Positions 1-43,499 of a DNA stretch of 43,499 bases are shown here, in pieces. The DNA lies in IMG/VR virus record IMGVR_UViG_3300031841_005307, positions 1 to 43,499 of that record. One strand, written 5' to 3'. The notes under the pieces were generated by a model. The model worked only from the letters and a program-made list of their open reading frames with translations. It did not search any database and was not told the origin of the DNA. A program made the position numbers and the translations under genes. The stretch's first letter is position 1, and every line of letters starts with the position of its first letter. Source of the stretch: a virus.

Positions 1-33
1 TGAATATTTATATTTGGACAACCAGGAGAAAGC

Positions 34-339
34 ATGTCAGCTGAATTCACATATTACGCTCTTTTTGCTATGCTGGCACTTACCACAGGGGTTGTCTTCC
101 AATTCTTTTTAACTCAACTTTCCAAGATGAAAAAGGATATAAAGAAGACCAACGAGAGCATAGCAAAAATTCACCAAGAAGTTTACAATATTAAAAACTC
201 TAAGCCTTCGTCGACTAGAACTAGGTCGAACGTTATTCCCTTTAGAAGACACAAGAAACTCGAAGGAAATCTCGAGCTAGAGTATCAGGGAAGCAAGGCT
301 TCGACTAGAGCTATTTTTCACGTAGATTCTGAAACTTAA
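34..339 (+). CDS. Small membrane-anchored coiled-coil protein, unknown function
   Basis: I do not recognise this 101-residue protein. Residues about 7-29 form a hydrophobic segment suited to a single membrane anchor. It is followed by a charged, Lys-rich, heptad-like stretch (about 30-55) and a basic Ser/Arg-rich tail containing an IPFRRHKK patch. An N-terminal anchor with a cytoplasmic coiled coil would fit the arrangement, but no role can be assigned. The start is supported by an AGGAGA ribosome-binding site eight bases upstream. An ATATTTATA element lies about 22 bases before the start and resembles elements before three other genes here. Confidence 0.6.
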   Translation: MSAEFTYYALFAMLALTTGVVFQFFLTQLSKMKKDIKKTNESIAKIHQEVYNIKNSKPSSTRTRSNVIPFRRHKKLEGNLELEYQGSKASTRAIFHVDSET

Positions 340-415
340 TTTCAAAAAAGTTTTATTTTGCTCCGGAGATTGATAGATAATTCTATGAAAATAGAAATTA
401 TTCTAAGGTGTATTA

Positions 416-664
416 ATGAAACTAATTCTTATAGCAGCAGCCCTTGTACTAAGCTCTACTAGCGTCGTTTCGGGAAACGAAACCAATCCCAAGGCAGAGA
501 ACAAGAAATCAGTAGTTGAGAAACTCGTTCTAAAGACTGAGAAGACACAGACCTTCGCTAAAAACGACATGAGACTTGTCGTAGTCGAGCCAGAAGCCCA
601 AACAGAGGAATGTAAAACCACTGCGTGTTGGGATTCTATCATAGACTCCATACCTTCCAACTAA
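416..664 (+). CDS. Small exported protein, unknown function
   Basis: An 82-residue protein with a clear Sec-type signal peptide: MKLI start, hydrophobic core (residues 3-17) and a probable cleavage region near VVSG-NE (about residue 20). The predicted mature part is short and charged and holds two cysteines near its end (ECKTTACW), which could form a disulfide in the periplasm. An AAGGTG ribosome-binding site precedes the start. A fully embedded antisense frame is read as a shadow. Function unknown; small exported phage proteins often act at the envelope, but nothing here shows that. Confidence 0.6.
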   Translation: MKLILIAAALVLSSTSVVSGNETNPKAENKKSVVEKLVLKTEKTQTFAKNDMRLVVVEPEAQTEECKTTACWDSIIDSIPSN

Positions 665-676
665 ATACTTAAGATC

Positions 677-964
677 ATGAAAGATCTTGAGCTACTTAGA
701 AAAGTCATAAGAGAAGAGGTGGGAAGAAATTTTCACACAATCAACTCCGACCCTTATACATTTGCAGACTTCCAGGATTATGATATACAAATAGACGGAT
801 CTTCCGAAAGAGGTTTTTTCTTAACAGTATATTTTTCTGGAAAGAAAATTGCTCCAACCCAACGATTTGGAACTCACCAAGAGGCAAATCACGCAGCCCG
901 GATGTTCGTCGACAAACATCGCGTATCCAGGATGAATGATGGCTCGAAAGAAAAAATCAAGTAA
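677..964 (+). CDS. Hypothetical protein (95 aa)
   Basis: Not recognised. A soluble, mixed alpha/beta-looking protein of 95 residues without membrane segments or cysteines. Its 3' end overlaps the next gene by 29 bases in another frame, consistent with coupled translation. Only 12 bases separate it from the preceding small exported protein, so the three first small genes probably share a transcript. No clear Shine-Dalgarno site precedes the start beyond a weak AAGAT. Confidence 0.5.
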   Translation: MKDLELLRKVIREEVGRNFHTINSDPYTFADFQDYDIQIDGSSERGFFLTVYFSGKKIAPTQRFGTHQEANHAARMFVDKHRVSRMNDGSKEKIK

Positions 965-1265
965 AAAGTCAGATGAAAAGAAATTCATTGATGAAGTTGT
1001 AAGATTCTCTAATCACGACGGATTCAAAGTAAGTGATATCGTCGTGTATAGAAGAGTAAGTGACAACAAGATTTCTGTCGGAGAGATAAGGTGGTTTGCA
1101 ATGTCATCTGAAGGGATGAGTGCCACCCTGATAGATAGTAATCTAGGGAATTTTCAACTGGGTTTGTGTTCCTCTTTTGAAGACAATCCGACGTCTTCGA
1201 GAATCAAGGGTCTTATAGCAAAAAAGAGAGCAGTTGTAGAGAAACCTAAAAAGAAGTCTAAATAG
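936..1265 (+). CDS. Small basic protein, unknown function
   Basis: A 109-residue protein with strongly basic ends: an N-terminal Lys/Ser-rich stretch (ARKKKSSKKSDEKK) and a C-terminal KKKSK tail around a beta-rich centre (about 28-90) with GFKVSDIVVYRR. Basic tails around a small beta domain suggest nucleic-acid contact, but that is inference. The start has two adjacent ATG codons (MM) preceded by AGGA. The gene converges with the minus-strand protease gene and overlaps its 3' end by eight bases. Confidence 0.5.
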   Translation: MMARKKKSSKKSDEKKFIDEVVRFSNHDGFKVSDIVVYRRVSDNKISVGEIRWFAMSSEGMSATLIDSNLGNFQLGLCSSFEDNPTSSRIKGLIAKKRAVVEKPKKKSK

Positions 1266-2070
1266 AATCTAGAAAGCTTCTAATAGAATAGAAGCCTGCC
1301 CCGATGCCGATCGATTCCATGTTTATATAAGCCGCGTTAAGCATACCGACACCTTGAAAATTTCTATCTAAGACCACTGAACCGCTTGATCCCGGGCGGG
1401 TAGGGATCGTGTAATGGTGCATACTGTAAATGTGGCCACTATAGTGCCCCGAAAAAATCAGAGTCATAGTAGGGTGATTTATTCCCATCGGGGCAGAAAG
1501 AGCGTACACCTTCTCTCCCATCCTCGGTTCTCTCCTGGACCACTGAACTGGTTTTGTGTATATCTTAGAAAGCGAAAGAGCACAAAGATCAGAATTCTGA
1601 TCTTGTTTTTCTATTTTCGAATCTATAAGCTCTCCCTTATCAGTTCTTATTTTTATCACAACTTCAGACTTCATTTTTATTTTTATTCCATCCCTTTCGT
1701 ACGAGACAGACTCTTCAGGAGAACAAACGTGGGCAGCGGTGAGGAATACTGTCTTTGATTTTGCCTTTACTAACAGTCCGCTTCCTATGGATGACTGAGT
1801 TATTGGAGGAAGTTTGTCGATAACTAGCTCACAGCTTTCAAAATTTTGAGAGGGTAAGCACTTATCTGCTGAATAAGTCACCTGTACCATCACGAATCCA
1901 AACGCATCCACCGGAGGAGATGAATCAATCCTGGGATATTTTGTTCTTACTACTGATCCCGGGATAGATACACAGCTCAGGAACCCGCTCAGAGAAAAGA
2001 GAACGATTCCCGAAGCGATCCCTAAGTTTCTAAGAAAATTCTTCGCTATAAATCTAATTGTATTTTTCAT
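1258..2070 (-). CDS. Trypsin-like serine protease, probable lipoprotein
   Basis: A 270-residue member of the trypsin-like (S1/DegP-type) protease fold. The triad is visible: His114 in TAAHV, Asp161 in SDLCAL and Ser229 in PGSSGS, with the usual GSG (96-98) strand before the histidine. Residues about 14-32 are hydrophobic and end in GFLSC, a loose lipobox that would leave Cys33 as a lipidated N-terminus (the -3 residue is Phe rather than Leu), so a membrane-anchored periplasmic protease is likely. It has no PDZ domain, unlike DegP. It is one of only two minus-strand genes here, with its own TATAAT element and an AGAGGT ribosome-binding site. Its substrate is unknown; roles in lysis, exclusion or processing are all possible. 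Confidence 0.8.
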   Translation of the reverse strand: MKNTIRFIAKNFLRNLGIASGIVLFSLSGFLSCVSIPGSVVRTKYPRIDSSPPVDAFGFVMVQVTYSADKCLPSQNFESCELVIDKLPPITQSSIGSGLLVKAKSKTVFLTAAHVCSPEESVSYERDGIKIKMKSEVVIKIRTDKGELIDSKIEKQDQNSDLCALSLSKIYTKPVQWSRREPRMGEKVYALSAPMGINHPTMTLIFSGHYSGHIYSMHHYTIPTRPGSSGSVVLDRNFQGVGMLNAAYINMESIGIGAGFYSIRSFLDSI

Positions 2071-2087
2071 AATGACCTCTTACATTT

Positions 2088-2116
2088 ATTATACGTATGG
2101 AAAGAGAGAAGTAACA
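2088..2116 (-). promoter_or_regulatory. Probable sigma-70 promoter for the minus-strand protease
   Basis: On the minus strand a perfect TATAAT -10 box (2093-2088) lies 18 bases upstream of the protease start codon, with a weak TGTTAC -35 candidate 17 bases further upstream. An AGAGGT ribosome-binding site falls between. The -10 match is exact, the -35 is poor, so this is a moderate call. Confidence 0.4.
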
Positions 2117-2571
2117 TGTCTAACCCAGATCGATCTATAGATGTTGAAAAAGAGCTTAAAAAGCTATTGGATAAAAAAGTTTTTAGCCCCATAGACACTA
2201 TTGATCTTAAGATTTCTTATTCTACTTTTACAGAACTAGGTGTCAGAAGATGTAAGAAATCTACTTCGGATTTTTCAGAGATTTTAAGTCAATGCTTATT
2301 CAGTTGCAAGCACCCGGGGCTTAATCCTTGCATCGACAAGATATTTCAACATAAGAAAGAAAAAGAAACAGGAAAAGAAGGTTTGATCAATTTCTTGCTA
2401 AGTGAAGGTTCTTTTAGCTCAAGAGAGCTTGACAACAACAACGACTTTCTAGAAATAGAAGTCAACCTAGAAATATTAATGACCAACCTAGATGTCTTTC
2501 TCGAGAAGAAAGAAATTAAAATAAAAAAAGCTGTGATTCAAACAGCTTTGTTTAAAAAGGAAATAGGATGA
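2116..2571 (+). CDS. Hypothetical protein (151 aa)
   Basis: Not recognised. A soluble, charged 151-residue protein with predicted helices and a middle segment holding four cysteines (about residues 46-70: RRC, QCLF, SCKH, NPC) that could bind metal or form disulfides. Its last four bases overlap the start of the ClpP-like gene (ATGA), so the two are probably translated together. It starts after GAGAAG-type ribosome-binding sequence in the short divergent gap shared with the minus-strand protease. Confidence 0.5.
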   Translation: MSNPDRSIDVEKELKKLLDKKVFSPIDTIDLKISYSTFTELGVRRCKKSTSDFSEILSQCLFSCKHPGLNPCIDKIFQHKKEKETGKEGLINFLLSEGSFSSRELDNNNDFLEIEVNLEILMTNLDVFLEKKEIKIKKAVIQTALFKKEIG

Positions 2572-3245
2572 AAAGAAAAATGATATCCGGAAGATTCAAG
2601 AAAATTAAAATGAACGGTGAGCAAATAGATCACAGAGTTCAGGAAGGAATGATCTCTGAGGAGATGATGACTGAGATGATGGATATGTCTCCTGACAGAA
2701 CACCTAGAGGTATCGAAACAGAAGAAAACAGGATTTATTTTTACTGTCCTATCGGAGATAGAGAGGCTCTTGAATTAAATCGCCTTCTTCGAAGACTTGA
2801 TGTTGAGATGCAATATCTTCAAAATAGACTTGATTGTCCACCTGTTCCGATACATCTACACATACACAGCCCGGGTGGATCTTTGTTTTCTGGTCTTGCA
2901 ATCGTAGACACGATGAGGGCTTGCAAGACTCCGATATACACGTACATCGATGGATCGGCAGCCTCAGCTGCGACTCTCATCGCTTGCTGCGGAGAGAAAG
3001 GTCATCGACACATGGGTCAAAGCAGTTTTATGCTTGTTCACCAGCCTCAAATAGAGTGGTATGGAAAACTCGACGACTTTAGAGATGAAATAGAGAATCA
3101 AAAAGAACTTTACGATAGGATTATTGAGATCTACACCAAGAACACCAAGTTCAAAAAGAAAGAACTTGAAGAGCTACTTCAGCACGAACTTTGGTTGAAT
3201 GCAGAGACATGTGTCAAAAAAGGATTGGCGGACAAGATTCTATGA
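2568..3245 (+). CDS. ClpP-like serine protease (S14 family)
   Basis: A 225-residue ClpP-fold protein. After a charged, Met-rich 45-residue N-terminus it shows the family's elements: IHSPGG at 100-104, the nucleophile Ser133 in GSAASAATL, and His158 in LVHQP. Aligning the C-terminal LWLNAETCVKKGLAD with the E. coli ClpP segment that holds the third triad residue puts Glu207 where Asp is expected, so the triad may be Ser-His-Glu or be completed elsewhere. No Clp ATPase gene lies nearby. Phage ClpP homologues can act as prohead proteases or hijack host ClpX/ClpA; neither can be settled here, as no capsid gene is visible. It overlaps both neighbours by four bases. Confidence 0.85.
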   Translation: MKRKMISGRFKKIKMNGEQIDHRVQEGMISEEMMTEMMDMSPDRTPRGIETEENRIYFYCPIGDREALELNRLLRRLDVEMQYLQNRLDCPPVPIHLHIHSPGGSLFSGLAIVDTMRACKTPIYTYIDGSAASAATLIACCGEKGHRHMGQSSFMLVHQPQIEWYGKLDDFRDEIENQKELYDRIIEIYTKNTKFKKKELEELLQHELWLNAETCVKKGLADKIL

Positions 3246-3673
3246 GTAATCCAATAAAAGGGTTTACATGCGGTGCTTTTGACCTGCTTCACGCAGGTCA
3301 CGCACTTATGCTCAAAGAGTGTAAAGATCATTGCGATTATCTTATTGTGGGCTTACAGAGAGACCCTAGCATCGACCGAAAAGATAAAAATAAACCTGTG
3401 CAAGATTACGAAGAACGTGATATAATGGTTAAGTCGATTAGATGGATCGACGAAGTTGTTTATTATGATACCGAGGAGGACTTGTATGAGCTGCTAAAAA
3501 CTACAGATATCGACGTAAGGATTGTAGGGGCAGACTGGCAAGGAAAACCTTTTACAGGTCATGACCTCCCTATCAATGTTGTGTTTAACTCTCGTGACCA
3601 TGGGTACTCAACGTCCTCTCTTAGAGAGCGAGTATACCAGGCAGAATTGATTAAGCGACAGAAGGACCATTGA
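3242..3673 (+). CDS. Glycerol-3-phosphate cytidylyltransferase-like nucleotidyltransferase
   Basis: A 143-residue nucleotidyltransferase of the TagD/HldE-C/CTP-transferase fold. Residues 11-20 carry the signature GAFDLLHAGH (HxGH at 17-20), VGADWQGK follows at 95-102, and STSSLRERV (123-131) matches the conserved C-terminal nucleotide-binding segment. The DWQGK element is closest to glycerol-3-phosphate cytidylyltransferases, which make CDP-glycerol, but an HldE-like ADP/CDP-sugar role is possible. The start was set at the ATG whose ATGA overlaps the ClpP-like stop; a longer in-frame start 51 bases upstream would only add residues before the fold. A link with the sugar genes at the far end of the window is conceivable. 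Confidence 0.8.
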   Translation: MSNPIKGFTCGAFDLLHAGHALMLKECKDHCDYLIVGLQRDPSIDRKDKNKPVQDYEERDIMVKSIRWIDEVVYYDTEEDLYELLKTTDIDVRIVGADWQGKPFTGHDLPINVVFNSRDHGYSTSSLRERVYQAELIKRQKDH

Positions 3674-4236
3674 ATATATTTGTCTTAGACAGAGATCCCA
3701 GAAAAGCAGCACGGTTTCATTGTGATAAGCATGTTGTGAAGATGATATTGGAGTCAGGTCAGATGATGTGTACCGCACACTGGCTCCATAATCTCTGGTC
3801 TCATCGAAAAAACCTCAAAGATTTTAAAAGAGTTCGGGATGCGAAGGAGTTTATCCTTAAGAATACCCATCCCAAACTTATTCCTCCCTGGAGTATGTCA
3901 CACGTTCGGCATCCCTGCACGGAATGGACTGCAAACGTAACGGGAAATTACATCTGGCACGGTGAATTGATGCGCGCGCTTCTAGATGAATATACCCGAA
4001 GATACGGAAAGATTCACAAATCAGAAGAAGTGTATGATTGGTTGATCCAAAACATGCCAGTCAACATGAACTACGGCATGAAAGGAACACATCCTCTTTG
4101 TATGCCCGTTGAATGTAAAGTTCCAGGTGATCCCGTTCAGTCCTACAGAAATTACTACAACAAGTACAAAGCCTACATGGCTAAGTGGAAACTAGGTAAC
4201 GTTCCTCACTGGTATAAAGGAAATCAAAATGTCTGA
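3670..4236 (+). CDS. Conserved phage protein rich in His/Trp/Cys, unknown function
   Basis: A 188-residue protein starting on TTG, whose TTGA overlaps the upstream stop; AAGGA precedes it. The N-terminus has a distinctive pattern, VLDRDPRKAARFHCDKHVVK, followed by HWLHN, HPCTEWT and a C-terminal HWYKGN, giving many invariant-looking His, Cys and Trp residues that could form a metal or nucleic-acid site. I have an impression of similar N-termini in T4-like marine phages but can give no function. Arginine codons shift here toward CGN, the start of a block extending through the SpoVR gene. Confidence 0.6.
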   Translation: MNIFVLDRDPRKAARFHCDKHVVKMILESGQMMCTAHWLHNLWSHRKNLKDFKRVRDAKEFILKNTHPKLIPPWSMSHVRHPCTEWTANVTGNYIWHGELMRALLDEYTRRYGKIHKSEEVYDWLIQNMPVNMNYGMKGTHPLCMPVECKVPGDPVQSYRNYYNKYKAYMAKWKLGNVPHWYKGNQNV

Positions 4237-5833
4237 TTGGAAGAAATACTTTCCGTATAAAGAACCCAGAGATCAGCAGGAGACTGCTATCGACGATATC
4301 CTTAGAACATTTAAAGACAAGCGCTTCTATGCTCTAGAAGCAGGGACAGGGGTCGGAAAGAGCGCGATTGGTTACACTGCGGCTCGTAAGTTACTTGAAG
4401 AGATTCCGCCTGAGGGATACGAAGCGGGTGCGATTTTTGTTACCACGCAAAAATTGTTACAAGATCAGTACGAAAAAGATTTCCGTAAATTTAACATGAA
4501 ATCTATCAAGAGTTCTTCCAACTATCAGTGCAAATACAAGAAACACAACACGTGTGCTGTAGGTCAGGCAGAACTTCGAACTGTTGACAAAGAAGATCGT
4601 TATTGGAAAACCTGTACCTTTAGTTGCACGTACAAGAATGCGAAACGGGATTTCCTGGATTCCGCTCTTTCGGTGACAAACTTTCCGTATCTCATGACAG
4701 AATCAAACTACAGCGGTGGTATTAAGCCGCGGCAATTGTTGATCATCGATGAGGCGCACAACGTAGAAACAGAACTATCGAAGTTCATTGAGGTTTCGGT
4801 TTCTCAGAAGTTCTGCAAAACGATGTTGAAGTTACCCTTTCCAGATATCAAAACACACCATCAGGCGTACGTTTGGATTCGGGATGTTTATTGGCCGAAA
4901 CTGGAATCCTACTGCAAGCATGTGAAAACCACACTGGATAAGTTCCAGGGCGTGAAGGCGAATCTGGATAAGTTTGTTTCCTTGTCCAAGCAGTTACAAA
5001 TGACAGAAAGTCATTACAAGAAGATTAAGCAGTTCTTGTCAGTACACACAAAAGAGAACTGGATCTTCGATATCGAACAAAGTCAAATTCAAGGAATGAA
5101 GAAGATTGTTTTCAAACCGATCGATGTTTCTGAGTTTGCTGAACAGTATCTTTTCCGTTTGGGTCATAAGGTTCTCTTCATGTCCGCCACACTTTTGGAC
5201 GGCGGCAAATTCATGCAGAGTTTAGGTGTAAAGAACGAGAACGCAGGTTCGATGTCCTTACCATCACCTTTCCCAACCAAGAATCGCCCTATCCTTCACG
5301 TTCCAATGGGTAGAATGACCGCAGCTGAGATTGACAAAACACTTCCCACAGTTGTTGAGGCAGTCAAAAAGATTCTCGAACAACATAAGGGTGAGAAGGG
5401 AATCATTCACACTCACTCTTACAAGATATCCAACTACATTAAGAGAAACGTTAAATCTAAGCGTTTACTCTTCCCTGAATCCCATAACAGGGATGAAGTA
5501 CTTCGGAAACACCTGAGATCAAAACAAGCAACCGTATTAGTATCTCCATCAATGACCGAAGGGGTGGATCTGGCAGGCGATGCGTCAAGATTCCAAGTTC
5601 TTTGCAAGATCCCCTATCCTTTCTTGGGTGATAAACTTGTGAAGAAACGCATGCACAAATGGAAATGGTGGTATCCTTTCCAGACCACCAAAACCATCAT
5701 CCAGTCAATTGGTAGATCTATTCGCTCAGAAGATGATACTGCAGTTACCTACATCTTAGATTCAGACTGGAGTAAATTCTACCGCATCAATTCGGGTCTT
5801 TTTCCAACAGATTTTAAACTCTGCATCAAATAG
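4229..5833 (+). CDS. DinG/XPD-type Fe-S superfamily 2 helicase
   Basis: A 534-residue SF2 helicase. Motifs in order: Walker A AGTGVGKS (38-45), four cysteines Cys101, Cys109, Cys129 and Cys133 spaced as in the XPD/DinG iron-sulfur cluster domain, the DEAH box (174-177), SAT (319-321), TEGVDLAGD (443-451) and the motif VI QSIGRSIR (492-499). This family unwinds DNA or resolves R-loops 5' to 3'. It is shorter than E. coli DinG (716) and has no exonuclease domain, but all catalytic motifs look intact. It overlaps the previous gene by eight bases. Arginine is coded largely by CGN, unlike most other genes here, hinting at a different origin. Confidence 0.9.
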   Translation: MSDWKKYFPYKEPRDQQETAIDDILRTFKDKRFYALEAGTGVGKSAIGYTAARKLLEEIPPEGYEAGAIFVTTQKLLQDQYEKDFRKFNMKSIKSSSNYQCKYKKHNTCAVGQAELRTVDKEDRYWKTCTFSCTYKNAKRDFLDSALSVTNFPYLMTESNYSGGIKPRQLLIIDEAHNVETELSKFIEVSVSQKFCKTMLKLPFPDIKTHHQAYVWIRDVYWPKLESYCKHVKTTLDKFQGVKANLDKFVSLSKQLQMTESHYKKIKQFLSVHTKENWIFDIEQSQIQGMKKIVFKPIDVSEFAEQYLFRLGHKVLFMSATLLDGGKFMQSLGVKNENAGSMSLPSPFPTKNRPILHVPMGRMTAAEIDKTLPTVVEAVKKILEQHKGEKGIIHTHSYKISNYIKRNVKSKRLLFPESHNRDEVLRKHLRSKQATVLVSPSMTEGVDLAGDASRFQVLCKIPYPFLGDKLVKKRMHKWKWWYPFQTTKTIIQSIGRSIRSEDDTAVTYILDSDWSKFYRINSGLFPTDFKLCIK

Positions 5834-5927
5834 AGTAGAATAAACCTATTTAAATAAGAGTGAAACGTTCCCCAGTCGTGTACTACAATTACTGTGAGGA
5901 AACGTAGAACTGAAGTGAGGTTCGAGA

Positions 5928-7097
5928 ATGTCAATCTTTAGGGAACATAAAACTGTTGCTGATCGATCCGCTTCGGACCGGAGAAGACACAAGCAGAAAA
6001 TCGACCGGGCGATCAAAGAAGGAATTCATAACATCGTTGCGGATGAATCAATCATTGGACAGGATGGAAAGAAAAAAATCAAGATTCCTGTCCGTGGAAT
6101 CAAAGAATACAGATTCGTTTACGGTAACAACGAGAACAACAAGCGCGTTGGTTCTGCACCCGGTAAAGAAGTACGCCGAGGACAAAAGATCGGCGAAGGT
6201 CAACAGAAACAAAAACAACCCGGTAACAAGCCGGGTCAAGAAGCGGGTGAGGAATACTATGATGTTGAAATCACCCTTGAGGAACTCGCAGATCACCTGT
6301 TCGCAGATCTAGAACTTCCCGACCTTGAGAGAAAATCTCTAAAGAAGGTCATGTCCGAGAAGATCAAGAAGAAGGGATATCGTCCACAAGGTATCTTGCC
6401 GCGGCTGAACAAGAAGAAAACTGCGATTCAACGGATCAAGAGAAAAAAGGCAGCTAGCCGAAGAGAGAATTTCGATGAAGAAGAGAAGTTTTCTTTCCAC
6501 GATCAAGATCTGGTTTACAACCACTACAAGCGATCGATCAAGGAATGTTCGAACGCAGTAATCTTTTTTGTGATGGATATCTCAGGATCGATGACCAGGA
6601 ATAAGAAGTTTCTCGCACGTAGTTTCTTCTTTCTTCTCTACCATTTCGTTAGATCCAAGTATAACCACACTGAAATCGTATTTGTTTCCCACGATACCTC
6701 AGGATACGAGGTGAATGAAGATCAGTTCTTTACCCGCGGAAATTCTGGCGGTACAATGGTTTCTTCTGGTCTGGGTCTGGTTGATGAGATCGTCAGAAAA
6801 CGTTTTCATCCTAACTCTTGGAACATCTACGTTTTTCAATGTTCTGATGGAGATAACTGGCCGGACGATACTGAGAAAACACTTGGTCTTGTAGAGAAAC
6901 TTAAGAACGTTTCACAGATGTTCGGTTACTGCGAAATCGGTCCTGAGGTTGAGTATAAAGAGAGCGCTTCTTCTTGGGACATGAGTAAACTTTCAAACGT
7001 TTATAAGCCGCATGCGGATAAGAAACTAAAAATGTCACGCATGAACAACAAGAAAGAAGTGTGGCCCGCTTTCAAGAAGTTCTTTGGAGGTAAATGA
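5928..7097 (+). CDS. yeaH: YeaH/YhbH-family protein (DUF444, VWA domain)
   Basis: A 389-residue DUF444 protein. The N-terminus carries the family-typical FREHKTVADRSASDRRRHK, followed by a Gly/Gln/Lys-rich linker (about 75-108), then a von Willebrand A domain with MIDAS residues in DISGS (217-221), Thr276 in SGGTMVSSG and Asp307 in CSDGDNW. In E. coli yeaG (prkA) and yeaH form a RpoS-linked operon active in starvation; the molecular role of YeaH is not well defined. Here it precedes spoVR with an ATGA overlap and prkA lies just beyond, so the full trio is together. Length is slightly below the bacterial protein (about 427). A GAGG ribosome-binding site precedes the start. Confidence 0.93.
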   Translation: MSIFREHKTVADRSASDRRRHKQKIDRAIKEGIHNIVADESIIGQDGKKKIKIPVRGIKEYRFVYGNNENNKRVGSAPGKEVRRGQKIGEGQQKQKQPGNKPGQEAGEEYYDVEITLEELADHLFADLELPDLERKSLKKVMSEKIKKKGYRPQGILPRLNKKKTAIQRIKRKKAASRRENFDEEEKFSFHDQDLVYNHYKRSIKECSNAVIFFVMDISGSMTRNKKFLARSFFFLLYHFVRSKYNHTEIVFVSHDTSGYEVNEDQFFTRGNSGGTMVSSGLGLVDEIVRKRFHPNSWNIYVFQCSDGDNWPDDTEKTLGLVEKLKNVSQMFGYCEIGPEVEYKESASSWDMSKLSNVYKPHADKKLKMSRMNNKKEVWPAFKKFFGGK

Positions 7098-8404
7098 TGG
7101 ATTGGGATTTTAAACTATTAGAAGAGTGGGATGAGAAGATATCCGAACTGGCAAAGAAAAAAGGTTTGGACTGGTTTCCCATCACCTATGAAGTTTGTGA
7201 TTACTATTCGATGATTGGTCACATGGCGTATCATGGCATGCCAACTCACTATGGTCACTGGTCCTATGGAAAGAGTTTCGAAAGAACACGAACCATGTAC
7301 AACCTGGGTATGGAAGGTTTGCCGTACGAGTTGATTATCAACAGTAATCCCTCGATCGCATACTTGATGAGAGAAAACCCAGCGTATCTTCAGATACTGA
7401 TAATGGCTCACTGCGTTGGTCACTCTGACTTCTTTAAGAATAATAGGATGTTCAAAGAAACGCGACCAGGTACAATCGTAGGTAGGTTACGCAGCGCGAA
7501 AAAGAGGATTCAAGGTTACGTAGAGGATCCTACGATCGGGATCGAAGAAGTCGAAGCGGTTTTAGATGCTGCACACGCAATACAATTTCAAACAGATCGA
7601 TACGGAAGAGTTAAAAAATCACGGGCACAACTTGTGAAGAAATACACCAAACTGATCAAGGAAGATGAGGATGGTGAATACGTGAATTTTGATCTGAACA
7701 AGATTCCTCTTGAACCGGAATATGATCTACTTGGTTTTATTTCAGAACACTCGCGTAACATGCCTGAATGGAAAAGAGATATTATCAATATCGTAAGAGA
7801 TGGTGCCAGCTACTTCATTCCACAAATTCAAACAAAGATCATGAACGAAGGCTGGGCAAGTTACTGGCACTACACCCTGTGTCACGAACTAGATCTACCT
7901 CAAGAGTGGCACATACCGTTTCTCAAAATGCACAACCAGGTAATTAGACCTCACCTAGGTGGTTTGAACCCTTATCATCTCGGATTTGTAATCTTTCAAG
8001 ATATCATAGAAAAGCATGGTATCGAAGAAGCTTTTATTGCAAGAGAATCTTCTCACGATGTCGCTTTTATCAGACAGTATCTTACACACGAACTCTGTGA
8101 AAAGCTTGGATTATTCTCTTTTTCAGAGAAGAACAAAGTAGGATTTACAATAGATGATATCCACGACGATGATGGATGGATGAGAATCAGAGATGACTTG
8201 ATCACGAATATTGGAACAAATGGTATTCCAGTGGTTTACATTGACGAAATAGAAGAAGACAATACATTGATCGTTCGCCATGAGCACGATGGAAGAGATT
8301 TAGAACTCGATCATGCCGATGCTGTTGTTCGGCACATACGTACTCTGTGGGGTGATGAGGTAAAACTTTTTACTCTTATCGAAGAAGAAATGTGGGAAAT
8401 ATAG
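7094..8404 (+). CDS. spoVR: SpoVR-family protein (YcgB-like)
   Basis: A 436-residue SpoVR protein. Hallmarks are YHGMPTHYGHWSYGKSF (about 46-62), GLPYELIINSNPSIAYLM, IMAHCVGHSDFFKNN, the LDAAHAI helix and NEGWASYWHY (about 255). These conserved His, Trp and Tyr stretches are near invariant in the family. It is shorter than E. coli YcgB (510). SpoVR is needed for cortex formation in Bacillus and is widespread in non-sporulating bacteria together with PrkA and YeaH homologues; its biochemical activity is not established. The start overlaps the yeaH stop (ATGA), and only 35 bases separate it from prkA. A non-sporulating role in a starvation/stress module is the natural inference. Confidence 0.95.
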   Translation: MMDWDFKLLEEWDEKISELAKKKGLDWFPITYEVCDYYSMIGHMAYHGMPTHYGHWSYGKSFERTRTMYNLGMEGLPYELIINSNPSIAYLMRENPAYLQILIMAHCVGHSDFFKNNRMFKETRPGTIVGRLRSAKKRIQGYVEDPTIGIEEVEAVLDAAHAIQFQTDRYGRVKKSRAQLVKKYTKLIKEDEDGEYVNFDLNKIPLEPEYDLLGFISEHSRNMPEWKRDIINIVRDGASYFIPQIQTKIMNEGWASYWHYTLCHELDLPQEWHIPFLKMHNQVIRPHLGGLNPYHLGFVIFQDIIEKHGIEEAFIARESSHDVAFIRQYLTHELCEKLGLFSFSEKNKVGFTIDDIHDDDGWMRIRDDLITNIGTNGIPVVYIDEIEEDNTLIVRHEHDGRDLELDHADAVVRHIRTLWGDEVKLFTLIEEEMWEI

Positions 8405-8439
8405 ATTACGCCTATTTAGGTTTGGAGTATTATTAGAAC

Positions 8440-10371
8440 ATGAGTATCAAAAAAGAATTTCTAGAAGTTATAAAAACTCAGAGAGAAGCAGGGAAGAAGG
8501 AAAAGTTTGAAGGAACTTTCCTTGACTATCTTGAGTTAGTTCAAAACGATCCTTCTCTCGTTAAGACAGGCCACCAAAGACTTTACGATGCTTTGGTAAA
8601 ACATGGCGTCGAGTCAATGCCAAGTTCTGATCCTAGAAAATCAAGGATCTTCGATAACGATAACGTAAAAGTTTATGACTATTTCAAAGATCATTTCTTT
8701 GGAATGGAAAAAGTAGTTATGAAGATCATGAGATTTTTAAAGTCTGCAGCTCACAGAGGTGAAGAGAGCAGACAAGTTCTACTTTTAATGGGGCCTGTTG
8801 GAGCAGGTAAATCAGCGCTCACAGAACACATTAAGAGGGGTCTGGAGGGTGAATCTTATTATCACCTTGAAGGAGACCCTCAGAGAGGTGAACCACTCCA
8901 GTTAATTCCTAGAAGCCTAAGAGACACATTTTCTGATAAGCTTGGTGTCAACATCGATGGTGATATCAGCCCAGTTGTTCGTTATGATCTCATAGAAAAC
9001 TACAAAGGAAAATACGAAGATTACCCGGTAAAAGAAACTACTTTTTCTCAAAGAGGCAGAAGAGGACTAGCGTCTGTTCCGCCAATGGACGCCAATAGTC
9101 AAGATGTTTCTGTTCTTATTGGCAGTGTCGATATCTCAAAACTTGACGAATACGCAGAAGATGACCCAAGAGCTCTTTCTCTAAACGGAGCTTTTAACGT
9201 GGGAAATCGAGGAATTGTAGAGCTTGTAGAGGTTTTTAAGAATGAAATTGAGTTCTTACACACGATCATTACTGCTACTCAAGAGAAAAGAATTCCTTCT
9301 CCTGGAAAAAGCGACATGCTTCACTTCGACGGCGTGATCCTAGCTCACTGCAACGAAGCAGAGTGGAATCGATTTCAAAGCGAACATACAAACGAAGCTA
9401 TTCTTGATAGAATCGTAAAAGTGAATGTACCGTATTGTCTTGAGCTTGATCAAGAGGTTAAAATTTATGAGAAAATGCTTGGACTCTCCGATTTCAAGGC
9501 TCACATAGCTCCTCATACAATCAAGGTGGCTGCGATGTTCTCAGTTATGAGTCGTCTAAAGGAATCTGGTAAATGTGATCTTCTCACAAAGATGAAGATT
9601 TATAATGGCGAAGAAGTTATCGAAAAGGGAAGAGTTAAGAAAGTAGATATTAAAGACCTTCGAGAGGAAACAACTAACGAGGGAATGTCCGGTATCTCAA
9701 CAAGATTTATCACTAAGGCTCTTGATAACGCTTTGACAGACTCTGACTCTGACATTATCACACCGGTAAGTGTCATGGAGTCGTTGACAAACATGGTCAA
9801 GGAGCAAATTGTTGACGAAGAATTTAAGACAAGATGTCTACAGATCATTCAACAGGTCGTAAGAGAAGAATATCTTAAGATCCTAGAGAATGAAATCGCA
9901 AAAGCTTTCGTCAGCGCATACGAAGAACAGGCACAGTCGCTGTTTGACTCTTATCTTGACAACGCAGAAGCTTATGTTACCCATCAAACTCTTAAAGATA
10001 GAGTAACAAAAGAAGAAAGAGATCCTGATGAGAATTACATGAAATCTATTGAAGAGCAGATTGGAATTACCGGATCTTCTAAAGACGGCTTCAGGCATGA
10101 TGTTACTGCTTATATGTTTGCTCAAATGAGAAGAGGCACAAAGATCGACTATAGAAGTTATGAGCCTCTGAAAGAAGCAATAGAATCTTACTTGATTTCT
10201 TCCGTGAAAGACATGGCAAGAATCGTCACTAAGTCTAAGACTAGAGACGAAGAACAAAAGAAGAAGTATAGTGAAATGGTCCAGACCATGATAGACGAAT
10301 ATGGTTACACAGCCGACAGTGCTGAAGAGATACTGGCTTATGCTTCTAACAACTTGTGGAGAGATAGCTAA
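8440..10371 (+). CDS. prkA: PrkA-family AAA+ serine protein kinase (YeaG-like)
   Basis: A 643-residue protein, the same size as E. coli YeaG (644). Walker A is GPVGAGKS at 118-125, preceded by the PrkA-typical YDYFKDHFFGMEK segment (79-91). The AAA module continues with FDGVILAHCNEAEWNRFQ and a KSDMLHFDG stretch (around residues 285-310); the C-terminal half is the PrkA-specific domain described as a kinase or protease-regulating domain. In bacteria PrkA acts in starvation, nitrogen stress and sporulation signalling. It lies directly after yeaH and spoVR; unlike those, its arginines are mostly AGA. Its stop codon overlaps a small membrane protein gene by one base. Confidence 0.95.
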   Translation: MSIKKEFLEVIKTQREAGKKEKFEGTFLDYLELVQNDPSLVKTGHQRLYDALVKHGVESMPSSDPRKSRIFDNDNVKVYDYFKDHFFGMEKVVMKIMRFLKSAAHRGEESRQVLLLMGPVGAGKSALTEHIKRGLEGESYYHLEGDPQRGEPLQLIPRSLRDTFSDKLGVNIDGDISPVVRYDLIENYKGKYEDYPVKETTFSQRGRRGLASVPPMDANSQDVSVLIGSVDISKLDEYAEDDPRALSLNGAFNVGNRGIVELVEVFKNEIEFLHTIITATQEKRIPSPGKSDMLHFDGVILAHCNEAEWNRFQSEHTNEAILDRIVKVNVPYCLELDQEVKIYEKMLGLSDFKAHIAPHTIKVAAMFSVMSRLKESGKCDLLTKMKIYNGEEVIEKGRVKKVDIKDLREETTNEGMSGISTRFITKALDNALTDSDSDIITPVSVMESLTNMVKEQIVDEEFKTRCLQIIQQVVREEYLKILENEIAKAFVSAYEEQAQSLFDSYLDNAEAYVTHQTLKDRVTKEERDPDENYMKSIEEQIGITGSSKDGFRHDVTAYMFAQMRRGTKIDYRSYEPLKEAIESYLISSVKDMARIVTKSKTRDEEQKKKYSEMVQTMIDEYGYTADSAEEILAYASNNLWRDS

Positions 10372-10538
10372 TGTGTTCATTTGGAATTTCCGAATCCCTG
10401 GTTCTTGCTGGAACTTATATGATATCTTCGGGTCGAATAACCGAAGGCTGGATAATGCTAGGGATCGGAGTTTTTTCAGGATTCTTTAGATATACAACCT
10501 GGTACGGAAACACTGTTCTAGAAAAAGAAAAAGACTAA
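10371..10538 (+). CDS. Small membrane protein coupled to prkA
   Basis: A 55-residue frame beginning MCSFGISES and ending EKEKD. Its ATG shares a base with the prkA stop (TAATG), with GGAGAG nine bases upstream, so initiation looks well supported and probably coupled. Residues about 10-40 are mainly hydrophobic and Gly-rich and could form one long or two short membrane helices separated by the polar SSGRITEG turn; the C-terminus is charged. Small two-helix hairpin proteins like this can be holin- or regulator-like, but there is no evidence for either. The tight position after prkA and before the chaperonin-like gene suggests it belongs to the same unit. Confidence 0.6.
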   Translation: MCSFGISESLVLAGTYMISSGRITEGWIMLGIGVFSGFFRYTTWYGNTVLEKEKD

Positions 10539-10548
10539 AGGTTTTACC

Positions 10549-11670
10549 TTGAAATCTCGCATCGTGAGAGAAGATATCAATCTTCATAAAAACTCTGTCC
10601 TTAGAAAAATACACAAAACCCTTACTAGGCTTGAGGAGGGAAGTCTTTCTTTTAATTACGGAGGAAGGCCCGTAAGAGCACAAAAGTCTGACATTGTTAG
10701 AATTCTTTCTCATTTGCCTTTTTTAGACAAAGCAGAAATAGGGATAAGAAATATTATCCTTGAGGCAGTTCTAACTTCTGAATCTATGTCTCCCGGGTCT
10801 GGTTTTCTTTGTCTAAAGATGTTTTTCGAAAGAGATCCTATAGAAATCGAGAAAAAATACGAAAGAGTAGAAAAAGAAGTTATTTTAAAAAGTTTAAGGA
10901 ACCTAGTCGGAAACGGTGTTTCTTACAGAATAGCTAGTTCTATATTAGAAAAGAGTTCTGTTAGCTCTAGAGTTAAAATATCGCCCTCTGAAATGGCTTT
11001 TCAACCCGTAGTTAGATCTTCTCCTAGTCTAGTGTTAAACGGTTATGTTTCTGAGATGTTTTCTACTAGGAAAAGTGAAATAACAGATGCTGGTGTTATT
11101 TTTTTGGACGGTATTCTAGAGTCGGTGAGTGAAATAGACTCTCTTTTGCAATCACTTTCAAAAACAAAGAAAAACTTTGTAATATTTGCAAGGGGCTTTT
11201 CACCCGAAGTCTCTCACACTTTGAGCGAAAATCATGCTAGCAGAAGACTATATGTTTTCCCGATAGTCCTCAAAGGAGACATAGAATACTTTGAAAGATT
11301 TGCGAACCATCAAGGTTTTTTTAACGTTGAAAATCATTTGTTAATGAGGACTCTTTCTTCTGACTCGTTTGACTTCTGCCATAATGTAAGCTTGGGTCAA
11401 AACAAAGTCGCAATTTCAGGTATTAGTTCGTCTGAGCGGGAGATTTCAGTTTCTGTTCCTGTTCATTTCAAATCTGTTCTAGGGGTCTTGCAAGACAGAA
11501 TAAATTACTCAATGATTCATACAAAAGAATCAGGATTCTCAGGTTCTTTTCTTTTATCAAATAATCTTGGTGTTTTTTCTTCGAAATGCTTTAGAGTGGC
11601 AAAGAGATCAGCTCAATCTTTGGAAAAAAATCTAAATAACACTTCTTGTCTAGTTTTACAAGAGAAATAG
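10549..11670 (+). CDS. Divergent, truncated GroEL-like (chaperonin) protein
   Basis: A 373-residue protein whose order of elements follows GroEL. Residues 36-90 resemble the equatorial/intermediate start, with SPGSGFLCL (81-89) where GroEL has its GDGTTTAT ATP motif. NGYVSEMF (164-171) parallels RGYLSPYF. Residues 181-255 match the apical domain pattern: strand VIFLD, helix SEIDSLLQSLSK, strand FVIFA, helix EVSHTLSEN, strand YVFPIVL. SLGQNKVAISG (281-291) parallels LGQAKRVVIN. The nucleotide motif is degenerate and the C-terminal equatorial part (about 150 residues) is missing, so an ATP-independent apical-domain or decoy role is likelier than a working ring. Starts on TTG after AAAGG. This is a fold-level reading and needs structural confirmation. 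Confidence 0.6.
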   Translation: MKSRIVREDINLHKNSVLRKIHKTLTRLEEGSLSFNYGGRPVRAQKSDIVRILSHLPFLDKAEIGIRNIILEAVLTSESMSPGSGFLCLKMFFERDPIEIEKKYERVEKEVILKSLRNLVGNGVSYRIASSILEKSSVSSRVKISPSEMAFQPVVRSSPSLVLNGYVSEMFSTRKSEITDAGVIFLDGILESVSEIDSLLQSLSKTKKNFVIFARGFSPEVSHTLSENHASRRLYVFPIVLKGDIEYFERFANHQGFFNVENHLLMRTLSSDSFDFCHNVSLGQNKVAISGISSSEREISVSVPVHFKSVLGVLQDRINYSMIHTKESGFSGSFLLSNNLGVFSSKCFRVAKRSAQSLEKNLNNTSCLVLQEK

Positions 11671-11715
11671 TTTTTTTTAATAGTTAATCACAGCATAAAA
11701 TCAAGGAGAAATTTT

Positions 11716-11913
11716 ATGAGTTCACAAAAAAACAAAATACTCAGATCTGTTTTTGAGACAAGAGACGTAATCGAGTCAAGCATTACTAGTGAAGTTTTTA
11801 AAGAACTTGGTACTGAGTCTCGAGAAACTGTTGAACAAGTAATGAGATCAATCAAAGGTGTTCTTTATCAACAAATGGATAGCCTGGTATCTAGAATTGA
11901 AAAAGATCTCTAG
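11716..11913 (+). CDS. Small helical protein, unknown function
   Basis: A 65-residue, charged, probably all-helical protein with heptad-like spacing through most of its length, suggesting a coiled coil or small oligomer. Not recognised. An AAGGAG ribosome-binding site precedes the ATG. The 3' end overlaps the start region chosen for the next gene by 17 bases. Confidence 0.55.
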   Translation: MSSQKNKILRSVFETRDVIESSITSEVFKELGTESRETVEQVMRSIKGVLYQQMDSLVSRIEKDL

Positions 11914-12376
11914 CACAAAAGGCATAAAACACCTAGTTCAGTGTCATTGTATTTTGCCGCAATTTAAAAATGCATCAGACCCTGTGTTTCATAGATTTGT
12001 AGTTTTTTCAATAATCGATGAAAGTGACACAGTTGTTACTAAGTACGCTACTTGCAATAACTGTGGAGCTACTCACAGGGTTTACGATGTTTGTAAGTCT
12101 GAGATTGTGACAGGAAAGGAAGACATGAGGTCAATTCTTTCGATAGAGGATTTTAAGTTTTCTCTACCTAGCTCTTTATTTGAACTTCTAGGTCAATATC
12201 AGAGAGAGCTTTGTGACTACGAATACGCGCAGTACATTATTGATAATGAAGAATGGGAGTCAACAATAGTTCTCTCAAAAGAAGAGATGGAAGAGAACAT
12301 TCAAGGTAAATCCGTACGATTTCTTGGACCGGAAAAATTTAGAGTTGAGTCATACACTCAGAAAACGAGTTTTTAA
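11897..12376 (+). CDS. Conserved zinc-ribbon-like phage protein
   Basis: A 159-residue protein with a probable zinc site: HLVQCHC near the N-terminus and CNNCGATHRVYDVC about 30 residues later. The pattern (VQCHCILPQF followed by VVFSIIDE and CNNC) is one I associate with a conserved protein of marine T4-like phages, but without a known function. The C-terminal half is acidic and helical. The start is uncertain: TTG at 11897 keeps overlap with the upstream gene short, whereas an ATG at 11858 would add 13 residues and overlap by 56 bases. Ribosome-binding evidence is weak for both. Confidence 0.6.
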   Translation: MKKISSTKGIKHLVQCHCILPQFKNASDPVFHRFVVFSIIDESDTVVTKYATCNNCGATHRVYDVCKSEIVTGKEDMRSILSIEDFKFSLPSSLFELLGQYQRELCDYEYAQYIIDNEEWESTIVLSKEEMEENIQGKSVRFLGPEKFRVESYTQKTSF

Positions 12377-12607
12377 ATGAGCAAACTTACTAAGGAAGAA
12401 ATAGAACAAAAAAGAGATGTCTTGGATAGCATCAAAGCTAGAGAGATCGTCCATGAAATTCTAAACTTCGGGGTTAACGAATTTCAAAAAAAGAAAATTA
12501 TCAAACTTTTAGCATTGGAGCTAGAAGATAGAGAAGTAATGGTGAAGATATGTGAAATCTTCTCCGAAAACGAAGAAGACACTTCAACAAACAAAATAGA
12601 AATATAG
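12377..12607 (+). CDS. Small helical acidic protein, unknown function
   Basis: A 76-residue, highly charged, helix-rich protein beginning directly after the upstream stop with no spacer, so it is likely translated by coupling. Contains KKKIIKLLALELEDREVM in the centre; no membrane segment or cysteine cluster besides one Cys. Not recognised. Confidence 0.5.
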   Translation: MSKLTKEEIEQKRDVLDSIKAREIVHEILNFGVNEFQKKKIIKLLALELEDREVMVKICEIFSENEEDTSTNKIEI

Positions 12608-12618
12608 GAGAAACTAAG

Positions 12619-12813
12619 ATGTCAGAATCGAACATACGTGAACTTTGGGCAGAAATCAAGACCCTTGTTGAGTCTCTTGACCTTGACGTAATGAAGAATG
12701 CAGGCGGAAACGCTTCGGCAGGTGTCAGAGCTAGAAGAGGACTAAGACTCCTAAAGACTAAGTCAGCAGAACTGGTTAAGACAACGATATCTGTTGAAAA
12801 AGAGAGAAAATAA
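12619..12813 (+). CDS. Hc1-like histone H1-type small protein
   Basis: A 64-residue protein in which the stretch NAGGNASAGVRARRGLRLLK (about 27-46) matches the pattern of the bacterial/chlamydial Hc1 (histone H1-like) N-terminal domain, typically an acidic helix followed by Asn-Ala-Ala-Gly-x-Arg-x-Arg-Lys. Proteins of this kind are common in marine T4-like phages and are presumed to bind DNA or nucleoid components. The long Lys/Ala-rich tail of Hc1 is absent. AGGAG precedes the start. Compaction of phage DNA or remodelling of the host nucleoid are possible roles. Confidence 0.65.
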   Translation: MSESNIRELWAEIKTLVESLDLDVMKNAGGNASAGVRARRGLRLLKTKSAELVKTTISVEKERK

Positions 12814-12840
12814 TAATCCTCTTAGAGTGTCTCAGCAAAT

Positions 12841-12867
12841 ATATTTATCTCTAGAAAGATGAGATAA
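12841..12867 (+). promoter_or_regulatory. ATATTTATC element and 7-bp dyad before the tubulin-like gene
   Basis: Directly before the start codon an ATATTTATC element (12841-12849) overlaps an inverted repeat, TTATCTC (12845-12851) and GAGATAA (12861-12867), separated by nine bases. The only possible ribosome-binding sequence (AGAAAGATGAG) lies in the loop and right arm, so folding of the RNA would affect initiation. Whether it is an operator, a translational switch or a promoter is unknown. Confidence 0.35.
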
Positions 12868-12868
12868 T

Positions 12869-14014
12869 ATGGGAAGCTCTGTTTCTAGATCACTAAAGTT
12901 TGTTGAGAAAAAAAGAAAAAATAGAAAAGAGTCTTTTGAAAAAGATTTAATTTCTTCAGAAGGAGGTAAAGAAGTGAGCGAATTTGAAGACGAATTTGAT
13001 TTCGTAGATGCATATTCAGAAGATGTAAAAGAAGACACGTCCGAACTCTTACCCGAAAACTCTGCTGAAAGTGCTATTGAGTGTGCTTTTATAGGAGTTG
13101 GGGGCGGAGGGGGAAAGCTTGCAAAAGCTTTTATAGACGTGGGTTTTAGTAGATCGTTACTAGTAAACACAACAGAAAAAGATCAGCCTGATGGTGTTGA
13201 GTCAGAAAACTTTCTTCTCATACCTGGCGCCGATGGCGTGGGCAAAGATGTAAATCTGGGCAAGAAGATACTTGGGGAAAACAGTACTCTAGTTGAGGAT
13301 GCCGTTAGAGCTAGACTCGGAGCCCCTGACTGGATTTTTGTCTTAGCTGGAGGTGGTGGTGGAACAGGAAGCGCATGTTCAGTTCTGCACGGAGGACTCG
13401 AAAGATATCTGACTTCTATCAATGCTTCCGGAAAGGTTTTTTACATTGTTTCAAAACCTAGTTCTCAAGAACTTTTAAACTCTACGATAAAGTCTAACTT
13501 TGAAGAACTATTAAAGGATGTGTCACCGTATCCTCACATAATAATAGACAACGAAAGACAGCTAACTCTTCTTAGAAACAAAGTGGGAATGTTAAATCTT
13601 CTACCTGTAGCAAACAAGAACTTCGCCAAGCTTCTTTCTCAAATCTTTAAGCTTGCTGCAACTCATTCTGATGTTCAGACATTTGACTCAAAAGATCTAG
13701 AAAAATGTCTTTCTACTCCGGGGAGGCATGTAGTAGGAAGCACGGTAATAAGAGACACTGATAGAAGAGACCTAGGCTCAGAGGTTTTAGCAGGTTGCAT
13801 AAAGTCATCACCTTGTCCTCCTCCTCCTTCTCACACTAAGACAGGATCCCTTCTATTAGTGCCTAACACTGAAATGGCTTCAGATCCTAAGATTAGCAAA
13901 AACTTAGAGGCAGCATTTTCTTATGTCGGTGGAAGAACTGACACGCTTTTCTCTGGTGTCTATATAAAGGAAAAAGTTCCAGGCCTTATTGCAATATGCA
14001 TGTTGTCAGGATGA
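12869..14014 (+). CDS. FtsZ/tubulin-family GTPase
   Basis: A 381-residue FtsZ/tubulin homologue. After a highly charged, likely disordered N-terminal extension of about 68 residues come FIGVGGGGGK (74-83, T1 loop), VNTTEKDQ (99-106), and the tubulin signature AGGGGGTGSA (160-169). NER (228-230) follows in the guanine region and the T7 loop TFDSKD keeps both acidic residues (Asp273, Asp276), equivalent to FtsZ NxDxxD, so it should form GTP-hydrolysing filaments. The C-terminus is short, without an FtsZ-type tail or a PhuZ-like acidic tail. Phage tubulins can position replicating phage nuclei or segregate DNA; which applies is unknown. It converges with, and overlaps by nine bases, a minus-strand gene. 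Confidence 0.85.
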   Translation: MGSSVSRSLKFVEKKRKNRKESFEKDLISSEGGKEVSEFEDEFDFVDAYSEDVKEDTSELLPENSAESAIECAFIGVGGGGGKLAKAFIDVGFSRSLLVNTTEKDQPDGVESENFLLIPGADGVGKDVNLGKKILGENSTLVEDAVRARLGAPDWIFVLAGGGGGTGSACSVLHGGLERYLTSINASGKVFYIVSKPSSQELLNSTIKSNFEELLKDVSPYPHIIIDNERQLTLLRNKVGMLNLLPVANKNFAKLLSQIFKLAATHSDVQTFDSKDLEKCLSTPGRHVVGSTVIRDTDRRDLGSEVLAGCIKSSPCPPPPSHTKTGSLLLVPNTEMASDPKISKNLEAAFSYVGGRTDTLFSGVYIKEKVPGLIAICMLSG

Positions 14015-14269
14015 AGGGTTGAACTCTTCGAAGAACTTAGAGTTCTTTAGCCTCTCCATAAGGGCTTTTTCAATTTGACATACTCTCATCCTAGAAATAC
14101 CGTAATAGTCTCCTATTTCTTGCAAAGTTTTAGGTCCCGCCTCAGAAGCTATTATAGAACAATTAAGATCACTCGAACAAGAAATCCAGTGCCGGCACCC
14201 CTTCTCTTCGCAAGGAGAGTTGGAATTTTTTACTTTTTTAACACAAACAAAATCTTTTAGATTACTCAT
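14006..14269 (-). CDS. Small Cys-rich sigma-70 region 4-like protein
   Basis: An 87-residue protein. Residues about 45-76 (GPKTLQEIGDYYGISRM then RVCQIEKAL) match the helix-turn-helix of sigma-70 region 4.2, where TLEEIG and RIRQIE are typical. The N-terminal half carries five cysteines (9, 20, 25, 31, 37) around CRHWISC and DLNC, likely a metal-binding knob; a sixth is in the helix. No region 2 is present, so it cannot act as a complete sigma; a -35-binding accessory or anti-sigma-like regulator is more likely. Similar small Cys/HTH proteins seem familiar from T4-like marine phages. Transcribed divergently from phoH, with GGAG before its start. Confidence 0.65.
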   Translation of the reverse strand: MSNLKDFVCVKKVKNSNSPCEEKGCRHWISCSSDLNCSIIASEAGPKTLQEIGDYYGISRMRVCQIEKALMERLKNSKFFEEFNPSS

Positions 14270-14319
14270 ATGACTCCATTACTTAAAATAACATTTAGTC
14301 CTTCTACTGGAGATTTACA

Positions 14320-15597
14320 ATGAATTTAAGAAAAACATTGATAGTAGACACCTCTGTACTACTTTACGATAAAGAATCTATTCACTCTTTTTCGGGAAAT
14401 GACGTAGTGATACCGCTTGTCGTTCTGGATGAACTTGACAGATTTAAAGAAAAACCCGGGCTTCTGGGTGAGAATGCTCGGTACGTAAATCGATTTTTAG
14501 ATTTTCTCAGAGGAATGGGAAGACTTGATCAGGGGATTATGATAGAAGAAGAAGATCAGACTGTAAGAGTTTTGATCACTTCTCCTGATGTTGCTACGGG
14601 ACTTGACGACGAAAGAGGAGACAACCAGATCATAGCCGCAGCTTTAAGCCTCAAGACGGATCAAAATGTGGTCAAGGTTATAACAAAAGACATAAATCTA
14701 AGAGTCAAGTGTGATGCCCTAGGACTCGAAGCTGAAGATTATTACAAAGATCACCTAACTGGTGAAAAAATATATGAAGAATCTAACAGATCAATAGATC
14801 TAACAGATGCTCAAATTAACGATCTATACAGAGACGGATTTATTGAAGCAGAATCAGAATTTGATGAGAATGAATTCATCGTAGCACAGGGTGCCACACA
14901 AGGAAAATCAGCTCTAGTGTTTCACAGAAAAGGAAACCTATGTTCAATACCTGATACTTCGAACGGTTCAACAGACGTTAAACCTCGCAACAAAGAACAG
15001 AAGTTTGCGTGGTTTGTTCTAAACGATGACTCAATACCTCTAGTTTCTCTTACAGGAAGGGCAGGATCAGGTAAAACTTTCTTAACGTTGATGGCAGGGC
15101 TTGACGCACTTCTTTCTGACAGATATGAAAGAATAGTTGTAACTAGAAACATAGAGCCCGTGGGTAGAGATATCGGATTTTTGCCAGGTGATGTCAAAGA
15201 AAAAATGGACCCCTGGCTCTCTCCTTTGATGGATAACTTTAGACATCACTTCAAAGATAAGACATACTTTGAGGCGATGATAGACAAAGGTCAAATAGAG
15301 ATAGCTCCTCTTTCCTTTATAAGAGGAAGAACTTTTAACAATGCTTTTATAATAGTTGATGAAGCTCAAAATGCAAGTATTCATGAACTTAAGACCATCA
15401 TAACTAGAATCGGCGAAGGATCGAAAATAGTTTTGATGGGAGATACAGATCAGATCGACACACCCTATCTAGATAAGAGGTCGAACGGTCTCTCTGTTAC
15501 GATAGACAGGTTTAGATCCAGCGAGCTTTCTGCTCAAGTCTATCTTGAAAGAGGTGAAAGATCAGCTTTGGCAACTTATGCTAGTAAGGTATTGTAA
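14320..15597 (+). CDS. phoH: PhoH-like ATPase with N-terminal PIN domain
   Basis: A 425-residue PIN-PhoH fusion (PhoH2 type). The PIN nuclease fold occupies about 1-140, with acidic residues Asp10, Glu38, Asp101 and Asp124 at the expected sites (LIVDTSVL, LDELD, GDNQIIAAA, ITKDINL). The PhoH ATPase follows with Walker A GRAGSGKT (246-253), Walker B IIVDEAQ (344-350) and MGDTDQID (373-380). PhoH2 proteins unwind and cut RNA as toxin-like enzymes; PhoH is very frequent in marine phages, often discussed with phosphate stress, though its phage role is not settled. The start follows TGGAG. It is the last gene before the structural block. Confidence 0.93.
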   Translation: MNLRKTLIVDTSVLLYDKESIHSFSGNDVVIPLVVLDELDRFKEKPGLLGENARYVNRFLDFLRGMGRLDQGIMIEEEDQTVRVLITSPDVATGLDDERGDNQIIAAALSLKTDQNVVKVITKDINLRVKCDALGLEAEDYYKDHLTGEKIYEESNRSIDLTDAQINDLYRDGFIEAESEFDENEFIVAQGATQGKSALVFHRKGNLCSIPDTSNGSTDVKPRNKEQKFAWFVLNDDSIPLVSLTGRAGSGKTFLTLMAGLDALLSDRYERIVVTRNIEPVGRDIGFLPGDVKEKMDPWLSPLMDNFRHHFKDKTYFEAMIDKGQIEIAPLSFIRGRTFNNAFIIVDEAQNASIHELKTIITRIGEGSKIVLMGDTDQIDTPYLDKRSNGLSVTIDRFRSSELSAQVYLERGERSALATYASKVL

Positions 15598-15604
15598 CAA
15601 GATG

Positions 15605-15613
15605 ATATTTATC
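15605..15613 (+). promoter_or_regulatory. ATATTTATC element before the structural block
   Basis: The nonamer ATATTTATC lies 13 bases before the GTG start of the first structural gene. The same sequence is seen before the tubulin-like and first sulfotransferase genes. Here it is so close to the ribosome-binding site (GGGAGG) that a start of transcription just downstream would leave almost no leader, so promoter status is doubtful. Confidence 0.25.
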
Positions 15614-15626
15614 TGGGAGGTGTGAA

Positions 15627-15980
15627 GTGGCAAAAATAAGATCAAAAATTATAGACAGGAATCGCTTTACCAAGAAGTATCCTCTAATAAGGGCTAAAAA
15701 AGCCAATTCTTTTATTGGTGAAACAGAAATGGAAGTAGAAGTACTTTCAGCAAAGTTTAAAAATGAGTCGACAAAGACGGTCCAGTTTGATGCTCCTTTT
15801 CCAGGAAGCATTGATCAACTTAGAATTCTTTTAAGTCCTAGAGATACAACTGATAATGATTCTGCAATGGTTACATTAGCTGTCGATACCTCAGGTACAA
15901 CAGTCAGTCAAGTAAAAATAGAAGCAAGTGCTCCCTTTACGGGCACGGTTGACATAGTGGTTCTAAGAATTGTCTCATGA
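15627..15980 (+). CDS. Probable virion structural protein (117 aa)
   Basis: A 117-residue protein starting on GTG with GGGAGG upstream. A basic N-terminus (residues 1-27) is followed by a beta-rich domain with two related segments, VQFDAPFPGSIDQLRILL and IEASAPFTGTVDIVVLRI, each ending in a strand; this internal pseudo-repeat suggests a small beta-sandwich. It is coupled by ATGA to the next gene, which also contains an EAPFPG element, so the two probably belong to one structure such as a fibre base or baseplate component. No specific family recognised. Confidence 0.6.
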   Translation: MAKIRSKIIDRNRFTKKYPLIRAKKANSFIGETEMEVEVLSAKFKNESTKTVQFDAPFPGSIDQLRILLSPRDTTDNDSAMVTLAVDTSGTTVSQVKIEASAPFTGTVDIVVLRIVS

Positions 15981-16699
15981 GATTAAGTAGCTTTACACTG
16001 ATATCCGGAAAGGTTTCAAACAAAATTGATCCTCCCGGAGTGACTTCAGCAAACCTCATCTTGCCTAGTCACGTTGATATCCCAGGAGGAGATCTTTCAG
16101 ACATAGTAGGAGCCACGATAACAATTTCAGCCGGAAGTACTTCTAGAACAATAGAATTTACGAATTCTTCTGGAGATGATTCAAAAATAAACGTTAATGA
16201 TATTTCTTCTGGAAATGACTGGCGATCTGATGTGACGGACGCAATTAACGGAACAGATGGTGGCAGCGTAAATGTTACAGCGGCTGTCGGTTTTGGAGAC
16301 ACTGTCAATCTCTCCAGAGATATAGTCGGGGAGAAAATTACAGTTTCTTTTGGAGGTACTTCAACAAGCAAGACTAATTTGGTCATTAGCGAAGTAATGT
16401 ACACTAAATCTTCTCCGAAAGAAGTATCCCTGGGTGTTGCTCAATCAACACTAACAGGCTCTTTTTCAACTCCAGGACTTAGAACCGAAGCTCCTTTTCC
16501 AGGGATTTTTACAACAAGAGTTTTTTCTGACTCAAAAAGCTGTAACTTTGTAAAATTGATTGACAAAGATGGAATAACTTTCTCCGGAGATGGTTTTCAA
16601 ATAACAGGTTCTCTTTCTGCCGAAGGGATTCACAGCCAAGTGAGCGGAACAATGGAGAAAGTCAACGGTGACTTTTTAATAGTAGCGCCAGGAAAATAG
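15977..16699 (+). CDS. Probable virion structural protein (240 aa)
   Basis: A 240-residue Ser/Thr/Gly-rich, beta-strand-rich protein without membrane segments. Near residue 172 it has TEAPFPGIFTTRVF, resembling the APFPG element of the upstream gene. The C-terminal part (about 195-240) holds GDGFQITGSLSAEG, similar in style to the SGSLYAEG segments of the following giant fibre. An ATGA overlap couples it to the previous gene. A role as an adaptor or fibre-associated protein is inferred from content and position. Confidence 0.6.
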   Translation: MRLSSFTLISGKVSNKIDPPGVTSANLILPSHVDIPGGDLSDIVGATITISAGSTSRTIEFTNSSGDDSKINVNDISSGNDWRSDVTDAINGTDGGSVNVTAAVGFGDTVNLSRDIVGEKITVSFGGTSTSKTNLVISEVMYTKSSPKEVSLGVAQSTLTGSFSTPGLRTEAPFPGIFTTRVFSDSKSCNFVKLIDKDGITFSGDGFQITGSLSAEGIHSQVSGTMEKVNGDFLIVAPGK

Positions 16700-16708
16700 G
16701 ATACTAAG

Positions 16709-19700
16709 ATGGCAAAAGATTTTAAAGCAAATCAGATAAGAACTTCAAAAATAGTAATTTCCGGTTCTGAGTCAGGAAAGCCGGCACTTTTAATATACAG
16801 TGCTTCGGACGCTACTAATTTCGCGGGCGGCTACCAGTCGGACATGCTTACTAACGTAGGTTCTGACGTTTATCTATTTGTTTCCGGAAACAATTCTTCT
16901 ATACAGGGAAACGATAGATCTAAGGTCACTCTCTTCGGCGGCGATGTCGTCGTTAGTGGTACTTTCTTTGCGGAGAAGTTCGTTGCCGAGGTTAACACTA
17001 GCGTCAATTCAGATCATTACATAAGTGGAGCCCTGTATCTTCAGGAGAAAGCCTCAGAACCTGATGTAGCTGGAAATCAAGCAGTAGTTTACGTTGCTGA
17101 TGACGGAGGGGTTTCAAAACTCTACTTTAAAAACACCGATGGAGTGACCGAAGTCGGAAGTGGAGGAGGAGGAGGATCAGGAACAGTAACCTCAGGATCT
17201 TTTAATGAGGTTGATAACTCAAACGCAGTTCCAACAACTTTTGTTACAACTTCTTCTCTTTCTCTAGCAGGAGGCTTTGGAATAAGTTACGGAGTTGAAA
17301 ACGCAGGATCTGACGTATTCTTTTTCGCTTCCGGAACAAGTAAGACAAACTATTCAGGGTTAAAAAATGATTCAGTAAGTCACCACTCGAGATCAGTTTT
17401 TGGGGGGGAGCTAGTAGTATCTAGCTCTTTATACGCTGAAGGTGCTTTGGTAGGCTACAAAAACATCATACTGAACAAATTAAATGATCAAAGTTCAGTT
17501 CTAGGTGGTATCGGTAGACTTTCTAACACAGATTCAATTTCGTTTTTTAATTCTGGAAGTGCTTCTTCAGGAGCCACAACCAAAATACAGGGATTTAGTG
17601 ATTCTGGGGGAGATACAATCTTTGACTATATCCATCTAGAAGGCGCAAGCAGAATGAACGCCAAGAGGGCTGATATTCTACCTAGAGATGGAGGTGAATC
17701 AAACTCAGAGTCAATGCGCCCAAGGATGACTTTTCTTTCTGGAGGTGCTCCTGGTTCACCTAACGAGATATCGGCAGCCGATGTTGCTGTGTTTTTCTCT
17801 GGTTCTTCTAACTCTCTGGATGAAGCAACTAGAGGCTCTACTCTCTTTGGTGGTGACGTAGCAACTAGTGGTACACTTAAGATTACAAGAAACGTTGCAC
17901 ACAACAACCAGATCGGATTGATGCTTAATCAAGGCTCGACTGATGCTGGAAATGCCGGATCAATTTCTCAAACTTTTGTTGCAGGTTTTTCAGGATACAG
18001 CACGGGAGACGGATCCGAACTATCCATTCAAAAATACGGACCGAACAATACAGCACAGATGGGAGGTCCTTTTGCTAACTTTATTAATGCTAAATCGGGA
18101 TCGCTTATTCTATCGGTAGGAGGAACTACATCTGAGTACACTGGAAATCAGGCAATAGCTCTTTCTGATAGACACCAATCAAATTTCTTAGTTGCAACAG
18201 GAAGTAAATCATCGGGAACGGGCAGAGTTCTTATTCTTTCTGGAGGTGCTGCTGGTTCTGCTGATGAGCAAACAGGCACAGATGTTAATTTCTTTGTTTC
18301 TGGTTCATCGGGATCTAAAGATTCATCAGTTAGAGGTACTTCAATATTTGGTGGCGATGTCGTAGTTAGCGGTACTTTGTACGACGGATCTGGAAATACA
18401 ATCGGAAGCGGAGGCGGCTCAATCACCGCAGCATCAGGCTCTACTTCAATCGGATCAGTTACTCAAATAGATTTCACAGAAGCTGGAATATTAAACAATA
18501 ACGGCTCCGGAGTTGCAGCCCTTACCGGAACTATAGGAAACCCTGAAGATGGGTCTTACGCTGACGGTTTGTTCACCACGTTCACACCTCAGACGACGAT
18601 TGGTGTTGCAATCGACAAGATCAATGAAGTTCTTAAGTTTCTTGCACCTTCTCCAGCTCCCGGACTAGATAATGTGGACGCTGATGGAGCTCAAGGTACA
18701 ACCGCTCTGCTTTCTTTTGGAACAGGTGTGGTTCCTTCTGGATATACCATTGTTCAGGGAAATATACCTGGAGGAAGCTCTCTTTCTGCGGTTAACATCA
18801 ACCAAAGTTACGGTGTGGTGACAGGATCTTCAGGAGACTTACGACTAGCTATCTACAATTCTTCAACTACGATAACTGGAGATCTCAACTCGGACGTTGC
18901 TGTTTCTGATTACAACTCAGGTGCGATAACAAACCACGTTGCAAAATCTTTTGGGGATGCAGATCAAGGCACACTTACTTTGGAGGTCAACGGATCAGAT
19001 ATCGTTTCTGTTGATCTTACTGATGCTGCCTCTGGAAATGGAGTTCCCGGATCTGGTACGGCAAATCACTACGGTACGTCAGTTCATTCGTCGACTGGTT
19101 TCATACAGCTTTCTCAAACAGGCAGTGCAAGAACCCAAAGCGATACTTCTTTTCCTATATTCCAGCATAGAACTGGTAAGTTTACTATACCAGAAGCTTC
19201 TCAGAGGAAGGGATATAACTACGCAAAAGTCAAGCACACAGTAGGATCTACAACAACTTCTACTAATTTTGTAGAATGGGTATACGACGAAGACGGAACT
19301 GATTCATCTAATCTTATAGGCGCTAATCAGTCAGAATTTTACGTTGATCAACTGGACGGAGGTACCAACAGGTACGATATGTCAGGTGTGAGATATGCAG
19401 TAACAGGATCAGGAGAGCACAGAGTAAGAATAGAGAATTATTACAAGCATGTCTATGCTCAAAACTCTATAACTACTTCTATTTCTAATTGCGGATCTAC
19501 TTCCCCTTCGCCTGGAACTGTTCCATCAATCAACACTGGTCTGGGTGAAGATTTTAATAAGTCTATTCATGTAACATCTTCTTTTGCAACGACGACGACA
19601 CCGATGCTTGGTGCAAGATCTACAGCGACAATATCAGTTGCTCACCCAACGAAAACCGGATTGACGAATGCAGGTTCCGTTAACTCAGGAAGATTCTTAA

Positions 19701-22207
19701 TATATAGTGGAACGTTTTCTTCAACTAACACTTTTGAATCATTTAATCACGAAGACTACAGAATACAGAGCGGTAGTTTTGACTCTCAAACTGATTTTAG
19801 CGGTTCTTATTCTTGGGACTCTACTAAGCACATGACTGCTAGTAATGGAGGCCATAGTGACGGTCTTCAGTTCTACAACGGAGTTCTTATATCGCCACTG
19901 GAGACAATTAACGGAGGAAACTTCAAGAGTGACACAGACCTAGGAAGCTCCGGATATTTCGGTCAAGATAGCACTGGAATAGACTACATTTATAGTAATC
20001 AACCTGACTATTCTTCGGAGTCTGGTTTGAGAACTTTTTACAGAGCAGTTAAAAATGTTTCTTCCGGGCCGGTATCAAACTTTAAGATTCAGCTTAATGC
20101 CGGCACAACTACTATTCCTACGATCGTCGGAGCAGGAGATTCTCTTAACTCAACAAGCATAAGAGTTTTTGCCAAGCTACCGGGAGAGCCAGGATCTGGG
20201 TGGTTGGACCTGGGTAATACATTTACTTTGGGTCAAACAGGAAACAGAGATGGTGGAAGATCCAACCCCGATCTTGATTCAAGTGCTTCGCCTTCGAACT
20301 TCTTTACTTTTGGTACAGGATCTCTGGCTAAAAACGACTACCTCGTAGTCAAAATAGAGGCAGATGCTTCTCTGGAAAGAGATATCGGAGGAATAACTTT
20401 TACTGTTCCAGGAAACTCAAGCGCTTTTCAAGAGGCTCCTGGCCTGGACGCTATAAACTCAGAGGTTTCGGGAGTTGATGCAAAACTTAGCTTCGGTTCT
20501 TCAAAAACTCTGTCTGGATTCACAAACGTGTCAACCTCGGGCGGAGGTTCAGCAACTGATATCAATCAAGAATTTTCGGTTGCTTCTAATAGATACGGAG
20601 TTATCGGAAGCGATGTTTCAATAACAGGCTCTTTAAATCATGATGTAGCAAGCAATGGAAACAACTATCCGGCGGATGCTTTTTCTGCTGATCCGGCATA
20701 CACACAAATAAAAATGGTTCTCAATGGTGTTGATCATCATACCATGGATCTTAGAAATGCATCGACGACGGGTGAAAGCAAAACATCAGACTCAGGTTTT
20801 CTGAATATTTCTGCAGCTGCCAATCCAACCGACAGTGCAGGACTTGTTTCTGACTTTACTAAATGGTACAGAACCGGTGATTTTGGTGTTGGTTCCGATG
20901 ATATGGTTGCTGGACATAACTACGTTAAGATTCAAATATACAACGGAACTACCTGGGTTGATACTAATCTCATAGAATGGGTAAGAGATACAGACTCAAG
21001 CGCTCTTAATATAACAAATTCAGAATTCGGATCTTTTGGAGAGTCAAACGCCCAAGGATTCTATTATCAGTCAGGGGTCAAGTACTTTCAAGATCCAACA
21101 GGTTCATTTAAATCTCAGGTGAATCACGCGTACTCTAGCGTATATTCACCTGACTCTGATGCTGTTTCGATTACTAGCGTCTCTAATTTCAATAACGTCT
21201 CTTTTACTCAAATCACAGGATCCAAAACTGTCCTTGAAGACGCATCTTCTAGACAGATGGCTCTACCGGCGTTGGACACAGGATTATCCGATGTCAACGT
21301 CGGATCTCTTTTCGTCACAGGAACAATAGAGTTTAATCAAAGCACTTCAATACCTGGTACTTCTCCTATTGGAGGAACTTCACACTCTGCTGCAGCTAAA
21401 ATAGATGTTAAGCACCCACTTGATGGAACTCAAGGTTCTGGCAACATATATGTTGGAGGAAACTCTGACAAGAAATTCTTGGTGTTTAGTGCTTCTCTTG
21501 GAAGCACAAACAGATTTACCTCTGAGAGATTTAGCAGAGAAGACTTTAGAATCGTTAGCGGAAATTATACAGCTCAGTCGGACATAATTTCTGGTAACTG
21601 GGATTCTACTCTTAGTATTAACGACTCTGGTAATACAAACTACTACAGCGGGCTACTTGTCTACAACGGAAATCTTGTCTCACCCAAGGATTCAAGATTG
21701 CCTGGCTCCGGAGATTTTAGATCATATTTTGATGTTGGATCTTCCGACTTAATTTCTCCGCTTAGCAATGTAAACTACTCTTCGTTGCCCACTGTTAGTT
21801 CTTCACACAGACACTACTACAGGTCTTTTGAAAATAACACAGTAAACAATGTCTTCAACATAGACGTGACGCTTTTTGGAGATGCAAATATTATAGGTAG
21901 AGCCGGAGCTCTTTCTGGCTCCCTAGGATCCAATGATAACATTTACATCGAAGGAAAGATTCCAGGCAAGACCGGATGGCTCGACCTAGGAAGAGCCACA
22001 GCAGGATCAGGAAACATAACTGATGGTGACGGTGGTCTTAACGGAGATATCGATCAAGTTGTTGACGCAGGAGGAGCTTCTAATAACTTGACATTCAATG
22101 GTCAGACAGTTAACGGAACTGGAACTGGCGCTGAAAAGATAGTTCTTAAGATCACAGCTCACAAAAACTGGACTGGTTACATTTCTAGAATAGACGTAAG
22201 TTACTAA
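16709..22207 (+). CDS. Giant fibre-like structural protein with internal duplication
   Basis: An 1832-residue, Ser/Gly/Thr/Asn-rich protein. The first third repeats a cassette of the form FFVSGS, 10-20 variable residues, FGGDVVVSGTLY (copies near nucleotides 16931, 17396, 17843 and 18344). The remaining two thirds are two homologous modules of about 595 residues each, both opening with APGLD and LSFG and later sharing INQ, EWV, FYNG/VYNG-type and GWLDLG motifs. Length, composition and repeats fit a tail or capsid fibre. A Gly-rich linker (SGGGGGSG, near residue 155) joins parts. No chaperone or peptidase domain is visible at the C-terminus, which ends in ISRIDVSY. Name kept general because the receptor-binding function is inferred. 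Confidence 0.75.
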   Translation: MAKDFKANQIRTSKIVISGSESGKPALLIYSASDATNFAGGYQSDMLTNVGSDVYLFVSGNNSSIQGNDRSKVTLFGGDVVVSGTFFAEKFVAEVNTSVNSDHYISGALYLQEKASEPDVAGNQAVVYVADDGGVSKLYFKNTDGVTEVGSGGGGGSGTVTSGSFNEVDNSNAVPTTFVTTSSLSLAGGFGISYGVENAGSDVFFFASGTSKTNYSGLKNDSVSHHSRSVFGGELVVSSSLYAEGALVGYKNIILNKLNDQSSVLGGIGRLSNTDSISFFNSGSASSGATTKIQGFSDSGGDTIFDYIHLEGASRMNAKRADILPRDGGESNSESMRPRMTFLSGGAPGSPNEISAADVAVFFSGSSNSLDEATRGSTLFGGDVATSGTLKITRNVAHNNQIGLMLNQGSTDAGNAGSISQTFVAGFSGYSTGDGSELSIQKYGPNNTAQMGGPFANFINAKSGSLILSVGGTTSEYTGNQAIALSDRHQSNFLVATGSKSSGTGRVLILSGGAAGSADEQTGTDVNFFVSGSSGSKDSSVRGTSIFGGDVVVSGTLYDGSGNTIGSGGGSITAASGSTSIGSVTQIDFTEAGILNNNGSGVAALTGTIGNPEDGSYADGLFTTFTPQTTIGVAIDKINEVLKFLAPSPAPGLDNVDADGAQGTTALLSFGTGVVPSGYTIVQGNIPGGSSLSAVNINQSYGVVTGSSGDLRLAIYNSSTTITGDLNSDVAVSDYNSGAITNHVAKSFGDADQGTLTLEVNGSDIVSVDLTDAASGNGVPGSGTANHYGTSVHSSTGFIQLSQTGSARTQSDTSFPIFQHRTGKFTIPEASQRKGYNYAKVKHTVGSTTTSTNFVEWVYDEDGTDSSNLIGANQSEFYVDQLDGGTNRYDMSGVRYAVTGSGEHRVRIENYYKHVYAQNSITTSISNCGSTSPSPGTVPSINTGLGEDFNKSIHVTSSFATTTTPMLGARSTATISVAHPTKTGLTNAGSVNSGRFLIYSGTFSSTNTFESFNHEDYRIQSGSFDSQTDFSGSYSWDSTKHMTASNGGHSDGLQFYNGVLISPLETINGGNFKSDTDLGSSGYFGQDSTGIDYIYSNQPDYSSESGLRTFYRAVKNVSSGPVSNFKIQLNAGTTTIPTIVGAGDSLNSTSIRVFAKLPGEPGSGWLDLGNTFTLGQTGNRDGGRSNPDLDSSASPSNFFTFGTGSLAKNDYLVVKIEADASLERDIGGITFTVPGNSSAFQEAPGLDAINSEVSGVDAKLSFGSSKTLSGFTNVSTSGGGSATDINQEFSVASNRYGVIGSDVSITGSLNHDVASNGNNYPADAFSADPAYTQIKMVLNGVDHHTMDLRNASTTGESKTSDSGFLNISAAANPTDSAGLVSDFTKWYRTGDFGVGSDDMVAGHNYVKIQIYNGTTWVDTNLIEWVRDTDSSALNITNSEFGSFGESNAQGFYYQSGVKYFQDPTGSFKSQVNHAYSSVYSPDSDAVSITSVSNFNNVSFTQITGSKTVLEDASSRQMALPALDTGLSDVNVGSLFVTGTIEFNQSTSIPGTSPIGGTSHSAAAKIDVKHPLDGTQGSGNIYVGGNSDKKFLVFSASLGSTNRFTSERFSREDFRIVSGNYTAQSDIISGNWDSTLSINDSGNTNYYSGLLVYNGNLVSPKDSRLPGSGDFRSYFDVGSSDLISPLSNVNYSSLPTVSSSHRHYYRSFENNTVNNVFNIDVTLFGDANIIGRAGALSGSLGSNDNIYIEGKIPGKTGWLDLGRATAGSGNITDGDGGLNGDIDQVVDAGGASNNLTFNGQTVNGTGTGAEKIVLKITAHKNWTGYISRIDVSY
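18645..20430 (+). repeat. Fibre module copy 1 (about 595 residues)
   Basis: First of two tandem homologous modules inside the 1832-residue protein. It starts at APGLDNVDADG and ends at GGITFTV. Landmarks shared with copy 2, in order: LSFG, INQ, SITGSLN/TITGDLN, FVEWVYD/LIEWVRD, the SGVRY/SGVKY element, FLIYS/FLVFS, EDYRI/EDFRI and GWLDLG. Confidence 0.7.
20431..22207 (+). repeat. Fibre module copy 2 (about 590 residues)
   Basis: Second homologous module, from APGLDAINSEV to the C-terminus. It is nearly the same length as copy 1 and keeps the order of landmarks, but amino-acid identity is clearly partial, so the duplication is old or the copies have evolved under diversifying pressure. Confidence 0.7.
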
Positions 22208-22258
22208 TCATCTTTGAGATGTTGAATACTTATTCGAAGAGGATCAAGGACTGTCTAG

Positions 22259-24547
22259 ATGGCTGGAAAAACTAATTTAACATTTACTAATTTCTCTGCT
22301 AAGAAGCTTCTATCGAAGGCTCACACTTCTCATGCAGCTACTGACAATGAAGAGATAATTGGTAGTGCGGTACAGATATCTGCACAGACAATATTTGCTG
22401 ATACTGTTCCGCAAAGTCCTTCTAAAACACTAAATACAGTTCAGAATAGTTCAGTTGAATATGTAGAGTTTGATCTAAGCCCGATTGCTGCCTCTTATTT
22501 TGATGCAAACTCATATGACGACGACGCCTCAGCCCAGTCTGCAGGTCATCATGCTTACTATTTTTCTTTAAAATCATCCTACGAAACAGACACAGATAAT
22601 TCAAAAGCTGGGAGCGGAGGTTTTGAAAACGGTCAACATCTAACAGGAACACTGGGTGGTGTTCAAATAATACCTCCAGCTTTTTCTCTTGATGCTCCGA
22701 ACCCGTATCAATGTACGATATATTCAGGGGCTGATGACGTTTCTGATCAAATAAGTCTAACAGACGAGATAGACTGGTACGTTGACTACTATAACGGGAT
22801 ACTTTATGTACAGGACTATGATTCTGGCAAAGTACCAATAAGGGCAAAAGCATTTATCTATGTAGGTGACATGCTTTCTACTCAAGTAGGATCAGGAGCT
22901 AGTACTGCAGAAGATATCGGATGGCTCGGTCCTGCAGCTGGTGCTATTTCCACCACAGGTTCTCTTTTTATAGGAACTAACAATGCAGTAGCTTCTGATT
23001 CTGACATTTATTTTGGAAGTACTGGTGAAGCAAGGTTCAACGTTCAACAGGGCGCTTCGGACTTTTCTGTTTTTTCTCAAAACAAGACCGGCATAAAAGT
23101 AGACGCAGATCAAGATCAAGTTCTAATACTCTCTGGAGGTGCTGCTAGTTCACCAGATGAATCTTCTTTCACAGATGTAGGTTTCTTCGTATCAGGATCA
23201 GTAGGATCCAAGGACAGTACTTCTCGAGGTGTGGCGGTATTCGGTGGTGATGTTGTTATTAGTGGATCCCTGTACGATGGAAATGGTGATCTGATTGCCG
23301 GCAGTGGAGGTGGAGGAACGGTAACATCCGGATCCTTTAACGTACCTGATCCTAGCGAATTCGTAACAACCGCATCACTTTCTCTTGCGGGTGGATTGGG
23401 ATTCGGTTATACAGCGGATACCCAAGGAAACGATACCTACTTCTTCGTATCAGGAACAATCGGTTCGAAGGATTCTACAGTTAAGGGAACCTCGGTATTC
23501 GGTGGTGATGTTCACGTTTCTGGTAACGTTCATTTTTCTCACACCGCAAGTTTTCACTCTGATTTGGGAGGATCTGTTAACCTTTTTGCCGCAACAGGCA
23601 TGAGTGATTCCCTTAATTTTACCCTTCCCGAAAATGTGGGTACAAAATTCCAGTTTCTTCAAACAGATGGTGCGGGTTCTCTAAGTTTTGATTACGCCGA
23701 TCGTGTTCACATCAGTGTGAGAAACAATTCAGGTGTGGATCTTCTCGCTGGAACACCGGTTTACATCACAGGATTCAATTCAGGTGGTGATCGCGCTTAC
23801 ATCGCAGCCAGTTCCGCATCTCTTGCCGCAACAATGCCAGCAGCTGGTTTACTCGCTGAAGATCTTTTGAATGGAAGTAACGGGCACGCTTCTCTCATGG
23901 GATTCCTCGAAGGTGTGGATACCTCACTTTTCACGGTAGGAAACACCATATACGTTTCGGGTTCAGGTGGATTAACCACTCAAAAACCCACAGGATCTGA
24001 TGATCTGATTCAAAACGTTGGATTCGTTCTGAAATCTGCGAGTAACGGAATCGTTTACGTAACATCTCCGGGTAGAACCAACGATGTTCCAAATGATTTG
24101 ATCGGTAGAACAGGTTTATCAGGATCTCTCCAGAATTTGGCGGATGGAACATCATATCTCATTGCGGGTGATAACATTTCAATCGTTACGGGATCAAATG
24201 GTGCGGTAACGATATCTTCTTCTGCCTCCGCCTTTTCGGGTGGTAGCGGAGAAGACAACCAGATGATCACGGCTGATGGTTCTGGGAACATCGTTGCAGA
24301 ATCCAATATCACCTTCAATGGCAGTGAGTTGGTGGTCACAGGCAGTATTCTTCCAGGTGCAGATAAGCAGTACAACTTAGGCGGCCCAAAGAACCGGTTC
24401 GCCAATATTTATACAGGTGACCTCCACCTCAGAAACGAAAGAGGTCACTGGCAAATAATTGAGGAAGCTGATGATCTGACGGTTATAAACCGTCTCACAG
24501 GCAAAAAGTATAAGTTTGCATTGTTACCTTACGAAGAGGAAGAGTAG
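22259..24547 (+). CDS. Fibre-like structural protein sharing cassettes with neighbours
   Basis: A 762-residue structural protein. Two FGGDV cassettes occur (near nucleotides 23237 and 23495) with the SGSxGSKDS lead also found in the giant fibre. The centre (about 425-620) differs, with VRNNSGVDLLAGTPVYITGF typical of phage tail proteins, and FVSGSGGLTTQKP-like strands. The C-terminus YNLGGPKNRF then IYTGDLHLRNERGHW resembles the end of two downstream proteins. From about 23300 to 24500 codon choice shifts (more GCG, GTG, CCC), suggesting mosaic recombination within the gene. Likely a tail or capsid fibre. Confidence 0.75.
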   Translation: MAGKTNLTFTNFSAKKLLSKAHTSHAATDNEEIIGSAVQISAQTIFADTVPQSPSKTLNTVQNSSVEYVEFDLSPIAASYFDANSYDDDASAQSAGHHAYYFSLKSSYETDTDNSKAGSGGFENGQHLTGTLGGVQIIPPAFSLDAPNPYQCTIYSGADDVSDQISLTDEIDWYVDYYNGILYVQDYDSGKVPIRAKAFIYVGDMLSTQVGSGASTAEDIGWLGPAAGAISTTGSLFIGTNNAVASDSDIYFGSTGEARFNVQQGASDFSVFSQNKTGIKVDADQDQVLILSGGAASSPDESSFTDVGFFVSGSVGSKDSTSRGVAVFGGDVVISGSLYDGNGDLIAGSGGGGTVTSGSFNVPDPSEFVTTASLSLAGGLGFGYTADTQGNDTYFFVSGTIGSKDSTVKGTSVFGGDVHVSGNVHFSHTASFHSDLGGSVNLFAATGMSDSLNFTLPENVGTKFQFLQTDGAGSLSFDYADRVHISVRNNSGVDLLAGTPVYITGFNSGGDRAYIAASSASLAATMPAAGLLAEDLLNGSNGHASLMGFLEGVDTSLFTVGNTIYVSGSGGLTTQKPTGSDDLIQNVGFVLKSASNGIVYVTSPGRTNDVPNDLIGRTGLSGSLQNLADGTSYLIAGDNISIVTGSNGAVTISSSASAFSGGSGEDNQMITADGSGNIVAESNITFNGSELVVTGSILPGADKQYNLGGPKNRFANIYTGDLHLRNERGHWQIIEEADDLTVINRLTGKKYKFALLPYEEEE
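24375..24544 (+). repeat. Conserved fibre C-terminal module, copy 1
   Basis: Encodes the C-terminal element LGGPKNRFANIYTGDLHLRN followed by RGHWQIIEE and TGKKYKF. The same element, more similar to each other, ends the 541- and 705-residue proteins. It is likely a shared attachment, trimerisation or chaperone-recognition domain. Confidence 0.7.
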
Positions 24548-24551
24548 ATAA

Positions 24552-24776
24552 ATGGAGAGAGAGACTTACACTATAAGTGATATTTCAATAGCAGCCTATC
24601 TCTTAGTAAAGGGACATCAAATAGTCAATGTTGAAAAAAATGAAAAGGGACAATATTTTTTTTCGTTTAAAAAAAATGAAAAAATAGAAATAGATTCTTT
24701 ATCCTTTCTTTCATCAGAATGCTCTCAGTATGATAATCAGATGAGACTTCTTAGGTCTCTTTTAAAGTCTAAATAA
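24552..24776 (+). CDS. Small DUF5659-like protein
   Basis: A 74-residue charged protein beginning MERETYTISDISIAAYLLVKGH. The order (short polar start, D-I-x-hAA-hhhxKGh, then a beta hairpin VEKNEKGQYFFSFK and a C-terminal helix) matches my recollection of DUF5659, a small family in T4-like phages, but I cannot verify this. It starts only four bases after the upstream stop, without a strong own ribosome-binding site beyond GAAGAG. Confidence 0.5.
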   Translation: MERETYTISDISIAAYLLVKGHQIVNVEKNEKGQYFFSFKKNEKIEIDSLSFLSSECSQYDNQMRLLRSLLKSK

Positions 24777-24803
24777 TACTTAAATCCGTCCGTCCTTCAT
24801 AAT

Positions 24804-24838
24804 CAAGTCAATTCAATTCAAGTCAATTCAAGTCAATT
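24804..24838 (+). repeat. Tandem CAAGTCAATT repeats
   Basis: Three copies of CAAGTCAATT (24804-24813, 24819-24828, 24829-24838) with a half copy CAATT between the first two. They lie in the 152-base non-coding gap before the 541-residue fibre gene. Their regularity suggests a protein-binding site array or slippage; no function is shown. Confidence 0.7.
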
Positions 24839-24869
24839 ACTGTCTGGTAAGGTCATATATTAAAATAAA

Positions 24870-24893
24870 CACTTGCGTCATGGTGACCAAGTG
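24870..24893 (+). promoter_or_regulatory. Leader hairpin before the 541-residue fibre gene
   Basis: CACTTGCGTCA (24870-24880) pairs with TGACCAAGTG (24884-24893) with one bulged C and a TGG loop, giving a ten-base-pair stem 35 bases before the start codon. There is no following U-run, so it is not a standard terminator; an mRNA-stabilising or regulatory leader is more likely for a highly expressed structural gene. The rest of the gap 24777-24928 contains no gene. Confidence 0.5.
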
Positions 24894-24928
24894 GGTTTGA
24901 CTTTATAATATCAAGGAGTAATAATAAA

Positions 24929-26554
24929 ATGTCAAGCGGTTTAATTTTAAATCATATTTCTGCTTCTGGAAATCATGTTGAGACAATCAACAGTGTTTCA
25001 CAGGGTGTAATGTATGTTTCAGGTGCGGCTGCGTTTGCTGTTCCGGCTTCTGTCGGTGGCGAATCATCAGTTACTTGGCCTGGAACTGATGCAACTTTCT
25101 TCGTTTCTGGTTCTACTCAGACCGGTGGGTCAACAGCTGCTGTTTTCGGTGGTAACGTTCACGTTTCTGGTGCTTTGTCAGCCGGATCGATCACAGGTGG
25201 TTTGAGCGCTGATGGAACTCCAGTTGCTCAGCAGGTTGCAATCTGGACAGGAGCTTCTACGCTCAAGGGTGATTCAAACCTTTACTGGGATGATTCAGAT
25301 CTTGTTGTTAATGGTAATCTTCAGGTTCAAGGTTCACAGACAACCATTTCTTCTTCGAACATGGTTATCCAGGACTCAATCATTGGTGTTGGTTTTTCTG
25401 GTTCTGACGGTGTAGGTACAAGCGGAGATAGAGGTATTATCTTCGGTAGAGCTGCCTCTGCTGGCGACAGACTTCCAGCAATTTTCTTCGATGGAACAAA
25501 CAGTAGAATGATCTTTGCAAAGACGCCTACGAGCCCGAGCTCAGGTTCTTTCAACAAGACTTACGGCGATGGAACGGATGTTGCGGCACACCACATCAGA
25601 GTTCCTCACACAGCTTCAGCTACAAATGATCTTCTCGATGTTCACATGGGTAAATTTGTTTCACCTGTAGCTACATACGGATCAGTTGATTATTCACCAG
25701 CTATCTCAGGATCTTTGGTAGACAACGGATCCGGAACTTACCTTCCAGTTCTTCAGACAAACAGAGTTCAGGCTGGTAGAAATGTTTTCTTCAACTACGG
25801 CAGCACTTCTGCTCTTAGAATCAAGAATGCTGCAAGAGCTTCATTTAGAGACAGTGGAATTTACATAAACTCACCTGTCGATGGTGTTCTTAGACTTACT
25901 GCTGATGGTTCTGCTGCTGCGCTTCAGCTTTCAGCTTCAAGCGGTCACGTAAGTGTTAACGCTCAGTCTCTTAGACCAGACGCAAACGACGGTGCTGCTC
26001 TCGGTACAGCTTCAGTTGCTTGGTCAGATCTTTTCTTGGCTGATGGCGGTGTTATCAACTTCAACAACGGTAATGCAACACTTACTCACGGAACTGAAAA
26101 GATCACAGTTAAGGGACACTGGGTTCCTGAAAATGACAGTGATTATGATCTAGGTTCTACATCTTTAGCGTGGGACGTTGTATACGCTGACAGTGTTGAT
26201 CTTAACGGACAGGGATCATTGATCCTAGATGCAGACGGCGATACTAGCATTGCTGCTACTGCTGACGATGTCATCGTTTTCACTATCGGTGGAGCATCAG
26301 AGTTTGAAATGGATGCATCTGCATTCTATCCTTCAACCGACAATGTTAATGATCTAGGATCTGCGGCTCTTAGGTTTAGAAACATATACACAGGCGACCT
26401 GAATCTTCAGAATGACCGCGGTGACTGGACCCTTATTGAGGAGCAGGACTTCTTGTCATTCAGAAACAACAAGACTGGACGTCGCTATAGAATGATTATG
26501 GAAGACATTACTGGAATGGGCAACTACGGTCCTGGTAATGACGGTGAGATGTAA
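24929..26554 (+). CDS. Fibre-like structural protein, paralogue A (541 aa)
   Basis: A 541-residue Ser/Gly/Ala-rich protein with an FGGNVHVSGAL cassette near residue 75 and a C-terminal module from VNDLGSAALRFRNIYTGDLN to the end TGMGNYGPGNDGEM. It aligns along nearly its whole length with the next gene (shared LNHxSASGNH start, TWPGTDxTFFVSG, DSDLVxNGNLQ, SVIGLGFSGSD-type element, VAWSDLFLADG). Codon choice is T-ending and uniform, as in strongly expressed genes; AAGGAG precedes the start. Probably an abundant fibre or decoration protein. Position in the virion cannot be told from sequence. Confidence 0.75.
   Translation: MSSGLILNHISASGNHVETINSVSQGVMYVSGAAAFAVPASVGGESSVTWPGTDATFFVSGSTQTGGSTAAVFGGNVHVSGALSAGSITGGLSADGTPVAQQVAIWTGASTLKGDSNLYWDDSDLVVNGNLQVQGSQTTISSSNMVIQDSIIGVGFSGSDGVGTSGDRGIIFGRAASAGDRLPAIFFDGTNSRMIFAKTPTSPSSGSFNKTYGDGTDVAAHHIRVPHTASATNDLLDVHMGKFVSPVATYGSVDYSPAISGSLVDNGSGTYLPVLQTNRVQAGRNVFFNYGSTSALRIKNAARASFRDSGIYINSPVDGVLRLTADGSAAALQLSASSGHVSVNAQSLRPDANDGAALGTASVAWSDLFLADGGVINFNNGNATLTHGTEKITVKGHWVPENDSDYDLGSTSLAWDVVYADSVDLNGQGSLILDADGDTSIAATADDVIVFTIGGASEFEMDASAFYPSTDNVNDLGSAALRFRNIYTGDLNLQNDRGDWTLIEEQDFLSFRNNKTGRRYRMIMEDITGMGNYGPGNDGEM
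26350..26551 (+). repeat. Conserved fibre C-terminal module, copy 2
   Basis: Encodes DLGSAALRFRNIYTGDLNLQ followed by RGDWTLIEEQDFLSFRNN, TGRRYRM and the terminal NYGPGNDGEM. Nearly the same protein sequence ends the adjacent 705-residue paralogue. Confidence 0.75.
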
Positions 26555-26618
26555 TTCGAATGAATTCTTTCAATCTTTCATTAATCATAAAGGACAAAAA
26601 TAAAAGGAGTAGTTAAAA

Positions 26619-28736
26619 ATGTCTTTAGGTTTATCATTAAATCATTTATCTGCTTCTGGTAACCACACCGATAGTTTGATTCTAACATCAGGCTCTTCGG
26701 CGGCTAGCCATGGTTCTCTATATGTAACCGGTGGTGTTGCATTTGGTGTTCCAAGTTCGGCTGGTGGTGAGGTAGGCTTCACTTGGCCAGGAACAGATAC
26801 AACATTCTTTGTTTCAGGCGCTGTCGCTAGCGATGCTAGCGCTACATCGTTTGGTACATTGGGTAATTACGATATCGCCGTATTCGGCGGCAATCTTCAA
26901 ATATCAGGAACTATCTCTGTTGACGGTTCAATAAGAGGTGGTCTTGAAGCAAAAAGATCAGATGGAACAGCGGCTACACCTGTTGCTAATCAGGTAGCTT
27001 TCTGGACTTCTAATCTTTTCCTAAGTGGTACAGAGCGACTTAGATGGGACGACAGCGATCTTGTTCTTAACGGAAATCTTCAGATTCAAGGGGCAGCAAC
27101 CACTGTTTCTTCTTCTAATTTCGTAACTCAAGATAGCGTAATCGGTCTAGGTTTCAGCGGATCTGATACTTTCAACAATGTTGGTCAGCGATCAATCATT
27201 TTTGGAAAAAATTCATCAGGAAATCTGGGTACTCTTTTGCCAGCTCTTTCTTGGGATGGAACAAGAGCCTACACCCTAGGTGTTCCTGCCAGTCCTTCGT
27301 CGGGTACTGTTGACACGACTTTGCAGTCATCACCTAGTAATACCGGGGGTATTTACATACCTGCATATGACTCGGGTGAACTTACTAGTGCCACCAAGAT
27401 TCAATCAACTTATGGTGACGGAAGTCATGCTAGGGCACTAGTTTTCCCGGTAGTCCAGGCAGGTACTGTTTCATATCCTGGAATATCAGGTTCTGCTGAT
27501 TTTCAGATAGACGACGGAACAAAGCTTTCAACCCTGTACACCGACAGAATTCACTCTGCTGAGTCTGATTCCTTCTGGAATTTTGATGACACTCATGCTT
27601 TTAGAGCAAAGGGAACGCAAGGTGGAAGTTACGATGAGGTAAGTGGACAGTGGAAATTCTTTCACAATACCAATGTCTCTTACGGTGGTGGTACCATTAG
27701 TGCCTACCCTAACTCTTTGAAGATAAACGCTGGAAACGGCATTCATCTTTCAGCTTCTAACAGTGATGTTGAAGTTAATGTAGGATCAGGACAAAGTGTT
27801 CGAACAAACTATGACAACCAGGCTTCTTTAGGCCAGGCTGCCGTAGCTTGGTCGGATCTTTTCTTGGCTGATGGTGCTACTATTAACCTGAATACTGATG
27901 TAGCTGCTAATGGTTCAAAGATCACTCATTCAGCAGGTATTTTGACTCTTTCTGGTAACATGGATTCAACTGCACCGGAGTATACTTTTGGAACCTTTAG
28001 TAGTTTTACCAACAACACTAGCGGATACCTGTTCACAGGACCATCGACAATCGACAGCTCCACTACGTCTCTTGAATATAGTGGAGGTTTTGATGCAACT
28101 GATGTTTCTGAGTTGCAATCCGGGTATGTCATAAGACTATCAGGCGGAGGATATGGACCTTATTATTTTCAGGTATCATCCACACCTTCTGTATCAGATA
28201 CTAGTGTGAGTGTTGCTTGGTTAGCCGGTTCTACTTCATCAACATCGTTTGGTGGTTTTAATGGTCCTTACGATCATGACTTTGCCACATCAGCGACACC
28301 TGGTGTTACATACACTATGGGTATAGCAGGAACAGCTTGGAGAAATCTGTACGCTGACACCATTGATCTCAATGGAAATCAGACAACAGGAAGCTTCATT
28401 CTGGATGCCGATCGCGATTCTGCTATCGGATCATCAGGTGATGATGTTATTGATTGGTTTGTTGGAAATATTTCCACATCTAAGTTCTACATGAACGCTA
28501 GCGGTCTATTTCCGAAGGCAGACAATTCATACGATCTCGGTAAATCAGATAAACGTTACAGAAACATCTTCACAGGTGACGTGAATCTCCAGAACGATCG
28601 TGGTGACTGGACCCTCATTGAGGAAAACGATTTCATATCATTCAGAAATAACATGACAGGTAGAAGGTTCCGTATGGTGATGGAGGACATCACAGGTATG
28701 GGCAACTACGGTCCTGGTAATGATGGTGAGATGTAA
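26619..28736 (+). CDS. Fibre-like structural protein, paralogue B (705 aa)
   Basis: A 705-residue paralogue of the preceding gene. It shares the N-terminal LNHLSASGNH, TWPGTDTTFFVSG, the FGGNLQISGTI cassette, WDDSDLVLNGNLQIQG, VAWSDLFLADG and the C-terminal NYGPGNDGEM. Extra length comes from insertions, mainly at about residues 235-300 (SSPSNTGGIYIPAYDSGEL region) and 440-560 (FGTFSSFTNNTSGYLFTGPS region), which may carry variable receptor-binding loops. AAGGAG precedes the ATG. It is the last gene before a strong terminator. Confidence 0.75.
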   Translation: MSLGLSLNHLSASGNHTDSLILTSGSSAASHGSLYVTGGVAFGVPSSAGGEVGFTWPGTDTTFFVSGAVASDASATSFGTLGNYDIAVFGGNLQISGTISVDGSIRGGLEAKRSDGTAATPVANQVAFWTSNLFLSGTERLRWDDSDLVLNGNLQIQGAATTVSSSNFVTQDSVIGLGFSGSDTFNNVGQRSIIFGKNSSGNLGTLLPALSWDGTRAYTLGVPASPSSGTVDTTLQSSPSNTGGIYIPAYDSGELTSATKIQSTYGDGSHARALVFPVVQAGTVSYPGISGSADFQIDDGTKLSTLYTDRIHSAESDSFWNFDDTHAFRAKGTQGGSYDEVSGQWKFFHNTNVSYGGGTISAYPNSLKINAGNGIHLSASNSDVEVNVGSGQSVRTNYDNQASLGQAAVAWSDLFLADGATINLNTDVAANGSKITHSAGILTLSGNMDSTAPEYTFGTFSSFTNNTSGYLFTGPSTIDSSTTSLEYSGGFDATDVSELQSGYVIRLSGGGYGPYYFQVSSTPSVSDTSVSVAWLAGSTSSTSFGGFNGPYDHDFATSATPGVTYTMGIAGTAWRNLYADTIDLNGNQTTGSFILDADRDSAIGSSGDDVIDWFVGNISTSKFYMNASGLFPKADNSYDLGKSDKRYRNIFTGDVNLQNDRGDWTLIEENDFISFRNNMTGRRFRMVMEDITGMGNYGPGNDGEM
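28529..28733 (+). repeat. Conserved fibre C-terminal module, copy 3
   Basis: Encodes YDLGKSDKRYRNIFTGDVNL followed by RGDWTLIEEN, TGRRFRM and NYGPGNDGEM. Matches copy 2 almost residue for residue. Confidence 0.75.
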
Positions 28737-28769
28737 TCTCTAAAATTTAAGACTTAGTTCTTGAATTTT

Positions 28770-28799
28770 AAAGGGAGTGCGAAAGCACTCCCTTTTTTT
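28770..28799 (+). terminator. Rho-independent terminator
   Basis: A perfect 11-bp stem (28770-28780 with 28785-28795) closed by a GAAA tetraloop, whose right arm runs into seven consecutive T. It closes the large structural block on the + strand. An ATATTTATC element follows at once. Confidence 0.93.
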
Positions 28800-28808
28800 A
28801 TATTTATC
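28800..28808 (+). promoter_or_regulatory. ATATTTATC element, possible promoter after the terminator
   Basis: ATATTTATC directly follows the terminator and lies 22 bases before the next GTG start, with AGGAGGT between. Position after a terminator makes a phage-specific -10-like promoter plausible here, somewhat like the TATAAATA late promoters of T4 but not identical. Confidence 0.4.
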
Positions 28809-28830
28809 CTAAGAAGCTAGGAGGTCTACT

Positions 28831-29463
28831 GTGCCTGAGTTTATTAAAAAATCTCAAAAAAATGCTAAGAAAAAATGGGTAAAAAGATTCTATTTTTGTC
28901 ACGTAGGTAGAACAGGCGGAAGATCAATAATCTGGAATTTTATCCAAGACGGCTGGGATGTTGTTCAAGATGAAAAAGAAAGACCCACCAGGGAAGAAGT
29001 TTTTCAAGGATACAAATCTAAAAGAGGGACAGATAGAATTATGCCTCAAGAATCTTTTGCAATAGTTAGACATCCAATATCTAGGATAGAATCACATGTG
29101 AGATGGGCCGTTAAAAACAAAAAACTAGACCCAAGAAAAGAATGTGTATTTGAATTCATACATAACTCTATAGAAAACATGTTCGAAGTTGAATTAGGAA
29201 GACACATAATACCAGCCTTCGAATGTGTTCTGTTTGACTCCACAGTAATTCAATATGAACTGGGTTTTAGAAACATAGCAGACTACTTGGTTCAAAACAA
29301 ATTTGTTGAAAAATGGAAAAAGAATATAAGGATAAGAGAAGACGGAAAAGTTAGATTTGACTGGTCTAAGTGTCCAGAAAAAACTAGAGACATCATATTA
29401 AAGACCTATGAACTAGACTTTGAAAACTTTGACTATGACCCTTTTGATTTTCTCAAAAAATAG
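28831..29463 (+). CDS. Sulfotransferase family protein
   Basis: A 210-residue sulfotransferase-fold protein that would use PAPS as donor. The 5'-phosphosulfate loop is HVGRTGGRSI (24-33) and the 3'-phosphate site is IVRHPISRIES (78-88). Both are in the right order and spacing for carbohydrate sulfotransferases. It starts on GTG with a strong AGGAGGT. It lies between the fibre block and another fibre protein, so a glycan or fibre substrate is plausible, but the acceptor is unknown. A tyrosyl- or protein-sulfotransferase role cannot be excluded. Confidence 0.8.
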   Translation: MPEFIKKSQKNAKKKWVKRFYFCHVGRTGGRSIIWNFIQDGWDVVQDEKERPTREEVFQGYKSKRGTDRIMPQESFAIVRHPISRIESHVRWAVKNKKLDPRKECVFEFIHNSIENMFEVELGRHIIPAFECVLFDSTVIQYELGFRNIADYLVQNKFVEKWKKNIRIREDGKVRFDWSKCPEKTRDIILKTYELDFENFDYDPFDFLKK

Positions 29464-29472
29464 GAGACAGGA

Positions 29473-30957
29473 ATGCCAATAATTTCAGACGGCAACAATC
29501 AGACCGGTGATGAATTAACCGATAAGCATACAACTATAGGGACCACTGAGCATACAGGTAGTTACGTGCTTTCAGGTTCCGAAGGAGCTGTACTTAACGT
29601 AAAAGAAGGGCTTCTTTTTGTAACATCCTCTGACAAGGTTGGCATTGGTACCAGCTCACCTTCCAGTAAATTAGATGTTTCTGGAGATGTTAATTTTGAC
29701 GGAGCTGCGGTCTTTAATGAGGCTGGAGCTAGTAAGGACTTTAGAGTAGAAAGCTCTGCTATGACCCACGCTCTTTTTGTTGACGGATCGAGCAACGGTG
29801 TGGGTATCAATACAGATTCTCCAAAGTACCTTCTAGATATCAAGACAAACAACGGAGGGATCAGGCTAGGAAATACAACTAACTCTGGCGAGAAATCTTC
29901 TAACATACACTTTACAGAGCTTGCTAGTTCTGACGGTTTGAACGCTTACGGTTTTTCTTTGAACTACAACGCAGCTGACAATGCATTTAACATAAAAAGG
30001 CATAACAACAACACATCTGGCATCTCGTTGATGAATTTCAGCAGAGCTTACGGAAATGTTCAAATAGGGGATGTTGATGCTAGCAGGTTTGGTGGAACCG
30101 GGGTTCCAAAACTCTGGGTGAATGCTGATGTAAACGACAGAGGTATCATTAGATGTAGTCAACATACTGCTGACAGCGATCCGCCTCAACTAGAAATATC
30201 CAAGGCCAGAGGTACGATGGAATCTCCTGCAGCTGTTGAGTCTCTGGACTATATAGCACAACTAAGAGCTATGGGTCATGATGGAACAGACTTTCAAATC
30301 TCTAGCGACTTATTGTGGATAGCTTCAGACGATTTTACATCTACTAGTAGACCTTCGTCTTTGACTATTAGAACAGTGGCATCTGGTACAACTACTCCTG
30401 CAGAGAGAATGAGAATAACACACGATGGAAAGATTGGAATCGGAACCACATCTCCGGGCTACAGACTAGATGTAGATGGAGATATTAGGGTTAGAGGAAA
30501 TGACATCAGAGATAACTCCGGAAACAAAACCATTAGCTTTGATGGATCTGCCAATGTAGAAGTACCAAATAATTTAATCGTATCCGGATCAACTAGTATC
30601 GAAGACTACATGATTTTATCTGTTACAGCAGATAATACAGATATTCAAGTGGGCACGAGTCAAATGACCTTTAGAGCTCCGTTTGCAATGGACTTATATC
30701 AGTTGCCAAGGGCTAGCTTAACAACTGCTTCTTCGTCTGGGGCTGTAACGGCAGACATAAATGTCGGGGGAACTTCTATTTTCAGCACTAATCTAACTAT
30801 TGACGCAAACGAAACCACTTCAACAACGGCTGCGACGGCAGCTGTGCTGTCTACTACAAGTATTGCAGATGACTCACAAATAACAATAGACATTGATGGC
30901 GCAGGAACTGGAGCGCGAGGACTGAAGATAACTCTTTATTACAGGAGAGCAATTTAG
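29473..30957 (+). CDS. Tail-fibre-like protein with GIGTxSP/LDVxGDI repeats
   Basis: A 494-residue phage fibre protein. The classic repeats VGIGTSSPSSKLDVSGDV (about 56-73), VGINTDSPKYLLDI (about 112-125) and IGIGTTSPGYRLDVDGDI (about 317-334) are spread along it; these occur in many tail fibres just before C-terminal domains. The C-terminal 130 residues are Thr/Ala-rich with DIQVGTSQMTFRAPFAMDLY, a beta-rich ending also seen in phage fibres. Ribosome-binding AGGAGA overlaps the upstream stop. The stop overlaps the GTG start of the PA14-like gene by one base, so the two are likely made together. Confidence 0.85.
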   Translation: MPIISDGNNQTGDELTDKHTTIGTTEHTGSYVLSGSEGAVLNVKEGLLFVTSSDKVGIGTSSPSSKLDVSGDVNFDGAAVFNEAGASKDFRVESSAMTHALFVDGSSNGVGINTDSPKYLLDIKTNNGGIRLGNTTNSGEKSSNIHFTELASSDGLNAYGFSLNYNAADNAFNIKRHNNNTSGISLMNFSRAYGNVQIGDVDASRFGGTGVPKLWVNADVNDRGIIRCSQHTADSDPPQLEISKARGTMESPAAVESLDYIAQLRAMGHDGTDFQISSDLLWIASDDFTSTSRPSSLTIRTVASGTTTPAERMRITHDGKIGIGTTSPGYRLDVDGDIRVRGNDIRDNSGNKTISFDGSANVEVPNNLIVSGSTSIEDYMILSVTADNTDIQVGTSQMTFRAPFAMDLYQLPRASLTTASSSGAVTADINVGGTSIFSTNLTIDANETTSTTAATAAVLSTTSIADDSQITIDIDGAGTGARGLKITLYYRRAI

Positions 30958-31526
30958 TGATAATCACATCAATTCAAAATCCAGGTCAAATAAGGGCTTA
31001 TACTGCGGGTCTGCGGTACCAAACATGGACTGATGCTTATTATGCTGACCCTGCTGCAATTGCTGCTTCTGGTGGAAGTCCAGACATAGAAGGTGTGTTT
31101 ACATCCATTAGTTCAGTTTCAATTTCTGAAACAGATGCGGTAATTTGGAGAGGGTATTTTCTGCCAGATGCAACATCGACCAGTTGGCAATTTCGAACCA
31201 CATCTGACGATGGTTCTTATTTGTGGGTTAATAGACAGGACGCAGGCAAACCAAGAAATGCAGCACAACTGACAAACGCTAATTTAGTTAATTCTGATTC
31301 AACAGTCAACAATGGTGGTTTACACTCTGAACAAACAGTCACTAGTGCAAATTTAACACTCAATGCAGGAATATATTATCCTATCTGTATTTTCGCATCA
31401 AATAACACTGGACCAGGAACAATCACGGTTGAATTCCGAAGAGATAGCGGAACTTGGCAATCAAATGGTACTGGGTTTTATTTCTATGACTCCGGTGCCG
31501 GTGATGGTTATATTTTAGGAAGTTAA
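30957..31526 (+). CDS. PA14-like carbohydrate-binding protein
   Basis: A 189-residue protein matching the PA14/GLEYA beta-barrel lectin pattern: VIWRGYFLPDAT, WQFRTTSDDGSYLWVN (about 73-88, the Asp-Asp-Gly sugar/calcium loop), then NNGGLHSEQT, LNAGIYYPICIFASNNTGPG and ITVEFRRDSG. PA14 domains bind sugars. It starts on GTG, one base into the fibre stop codon, so it probably forms the tip or adhesin of that fibre. No signal peptide. Arginine and sequence style differ from its neighbours. Confidence 0.75.
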   Translation: MIITSIQNPGQIRAYTAGLRYQTWTDAYYADPAAIAASGGSPDIEGVFTSISSVSISETDAVIWRGYFLPDATSTSWQFRTTSDDGSYLWVNRQDAGKPRNAAQLTNANLVNSDSTVNNGGLHSEQTVTSANLTLNAGIYYPICIFASNNTGPGTITVEFRRDSGTWQSNGTGFYFYDSGAGDGYILGS

Positions 31527-31778
31527 CAATATATTGACCCTGCTGAATAGTACTTCTAAATTTTCTAATTCTAATAGTTAACTTCTTAAATTTCTAATAT
31601 TAAAATAAGATAGATTAGATATCTATAGATTTATTAATAAGATAGAGAGAATTAGATATCTTTAATCTGTTCTTAATATTAGAGATAAGTCTACCAGATC
31701 TCTTGTATAAAAAATATACAAAAAAATTTTACGCGCTATACTAGTCTCAAGATGAGAGAAAGATAACAAGAGGAGTTC
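31527..31778 (+). promoter_or_regulatory. AT-rich regulatory gap with repeats before the glycan operon
   Basis: A 252-base gene-free stretch, very AT-rich. It holds two imperfect copies of AATAAGATAGA followed by TTAGATATCT (31604-31624 and 31636-31661) and a perfect palindrome TTGTATA-N5-TATACAA (31703-31721). A TATACT box (31737-31742) has no good -35. AAGAGGAG precedes the next start. It likely contains the promoter and operator of the downstream operon. I see no RNA gene or terminator in it. Confidence 0.5.
31703..31721 (+). promoter_or_regulatory. Palindromic operator-like site TTGTATA-AAAAA-TATACAA
   Basis: Seven-base arms, exact inverted repeat with a five-A spacer, 16 bases upstream of a TATACT box. 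This is typical of a binding site for a dimeric regulator; it could also form a weak hairpin. The regulator is unknown. Confidence 0.5.
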
Positions 31779-33698
31779 ATGTTTAATTCACCATTTGGAA
31801 GTCAGAAATCTGAAAGAACGTTCAATGAAGAGACAAGATTTGTTTTCGTCTCAGATCTCTTTGTAGAGGACTATGTTGGAGGAGCTGAACTCACTAGTCA
31901 AGCACTAATCGATTCTTCTCCTCTTCCCATCGAGACAATAAAATCCTCAGAAGTAGATCTCAAGTCTCTAGAGAACGGTCATGATAAATACTGGATTTTC
32001 GGAAATTTTACCGGAATGAATCCCGACCTGATTCCTACTATCGTTGCAAACATGGAATACTCAGTCCTAGAGTACGATTACAAGTACTGCAAATATAGGT
32101 CACCGGAGAAGCATAAAGCTGCAGAAAAAATTGACTGCAATTGCCACAATGAAATGACCGGTAAAATGATATCTGCTTTCTATCACGGAGCCAAGTCTCT
32201 TTGGTGGATGTCAGAAGACCAGATGTCCAGATACCATAGGATTTTTCCCTTTCTTTCAGAAAAAGATAATGTAGTCCTCAGTAGTGTTTTTGATGATAAG
32301 TTTTTCTACAATGTTAAACAGCTCAGAGAGAAAAACAAAGACGTTGAAAGAAAAGGCTGGATCGTGCTGGGTTCTAACAGCTGGATCAAAGGAGCCGAAG
32401 CTGCAGAAAACTGGTGTAAAGAAAACAACAAAGACTATGAAGTGGTCTGGAATCTTCCTTATGAAGAAGTTCTAGAAAAACTTTCTAAAGCAGAGGGTTT
32501 TGTGTATCTACCAGAAGGCGGGGACACATGCCCAAGAATGGTTATTGAAGCAAAACTCTTGGGTTGTAAGCTTCATTTAAATGAAAACGTTCAGCATGCC
32601 AAAGAAATTTGGTTTGACACTGACGACATGTTTGATACTGAAGCATATCTTTATGCAGCAAGATCCCGATTCTGGAACGCTCTCAGGGCAACGATGGAAT
32701 GGAAACCCACTATATCCGGATATACCACAACAAAAGATTGCATAAGCCAGAAATATCCATTCGAACAGTCAGTAAAAAGTATGCTAGGATTTGCTGATGA
32801 GGTTGTCGTCGTAGATGGAGGTTCAACTGACGGAACTTGGGAGCTCTTAGAGGAGTGGTCTAAAAAAGAAACAAGATTAAAAGTATATCGTGTTGAAAGA
32901 GATTGGAATCATAAGAGACACGCTGTTTTTGATGGTCTTCAAAAAGCAGAAGCTCGATCCCGTTGTACCGGTGACTTTCTCTGGCAGATGGACTCCGACG
33001 AGATAGTCCACGAAGATCATTATGAAAAAATTATAGCTCTTTGTAAGAACTTTCCGGAAAATGTAGATCTTATTTCTCTTCCTGTGATCGAATACTGGGG
33101 CGGACCTGAGAAAGTTCGTATGGACATCAATCCTTGGAAGTGGAGACTAAGTCGAAACAAGGATTACATTACACACGGGATCCCAGCTCAACTAAGAAGA
33201 ACTGATGAGAATGGAGATCTTTATTCTATGCCCGGTTCTGACGGTTGTGACTATGTTCATTCTGAGAGCTTTGAATTGATTCCTCATGCTTCTTTTTACA
33301 CTCAAGAAGTTCACAATGCTAGAATGGCTGCAGTATCCGGTAACAAAGAGGCACAAGAAGGTTACCAGAGATGGTTTAATTCAGTGATAGATCAACTCCC
33401 TGGAGTCCACCATTATAGTTGGTTTGATTTAGAGAGAAAGATCCTTACGTACAAAAACTACTGGTCTAGACATTGGCAAAGTCTCTACAACATAGAGCAG
33501 GAAGACTCTGTTGAAAACAACATGTTCTTTGAAAAGAAATGGTCTGATGTGACCGATGAAGATATCACTTCTTTGTCGAATAGATTGAAGACTGAAATGG
33601 GCGGCTGGATATTTCACCAGAAGGTTGACTTTGAAAGACCTACTCCTCACTTAAATCTATCTCAAGGTCAACCCTCTGTGATGAGAGAAAATGACTAA
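31779..33698 (+). CDS. Two-domain glycosyltransferase (GT-B-like + GT2)
   Basis: A 639-residue protein with two catalytic parts. Residues about 20-280 look like a GT4-type GT-B transferase: KGWIVLGSNSWIKGAE and FVYLPEGGDTCPRMVIEAKL (241-260), with the acidic residue of the family E-x7-E region. Residues about 305-560 are a GT2-type GT-A domain with VVVDGGSTDGTW (343-354) and the DxD DSD (405-407) in LWQMDSDEIV. It would transfer two sugars in sequence or build a disaccharide. First gene of the operon, with AAGAGGAG before its start. Overlaps the next gene by eight bases. Acceptor unknown. Confidence 0.8.
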   Translation: MFNSPFGSQKSERTFNEETRFVFVSDLFVEDYVGGAELTSQALIDSSPLPIETIKSSEVDLKSLENGHDKYWIFGNFTGMNPDLIPTIVANMEYSVLEYDYKYCKYRSPEKHKAAEKIDCNCHNEMTGKMISAFYHGAKSLWWMSEDQMSRYHRIFPFLSEKDNVVLSSVFDDKFFYNVKQLREKNKDVERKGWIVLGSNSWIKGAEAAENWCKENNKDYEVVWNLPYEEVLEKLSKAEGFVYLPEGGDTCPRMVIEAKLLGCKLHLNENVQHAKEIWFDTDDMFDTEAYLYAARSRFWNALRATMEWKPTISGYTTTKDCISQKYPFEQSVKSMLGFADEVVVVDGGSTDGTWELLEEWSKKETRLKVYRVERDWNHKRHAVFDGLQKAEARSRCTGDFLWQMDSDEIVHEDHYEKIIALCKNFPENVDLISLPVIEYWGGPEKVRMDINPWKWRLSRNKDYITHGIPAQLRRTDENGDLYSMPGSDGCDYVHSESFELIPHASFYTQEVHNARMAAVSGNKEAQEGYQRWFNSVIDQLPGVHHYSWFDLERKILTYKNYWSRHWQSLYNIEQEDSVENNMFFEKKWSDVTDEDITSLSNRLKTEMGGWIFHQKVDFERPTPHLNLSQGQPSVMREND

Positions 33699-34419
33699 CT
33701 TTAAAGTAATCACTCCCGCCTATAATTGTGAAAAAGAAATAGAGCAGACAATAATCTCTGTGGTGGGCCAATCTTACAAGAACTGGTCTATGGTTATTCT
33801 AGATGATTTATCAACTGACAGTACTTACGAAACCTGTGTCAATCTAGCCAAAAAGTTTGGTGTAGAAAACAAGATAGAAGTAGTCAAAAGAAAAGAAAAG
33901 CACGGGGAAGTTAGAAACACTCTGGTTGAAGTAGAAAGACTTAGAGATGAAGACGTAGTGATCAGACTCGACGCCGGCGATTGGCTAACTGATCTAGGGG
34001 CATTTCAAATTCTAGACAGCGTCTATTCACAGTATGATCCTGCTGTTGCTTGGTCAGGTCATCGATGGAGTTTTACAAACACCAATATTTCAGGACCCAT
34101 AGATCTTGAAAAATCTATCTATGATCAACCCTGGAGAACAAGTCATCTTAAGACTTTTAGAGTCAGAGACTTTATGGGTCTAAATCCAAAAAACTTTATG
34201 GATACTGAAGGTAACTATATCATGATAGCTTGCGATCAAGCTGTTTTTCTTCCGATGATAGAAAGAGCTAGAAGAAGAAAAAGACCGTTGATATTCATTC
34301 CACACTTAATGTACCATTACAATATTGATCTAGATCGAAAAGATCTTTTTCACAATGACAGATCTTATGCCCAGAAACATAGTGCAGAGTGGATCAGGGA
34401 AAGAGGATACATAGAGTGA
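33691..34419 (+). CDS. Family 2-like glycosyltransferase
   Basis: A 242-residue GT-A glycosyltransferase. The N-terminus FKVITPAYNCEKEIEQTI, followed by SVVGQSY and VILDDLSTDST (35-45), is classical for GT2; the divalent-cation site is LDAGDW (93-98), with Asp94 and Asp97. It lacks any membrane segment, so it acts in the cytoplasm on a soluble or membrane-bound acceptor. Its stop overlaps the GTG of the next gene. Confidence 0.85.
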   Translation: MTNFKVITPAYNCEKEIEQTIISVVGQSYKNWSMVILDDLSTDSTYETCVNLAKKFGVENKIEVVKRKEKHGEVRNTLVEVERLRDEDVVIRLDAGDWLTDLGAFQILDSVYSQYDPAVAWSGHRWSFTNTNISGPIDLEKSIYDQPWRTSHLKTFRVRDFMGLNPKNFMDTEGNYIMIACDQAVFLPMIERARRRKRPLIFIPHLMYHYNIDLDRKDLFHNDRSYAQKHSAEWIRERGYIE

Positions 34420-35348
34420 AAGTATTTTTTCATAATTTCAATCCTGAGTCAAACTCAGGTCCCAATAAATTCACTCGACAGTTGGCTACTAGTCTCATTA
34501 CTAGAAACAAGATAGAAATAGCTAAGAATCAAGAAGAAGCCGATACTGAATTCTGTTTAATAAGTCGTGCTAGACTAAGAGTTAAACCTACGCTTCTTAG
34601 ACTTGACGGAATATATTTTAATAGCAAACAAGATTTTATGAAACAGAACGAGCCGATCAAGTTCGCTTACCGAACTTCTGACTGTACTGTCTTTCAATCG
34701 GAGTTCAATAAAAAACTAACAACTCAGTGGTTTGGACCTAGGGAAAACTCTTGTGTCATACACAATAGACCAGACCTAGAACAGATAGCTCTTGCAAAAC
34801 CAGAAATATTTGGACAAGTAGTAAGACCTGAGACGGAAGTATGGTCATGTGCTTCTTCGTGGAGACCTCACAAGAGGCTTAACGAAAACCTAAGGTACTT
34901 CACTGAAAATGCTCCAAAAAACTCAGTTTGTATTGTAGCCGGTAAAGATGCAGATCATAAAACTCTAGAAGAATATTCTAAAAAGTCAGGCGGAAGAATT
35001 TTGTATGTAGGAGAACTAGGTTATTTAGAGCTTCTAAGTCTATACAAGAGATCTTCTCATTTTCTTCATTTGGCTTACATGGATCATTGTCCTAACGTTG
35101 TAGTAGATGCCCAAGCATCAGGCTGTAAAATAGTGTGTTCTTCTTCGGGTGGTACATCAGAAATAGTAAGCGACGGAATAGAAATACAGGACCCGGAATG
35201 GAACTTTAGAGCTTTAGATCTTTACAACCCACCTGAGATGAACTTCTCAGAGAGAAAAGAAATCTTAAAAGAAGTTCCCGGAGACATTCACGATGCCGCT
35301 GATCTATATTTTAAGAAATTAAAGGAGATCTCAATTGATAGGAATTAA
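34416..35348 (+). CDS. GT-B glycosyltransferase (GT4-like)
   Basis: A 310-residue protein. I set the start at the GTG whose GTGA overlaps the upstream stop, with GAGG before it; nine more in-frame residues exist upstream but precede the fold. A short N-terminal half is followed by the nucleotide-sugar half: ASSWRPHKRLNEN (146-158), VAGKD (174-178) and LAYMDHCPNVVVDAQASGCKI, in which Asp230 takes the usual acidic position, then SSSGGTSEIV. This is the GT4 pattern. Sugar donor and acceptor unknown. The TTG of the next gene overlaps its end by 14 bases. Confidence 0.8.
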   Translation: MKVFFHNFNPESNSGPNKFTRQLATSLITRNKIEIAKNQEEADTEFCLISRARLRVKPTLLRLDGIYFNSKQDFMKQNEPIKFAYRTSDCTVFQSEFNKKLTTQWFGPRENSCVIHNRPDLEQIALAKPEIFGQVVRPETEVWSCASSWRPHKRLNENLRYFTENAPKNSVCIVAGKDADHKTLEEYSKKSGGRILYVGELGYLELLSLYKRSSHFLHLAYMDHCPNVVVDAQASGCKIVCSSSGGTSEIVSDGIEIQDPEWNFRALDLYNPPEMNFSERKEILKEVPGDIHDAADLYFKKLKEISIDRN

Positions 35349-35940
35349 AGACATAAAGAACTACGATGACTATGTAGCACTTCAAAAGGAAAAAACCGAA
35401 GACCCTGAAAGAAGAAAAAAGTGGGAGTCTGCATTAGAGATAAATACTGCAAAGTTTATTTCTACTTTCGTACCCTACATAGACATCATAAAAGATTTCA
35501 AGGAAGAAAAATTTTATTGTCTAGGTGCCAGAACCGGCGAAGAAGCTCTAGCCCTCAGGGAGCTAGGTATCAGTAAGGCTTTAGGTGCAGATTTAGTGCC
35601 TTTTAAAGATCATGTTATTTTTTGTGACATTCACGACATGCCTTTCGAGACAAATTCAGTGGGCGGTTTCTATACAAATATATTTGATCATTCACTAGAT
35701 CCAGTCAAGTTCATACAAGAGACTGTGAGATGCTTGAAACCGGGCGGTATTGGATTTTTTCAACTTCAGATAGGCAATGATCTAGACAAGTACGGTGTTC
35801 TTTTTATCGACGACCCAAACGATTTTCACTCAATACTTTCTTCTCATGACGTGGAGATTCTAGTGAGTGAACAAAACAAGGTTCTAACACCTCACAATCA
35901 CGCTTTAAATTGGAACGTGATCTTTAGGAAAAATAAATGA
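35335..35940 (+). CDS. SAM-dependent class I methyltransferase
   Basis: A 201-residue methyltransferase. Motif I is YCLGARTGEEAL (61-72), the acidic residue at the end of strand 2 is Asp86 in GADLVPF, DIHDMPF (98-104) follows, and VRCLKPGGIGFF (131-142) is the post-II/III segment. The frame begins on TTG with AAGGAGA upstream. Its place between glycosyltransferases suggests O-methylation of a sugar, but it could also act on a different small molecule. Overlaps the next gene by four bases (ATGA). Confidence 0.75.
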   Translation: MIGIKDIKNYDDYVALQKEKTEDPERRKKWESALEINTAKFISTFVPYIDIIKDFKEEKFYCLGARTGEEALALRELGISKALGADLVPFKDHVIFCDIHDMPFETNSVGGFYTNIFDHSLDPVKFIQETVRCLKPGGIGFFQLQIGNDLDKYGVLFIDDPNDFHSILSSHDVEILVSEQNKVLTPHNHALNWNVIFRKNK

Positions 35941-36938
35941 GATTTTGCTTTTTTGATATCAATCCTGACATCAATATAGGTTCTTACAGGATATGGGTTC
36001 ACGATCTTTGTGAATCTTTAAACAACATCGGACACGAATCCAGAATACTATCTGGAATGCCCAATGAAGATCCCAGTGAAGAAGTTTTGATATTCGGAAA
36101 AAGCGTTTGGGAATCGGGAATATCTTGGAAGGAAAAGTTTCCTCAAAAAAAAGTAGGAGCAATCAACCTTCCGGCAGATTCAAAAAAAAATAATTTAGAT
36201 TTCTTCATAGTAGGATCTCACGAAGAGCGACTAAGTCTAAGTCAGCACAACAATGTTTTTCTTTACCCACTTATTGAAAAGAAGTTTATGAACCTAGAAA
36301 GAAAGGTTCACAAAAATTCTGATGTACTAAAAGTTTGCTTTCACGGTCACTATCCGCACCTTTTTAAATTTTTTCCTCACTTGTCCAGAGCCCTGGAAAG
36401 AATTAACTCTGAAGTAACTCCTGTAGAGCTGCATGTCATAACGGGCCATCCAGAAAAAGTTCAGCAATGGAATAAATCAACTGGAAGGCCAAACATAAGA
36501 GTATTTTCACACGAATATGAAAAAGTATCAGAGGTCATAAGTAAGTGTGACATTGGATTGATACCGAACATCTCAGATGTAAATGCTGCTGCTCCAAAAT
36601 ATCGACAAAATGTTGTGAACAGTGACCTAGGCTTATACAACACAGACTATGTGATAAGATTTAAAAATAAGACTAACCCTGGAAGAGCATTTGTTTTTTA
36701 TCAACATGGTATACCAGTGGTTCATGACATAAGCCCTAGTAGTTTTGAGATGATGGCCCTCACCGGTGAATACATTGTAGCTCACGAAGAAGAGTCTTGG
36801 TTTAAAGAAATCAAGTCACTGGCGCTATCTTGCGAAAAACGTCAAAACATTTCCGATAAATTTAAAGAATGTTTTGAAAAAAATTACGATCCAGAAGAAT
36901 GGGCTAAAAAACTAGTTAATCAAATAAGAGGAATATAA
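35937..36938 (+). CDS. Glycosyltransferase, GT-B fold, divergent
   Basis: A 333-residue protein. The N-terminus MRFCFFDINPDINIGSYRIW with an HDLCESLNNIGHES helix is the usual start of a GT-B glycosyltransferase. The C-terminal half contains KVCFHGHYPHLFKF, VELHVITGHPEKV, KCDIGLIPNI, KTNPGRAFVFYQHGIPVV, the last corresponding to the donor-binding helix. The family level cannot be fixed. Overlaps its upstream neighbour by four bases. No membrane segment. Confidence 0.65.
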   Translation: MRFCFFDINPDINIGSYRIWVHDLCESLNNIGHESRILSGMPNEDPSEEVLIFGKSVWESGISWKEKFPQKKVGAINLPADSKKNNLDFFIVGSHEERLSLSQHNNVFLYPLIEKKFMNLERKVHKNSDVLKVCFHGHYPHLFKFFPHLSRALERINSEVTPVELHVITGHPEKVQQWNKSTGRPNIRVFSHEYEKVSEVISKCDIGLIPNISDVNAAAPKYRQNVVNSDLGLYNTDYVIRFKNKTNPGRAFVFYQHGIPVVHDISPSSFEMMALTGEYIVAHEEESWFKEIKSLALSCEKRQNISDKFKECFEKNYDPEEWAKKLVNQIRGI

Positions 36939-36939
36939 A

Positions 36940-37674
36940 ATGAACAGAGGAATTCTTTACATAGCATTCGGAGAATGCTTTATGAAAGAACTTAGATTTT
37001 CCGCTGAGTCTGTAAAAAAGTACAATCCTGGCTTGAGCATAACAGTTTTCACTGACAAGCCTTTTGAGTGCGAATTCGTAGACAATGTACAGCTTATGGA
37101 AGTTAGACATCTTCGACCAAAGATTGACTATATCAAGTTTACTCCTTACGAGCACACTATCTTTCTAGACACAGACACTATTATAAATCACTCTCTAGAT
37201 GATCTTTTCGGAATACTTGAGAAGTATGATCTAGCCTTGGTTCACGATCTGGCAAGAAAGAGAAAAAAGTTTCAGAATACAATTCCTGAGTACGGATCGA
37301 TACCTTATTCTTTTTCTGAGATCAACACCGGTGTAATAGCTTTTAAAATGAACGAAAGAGTCGTAAATCTATTCGACGCGTGGAGAGAAAACTTTTACAA
37401 ATATTATCAAGTAGTCCCATGGGATCAACCCTCTTTTAGAATATCTGTTTGGAACAGTGATGTTACAATGTATGTTTTGCCTCCTGAATACAACATTAGA
37501 AGTATTGCAAACAGAGAGAAACAAGACAGGTTTCATCATGAGTTCGGAGAAGAACATCTTAAAGCCAGAATCTATCACATGCATGCAGACCCCAGAATAA
37601 ATCAAGGAACTTATGAAGTTTCTTCCATGGAAGAAGCTCTAGAGTATTGCAAAAAGAACTTTATGAGGTACTAA
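36940..37674 (+). CDS. GT8-like glycosyltransferase
   Basis: A 244-residue GT-A enzyme. It opens with GILYIAFGECFMKELRFSAES, then the DxD motif in TIFLDTDTIIN (Asp77, Asp79), SEINTGVIAFKMN (about 126-138) and VPWDQPSFR (about 159-167), and ends with MHADPRI. The order and the DxD-N-x-G-V-I pattern fit GT8/nucleotide-diphospho-sugar transferases. Starts one base after the previous stop with AGAGGA upstream. The sugar specificity is unknown. Confidence 0.75.
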   Translation: MNRGILYIAFGECFMKELRFSAESVKKYNPGLSITVFTDKPFECEFVDNVQLMEVRHLRPKIDYIKFTPYEHTIFLDTDTIINHSLDDLFGILEKYDLALVHDLARKRKKFQNTIPEYGSIPYSFSEINTGVIAFKMNERVVNLFDAWRENFYKYYQVVPWDQPSFRISVWNSDVTMYVLPPEYNIRSIANREKQDRFHHEFGEEHLKARIYHMHADPRINQGTYEVSSMEEALEYCKKNFMRY

Positions 37675-37675
37675 T

Positions 37676-38443
37676 ATGAAAGTGTACAAACCCGATAAAG
37701 ATCTGGACCAGCAATTTTTCAATGAAATACACGGAAAAGATGTCGTCATAGTAGGCCCAGCTGCATATCTCGAGGGTTCTGGTTTTGGAAAGAATATAGA
37801 TTCAAAAGATGTGATTGTAAGAATTAACAGATCTTTTGAGACACCAGAAAAAATACCTGAAGATGTAGGTTCTAGAACTGATATAATATATTCGTGTCTA
37901 TTGGAGACTCATCGTAATGCCGGATTTCTAGACTTTGAAAAAATAAGAAAAGCAGGGGTTAAGATGATATGTGCTCCCGGCTTTAAAAGAGTTTACGCTT
38001 CTCACCCTCAAGGTCTTTACGGGTCTCATCCAGAAATTAAAGATTCAACCTGGAAGAAGATGCATGCCGCAAAATATAAAGCCCGAATTATTTCCGAACA
38101 ATTAGACTCTGCACTTAAGTCTGCCACTCAAACCAGGCCCAACACAGGCTTTCTAGCAATATTTGACATACTAACACACCATCCCAGAACTTTATCGATT
38201 CACGGTTTTACTTTTTATCTAGATGGATTTATCAAGGGTACAAAAGAGGGTGTTGAAAAAGAGAAAAATTGCACAGAAGAAGAATTTGCTCTCTTGGCTC
38301 TTAGATCAAAAAGACATAATCAAGAAAACATGTGGAAGTTTGCAAAAGAAAATCTTCCAAAAGCAGAAAACGTGATACTAGATGACACTATGAAAAAGAT
38401 ATTATCTCTAGAAAAATTTAGCAGGGAGGAGTTTTTAAAGTGA
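37676..38443 (+). CDS. GT29-type sialyltransferase-like protein
   Basis: A 255-residue protein with the layout of GT29 sialyltransferases. A sialylmotif-L-like segment spans 22-51: VVIVGPAAYLEGSGFGKNID followed by VIVRINR. A sialylmotif-S-like segment lies at about 154-180: RPNTGFLAIFDIL then IHGFTFY. A short HNQE (214-217) stands where motif III/VS histidine and glutamate are expected, though the spacing is not canonical. The family moves CMP-sialic acid or, in some members, CMP-KDO, to glycans. A CMP-sugar-synthetase-like gene is two genes downstream, which supports a CMP-linked donor. Overlaps the next gene by four bases. Confidence 0.75.
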   Translation: MKVYKPDKDLDQQFFNEIHGKDVVIVGPAAYLEGSGFGKNIDSKDVIVRINRSFETPEKIPEDVGSRTDIIYSCLLETHRNAGFLDFEKIRKAGVKMICAPGFKRVYASHPQGLYGSHPEIKDSTWKKMHAAKYKARIISEQLDSALKSATQTRPNTGFLAIFDILTHHPRTLSIHGFTFYLDGFIKGTKEGVEKEKNCTEEEFALLALRSKRHNQENMWKFAKENLPKAENVILDDTMKKILSLEKFSREEFLK

Positions 38444-39150
38444 GTCAATCAAAAATCTGGAAGACATATGGTTCAAAAGGAGTCTCTCTTTCTGAAGAGA
38501 CTCGAATGGAAATACAAAAAAGAATCAAAGAATCAGACAGAGTTCTGGATGTAGGTTCAGCTAAGTGCATTTTTAACAGAGCAGACTACATTTTAGATAT
38601 CTTGAGTTACGAAGATCGATCTACAAACAAGTCTTGGGGACCTGAAAGAGAATTTTTTACAAAAGAATCTTGGATACAGTCTGATATTCATGAAAAATTT
38701 CCTTTTGAAGACAAATATTTTGACTTTTCTATGTGTACTCATACCCTAGAGGACATAAAAGACCCAATATCTGTTTGTAAGGAGCTTATAAGGGTTTCTA
38801 AATCTGGATATATCGAATGCCCTTCCAGAGAGATAGAATCAGTAATGAGCCTCAAGACTCCTGGCCTGGTGGGATACGGAAACCATAGATGGTTTGTTGA
38901 TATTGAAGGAAGTGTTGTTACTTTTACTAACAAGACTCCTTATGTCTATACAGATTCTAGTTTAACCCTCGACAAGAAAGATGTTAGTACTACTTACGTA
39001 GGTCTTTTCTGGAACAATTCCTTTGATGTAAAAGAAAGAGTCTTGATAGGAACTAAAGAAACGATAGAAGATCAAAGATCATTTGTCAAAAAAATAAAGA
39101 ACAGTTCTTATAGTTTCGAGAATTGCCATTCAGGCTTTTACAAAGCGTGA
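38440..39150 (+). CDS. SAM-dependent class I methyltransferase
   Basis: A 236-residue class I methyltransferase on a GTG start that overlaps the previous stop (GTGA). Motif I is VLDVGSA (35-41); FPFEDKYFDFSMCTHTLEDI (87-106) corresponds to the strand-4 Asp and the following helix; then CKELIRVSKSGYIECPSRE. The latter half (about 150-236) has no clear domain. It may methylate a sugar or ulosonate. The adjoining CMP-sugar-type gene begins inside its stop codon. Confidence 0.75.
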   Translation: MSQSKIWKTYGSKGVSLSEETRMEIQKRIKESDRVLDVGSAKCIFNRADYILDILSYEDRSTNKSWGPEREFFTKESWIQSDIHEKFPFEDKYFDFSMCTHTLEDIKDPISVCKELIRVSKSGYIECPSREIESVMSLKTPGLVGYGNHRWFVDIEGSVVTFTNKTPYVYTDSSLTLDKKDVSTTYVGLFWNNSFDVKERVLIGTKETIEDQRSFVKKIKNSSYSFENCHSGFYKA

Positions 39151-39794
39151 AAATATTCGTTCCCATAAAGGAAAACTCACAAAGAGTACCCAGAAAAAAC
39201 TTTCGAAAAGTACAGGGCACGCCTCTGTACTTAAGACTTTTTGAAAAGCTAAAAGAGTTTGAAGTTTATGTCGACACAGACAGTGATGAAATTATCGATG
39301 ATCTATCTAAAAGATACGAAAATGTAATAGCTTACAGAAGAGAAGAAAGTCTTGAAGGAGACAAAGTCTCAGTTTGTGATTTGATCCATAGTTTCATATC
39401 AAGATTTAAAATAGAAAAAGAGTGGATATGCCAGATTCACGTGACCAGTCCCTTTCTAGAGAAAGAAACTTTAGAAAAAGTTCAATCTTTTACTGGGCTA
39501 GAATATGACTCTATAGTATCTTGCAATCCGATTCAGACAAGATTGTGGAGAAAAGAAAAATACGGTATGTGTCCAATTAACCACAACCCGGTTAAGCTGG
39601 AACAGACACAAGATCTTCCTGTTTATTACGAAGAAAATTCTCTTTTCTATGCTTTTAAGTCTGACATGTTTCTTGATACTGGAATGAGAATTGGTAGAAA
39701 TCCTTTTTTTTATGAGTCTAGTTTTCCGGAAAATCTGGATATAGACACAGAAGATGATTGGAAATTGGTGAAAAAAATTGCAGAATCAAATTAA
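39147..39794 (+). CDS. CMP-ulosonate (NeuA/KdsB-type) cytidylyltransferase
   Basis: A 215-residue member of the CMP-NeuAc/CMP-KDO synthetase family. It shows the activating loop KENSQRVPRKNFRKV (8-22, like the family's R-x-x-S-x-R-x-P-x-KN), QIHVTSPFLEKE (96-107), NSLFYAF (164-170) and the terminal metal site DIDTEDDW (198-205). The enzyme would turn CTP and a 3-deoxy-2-ulosonic acid into a CMP-sugar. I chose the GTG (GTGA overlap); an ATG 24 bases upstream is an alternative. The GT29-type transferase is two genes upstream; the ulosonic acid made is unknown. Confidence 0.8.
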   Translation: MKIFVPIKENSQRVPRKNFRKVQGTPLYLRLFEKLKEFEVYVDTDSDEIIDDLSKRYENVIAYRREESLEGDKVSVCDLIHSFISRFKIEKEWICQIHVTSPFLEKETLEKVQSFTGLEYDSIVSCNPIQTRLWRKEKYGMCPINHNPVKLEQTQDLPVYYEENSLFYAFKSDMFLDTGMRIGRNPFFYESSFPENLDIDTEDDWKLVKKIAESN

Positions 39795-40482
39795 ACTTAG
39801 ATGGCAACAAATACCCTCTCCACTAGTTTCTGAGATAATGAGTCAGGGAAACCATGACGGAGTCGTCTTAGACATGGAGCATGGATTTCCAAACCCAGAG
39901 ACTCTTGTTTCTTGCATACAGGTAATAAGTCTTTCCGGCAAGCGTTGCTTTGTTAGATTATCAACTGCTACTGTTGAGAAAATAAGACTTTGTCTAGACA
40001 GTGGTGCTGAAGGGATAATTTTTTCCACTGTAGAGTCGGTACACAGAGCAGAAAAGATAATCAATCGGTGCAACTATCCTTCTATGGGAGGTAACAGAGG
40101 TTTAGGGTTGGTTAGACAGAATATGTGGGGTCTAAAAGATCTAATTCAAAAACCTCCAATACTAATAGCTCAGATAGAAACGAAAGCCGGAATAGACAGG
40201 ATTGAAGAACTTTCAAAATGTTGCTTCGATTACTTTCTAATAGGACCTTACGATCTTTCTGCTAGTCTAGGAAGACCTGGTGAATTTGATACAAGTGAAT
40301 TTAAGTCTTGTCTAGATAAGTTTGCAAAATTTGTTCCGGAAAATAGAAGAGCGGTTCACATACCCAAAGATGTACAAGAACAAATAAAGAAATACAATTC
40401 TTACGGAATGATAGCAATGGGAATGGATACTGTTTCTCTCATAGAAAAGAACGCTGAATATGATAATAAGCCTGGATTATAA
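39778..40482 (+). CDS. HpcH/HpaI-family class II pyruvate aldolase
   Basis: A 234-residue TIM-barrel aldolase. The class's sites are present: VLDMEHG (30-36, with Asp32, Glu34 and His35), FVRLS (58-62, the Arg), IAQIETKAGI (130-139, metal ligand Glu134), and IGPYDLSASLG (155-165, metal ligand Asp159). These enzymes split or build 2-keto-3-deoxy acids from pyruvate and an aldehyde. Start is a TTG overlapping the previous gene by 17 bases with GGTG upstream. Next to a CMP-ulosonate synthetase, it could make the ulosonic acid by a different route than PEP-dependent NeuB or KdsA; that is inference. Confidence 0.85.
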   Translation: MQNQIKLRWQQIPSPLVSEIMSQGNHDGVVLDMEHGFPNPETLVSCIQVISLSGKRCFVRLSTATVEKIRLCLDSGAEGIIFSTVESVHRAEKIINRCNYPSMGGNRGLGLVRQNMWGLKDLIQKPPILIAQIETKAGIDRIEELSKCCFDYFLIGPYDLSASLGRPGEFDTSEFKSCLDKFAKFVPENRRAVHIPKDVQEQIKKYNSYGMIAMGMDTVSLIEKNAEYDNKPGL

Positions 40483-41170
40483 TTTTATCTTTATGAAGGT
40501 CAATAAGACTGCAAGTTCATCGATTGAACTTTTTTTATCTGAAAAAATAGAAAAAGAAGCTATTGTAACTCCTATCAACCCGGGAGGAAAAATGCTTTAC
40601 GAAGGAAGAAACGTTCCCACCATCAGAGGAAACCCAGTGTTTCAGAATCATGAAAGCCTAGCTGAGATAAGGGACTCTCTAGGCATTCCGAACTATGATT
40701 TTTTTAAAAATTCAAAAAAAGTCTCGTGTGTAAGAAATCCATGGTCACTGATGGCAACGACTTACGAGTGGAGAAAAAAAAAGAAAGATTCGAGGGCTCT
40801 AAACAACGATTTCAAAACTTGGCTGTTTGGTAATTTTGATCTTTCTATGTACAAAGTGCCGCATGTCATGACCTCTATTTTTAATAGTGACGGGAAGTCT
40901 AGATATCATGAAAAAAATGAAAGTTTTAATACAAAAGACCCCATAGTAGATAAGATTATAAGGTTTGAAAAACTAGAAGAAGATTTTAAAGAAGTTTGTA
41001 AATTTTTAGGCATAGAAAATAAGAACGAAACTATCAGAAAAACTGCCTCATCTGGTCGAGAGAAAAAATATCACGAGTACTACGATGATGAGTCAGCAGA
41101 GCTGGTTTATAAAAACTTCGAACCGTTAATAAAATACTTTAAATACCGATTCGGCGAAAAGGAGATTTAA
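40460..41170 (+). CDS. Sulfotransferase family protein (second copy)
   Basis: A 236-residue sulfotransferase. It starts MIISLDYNFIFMKVNKTASSS, the typical start of the family with the PAPS 5'-phosphosulfate loop at KVNKTASSS (13-21), then SCVRNPWSLMATTY (89-102) as the 3'-phosphate site, and ends with YYDDESAELVYKNF, common to carbohydrate 2-O-type sulfotransferases. The start overlaps the aldolase by 23 bases; an ATG 33 bases later would remove the first strand, so the longer form is chosen. It is not closely similar to the earlier sulfotransferase in this window. Confidence 0.8.
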   Translation: MIISLDYNFIFMKVNKTASSSIELFLSEKIEKEAIVTPINPGGKMLYEGRNVPTIRGNPVFQNHESLAEIRDSLGIPNYDFFKNSKKVSCVRNPWSLMATTYEWRKKKKDSRALNNDFKTWLFGNFDLSMYKVPHVMTSIFNSDGKSRYHEKNESFNTKDPIVDKIIRFEKLEEDFKEVCKFLGIENKNETIRKTASSGREKKYHEYYDDESAELVYKNFEPLIKYFKYRFGEKEI

Positions 41171-42148
41171 TTGCTTAATTTTGAAAACTTAGATGAAAAG
41201 TTTGTAAACATTGTAAACGGAAAAGAGTGGACAGACCTTCAAAGCAAGTTCAATAAATCAAACGAAATATTTGTTCTAGGCCACGGTGGAAACCTTGCAG
41301 TAGCTGACCATGCAGCGGTTGATATAACTAGACTTTCAAACGGAACTAAGAATGCAATGTGCCCAGGCTCTGGGGTTGTGGCAACTTCTTTGATAAACGA
41401 CGTGGGATTTGACCAGTGGATGGTAACATGGCTAAACCAAAGAACATGCACTCGAACAAAATCACAACTTCAGGATACTCTGGTTCTTGGCGTATCATCC
41501 TCCGGAACTTCAACTGATGTTATTAAGGCGCTTCAATGGGCAAACGACCAAGGGATGAACATCGCGATGATAACGAGTCGTCCCTTAAGCGTCAAAATTC
41601 CTAATCTAACAGTTGTTGAGCTCGGTGCTGAGTATTATCATACTGCAGAGGTACTAACACTTCTACTCACGTATGAACTAACTCATGGGTCAGGAAAAGA
41701 ATGCCCTCCAATCGGAAAGAATACACCCAAGGATTTAGAGAAGCTAAACTGGAAGGGTGGAAATGTTAGAGAGCACAGTTACCCTGATGAGCAGATCAAC
41801 ATAGGTGTAGATTTTGACAAGGTAATTCACAAGTGCACAAAGGGCTACTTTGACGGAACTATCTATGATGAACCCGTTGAAGGTGCTTTTGAAGCACTCC
41901 AGAAGCTTTCAGAGAAATACACAGTTATTGTCTACACATGTAAGGCAAAAGCCGATAGAGGTTTAGTGAACGGAAAGACCGGAACAGAATTGGTTTGGGA
42001 CTGGCTTGAAAAGCACGACATGTCAAAGTTTGTTTCTAAAGTCACCGCCGAAAAGCCAAGGGCAGTAGCCTATATTGACGATAAGGCGATACAGTTTAAT
42101 GACTGGGATTCAACTCTAAAAACTCTAGAAGTACGGAAAATACTGTAG
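41171..42148 (+). CDS. SIS isomerase-HAD phosphatase fusion
   Basis: A 325-residue, two-domain protein. Residues about 30-170 are a SIS sugar-isomerase domain with HGGNLAVADHAAVDITRL (38-55, GmhA-like) and LGVSSSGTSTDVIKAL (106-121). Residues about 208-325 are a HAD phosphatase with VDFDKVIH (213-220, Asp214/Asp216), YTCKAK (255-260), Lys295 and IDDKAIQF (302-309). SIS plus HAD corresponds to consecutive steps in sugar-phosphate pathways, such as GmhA-GmhB (heptose) or KdsD-KdsC (KDO). TTG start with AAGGAG upstream. It is the last biosynthetic enzyme of the operon. Substrate not known. Confidence 0.8.
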   Translation: MLNFENLDEKFVNIVNGKEWTDLQSKFNKSNEIFVLGHGGNLAVADHAAVDITRLSNGTKNAMCPGSGVVATSLINDVGFDQWMVTWLNQRTCTRTKSQLQDTLVLGVSSSGTSTDVIKALQWANDQGMNIAMITSRPLSVKIPNLTVVELGAEYYHTAEVLTLLLTYELTHGSGKECPPIGKNTPKDLEKLNWKGGNVREHSYPDEQINIGVDFDKVIHKCTKGYFDGTIYDEPVEGAFEALQKLSEKYTVIVYTCKAKADRGLVNGKTGTELVWDWLEKHDMSKFVSKVTAEKPRAVAYIDDKAIQFNDWDSTLKTLEVRKIL

Positions 42149-42157
42149 TTTATTTTT

Positions 42158-43054
42158 ATGAAACACTTAAAGATATACATCGTAACTTACAAGAGATCTG
42201 ATGTTTTAAACGATACTCTAGACAAGCTATATAAGTCAGACTTTGTAAATGTCAAAAACACTGAAGTCAACATTATTAACAATCATTCTGAGTTTTTTCT
42301 AGAGGAAAGATTTAAAGACAAGGTAAATGTTCTTCATAATACTCTTCGTCCTGACTGGTCAAACGGAAACTTGGCTGAGAACTGGAATCAAGCTCTTTTA
42401 GACGGATTTAGAGATTTGGACAATCCTGATTCTGAGTATGTTGTAACTTTTCAAAACGATACCGCTGTTGATAGAAACTGGTACAAGAATCTCATGAAAC
42501 TTCATGAAAGATTTAACTTCGTTGTGGGAAGATACGGAGATAATTTTGTATCTTATACTCCTGAAGCAGTCAAAAATATTGGAATCTGGGATGAAAATTT
42601 CTTTGGTGTCCAGTTTAAGGAAGCTGACTATTGGCTTAGAGCAGTTGCTTTTAACAGGGAGGGTTCTTTTATAAATGACACCCTTCATGGCCTAGAGCTT
42701 AATAATGAAAATCCTTTAGAGCTAGATACCACAGAAGATCGAAACTTTATCGAAGAGTCAGGCTTCGCCGGAGAAAACACTTTAAAAAGACGTGCAGATA
42801 ATCTCGAGCATCAAGAAATATGGAAGACAAGAGGTGGTTTCTACAAAGAATATGCATGGAGATATTTCTGTGAAAAATGGTCAGGAACTTGGGATCACGG
42901 AGAACCCGTAAGATCTCAGTGGGTCAAAAACTGGCCAAAAGAAATGACTACAAACCCGCCTGATCTTAGAAAATCTAAAATAAAGATCGTAATGAAGTAT
43001 CCCTACTTCGAGTGCTCAATAAGAAATCTTAAAGATAAAAACTATATGATCTAG
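42158..43054 (+). CDS. Family 2-like glycosyltransferase
   Basis: A 298-residue GT-A protein. It opens with LKIYIVTYKRSDVLNDTL, followed by VNIINNHS, GNLAENWNQALLDG and a TFQNDTAVDRNWY segment (97-109) in place of the usual DxD. The pattern fits GT2 glycosyltransferases with an N-D metal site. The later half is acidic and aromatic-rich. There is no clear ribosome-binding site. No membrane segment. It closes the main operon. Confidence 0.75.
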   Translation: MKHLKIYIVTYKRSDVLNDTLDKLYKSDFVNVKNTEVNIINNHSEFFLEERFKDKVNVLHNTLRPDWSNGNLAENWNQALLDGFRDLDNPDSEYVVTFQNDTAVDRNWYKNLMKLHERFNFVVGRYGDNFVSYTPEAVKNIGIWDENFFGVQFKEADYWLRAVAFNREGSFINDTLHGLELNNENPLELDTTEDRNFIEESGFAGENTLKRRADNLEHQEIWKTRGGFYKEYAWRYFCEKWSGTWDHGEPVRSQWVKNWPKEMTTNPPDLRKSKIKIVMKYPYFECSIRNLKDKNYMI

Positions 43055-43075
43055 ATCTTGCACTGCTGCGTATAG

Positions 43076-43103
43076 TTAACACTAAAAAAATAGAAAGTAT
43101 AGT
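43076..43103 (+). promoter_or_regulatory. Sigma-70-like promoter with possible leaderless start
   Basis: TTAACA (43076-43081) and TATAGT (43098-43103), spacing 16 bases, a good match to the sigma-70 consensus. Transcription would begin about seven bases downstream, within a base or so of the ATG at 43111, so the mRNA would lack a leader; no Shine-Dalgarno site is present. A second TATAGT lies at 43071. Confidence 0.5.
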
Positions 43104-43110
43104 TCTAATC

Positions 43111-43499
43111 ATGAGCAGCAGCAAAAAATTAGTTATATTTGATCTAGATGGAGTTCTTGTAGATGCCTGTGACTGGCACAGAGATGCACTAAACGAAGCC
43201 CTTTTAGAAGTTAGTAATACTTCCATTGAAGAGAAAGAGCATGTTTCAACTTTTAACGGAATACCCACTAGAAAAAAGCTTGAAATACTAATCGATCAAA
43301 AAAGAGTAAAAGAATCTGATCTAGAGAGAATTTACGATCTCAAGCAAGAAAAAACGATTCAGATCATACAACAAAAAGCTCAAAAAAGAAAAGAGAAAAT
43401 AGAGCTAATCACAGAGCTTAAGAGAAGAGGTTTTGTCGTCGCCTGTTTCACAAATTCAATAAGAGAGACAGCAAATCTTATGCTTTCAAAGACAGGTGT
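43111..43499 (+). CDS. HAD-superfamily phosphatase, partial (3' end outside window)
   Basis: The first 129 residues of a HAD hydrolase. Motif I is LVIFDLDGVLVD (about 7-18), with the cap domain helices following, then a core CFTNS motif II. The family fold is that of phosphoglycolate phosphatase or beta-phosphoglucomutase. It may act on a sugar phosphate of the glycan pathway, but it has its own promoter signals and a possible leaderless start. The gene runs off the window. Confidence 0.8.
   Translation, partial: MSSSKKLVIFDLDGVLVDACDWHRDALNEALLEVSNTSIEEKEHVSTFNGIPTRKKLEILIDQKRVKESDLERIYDLKQEKTIQIIQQKAQKRKEKIELITELKRRGFVVACFTNSIRETANLMLSKTG

Follow-up and report, generated by a model that had tools for sequence, protein, structure and literature searches.

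Gene organization of the locus

The window analyzed here is the whole 43,499-nucleotide stretch of the IMG/VR virus record IMGVR_UViG_3300031841_005307. Six genes lie on one strand at positions 37,676–42,148, overlapping or abutting one another in the order and at the coordinates given by an earlier sequence-only reading, and are listed below with two flanking genes of the same glycan cluster.

36940..37674, + strand: nucleotide-diphospho-sugar transferase of the same glycan cluster (PF03407, 31.3 bits), also upstream of the GT29 gene in related loci
37676..38443, + strand: GT29-type (sialyltransferase-family) glycosyltransferase with sialyl motif L (PF00777, 39.7 bits, cut-off 23)
38440..39150, + strand: SAM-dependent methyltransferase, accessory (PF08241, 32.9 bits)
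39147..39794, + strand: CMP-sugar (ulosonate) synthetase, NeuA/PseF branch (PF02348, 61.5 bits, cut-off 22.6)
39778..40482, + strand: HpcH/HpaI-type class II pyruvate aldolase of a virus-dominated clade (PF03328, 50.9 bits, cut-off 25)
40460..41170, + strand: sulfotransferase-like protein, accessory (phrog_3347, galactose-3-O-sulfotransferase, 41 bits; PF03567, 21.1 bits, under the cut-off of 22)
41171..42148, + strand: SIS domain (GmhA-like, approximately residues 1–195) fused to a HAD-type phosphatase (approximately residues 205–325), from Foldseek and HAD motifs
42158..43054, + strand: GT2-type glycosyltransferase of the same glycan cluster (PF00535, 20.7 bits, just below the cut-off), found again in related loci

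The previous count of six genes is exact, and profile searches and fold comparison located the SIS-HAD fusion, the aldolase, the cytidylyltransferase and the GT29 gene at the positions given. The methyltransferase and the sulfotransferase-like gene stand among these named genes, and both are missing from the gene order of the closest relative (L002). The cytidylyltransferase gene probably starts at the GTG at position 39,147, where the GTGA overlaps the stop of the upstream gene, rather than at 39,123. The window is incomplete, with one gene running past its end at position 43,497, and, because the record is a fragment, a PEP-dependent synthase could lie outside it.

The pyruvate aldolase

The predicted model of the aldolase matches HpaI/HpcH structures with a TIM-barrel fold (Foldseek E-values of about 1e-13 to 1e-15), and its residues D32, E34, H35, R60, D74, E134 and D159, the equivalents of the HpaI active site, are invariant in 56 of 56 non-redundant sequences. 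The HpaI metal ligands E149 and D175 correspond to E134 and D159, and HpaI R70, H45, D42 and D84 to R60, H35, D32 and D74; the claim that all metal residues are present was borne out, every catalytic residue being kept. Tyr158 and His194 are present in the aldolases of viruses, archaea and Acuticoccus that are linked to CMP-transferase genes, and neither was found in 12 HpaI relatives that are catabolic or for other reasons not linked to CMP genes. Judged from these sequences, the chances are evenly balanced that the Tyr158/His194 clade of HpaI-type enzymes, which comprises many uncultured viruses and rare archaeal and bacterial cousins, is dedicated to CMP-activated sugar acids. To our knowledge, the HpaI-family aldolases characterized to date are catabolic and act in the cleavage direction; the catabolic relatives in the loci examined sit in hpa operon contexts.

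The CMP-transferase and the GT29 transferase

The cytidylyltransferase had been described as NeuA/KdsB-type, of which the NeuA half holds. Among solved structures, its profile matches CMP-sialate synthetases only, and the best NCBIfam model is PseF at 72.8 bits, far under the cut-off of 205.7, so that the protein is no PseF orthologue by that model; the KdsB models gave E-values of 2e-5 or weaker, far under their cut-offs, and the KdsB assignment was dropped in favor of the NeuA/PseF branch. The CTP- and metal-site residues R21, K25, N26, Q104, D206 and D208 are invariant. In a profile search of the PDB, the GT29 protein aligned with mammalian sialyltransferases over their sialyl motif L, and its gene is conserved across the viral relatives. 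The top-scoring matches in that search were to PPR repeats, which contained no passing stretch and were rejected as repeat artefacts. CMP-sugars are the substrates of GT29 enzymes.

The SIS-HAD fusion

The HAD half of the fusion protein matches phrog_1238 (65 bits), and its D214-x-D216, T/S256, K295 and D303-D304 are conserved throughout. The SIS half falls under the Pfam cut-off (22.7 vs 25 bits), and its model matches the phosphoheptose isomerase GmhA (Foldseek E-value 3.5e-8, probability 1.00), with GmhA structures at the head of the list and KdsD structures ranking lower. By profile scores and Foldseek, the domain is nearer to GmhA than to KdsD, its counterpart in the first proposal, and the likeness is one of fold only, with a score of 31.9 bits against the 209.45 needed for the curated gmhA equivalog. 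Asp51 of the viral domain takes the place of the catalytic Glu65 of Escherichia coli GmhA, and no counterpart of GmhA His180 was found.

The SIS-HAD gene lies immediately 3′ of the aldolase gene in 28 of 49 non-redundant viral loci and touches it in 17 of the 18 non-redundant SIS-HAD loci that possess an aldolase. It is far more widespread than the aldolase, for which reason it was rejected as a specific marker of an aldolase pathway: in 17 of 35 loci without aldolase it touches a PF02348-type gene, and in most of the 47 virus records that combine it with other CMP-transferases, HpcH/HpaI, NeuB, KdsA and FAH were undetected. Because it also stands beside other CMP-transferases without those synthase genes, the fusion may serve another sugar. 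An FAA-hydrolase gene, present in 7 of 48 aldolase-free virus records of this kind, adjoins SIS-HAD and the CMP-transferase in some of them, a hint that a different enzyme handling pyruvate may occupy the aldolase's position there.

Occurrence in viruses and cellular genomes

The aldolases form a distinct clade of 69 viral loci, 50 of them non-redundant. Among the 44 loci whose records extend 5 kb or more to both sides, 40 have a CMP-transferase gene near the aldolase gene, a tally that draws also on a KdsB-type gene in L077 and its equivalent in L093, and PF02348 CMP-transferases are held by 46 of the 50 aldolase records. The distance between the two genes is often 2–5 kb (median gap, 2231 bp). 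Conversely, 49 of the 52 loci of the window's CMP-transferase subfamily contain the aldolase. The catalytic residues of the aldolase, the SIS-HAD protein and the CMP-transferase are invariant or nearly so. Among GenBank phages, the CMP-transferase found no match and close relatives of the locus were absent; the sole aldolase match (27%), in two Staphylococcus phage records, is probably unrelated or host DNA.

The textbook CMP-ulosonates, KDO and the sialic acids, are made via PEP-dependent synthases. PF03102 (NeuB/PseI) is absent from the window record and present in 5 of 50 aldolase records; PF00793 (KdsA) is absent from the window record and from 48 of the 50, all counted in records that are fragments. 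Forty-five of the 50 records contain neither NeuB nor KdsA, and the aldolase is therefore the only recognized carbon-carbon-forming synthase there. L037 and L038 encode three synthases (KdsA, NeuB and the aldolase) together with three PF02348 CMP-transferases, and in L037 the KdsA and NeuB genes each overlap the start of one PF02348 gene.

Cellular counterparts were found on an Acuticoccus plasmid (NZ_CP094833), where genes for an aldolase/citrate lyase family protein, an acylneuraminate cytidylyltransferase, PGDH and HAD follow one another with 1-bp overlaps, and in archaea; in both groups the aldolase and CMP-transferase genes are directly paired. A cellular aldolase-KdsB gene pair overlaps by 4 bp. 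These operons overturn the idea of a phage-only invention, and a strictly virus-exclusive aldolase pathway was rejected in the light of L032, L033, L234 and Acuticoccus. The scan of cellular genomes used narrow peptide patterns, by which divergent cellular relatives are missed.

A proposed route to a CMP-ulosonate and its alternatives

Gene identities, catalytic residues, the aldolase and SIS folds and the conserved linkage are established. Building on them, we consider it somewhat more likely than not that the virus genes encode a route to a CMP-ulosonate, made from pyruvate, CTP and an aldose or its phosphate and destined for a surface glycan. In this route, the GmhA-like SIS domain would convert a host ketose phosphate to an aldose phosphate. 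The HpaI-type aldolase would bind pyruvate as an enolate on its metal ion and join it to the aldehyde carbon, so that an ulosonate or ulosonate phosphate results. The fused HAD domain would remove the phosphate before or after the aldol step, and the NeuA-like enzyme would combine the acid with CTP into a CMP-activated 2-keto-3-deoxy sugar acid; CTP activation and pyrophosphate release would draw the otherwise unfavorable aldol equilibrium forward. The GT29 enzyme would then transfer the sugar, which the methyltransferase and sulfotransferase may decorate. Candidate conversions include arabinose-5-P to KDO, mannose-6-P to KDN, or a heptose-P. The order and direction of the steps, the substrates, the product and the site of the glycan (host surface or virion) are inferred. 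As dozens of uncultured viruses share this gene set, it is probably an undescribed route to a sugar coat. The core of the sequence-only reading, a pyruvate aldolase replacing the PEP-dependent synthase, is strengthened by the recurrent neighborhoods, the absence of NeuB and KdsA, the viruses with three synthases and three CMP-transferases, and the active-site signature; its details on the cytidylyltransferase and the SIS domain call for correction, and the idea is not confined to phages.

The genes may instead form two independent modules of one glycan island: the CMP-transferase and GT29 would act on KDO or sialic acid made by the host, and other sugar chemistry would fall to the aldolase and SIS-HAD. 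The pairing of SIS-HAD with other CMP-transferases in many aldolase-free viruses, the four aldolase records without a CMP-transferase, and gene shuffling in glycan islands, with the CMP-transferase often several kilobases off, are in keeping with such a division, which is nevertheless unlikely given the near-constant aldolase in the window's CMP-transferase subfamily, the direct joining of the two genes in the archaeal and Acuticoccus operons, a Tyr158/His194 signature that follows CMP linkage, and one separate CMP-transferase per synthase in the viruses that also carry KdsA and NeuB. In an NDP-heptose-like pathway, SIS and a GmhB-like HAD would produce a heptose or another aldose, the PF02348 protein would convert this sugar to a nucleotide sugar, and the aldolase would be a side enzyme. 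Such a pathway would fit the GmhA-like SIS domain and the aldolase-free loci where SIS-HAD touches a PF02348-type gene. It is quite improbable, as no sugar kinase was recognized within the window region examined, the structural matches of the PF02348 protein are CMP-sialate synthetases, GT29 enzymes are generally known to take CMP-sugars, and the fixed aldolase would be left unexplained.

Still more doubtful is hydroxypyruvate as the donor in place of pyruvate, which would give an ulosonic acid retaining its 3-hydroxyl. The solved structure of SwHKA, a related aldolase in the Foldseek list, contains bound hydroxypyruvate, and some aldolase loci, for which the proposed pyruvate route does not account, have a D-2-hydroxyacid dehydrogenase and lack SIS-HAD: a D-2-hydroxyacid or phosphoglycerate dehydrogenase gene lies 3′ of the aldolase gene in L033, L032, L077, L087 and L093 and after the CMP-transferase gene in Acuticoccus, and is fused to GT29 in L131. 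Such a dehydrogenase is, however, absent among the listed ORFs of the window and its nearest relative, and most of the aldolase clade has SIS-HAD instead. That the aldolase cleaves a host sugar acid, altering the host surface or supplying pyruvate, is very improbable: known family members do cleave, but the genomic partners of this one are glycosyltransferases and a CMP-transferase that activates sugars. Transporters and catabolic genes are not among them, in contrast to the catabolic HpaI loci that were inspected.

Comparison with known pathways

In the open PMC literature, to which the search was confined (subscription papers lay outside it), no description of an aldolase-based CMP-ulosonate pathway was found. 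If correct, the proposed route would be a third way of building ulosonates besides KdsA and NeuB, with some viruses possessing all three, and an aldolase driven by CMP activation would differ from the PEP-dependent solution. It would assign a function to a family annotated as catabolic aldolases in viral, archaeal and bacterial glycan clusters, which the Tyr158/His194 signature would offer a simple means of re-annotating, and would reveal viruses with near-complete acidic-sugar pathways, probably reshaping host or virion surfaces.

The viral set has the same logical order as the KDO pathway (KdsD-KdsA-KdsC-KdsB), namely isomerase, carbon-carbon synthase, HAD phosphatase, CMP-transferase and glycosyltransferase, but differs in having a pyruvate aldolase where that pathway has the PEP-dependent KdsA, and in its GmhA-like SIS domain, its NeuA/PseF-branch CMP-transferase and the fusion of isomerase and phosphatase. 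With the nonulosonate pathways (NeuB-NeuA, PseI-PseF and LegI-LegF) it shares the branch of the CMP-transferase and a sialyltransferase-family (GT29) enzyme, whereas the NeuB/PseI synthase is absent from the window record and the aldolase stands in its place. GmhA and the viral SIS domain have in common the SIS fold, the GG motif and the phosphate-binding serines; only the viral protein carries a fused HAD domain. The viral aldolase shares its fold, metal ligands and catalytic residues with HpaI/HpcH, GarL and YfaU (PF03328). It is about 23–28% identical to catabolic relatives and is distinguished by the Tyr158/His194 signature, its glycan-cluster setting and the absence of catabolic partners. 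The Acuticoccus operon resembles the viral locus in its directly coupled aldolase and CMP-transferase, nearby HAD and Tyr158/His194 signature, and differs in that PGDH replaces SIS and in an aldolase 34% identical to that of the window.

Gene organization of the window

The 43,499-base window, a virus record from IMG/VR, is a fragment, since its final open frame passes off the end at 43497. Its main features are arranged as follows:

Left part: ClpP, a DEAD-type helicase, a DUF444-SpoVR-PrkA trio, a tubulin/FtsZ-like protein and PhoH
Middle: fibre-like proteins, long and rich in repeats
Right part, starting near 31.8 kb: glycan island
37676-42148: six genes, overlapping or almost touching, for a GT29, a methyltransferase, a CMP-transferase (cytidylyltransferase), an aldolase, a sulfotransferase-like protein and SIS-HAD (an isomerase-fold domain fused to a HAD-type phosphatase)

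The presence of GT29, CMP-transferase, aldolase and SIS-HAD among these six genes, noted in the sequence-only reading, was confirmed; the CMP-transferase probably starts at the GTG at 39147, overlapping the stop of the gene before.

Elsewhere in this virus, the genes for DUF444 (YeaH), SpoVR (YcgB) and PrkA (YeaG) are consecutive (5928-10371), and relatives of PrkA with about 30% identity occur both in phages of Thermus and in uncultured, very large phages. The tubulin/FtsZ-like GTPase (12869-14014) contains a GGGGGTGS motif, scores 21 bits with PF00091, which is below cut-off, and found no match among 50,697 GenBank phage records. A CTP_transf_like nucleotidyltransferase (3191-3673; PF01467, 62 bits) overlaps the end of the ClpP gene, and a protein resembling, by eye, a sulfotransferase (28831-29463) is set amid the fibre-like genes.

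Identity of the enzymes

The aldolase and GT29 score above the cut-offs of PF03328 and PF00777, respectively. HpaI and YfaU are the nearest profiles of the aldolase, its modelled fold is HpaI/HpcH-like, and D32, E34, H35, R60, D74, E134 and D159 are invariant across 56 non-redundant sequences. The CMP-transferase passes the PF02348 cut-off, the solved structures matched by its profile are CMP-sialate synthetases only, and PseF is its best curated model but falls far below cut-off; judged from these profiles, it is therefore a NeuA-branch enzyme, and the KdsB kinship proposed earlier is incorrect. The KdsD kinship of the SIS domain is likewise probably incorrect, its fold resembling GmhA; the HAD half retains its motifs.

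Recurrence of the aldolase locus

A scan with the aldolase alignment identified 69 loci in viral contigs, or 50 once near-copies were removed. Among the 44 loci flanked on each side by 5 kb or more, a CMP-transferase was present in 38 by profile, and in 40 including the loci L077 and L093, whose KdsB-like enzymes score low with the profile used; at least one PF02348 gene occurs in 46 of the 50 records. Conversely, 49 of 52 loci of the window's CMP-transferase subfamily contain the aldolase (all except L150-L152). SIS-HAD lies immediately downstream of the aldolase in 28/49 loci. In L002, the closest relative, GT29, CMP-transferase, aldolase and SIS-HAD are consecutive, without the methyltransferase and sulfotransferase; these accessory genes are variably present among relatives. 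In the record L131 (7507-9105), GT29 is fused to a D-2-hydroxyacid dehydrogenase-like domain. A separate viral cluster (L080, L082, L092 and L095, around 8200-13000) encodes a TPP-dependent enzyme of ~596 aa, the aldolase, a second HpcH/HpaI-like protein, a 4Fe-4S protein and a HAD protein (names by eye), and no CMP-transferase was found in these four records.

A narrow scan of 84,980 species genomes identified two archaeal MAGs only. When 371 genomes of their phylum were searched with greater sensitivity, L234 was added, in which a distant aldolase and a KdsB-like gene (assigned by eye) overlap by 4 bases. In the glycan island at locus L032, a D-2-hydroxyacid dehydrogenase comes after the aldolase; an adjoining, very large surface-protein-like gene suggests that this DNA is cellular rather than viral. 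On a plasmid of Acuticoccus, a seawater bacterium, the order is aldolase, acylneuraminate cytidylyltransferase, PGDH and HAD, with 1-base overlaps among the first three. The sequence-only interpretation is thus supported in part: the gene linkage holds better than expected, exclusivity to phages is contradicted by the archaeal and Acuticoccus loci, and the kinships to KdsB and KdsD are not borne out.

In one alignment of 26 viral and cellular glycan-linked aldolases, Tyr158 occurs in all 26 and His194 in 24; the other two, L080 and L082, have Phe194 and belong to the subgroup without any CMP-transferase. In contrast, 12 plasmid aldolases, catabolic or otherwise CMP-unlinked (several in hpa operons, and none with a CMP-transferase found beside it), have Ala, Ser or Gly at position 158 and Gly or Pro at 194. 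In the tree, the viral and archaeal-MAG aldolases form one strongly supported group (100/100), and those of L234 and Acuticoccus fall on the opposite side although they bear the signature, so its origin may be either ancestral or convergent.

PEP-dependent synthases and SIS-HAD without the aldolase

Neither NeuB nor a KdsA/DAHP-type synthase was found in the fragment represented by the window; among the 50 aldolase records, NeuB occurs in 5 and KdsA in 2. The viruses L037 and L038 are instructive exceptions, containing KdsA, NeuB and the aldolase alongside three genes of PF02348. Two of these genes in L037, at 8582 and 15268, have their starts overlapped by KdsA and NeuB, respectively, and the remaining one, at 7104-7763 and immediately upstream of KdsA, belongs to the aldolase-linked subfamily; because KdsA sits between two PF02348 genes, the pairing is drawn from overlaps and subfamily, not position alone. 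The region 6304-16883 of L037 holds three ulosonate-type synthases and three CMP-transferases in ~10 kb.

SIS-HAD has more than 500 viral relatives, and adjoins the aldolase in 17 of 18 non-redundant loci containing the aldolase and a CMP-transferase in 17/35 loci lacking the aldolase. The aldolase-free SIS-HAD records (about 47-48) include NeuB in 5, an FAA-hydrolase in 7 and a KdsA-type synthase in 2, and in most of the ~47 no recognised synthase was found, which is the main weakness of the proposal that SIS-HAD makes the acceptor: in these records either the host supplies the acid, or another synthase acts, or SIS-HAD serves another sugar. In the record L188, an FAA-hydrolase gene (11586-12236) occupies the place of the aldolase, next to SIS-HAD and CMP-transferase.

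Proposed pathway

The openly available papers searched contained no description of such an aldolase-based pathway. In the proposed scheme, SIS-HAD would convert a ketose phosphate to an aldose and remove the phosphate, and the aldolase would join pyruvate enolate to this aldose, giving an ulosonate. The product may have a chain length of C8, C9 or another value, although the NeuA-branch CMP-transferase leans toward nonulosonates. Loci with a D-2-hydroxyacid dehydrogenase in place of SIS-HAD are not accounted for by this scheme and leave room for hydroxypyruvate as a possible donor. HpaI enzymes add a metal-bound pyruvate enolate to an aldehyde, yielding a 4-hydroxy-2-keto acid, which with an aldose is an ulosonate, and their aldol equilibrium usually lies on the cleavage side; in the proposed pathway, CMP activation and pyrophosphate loss would pull it toward synthesis.
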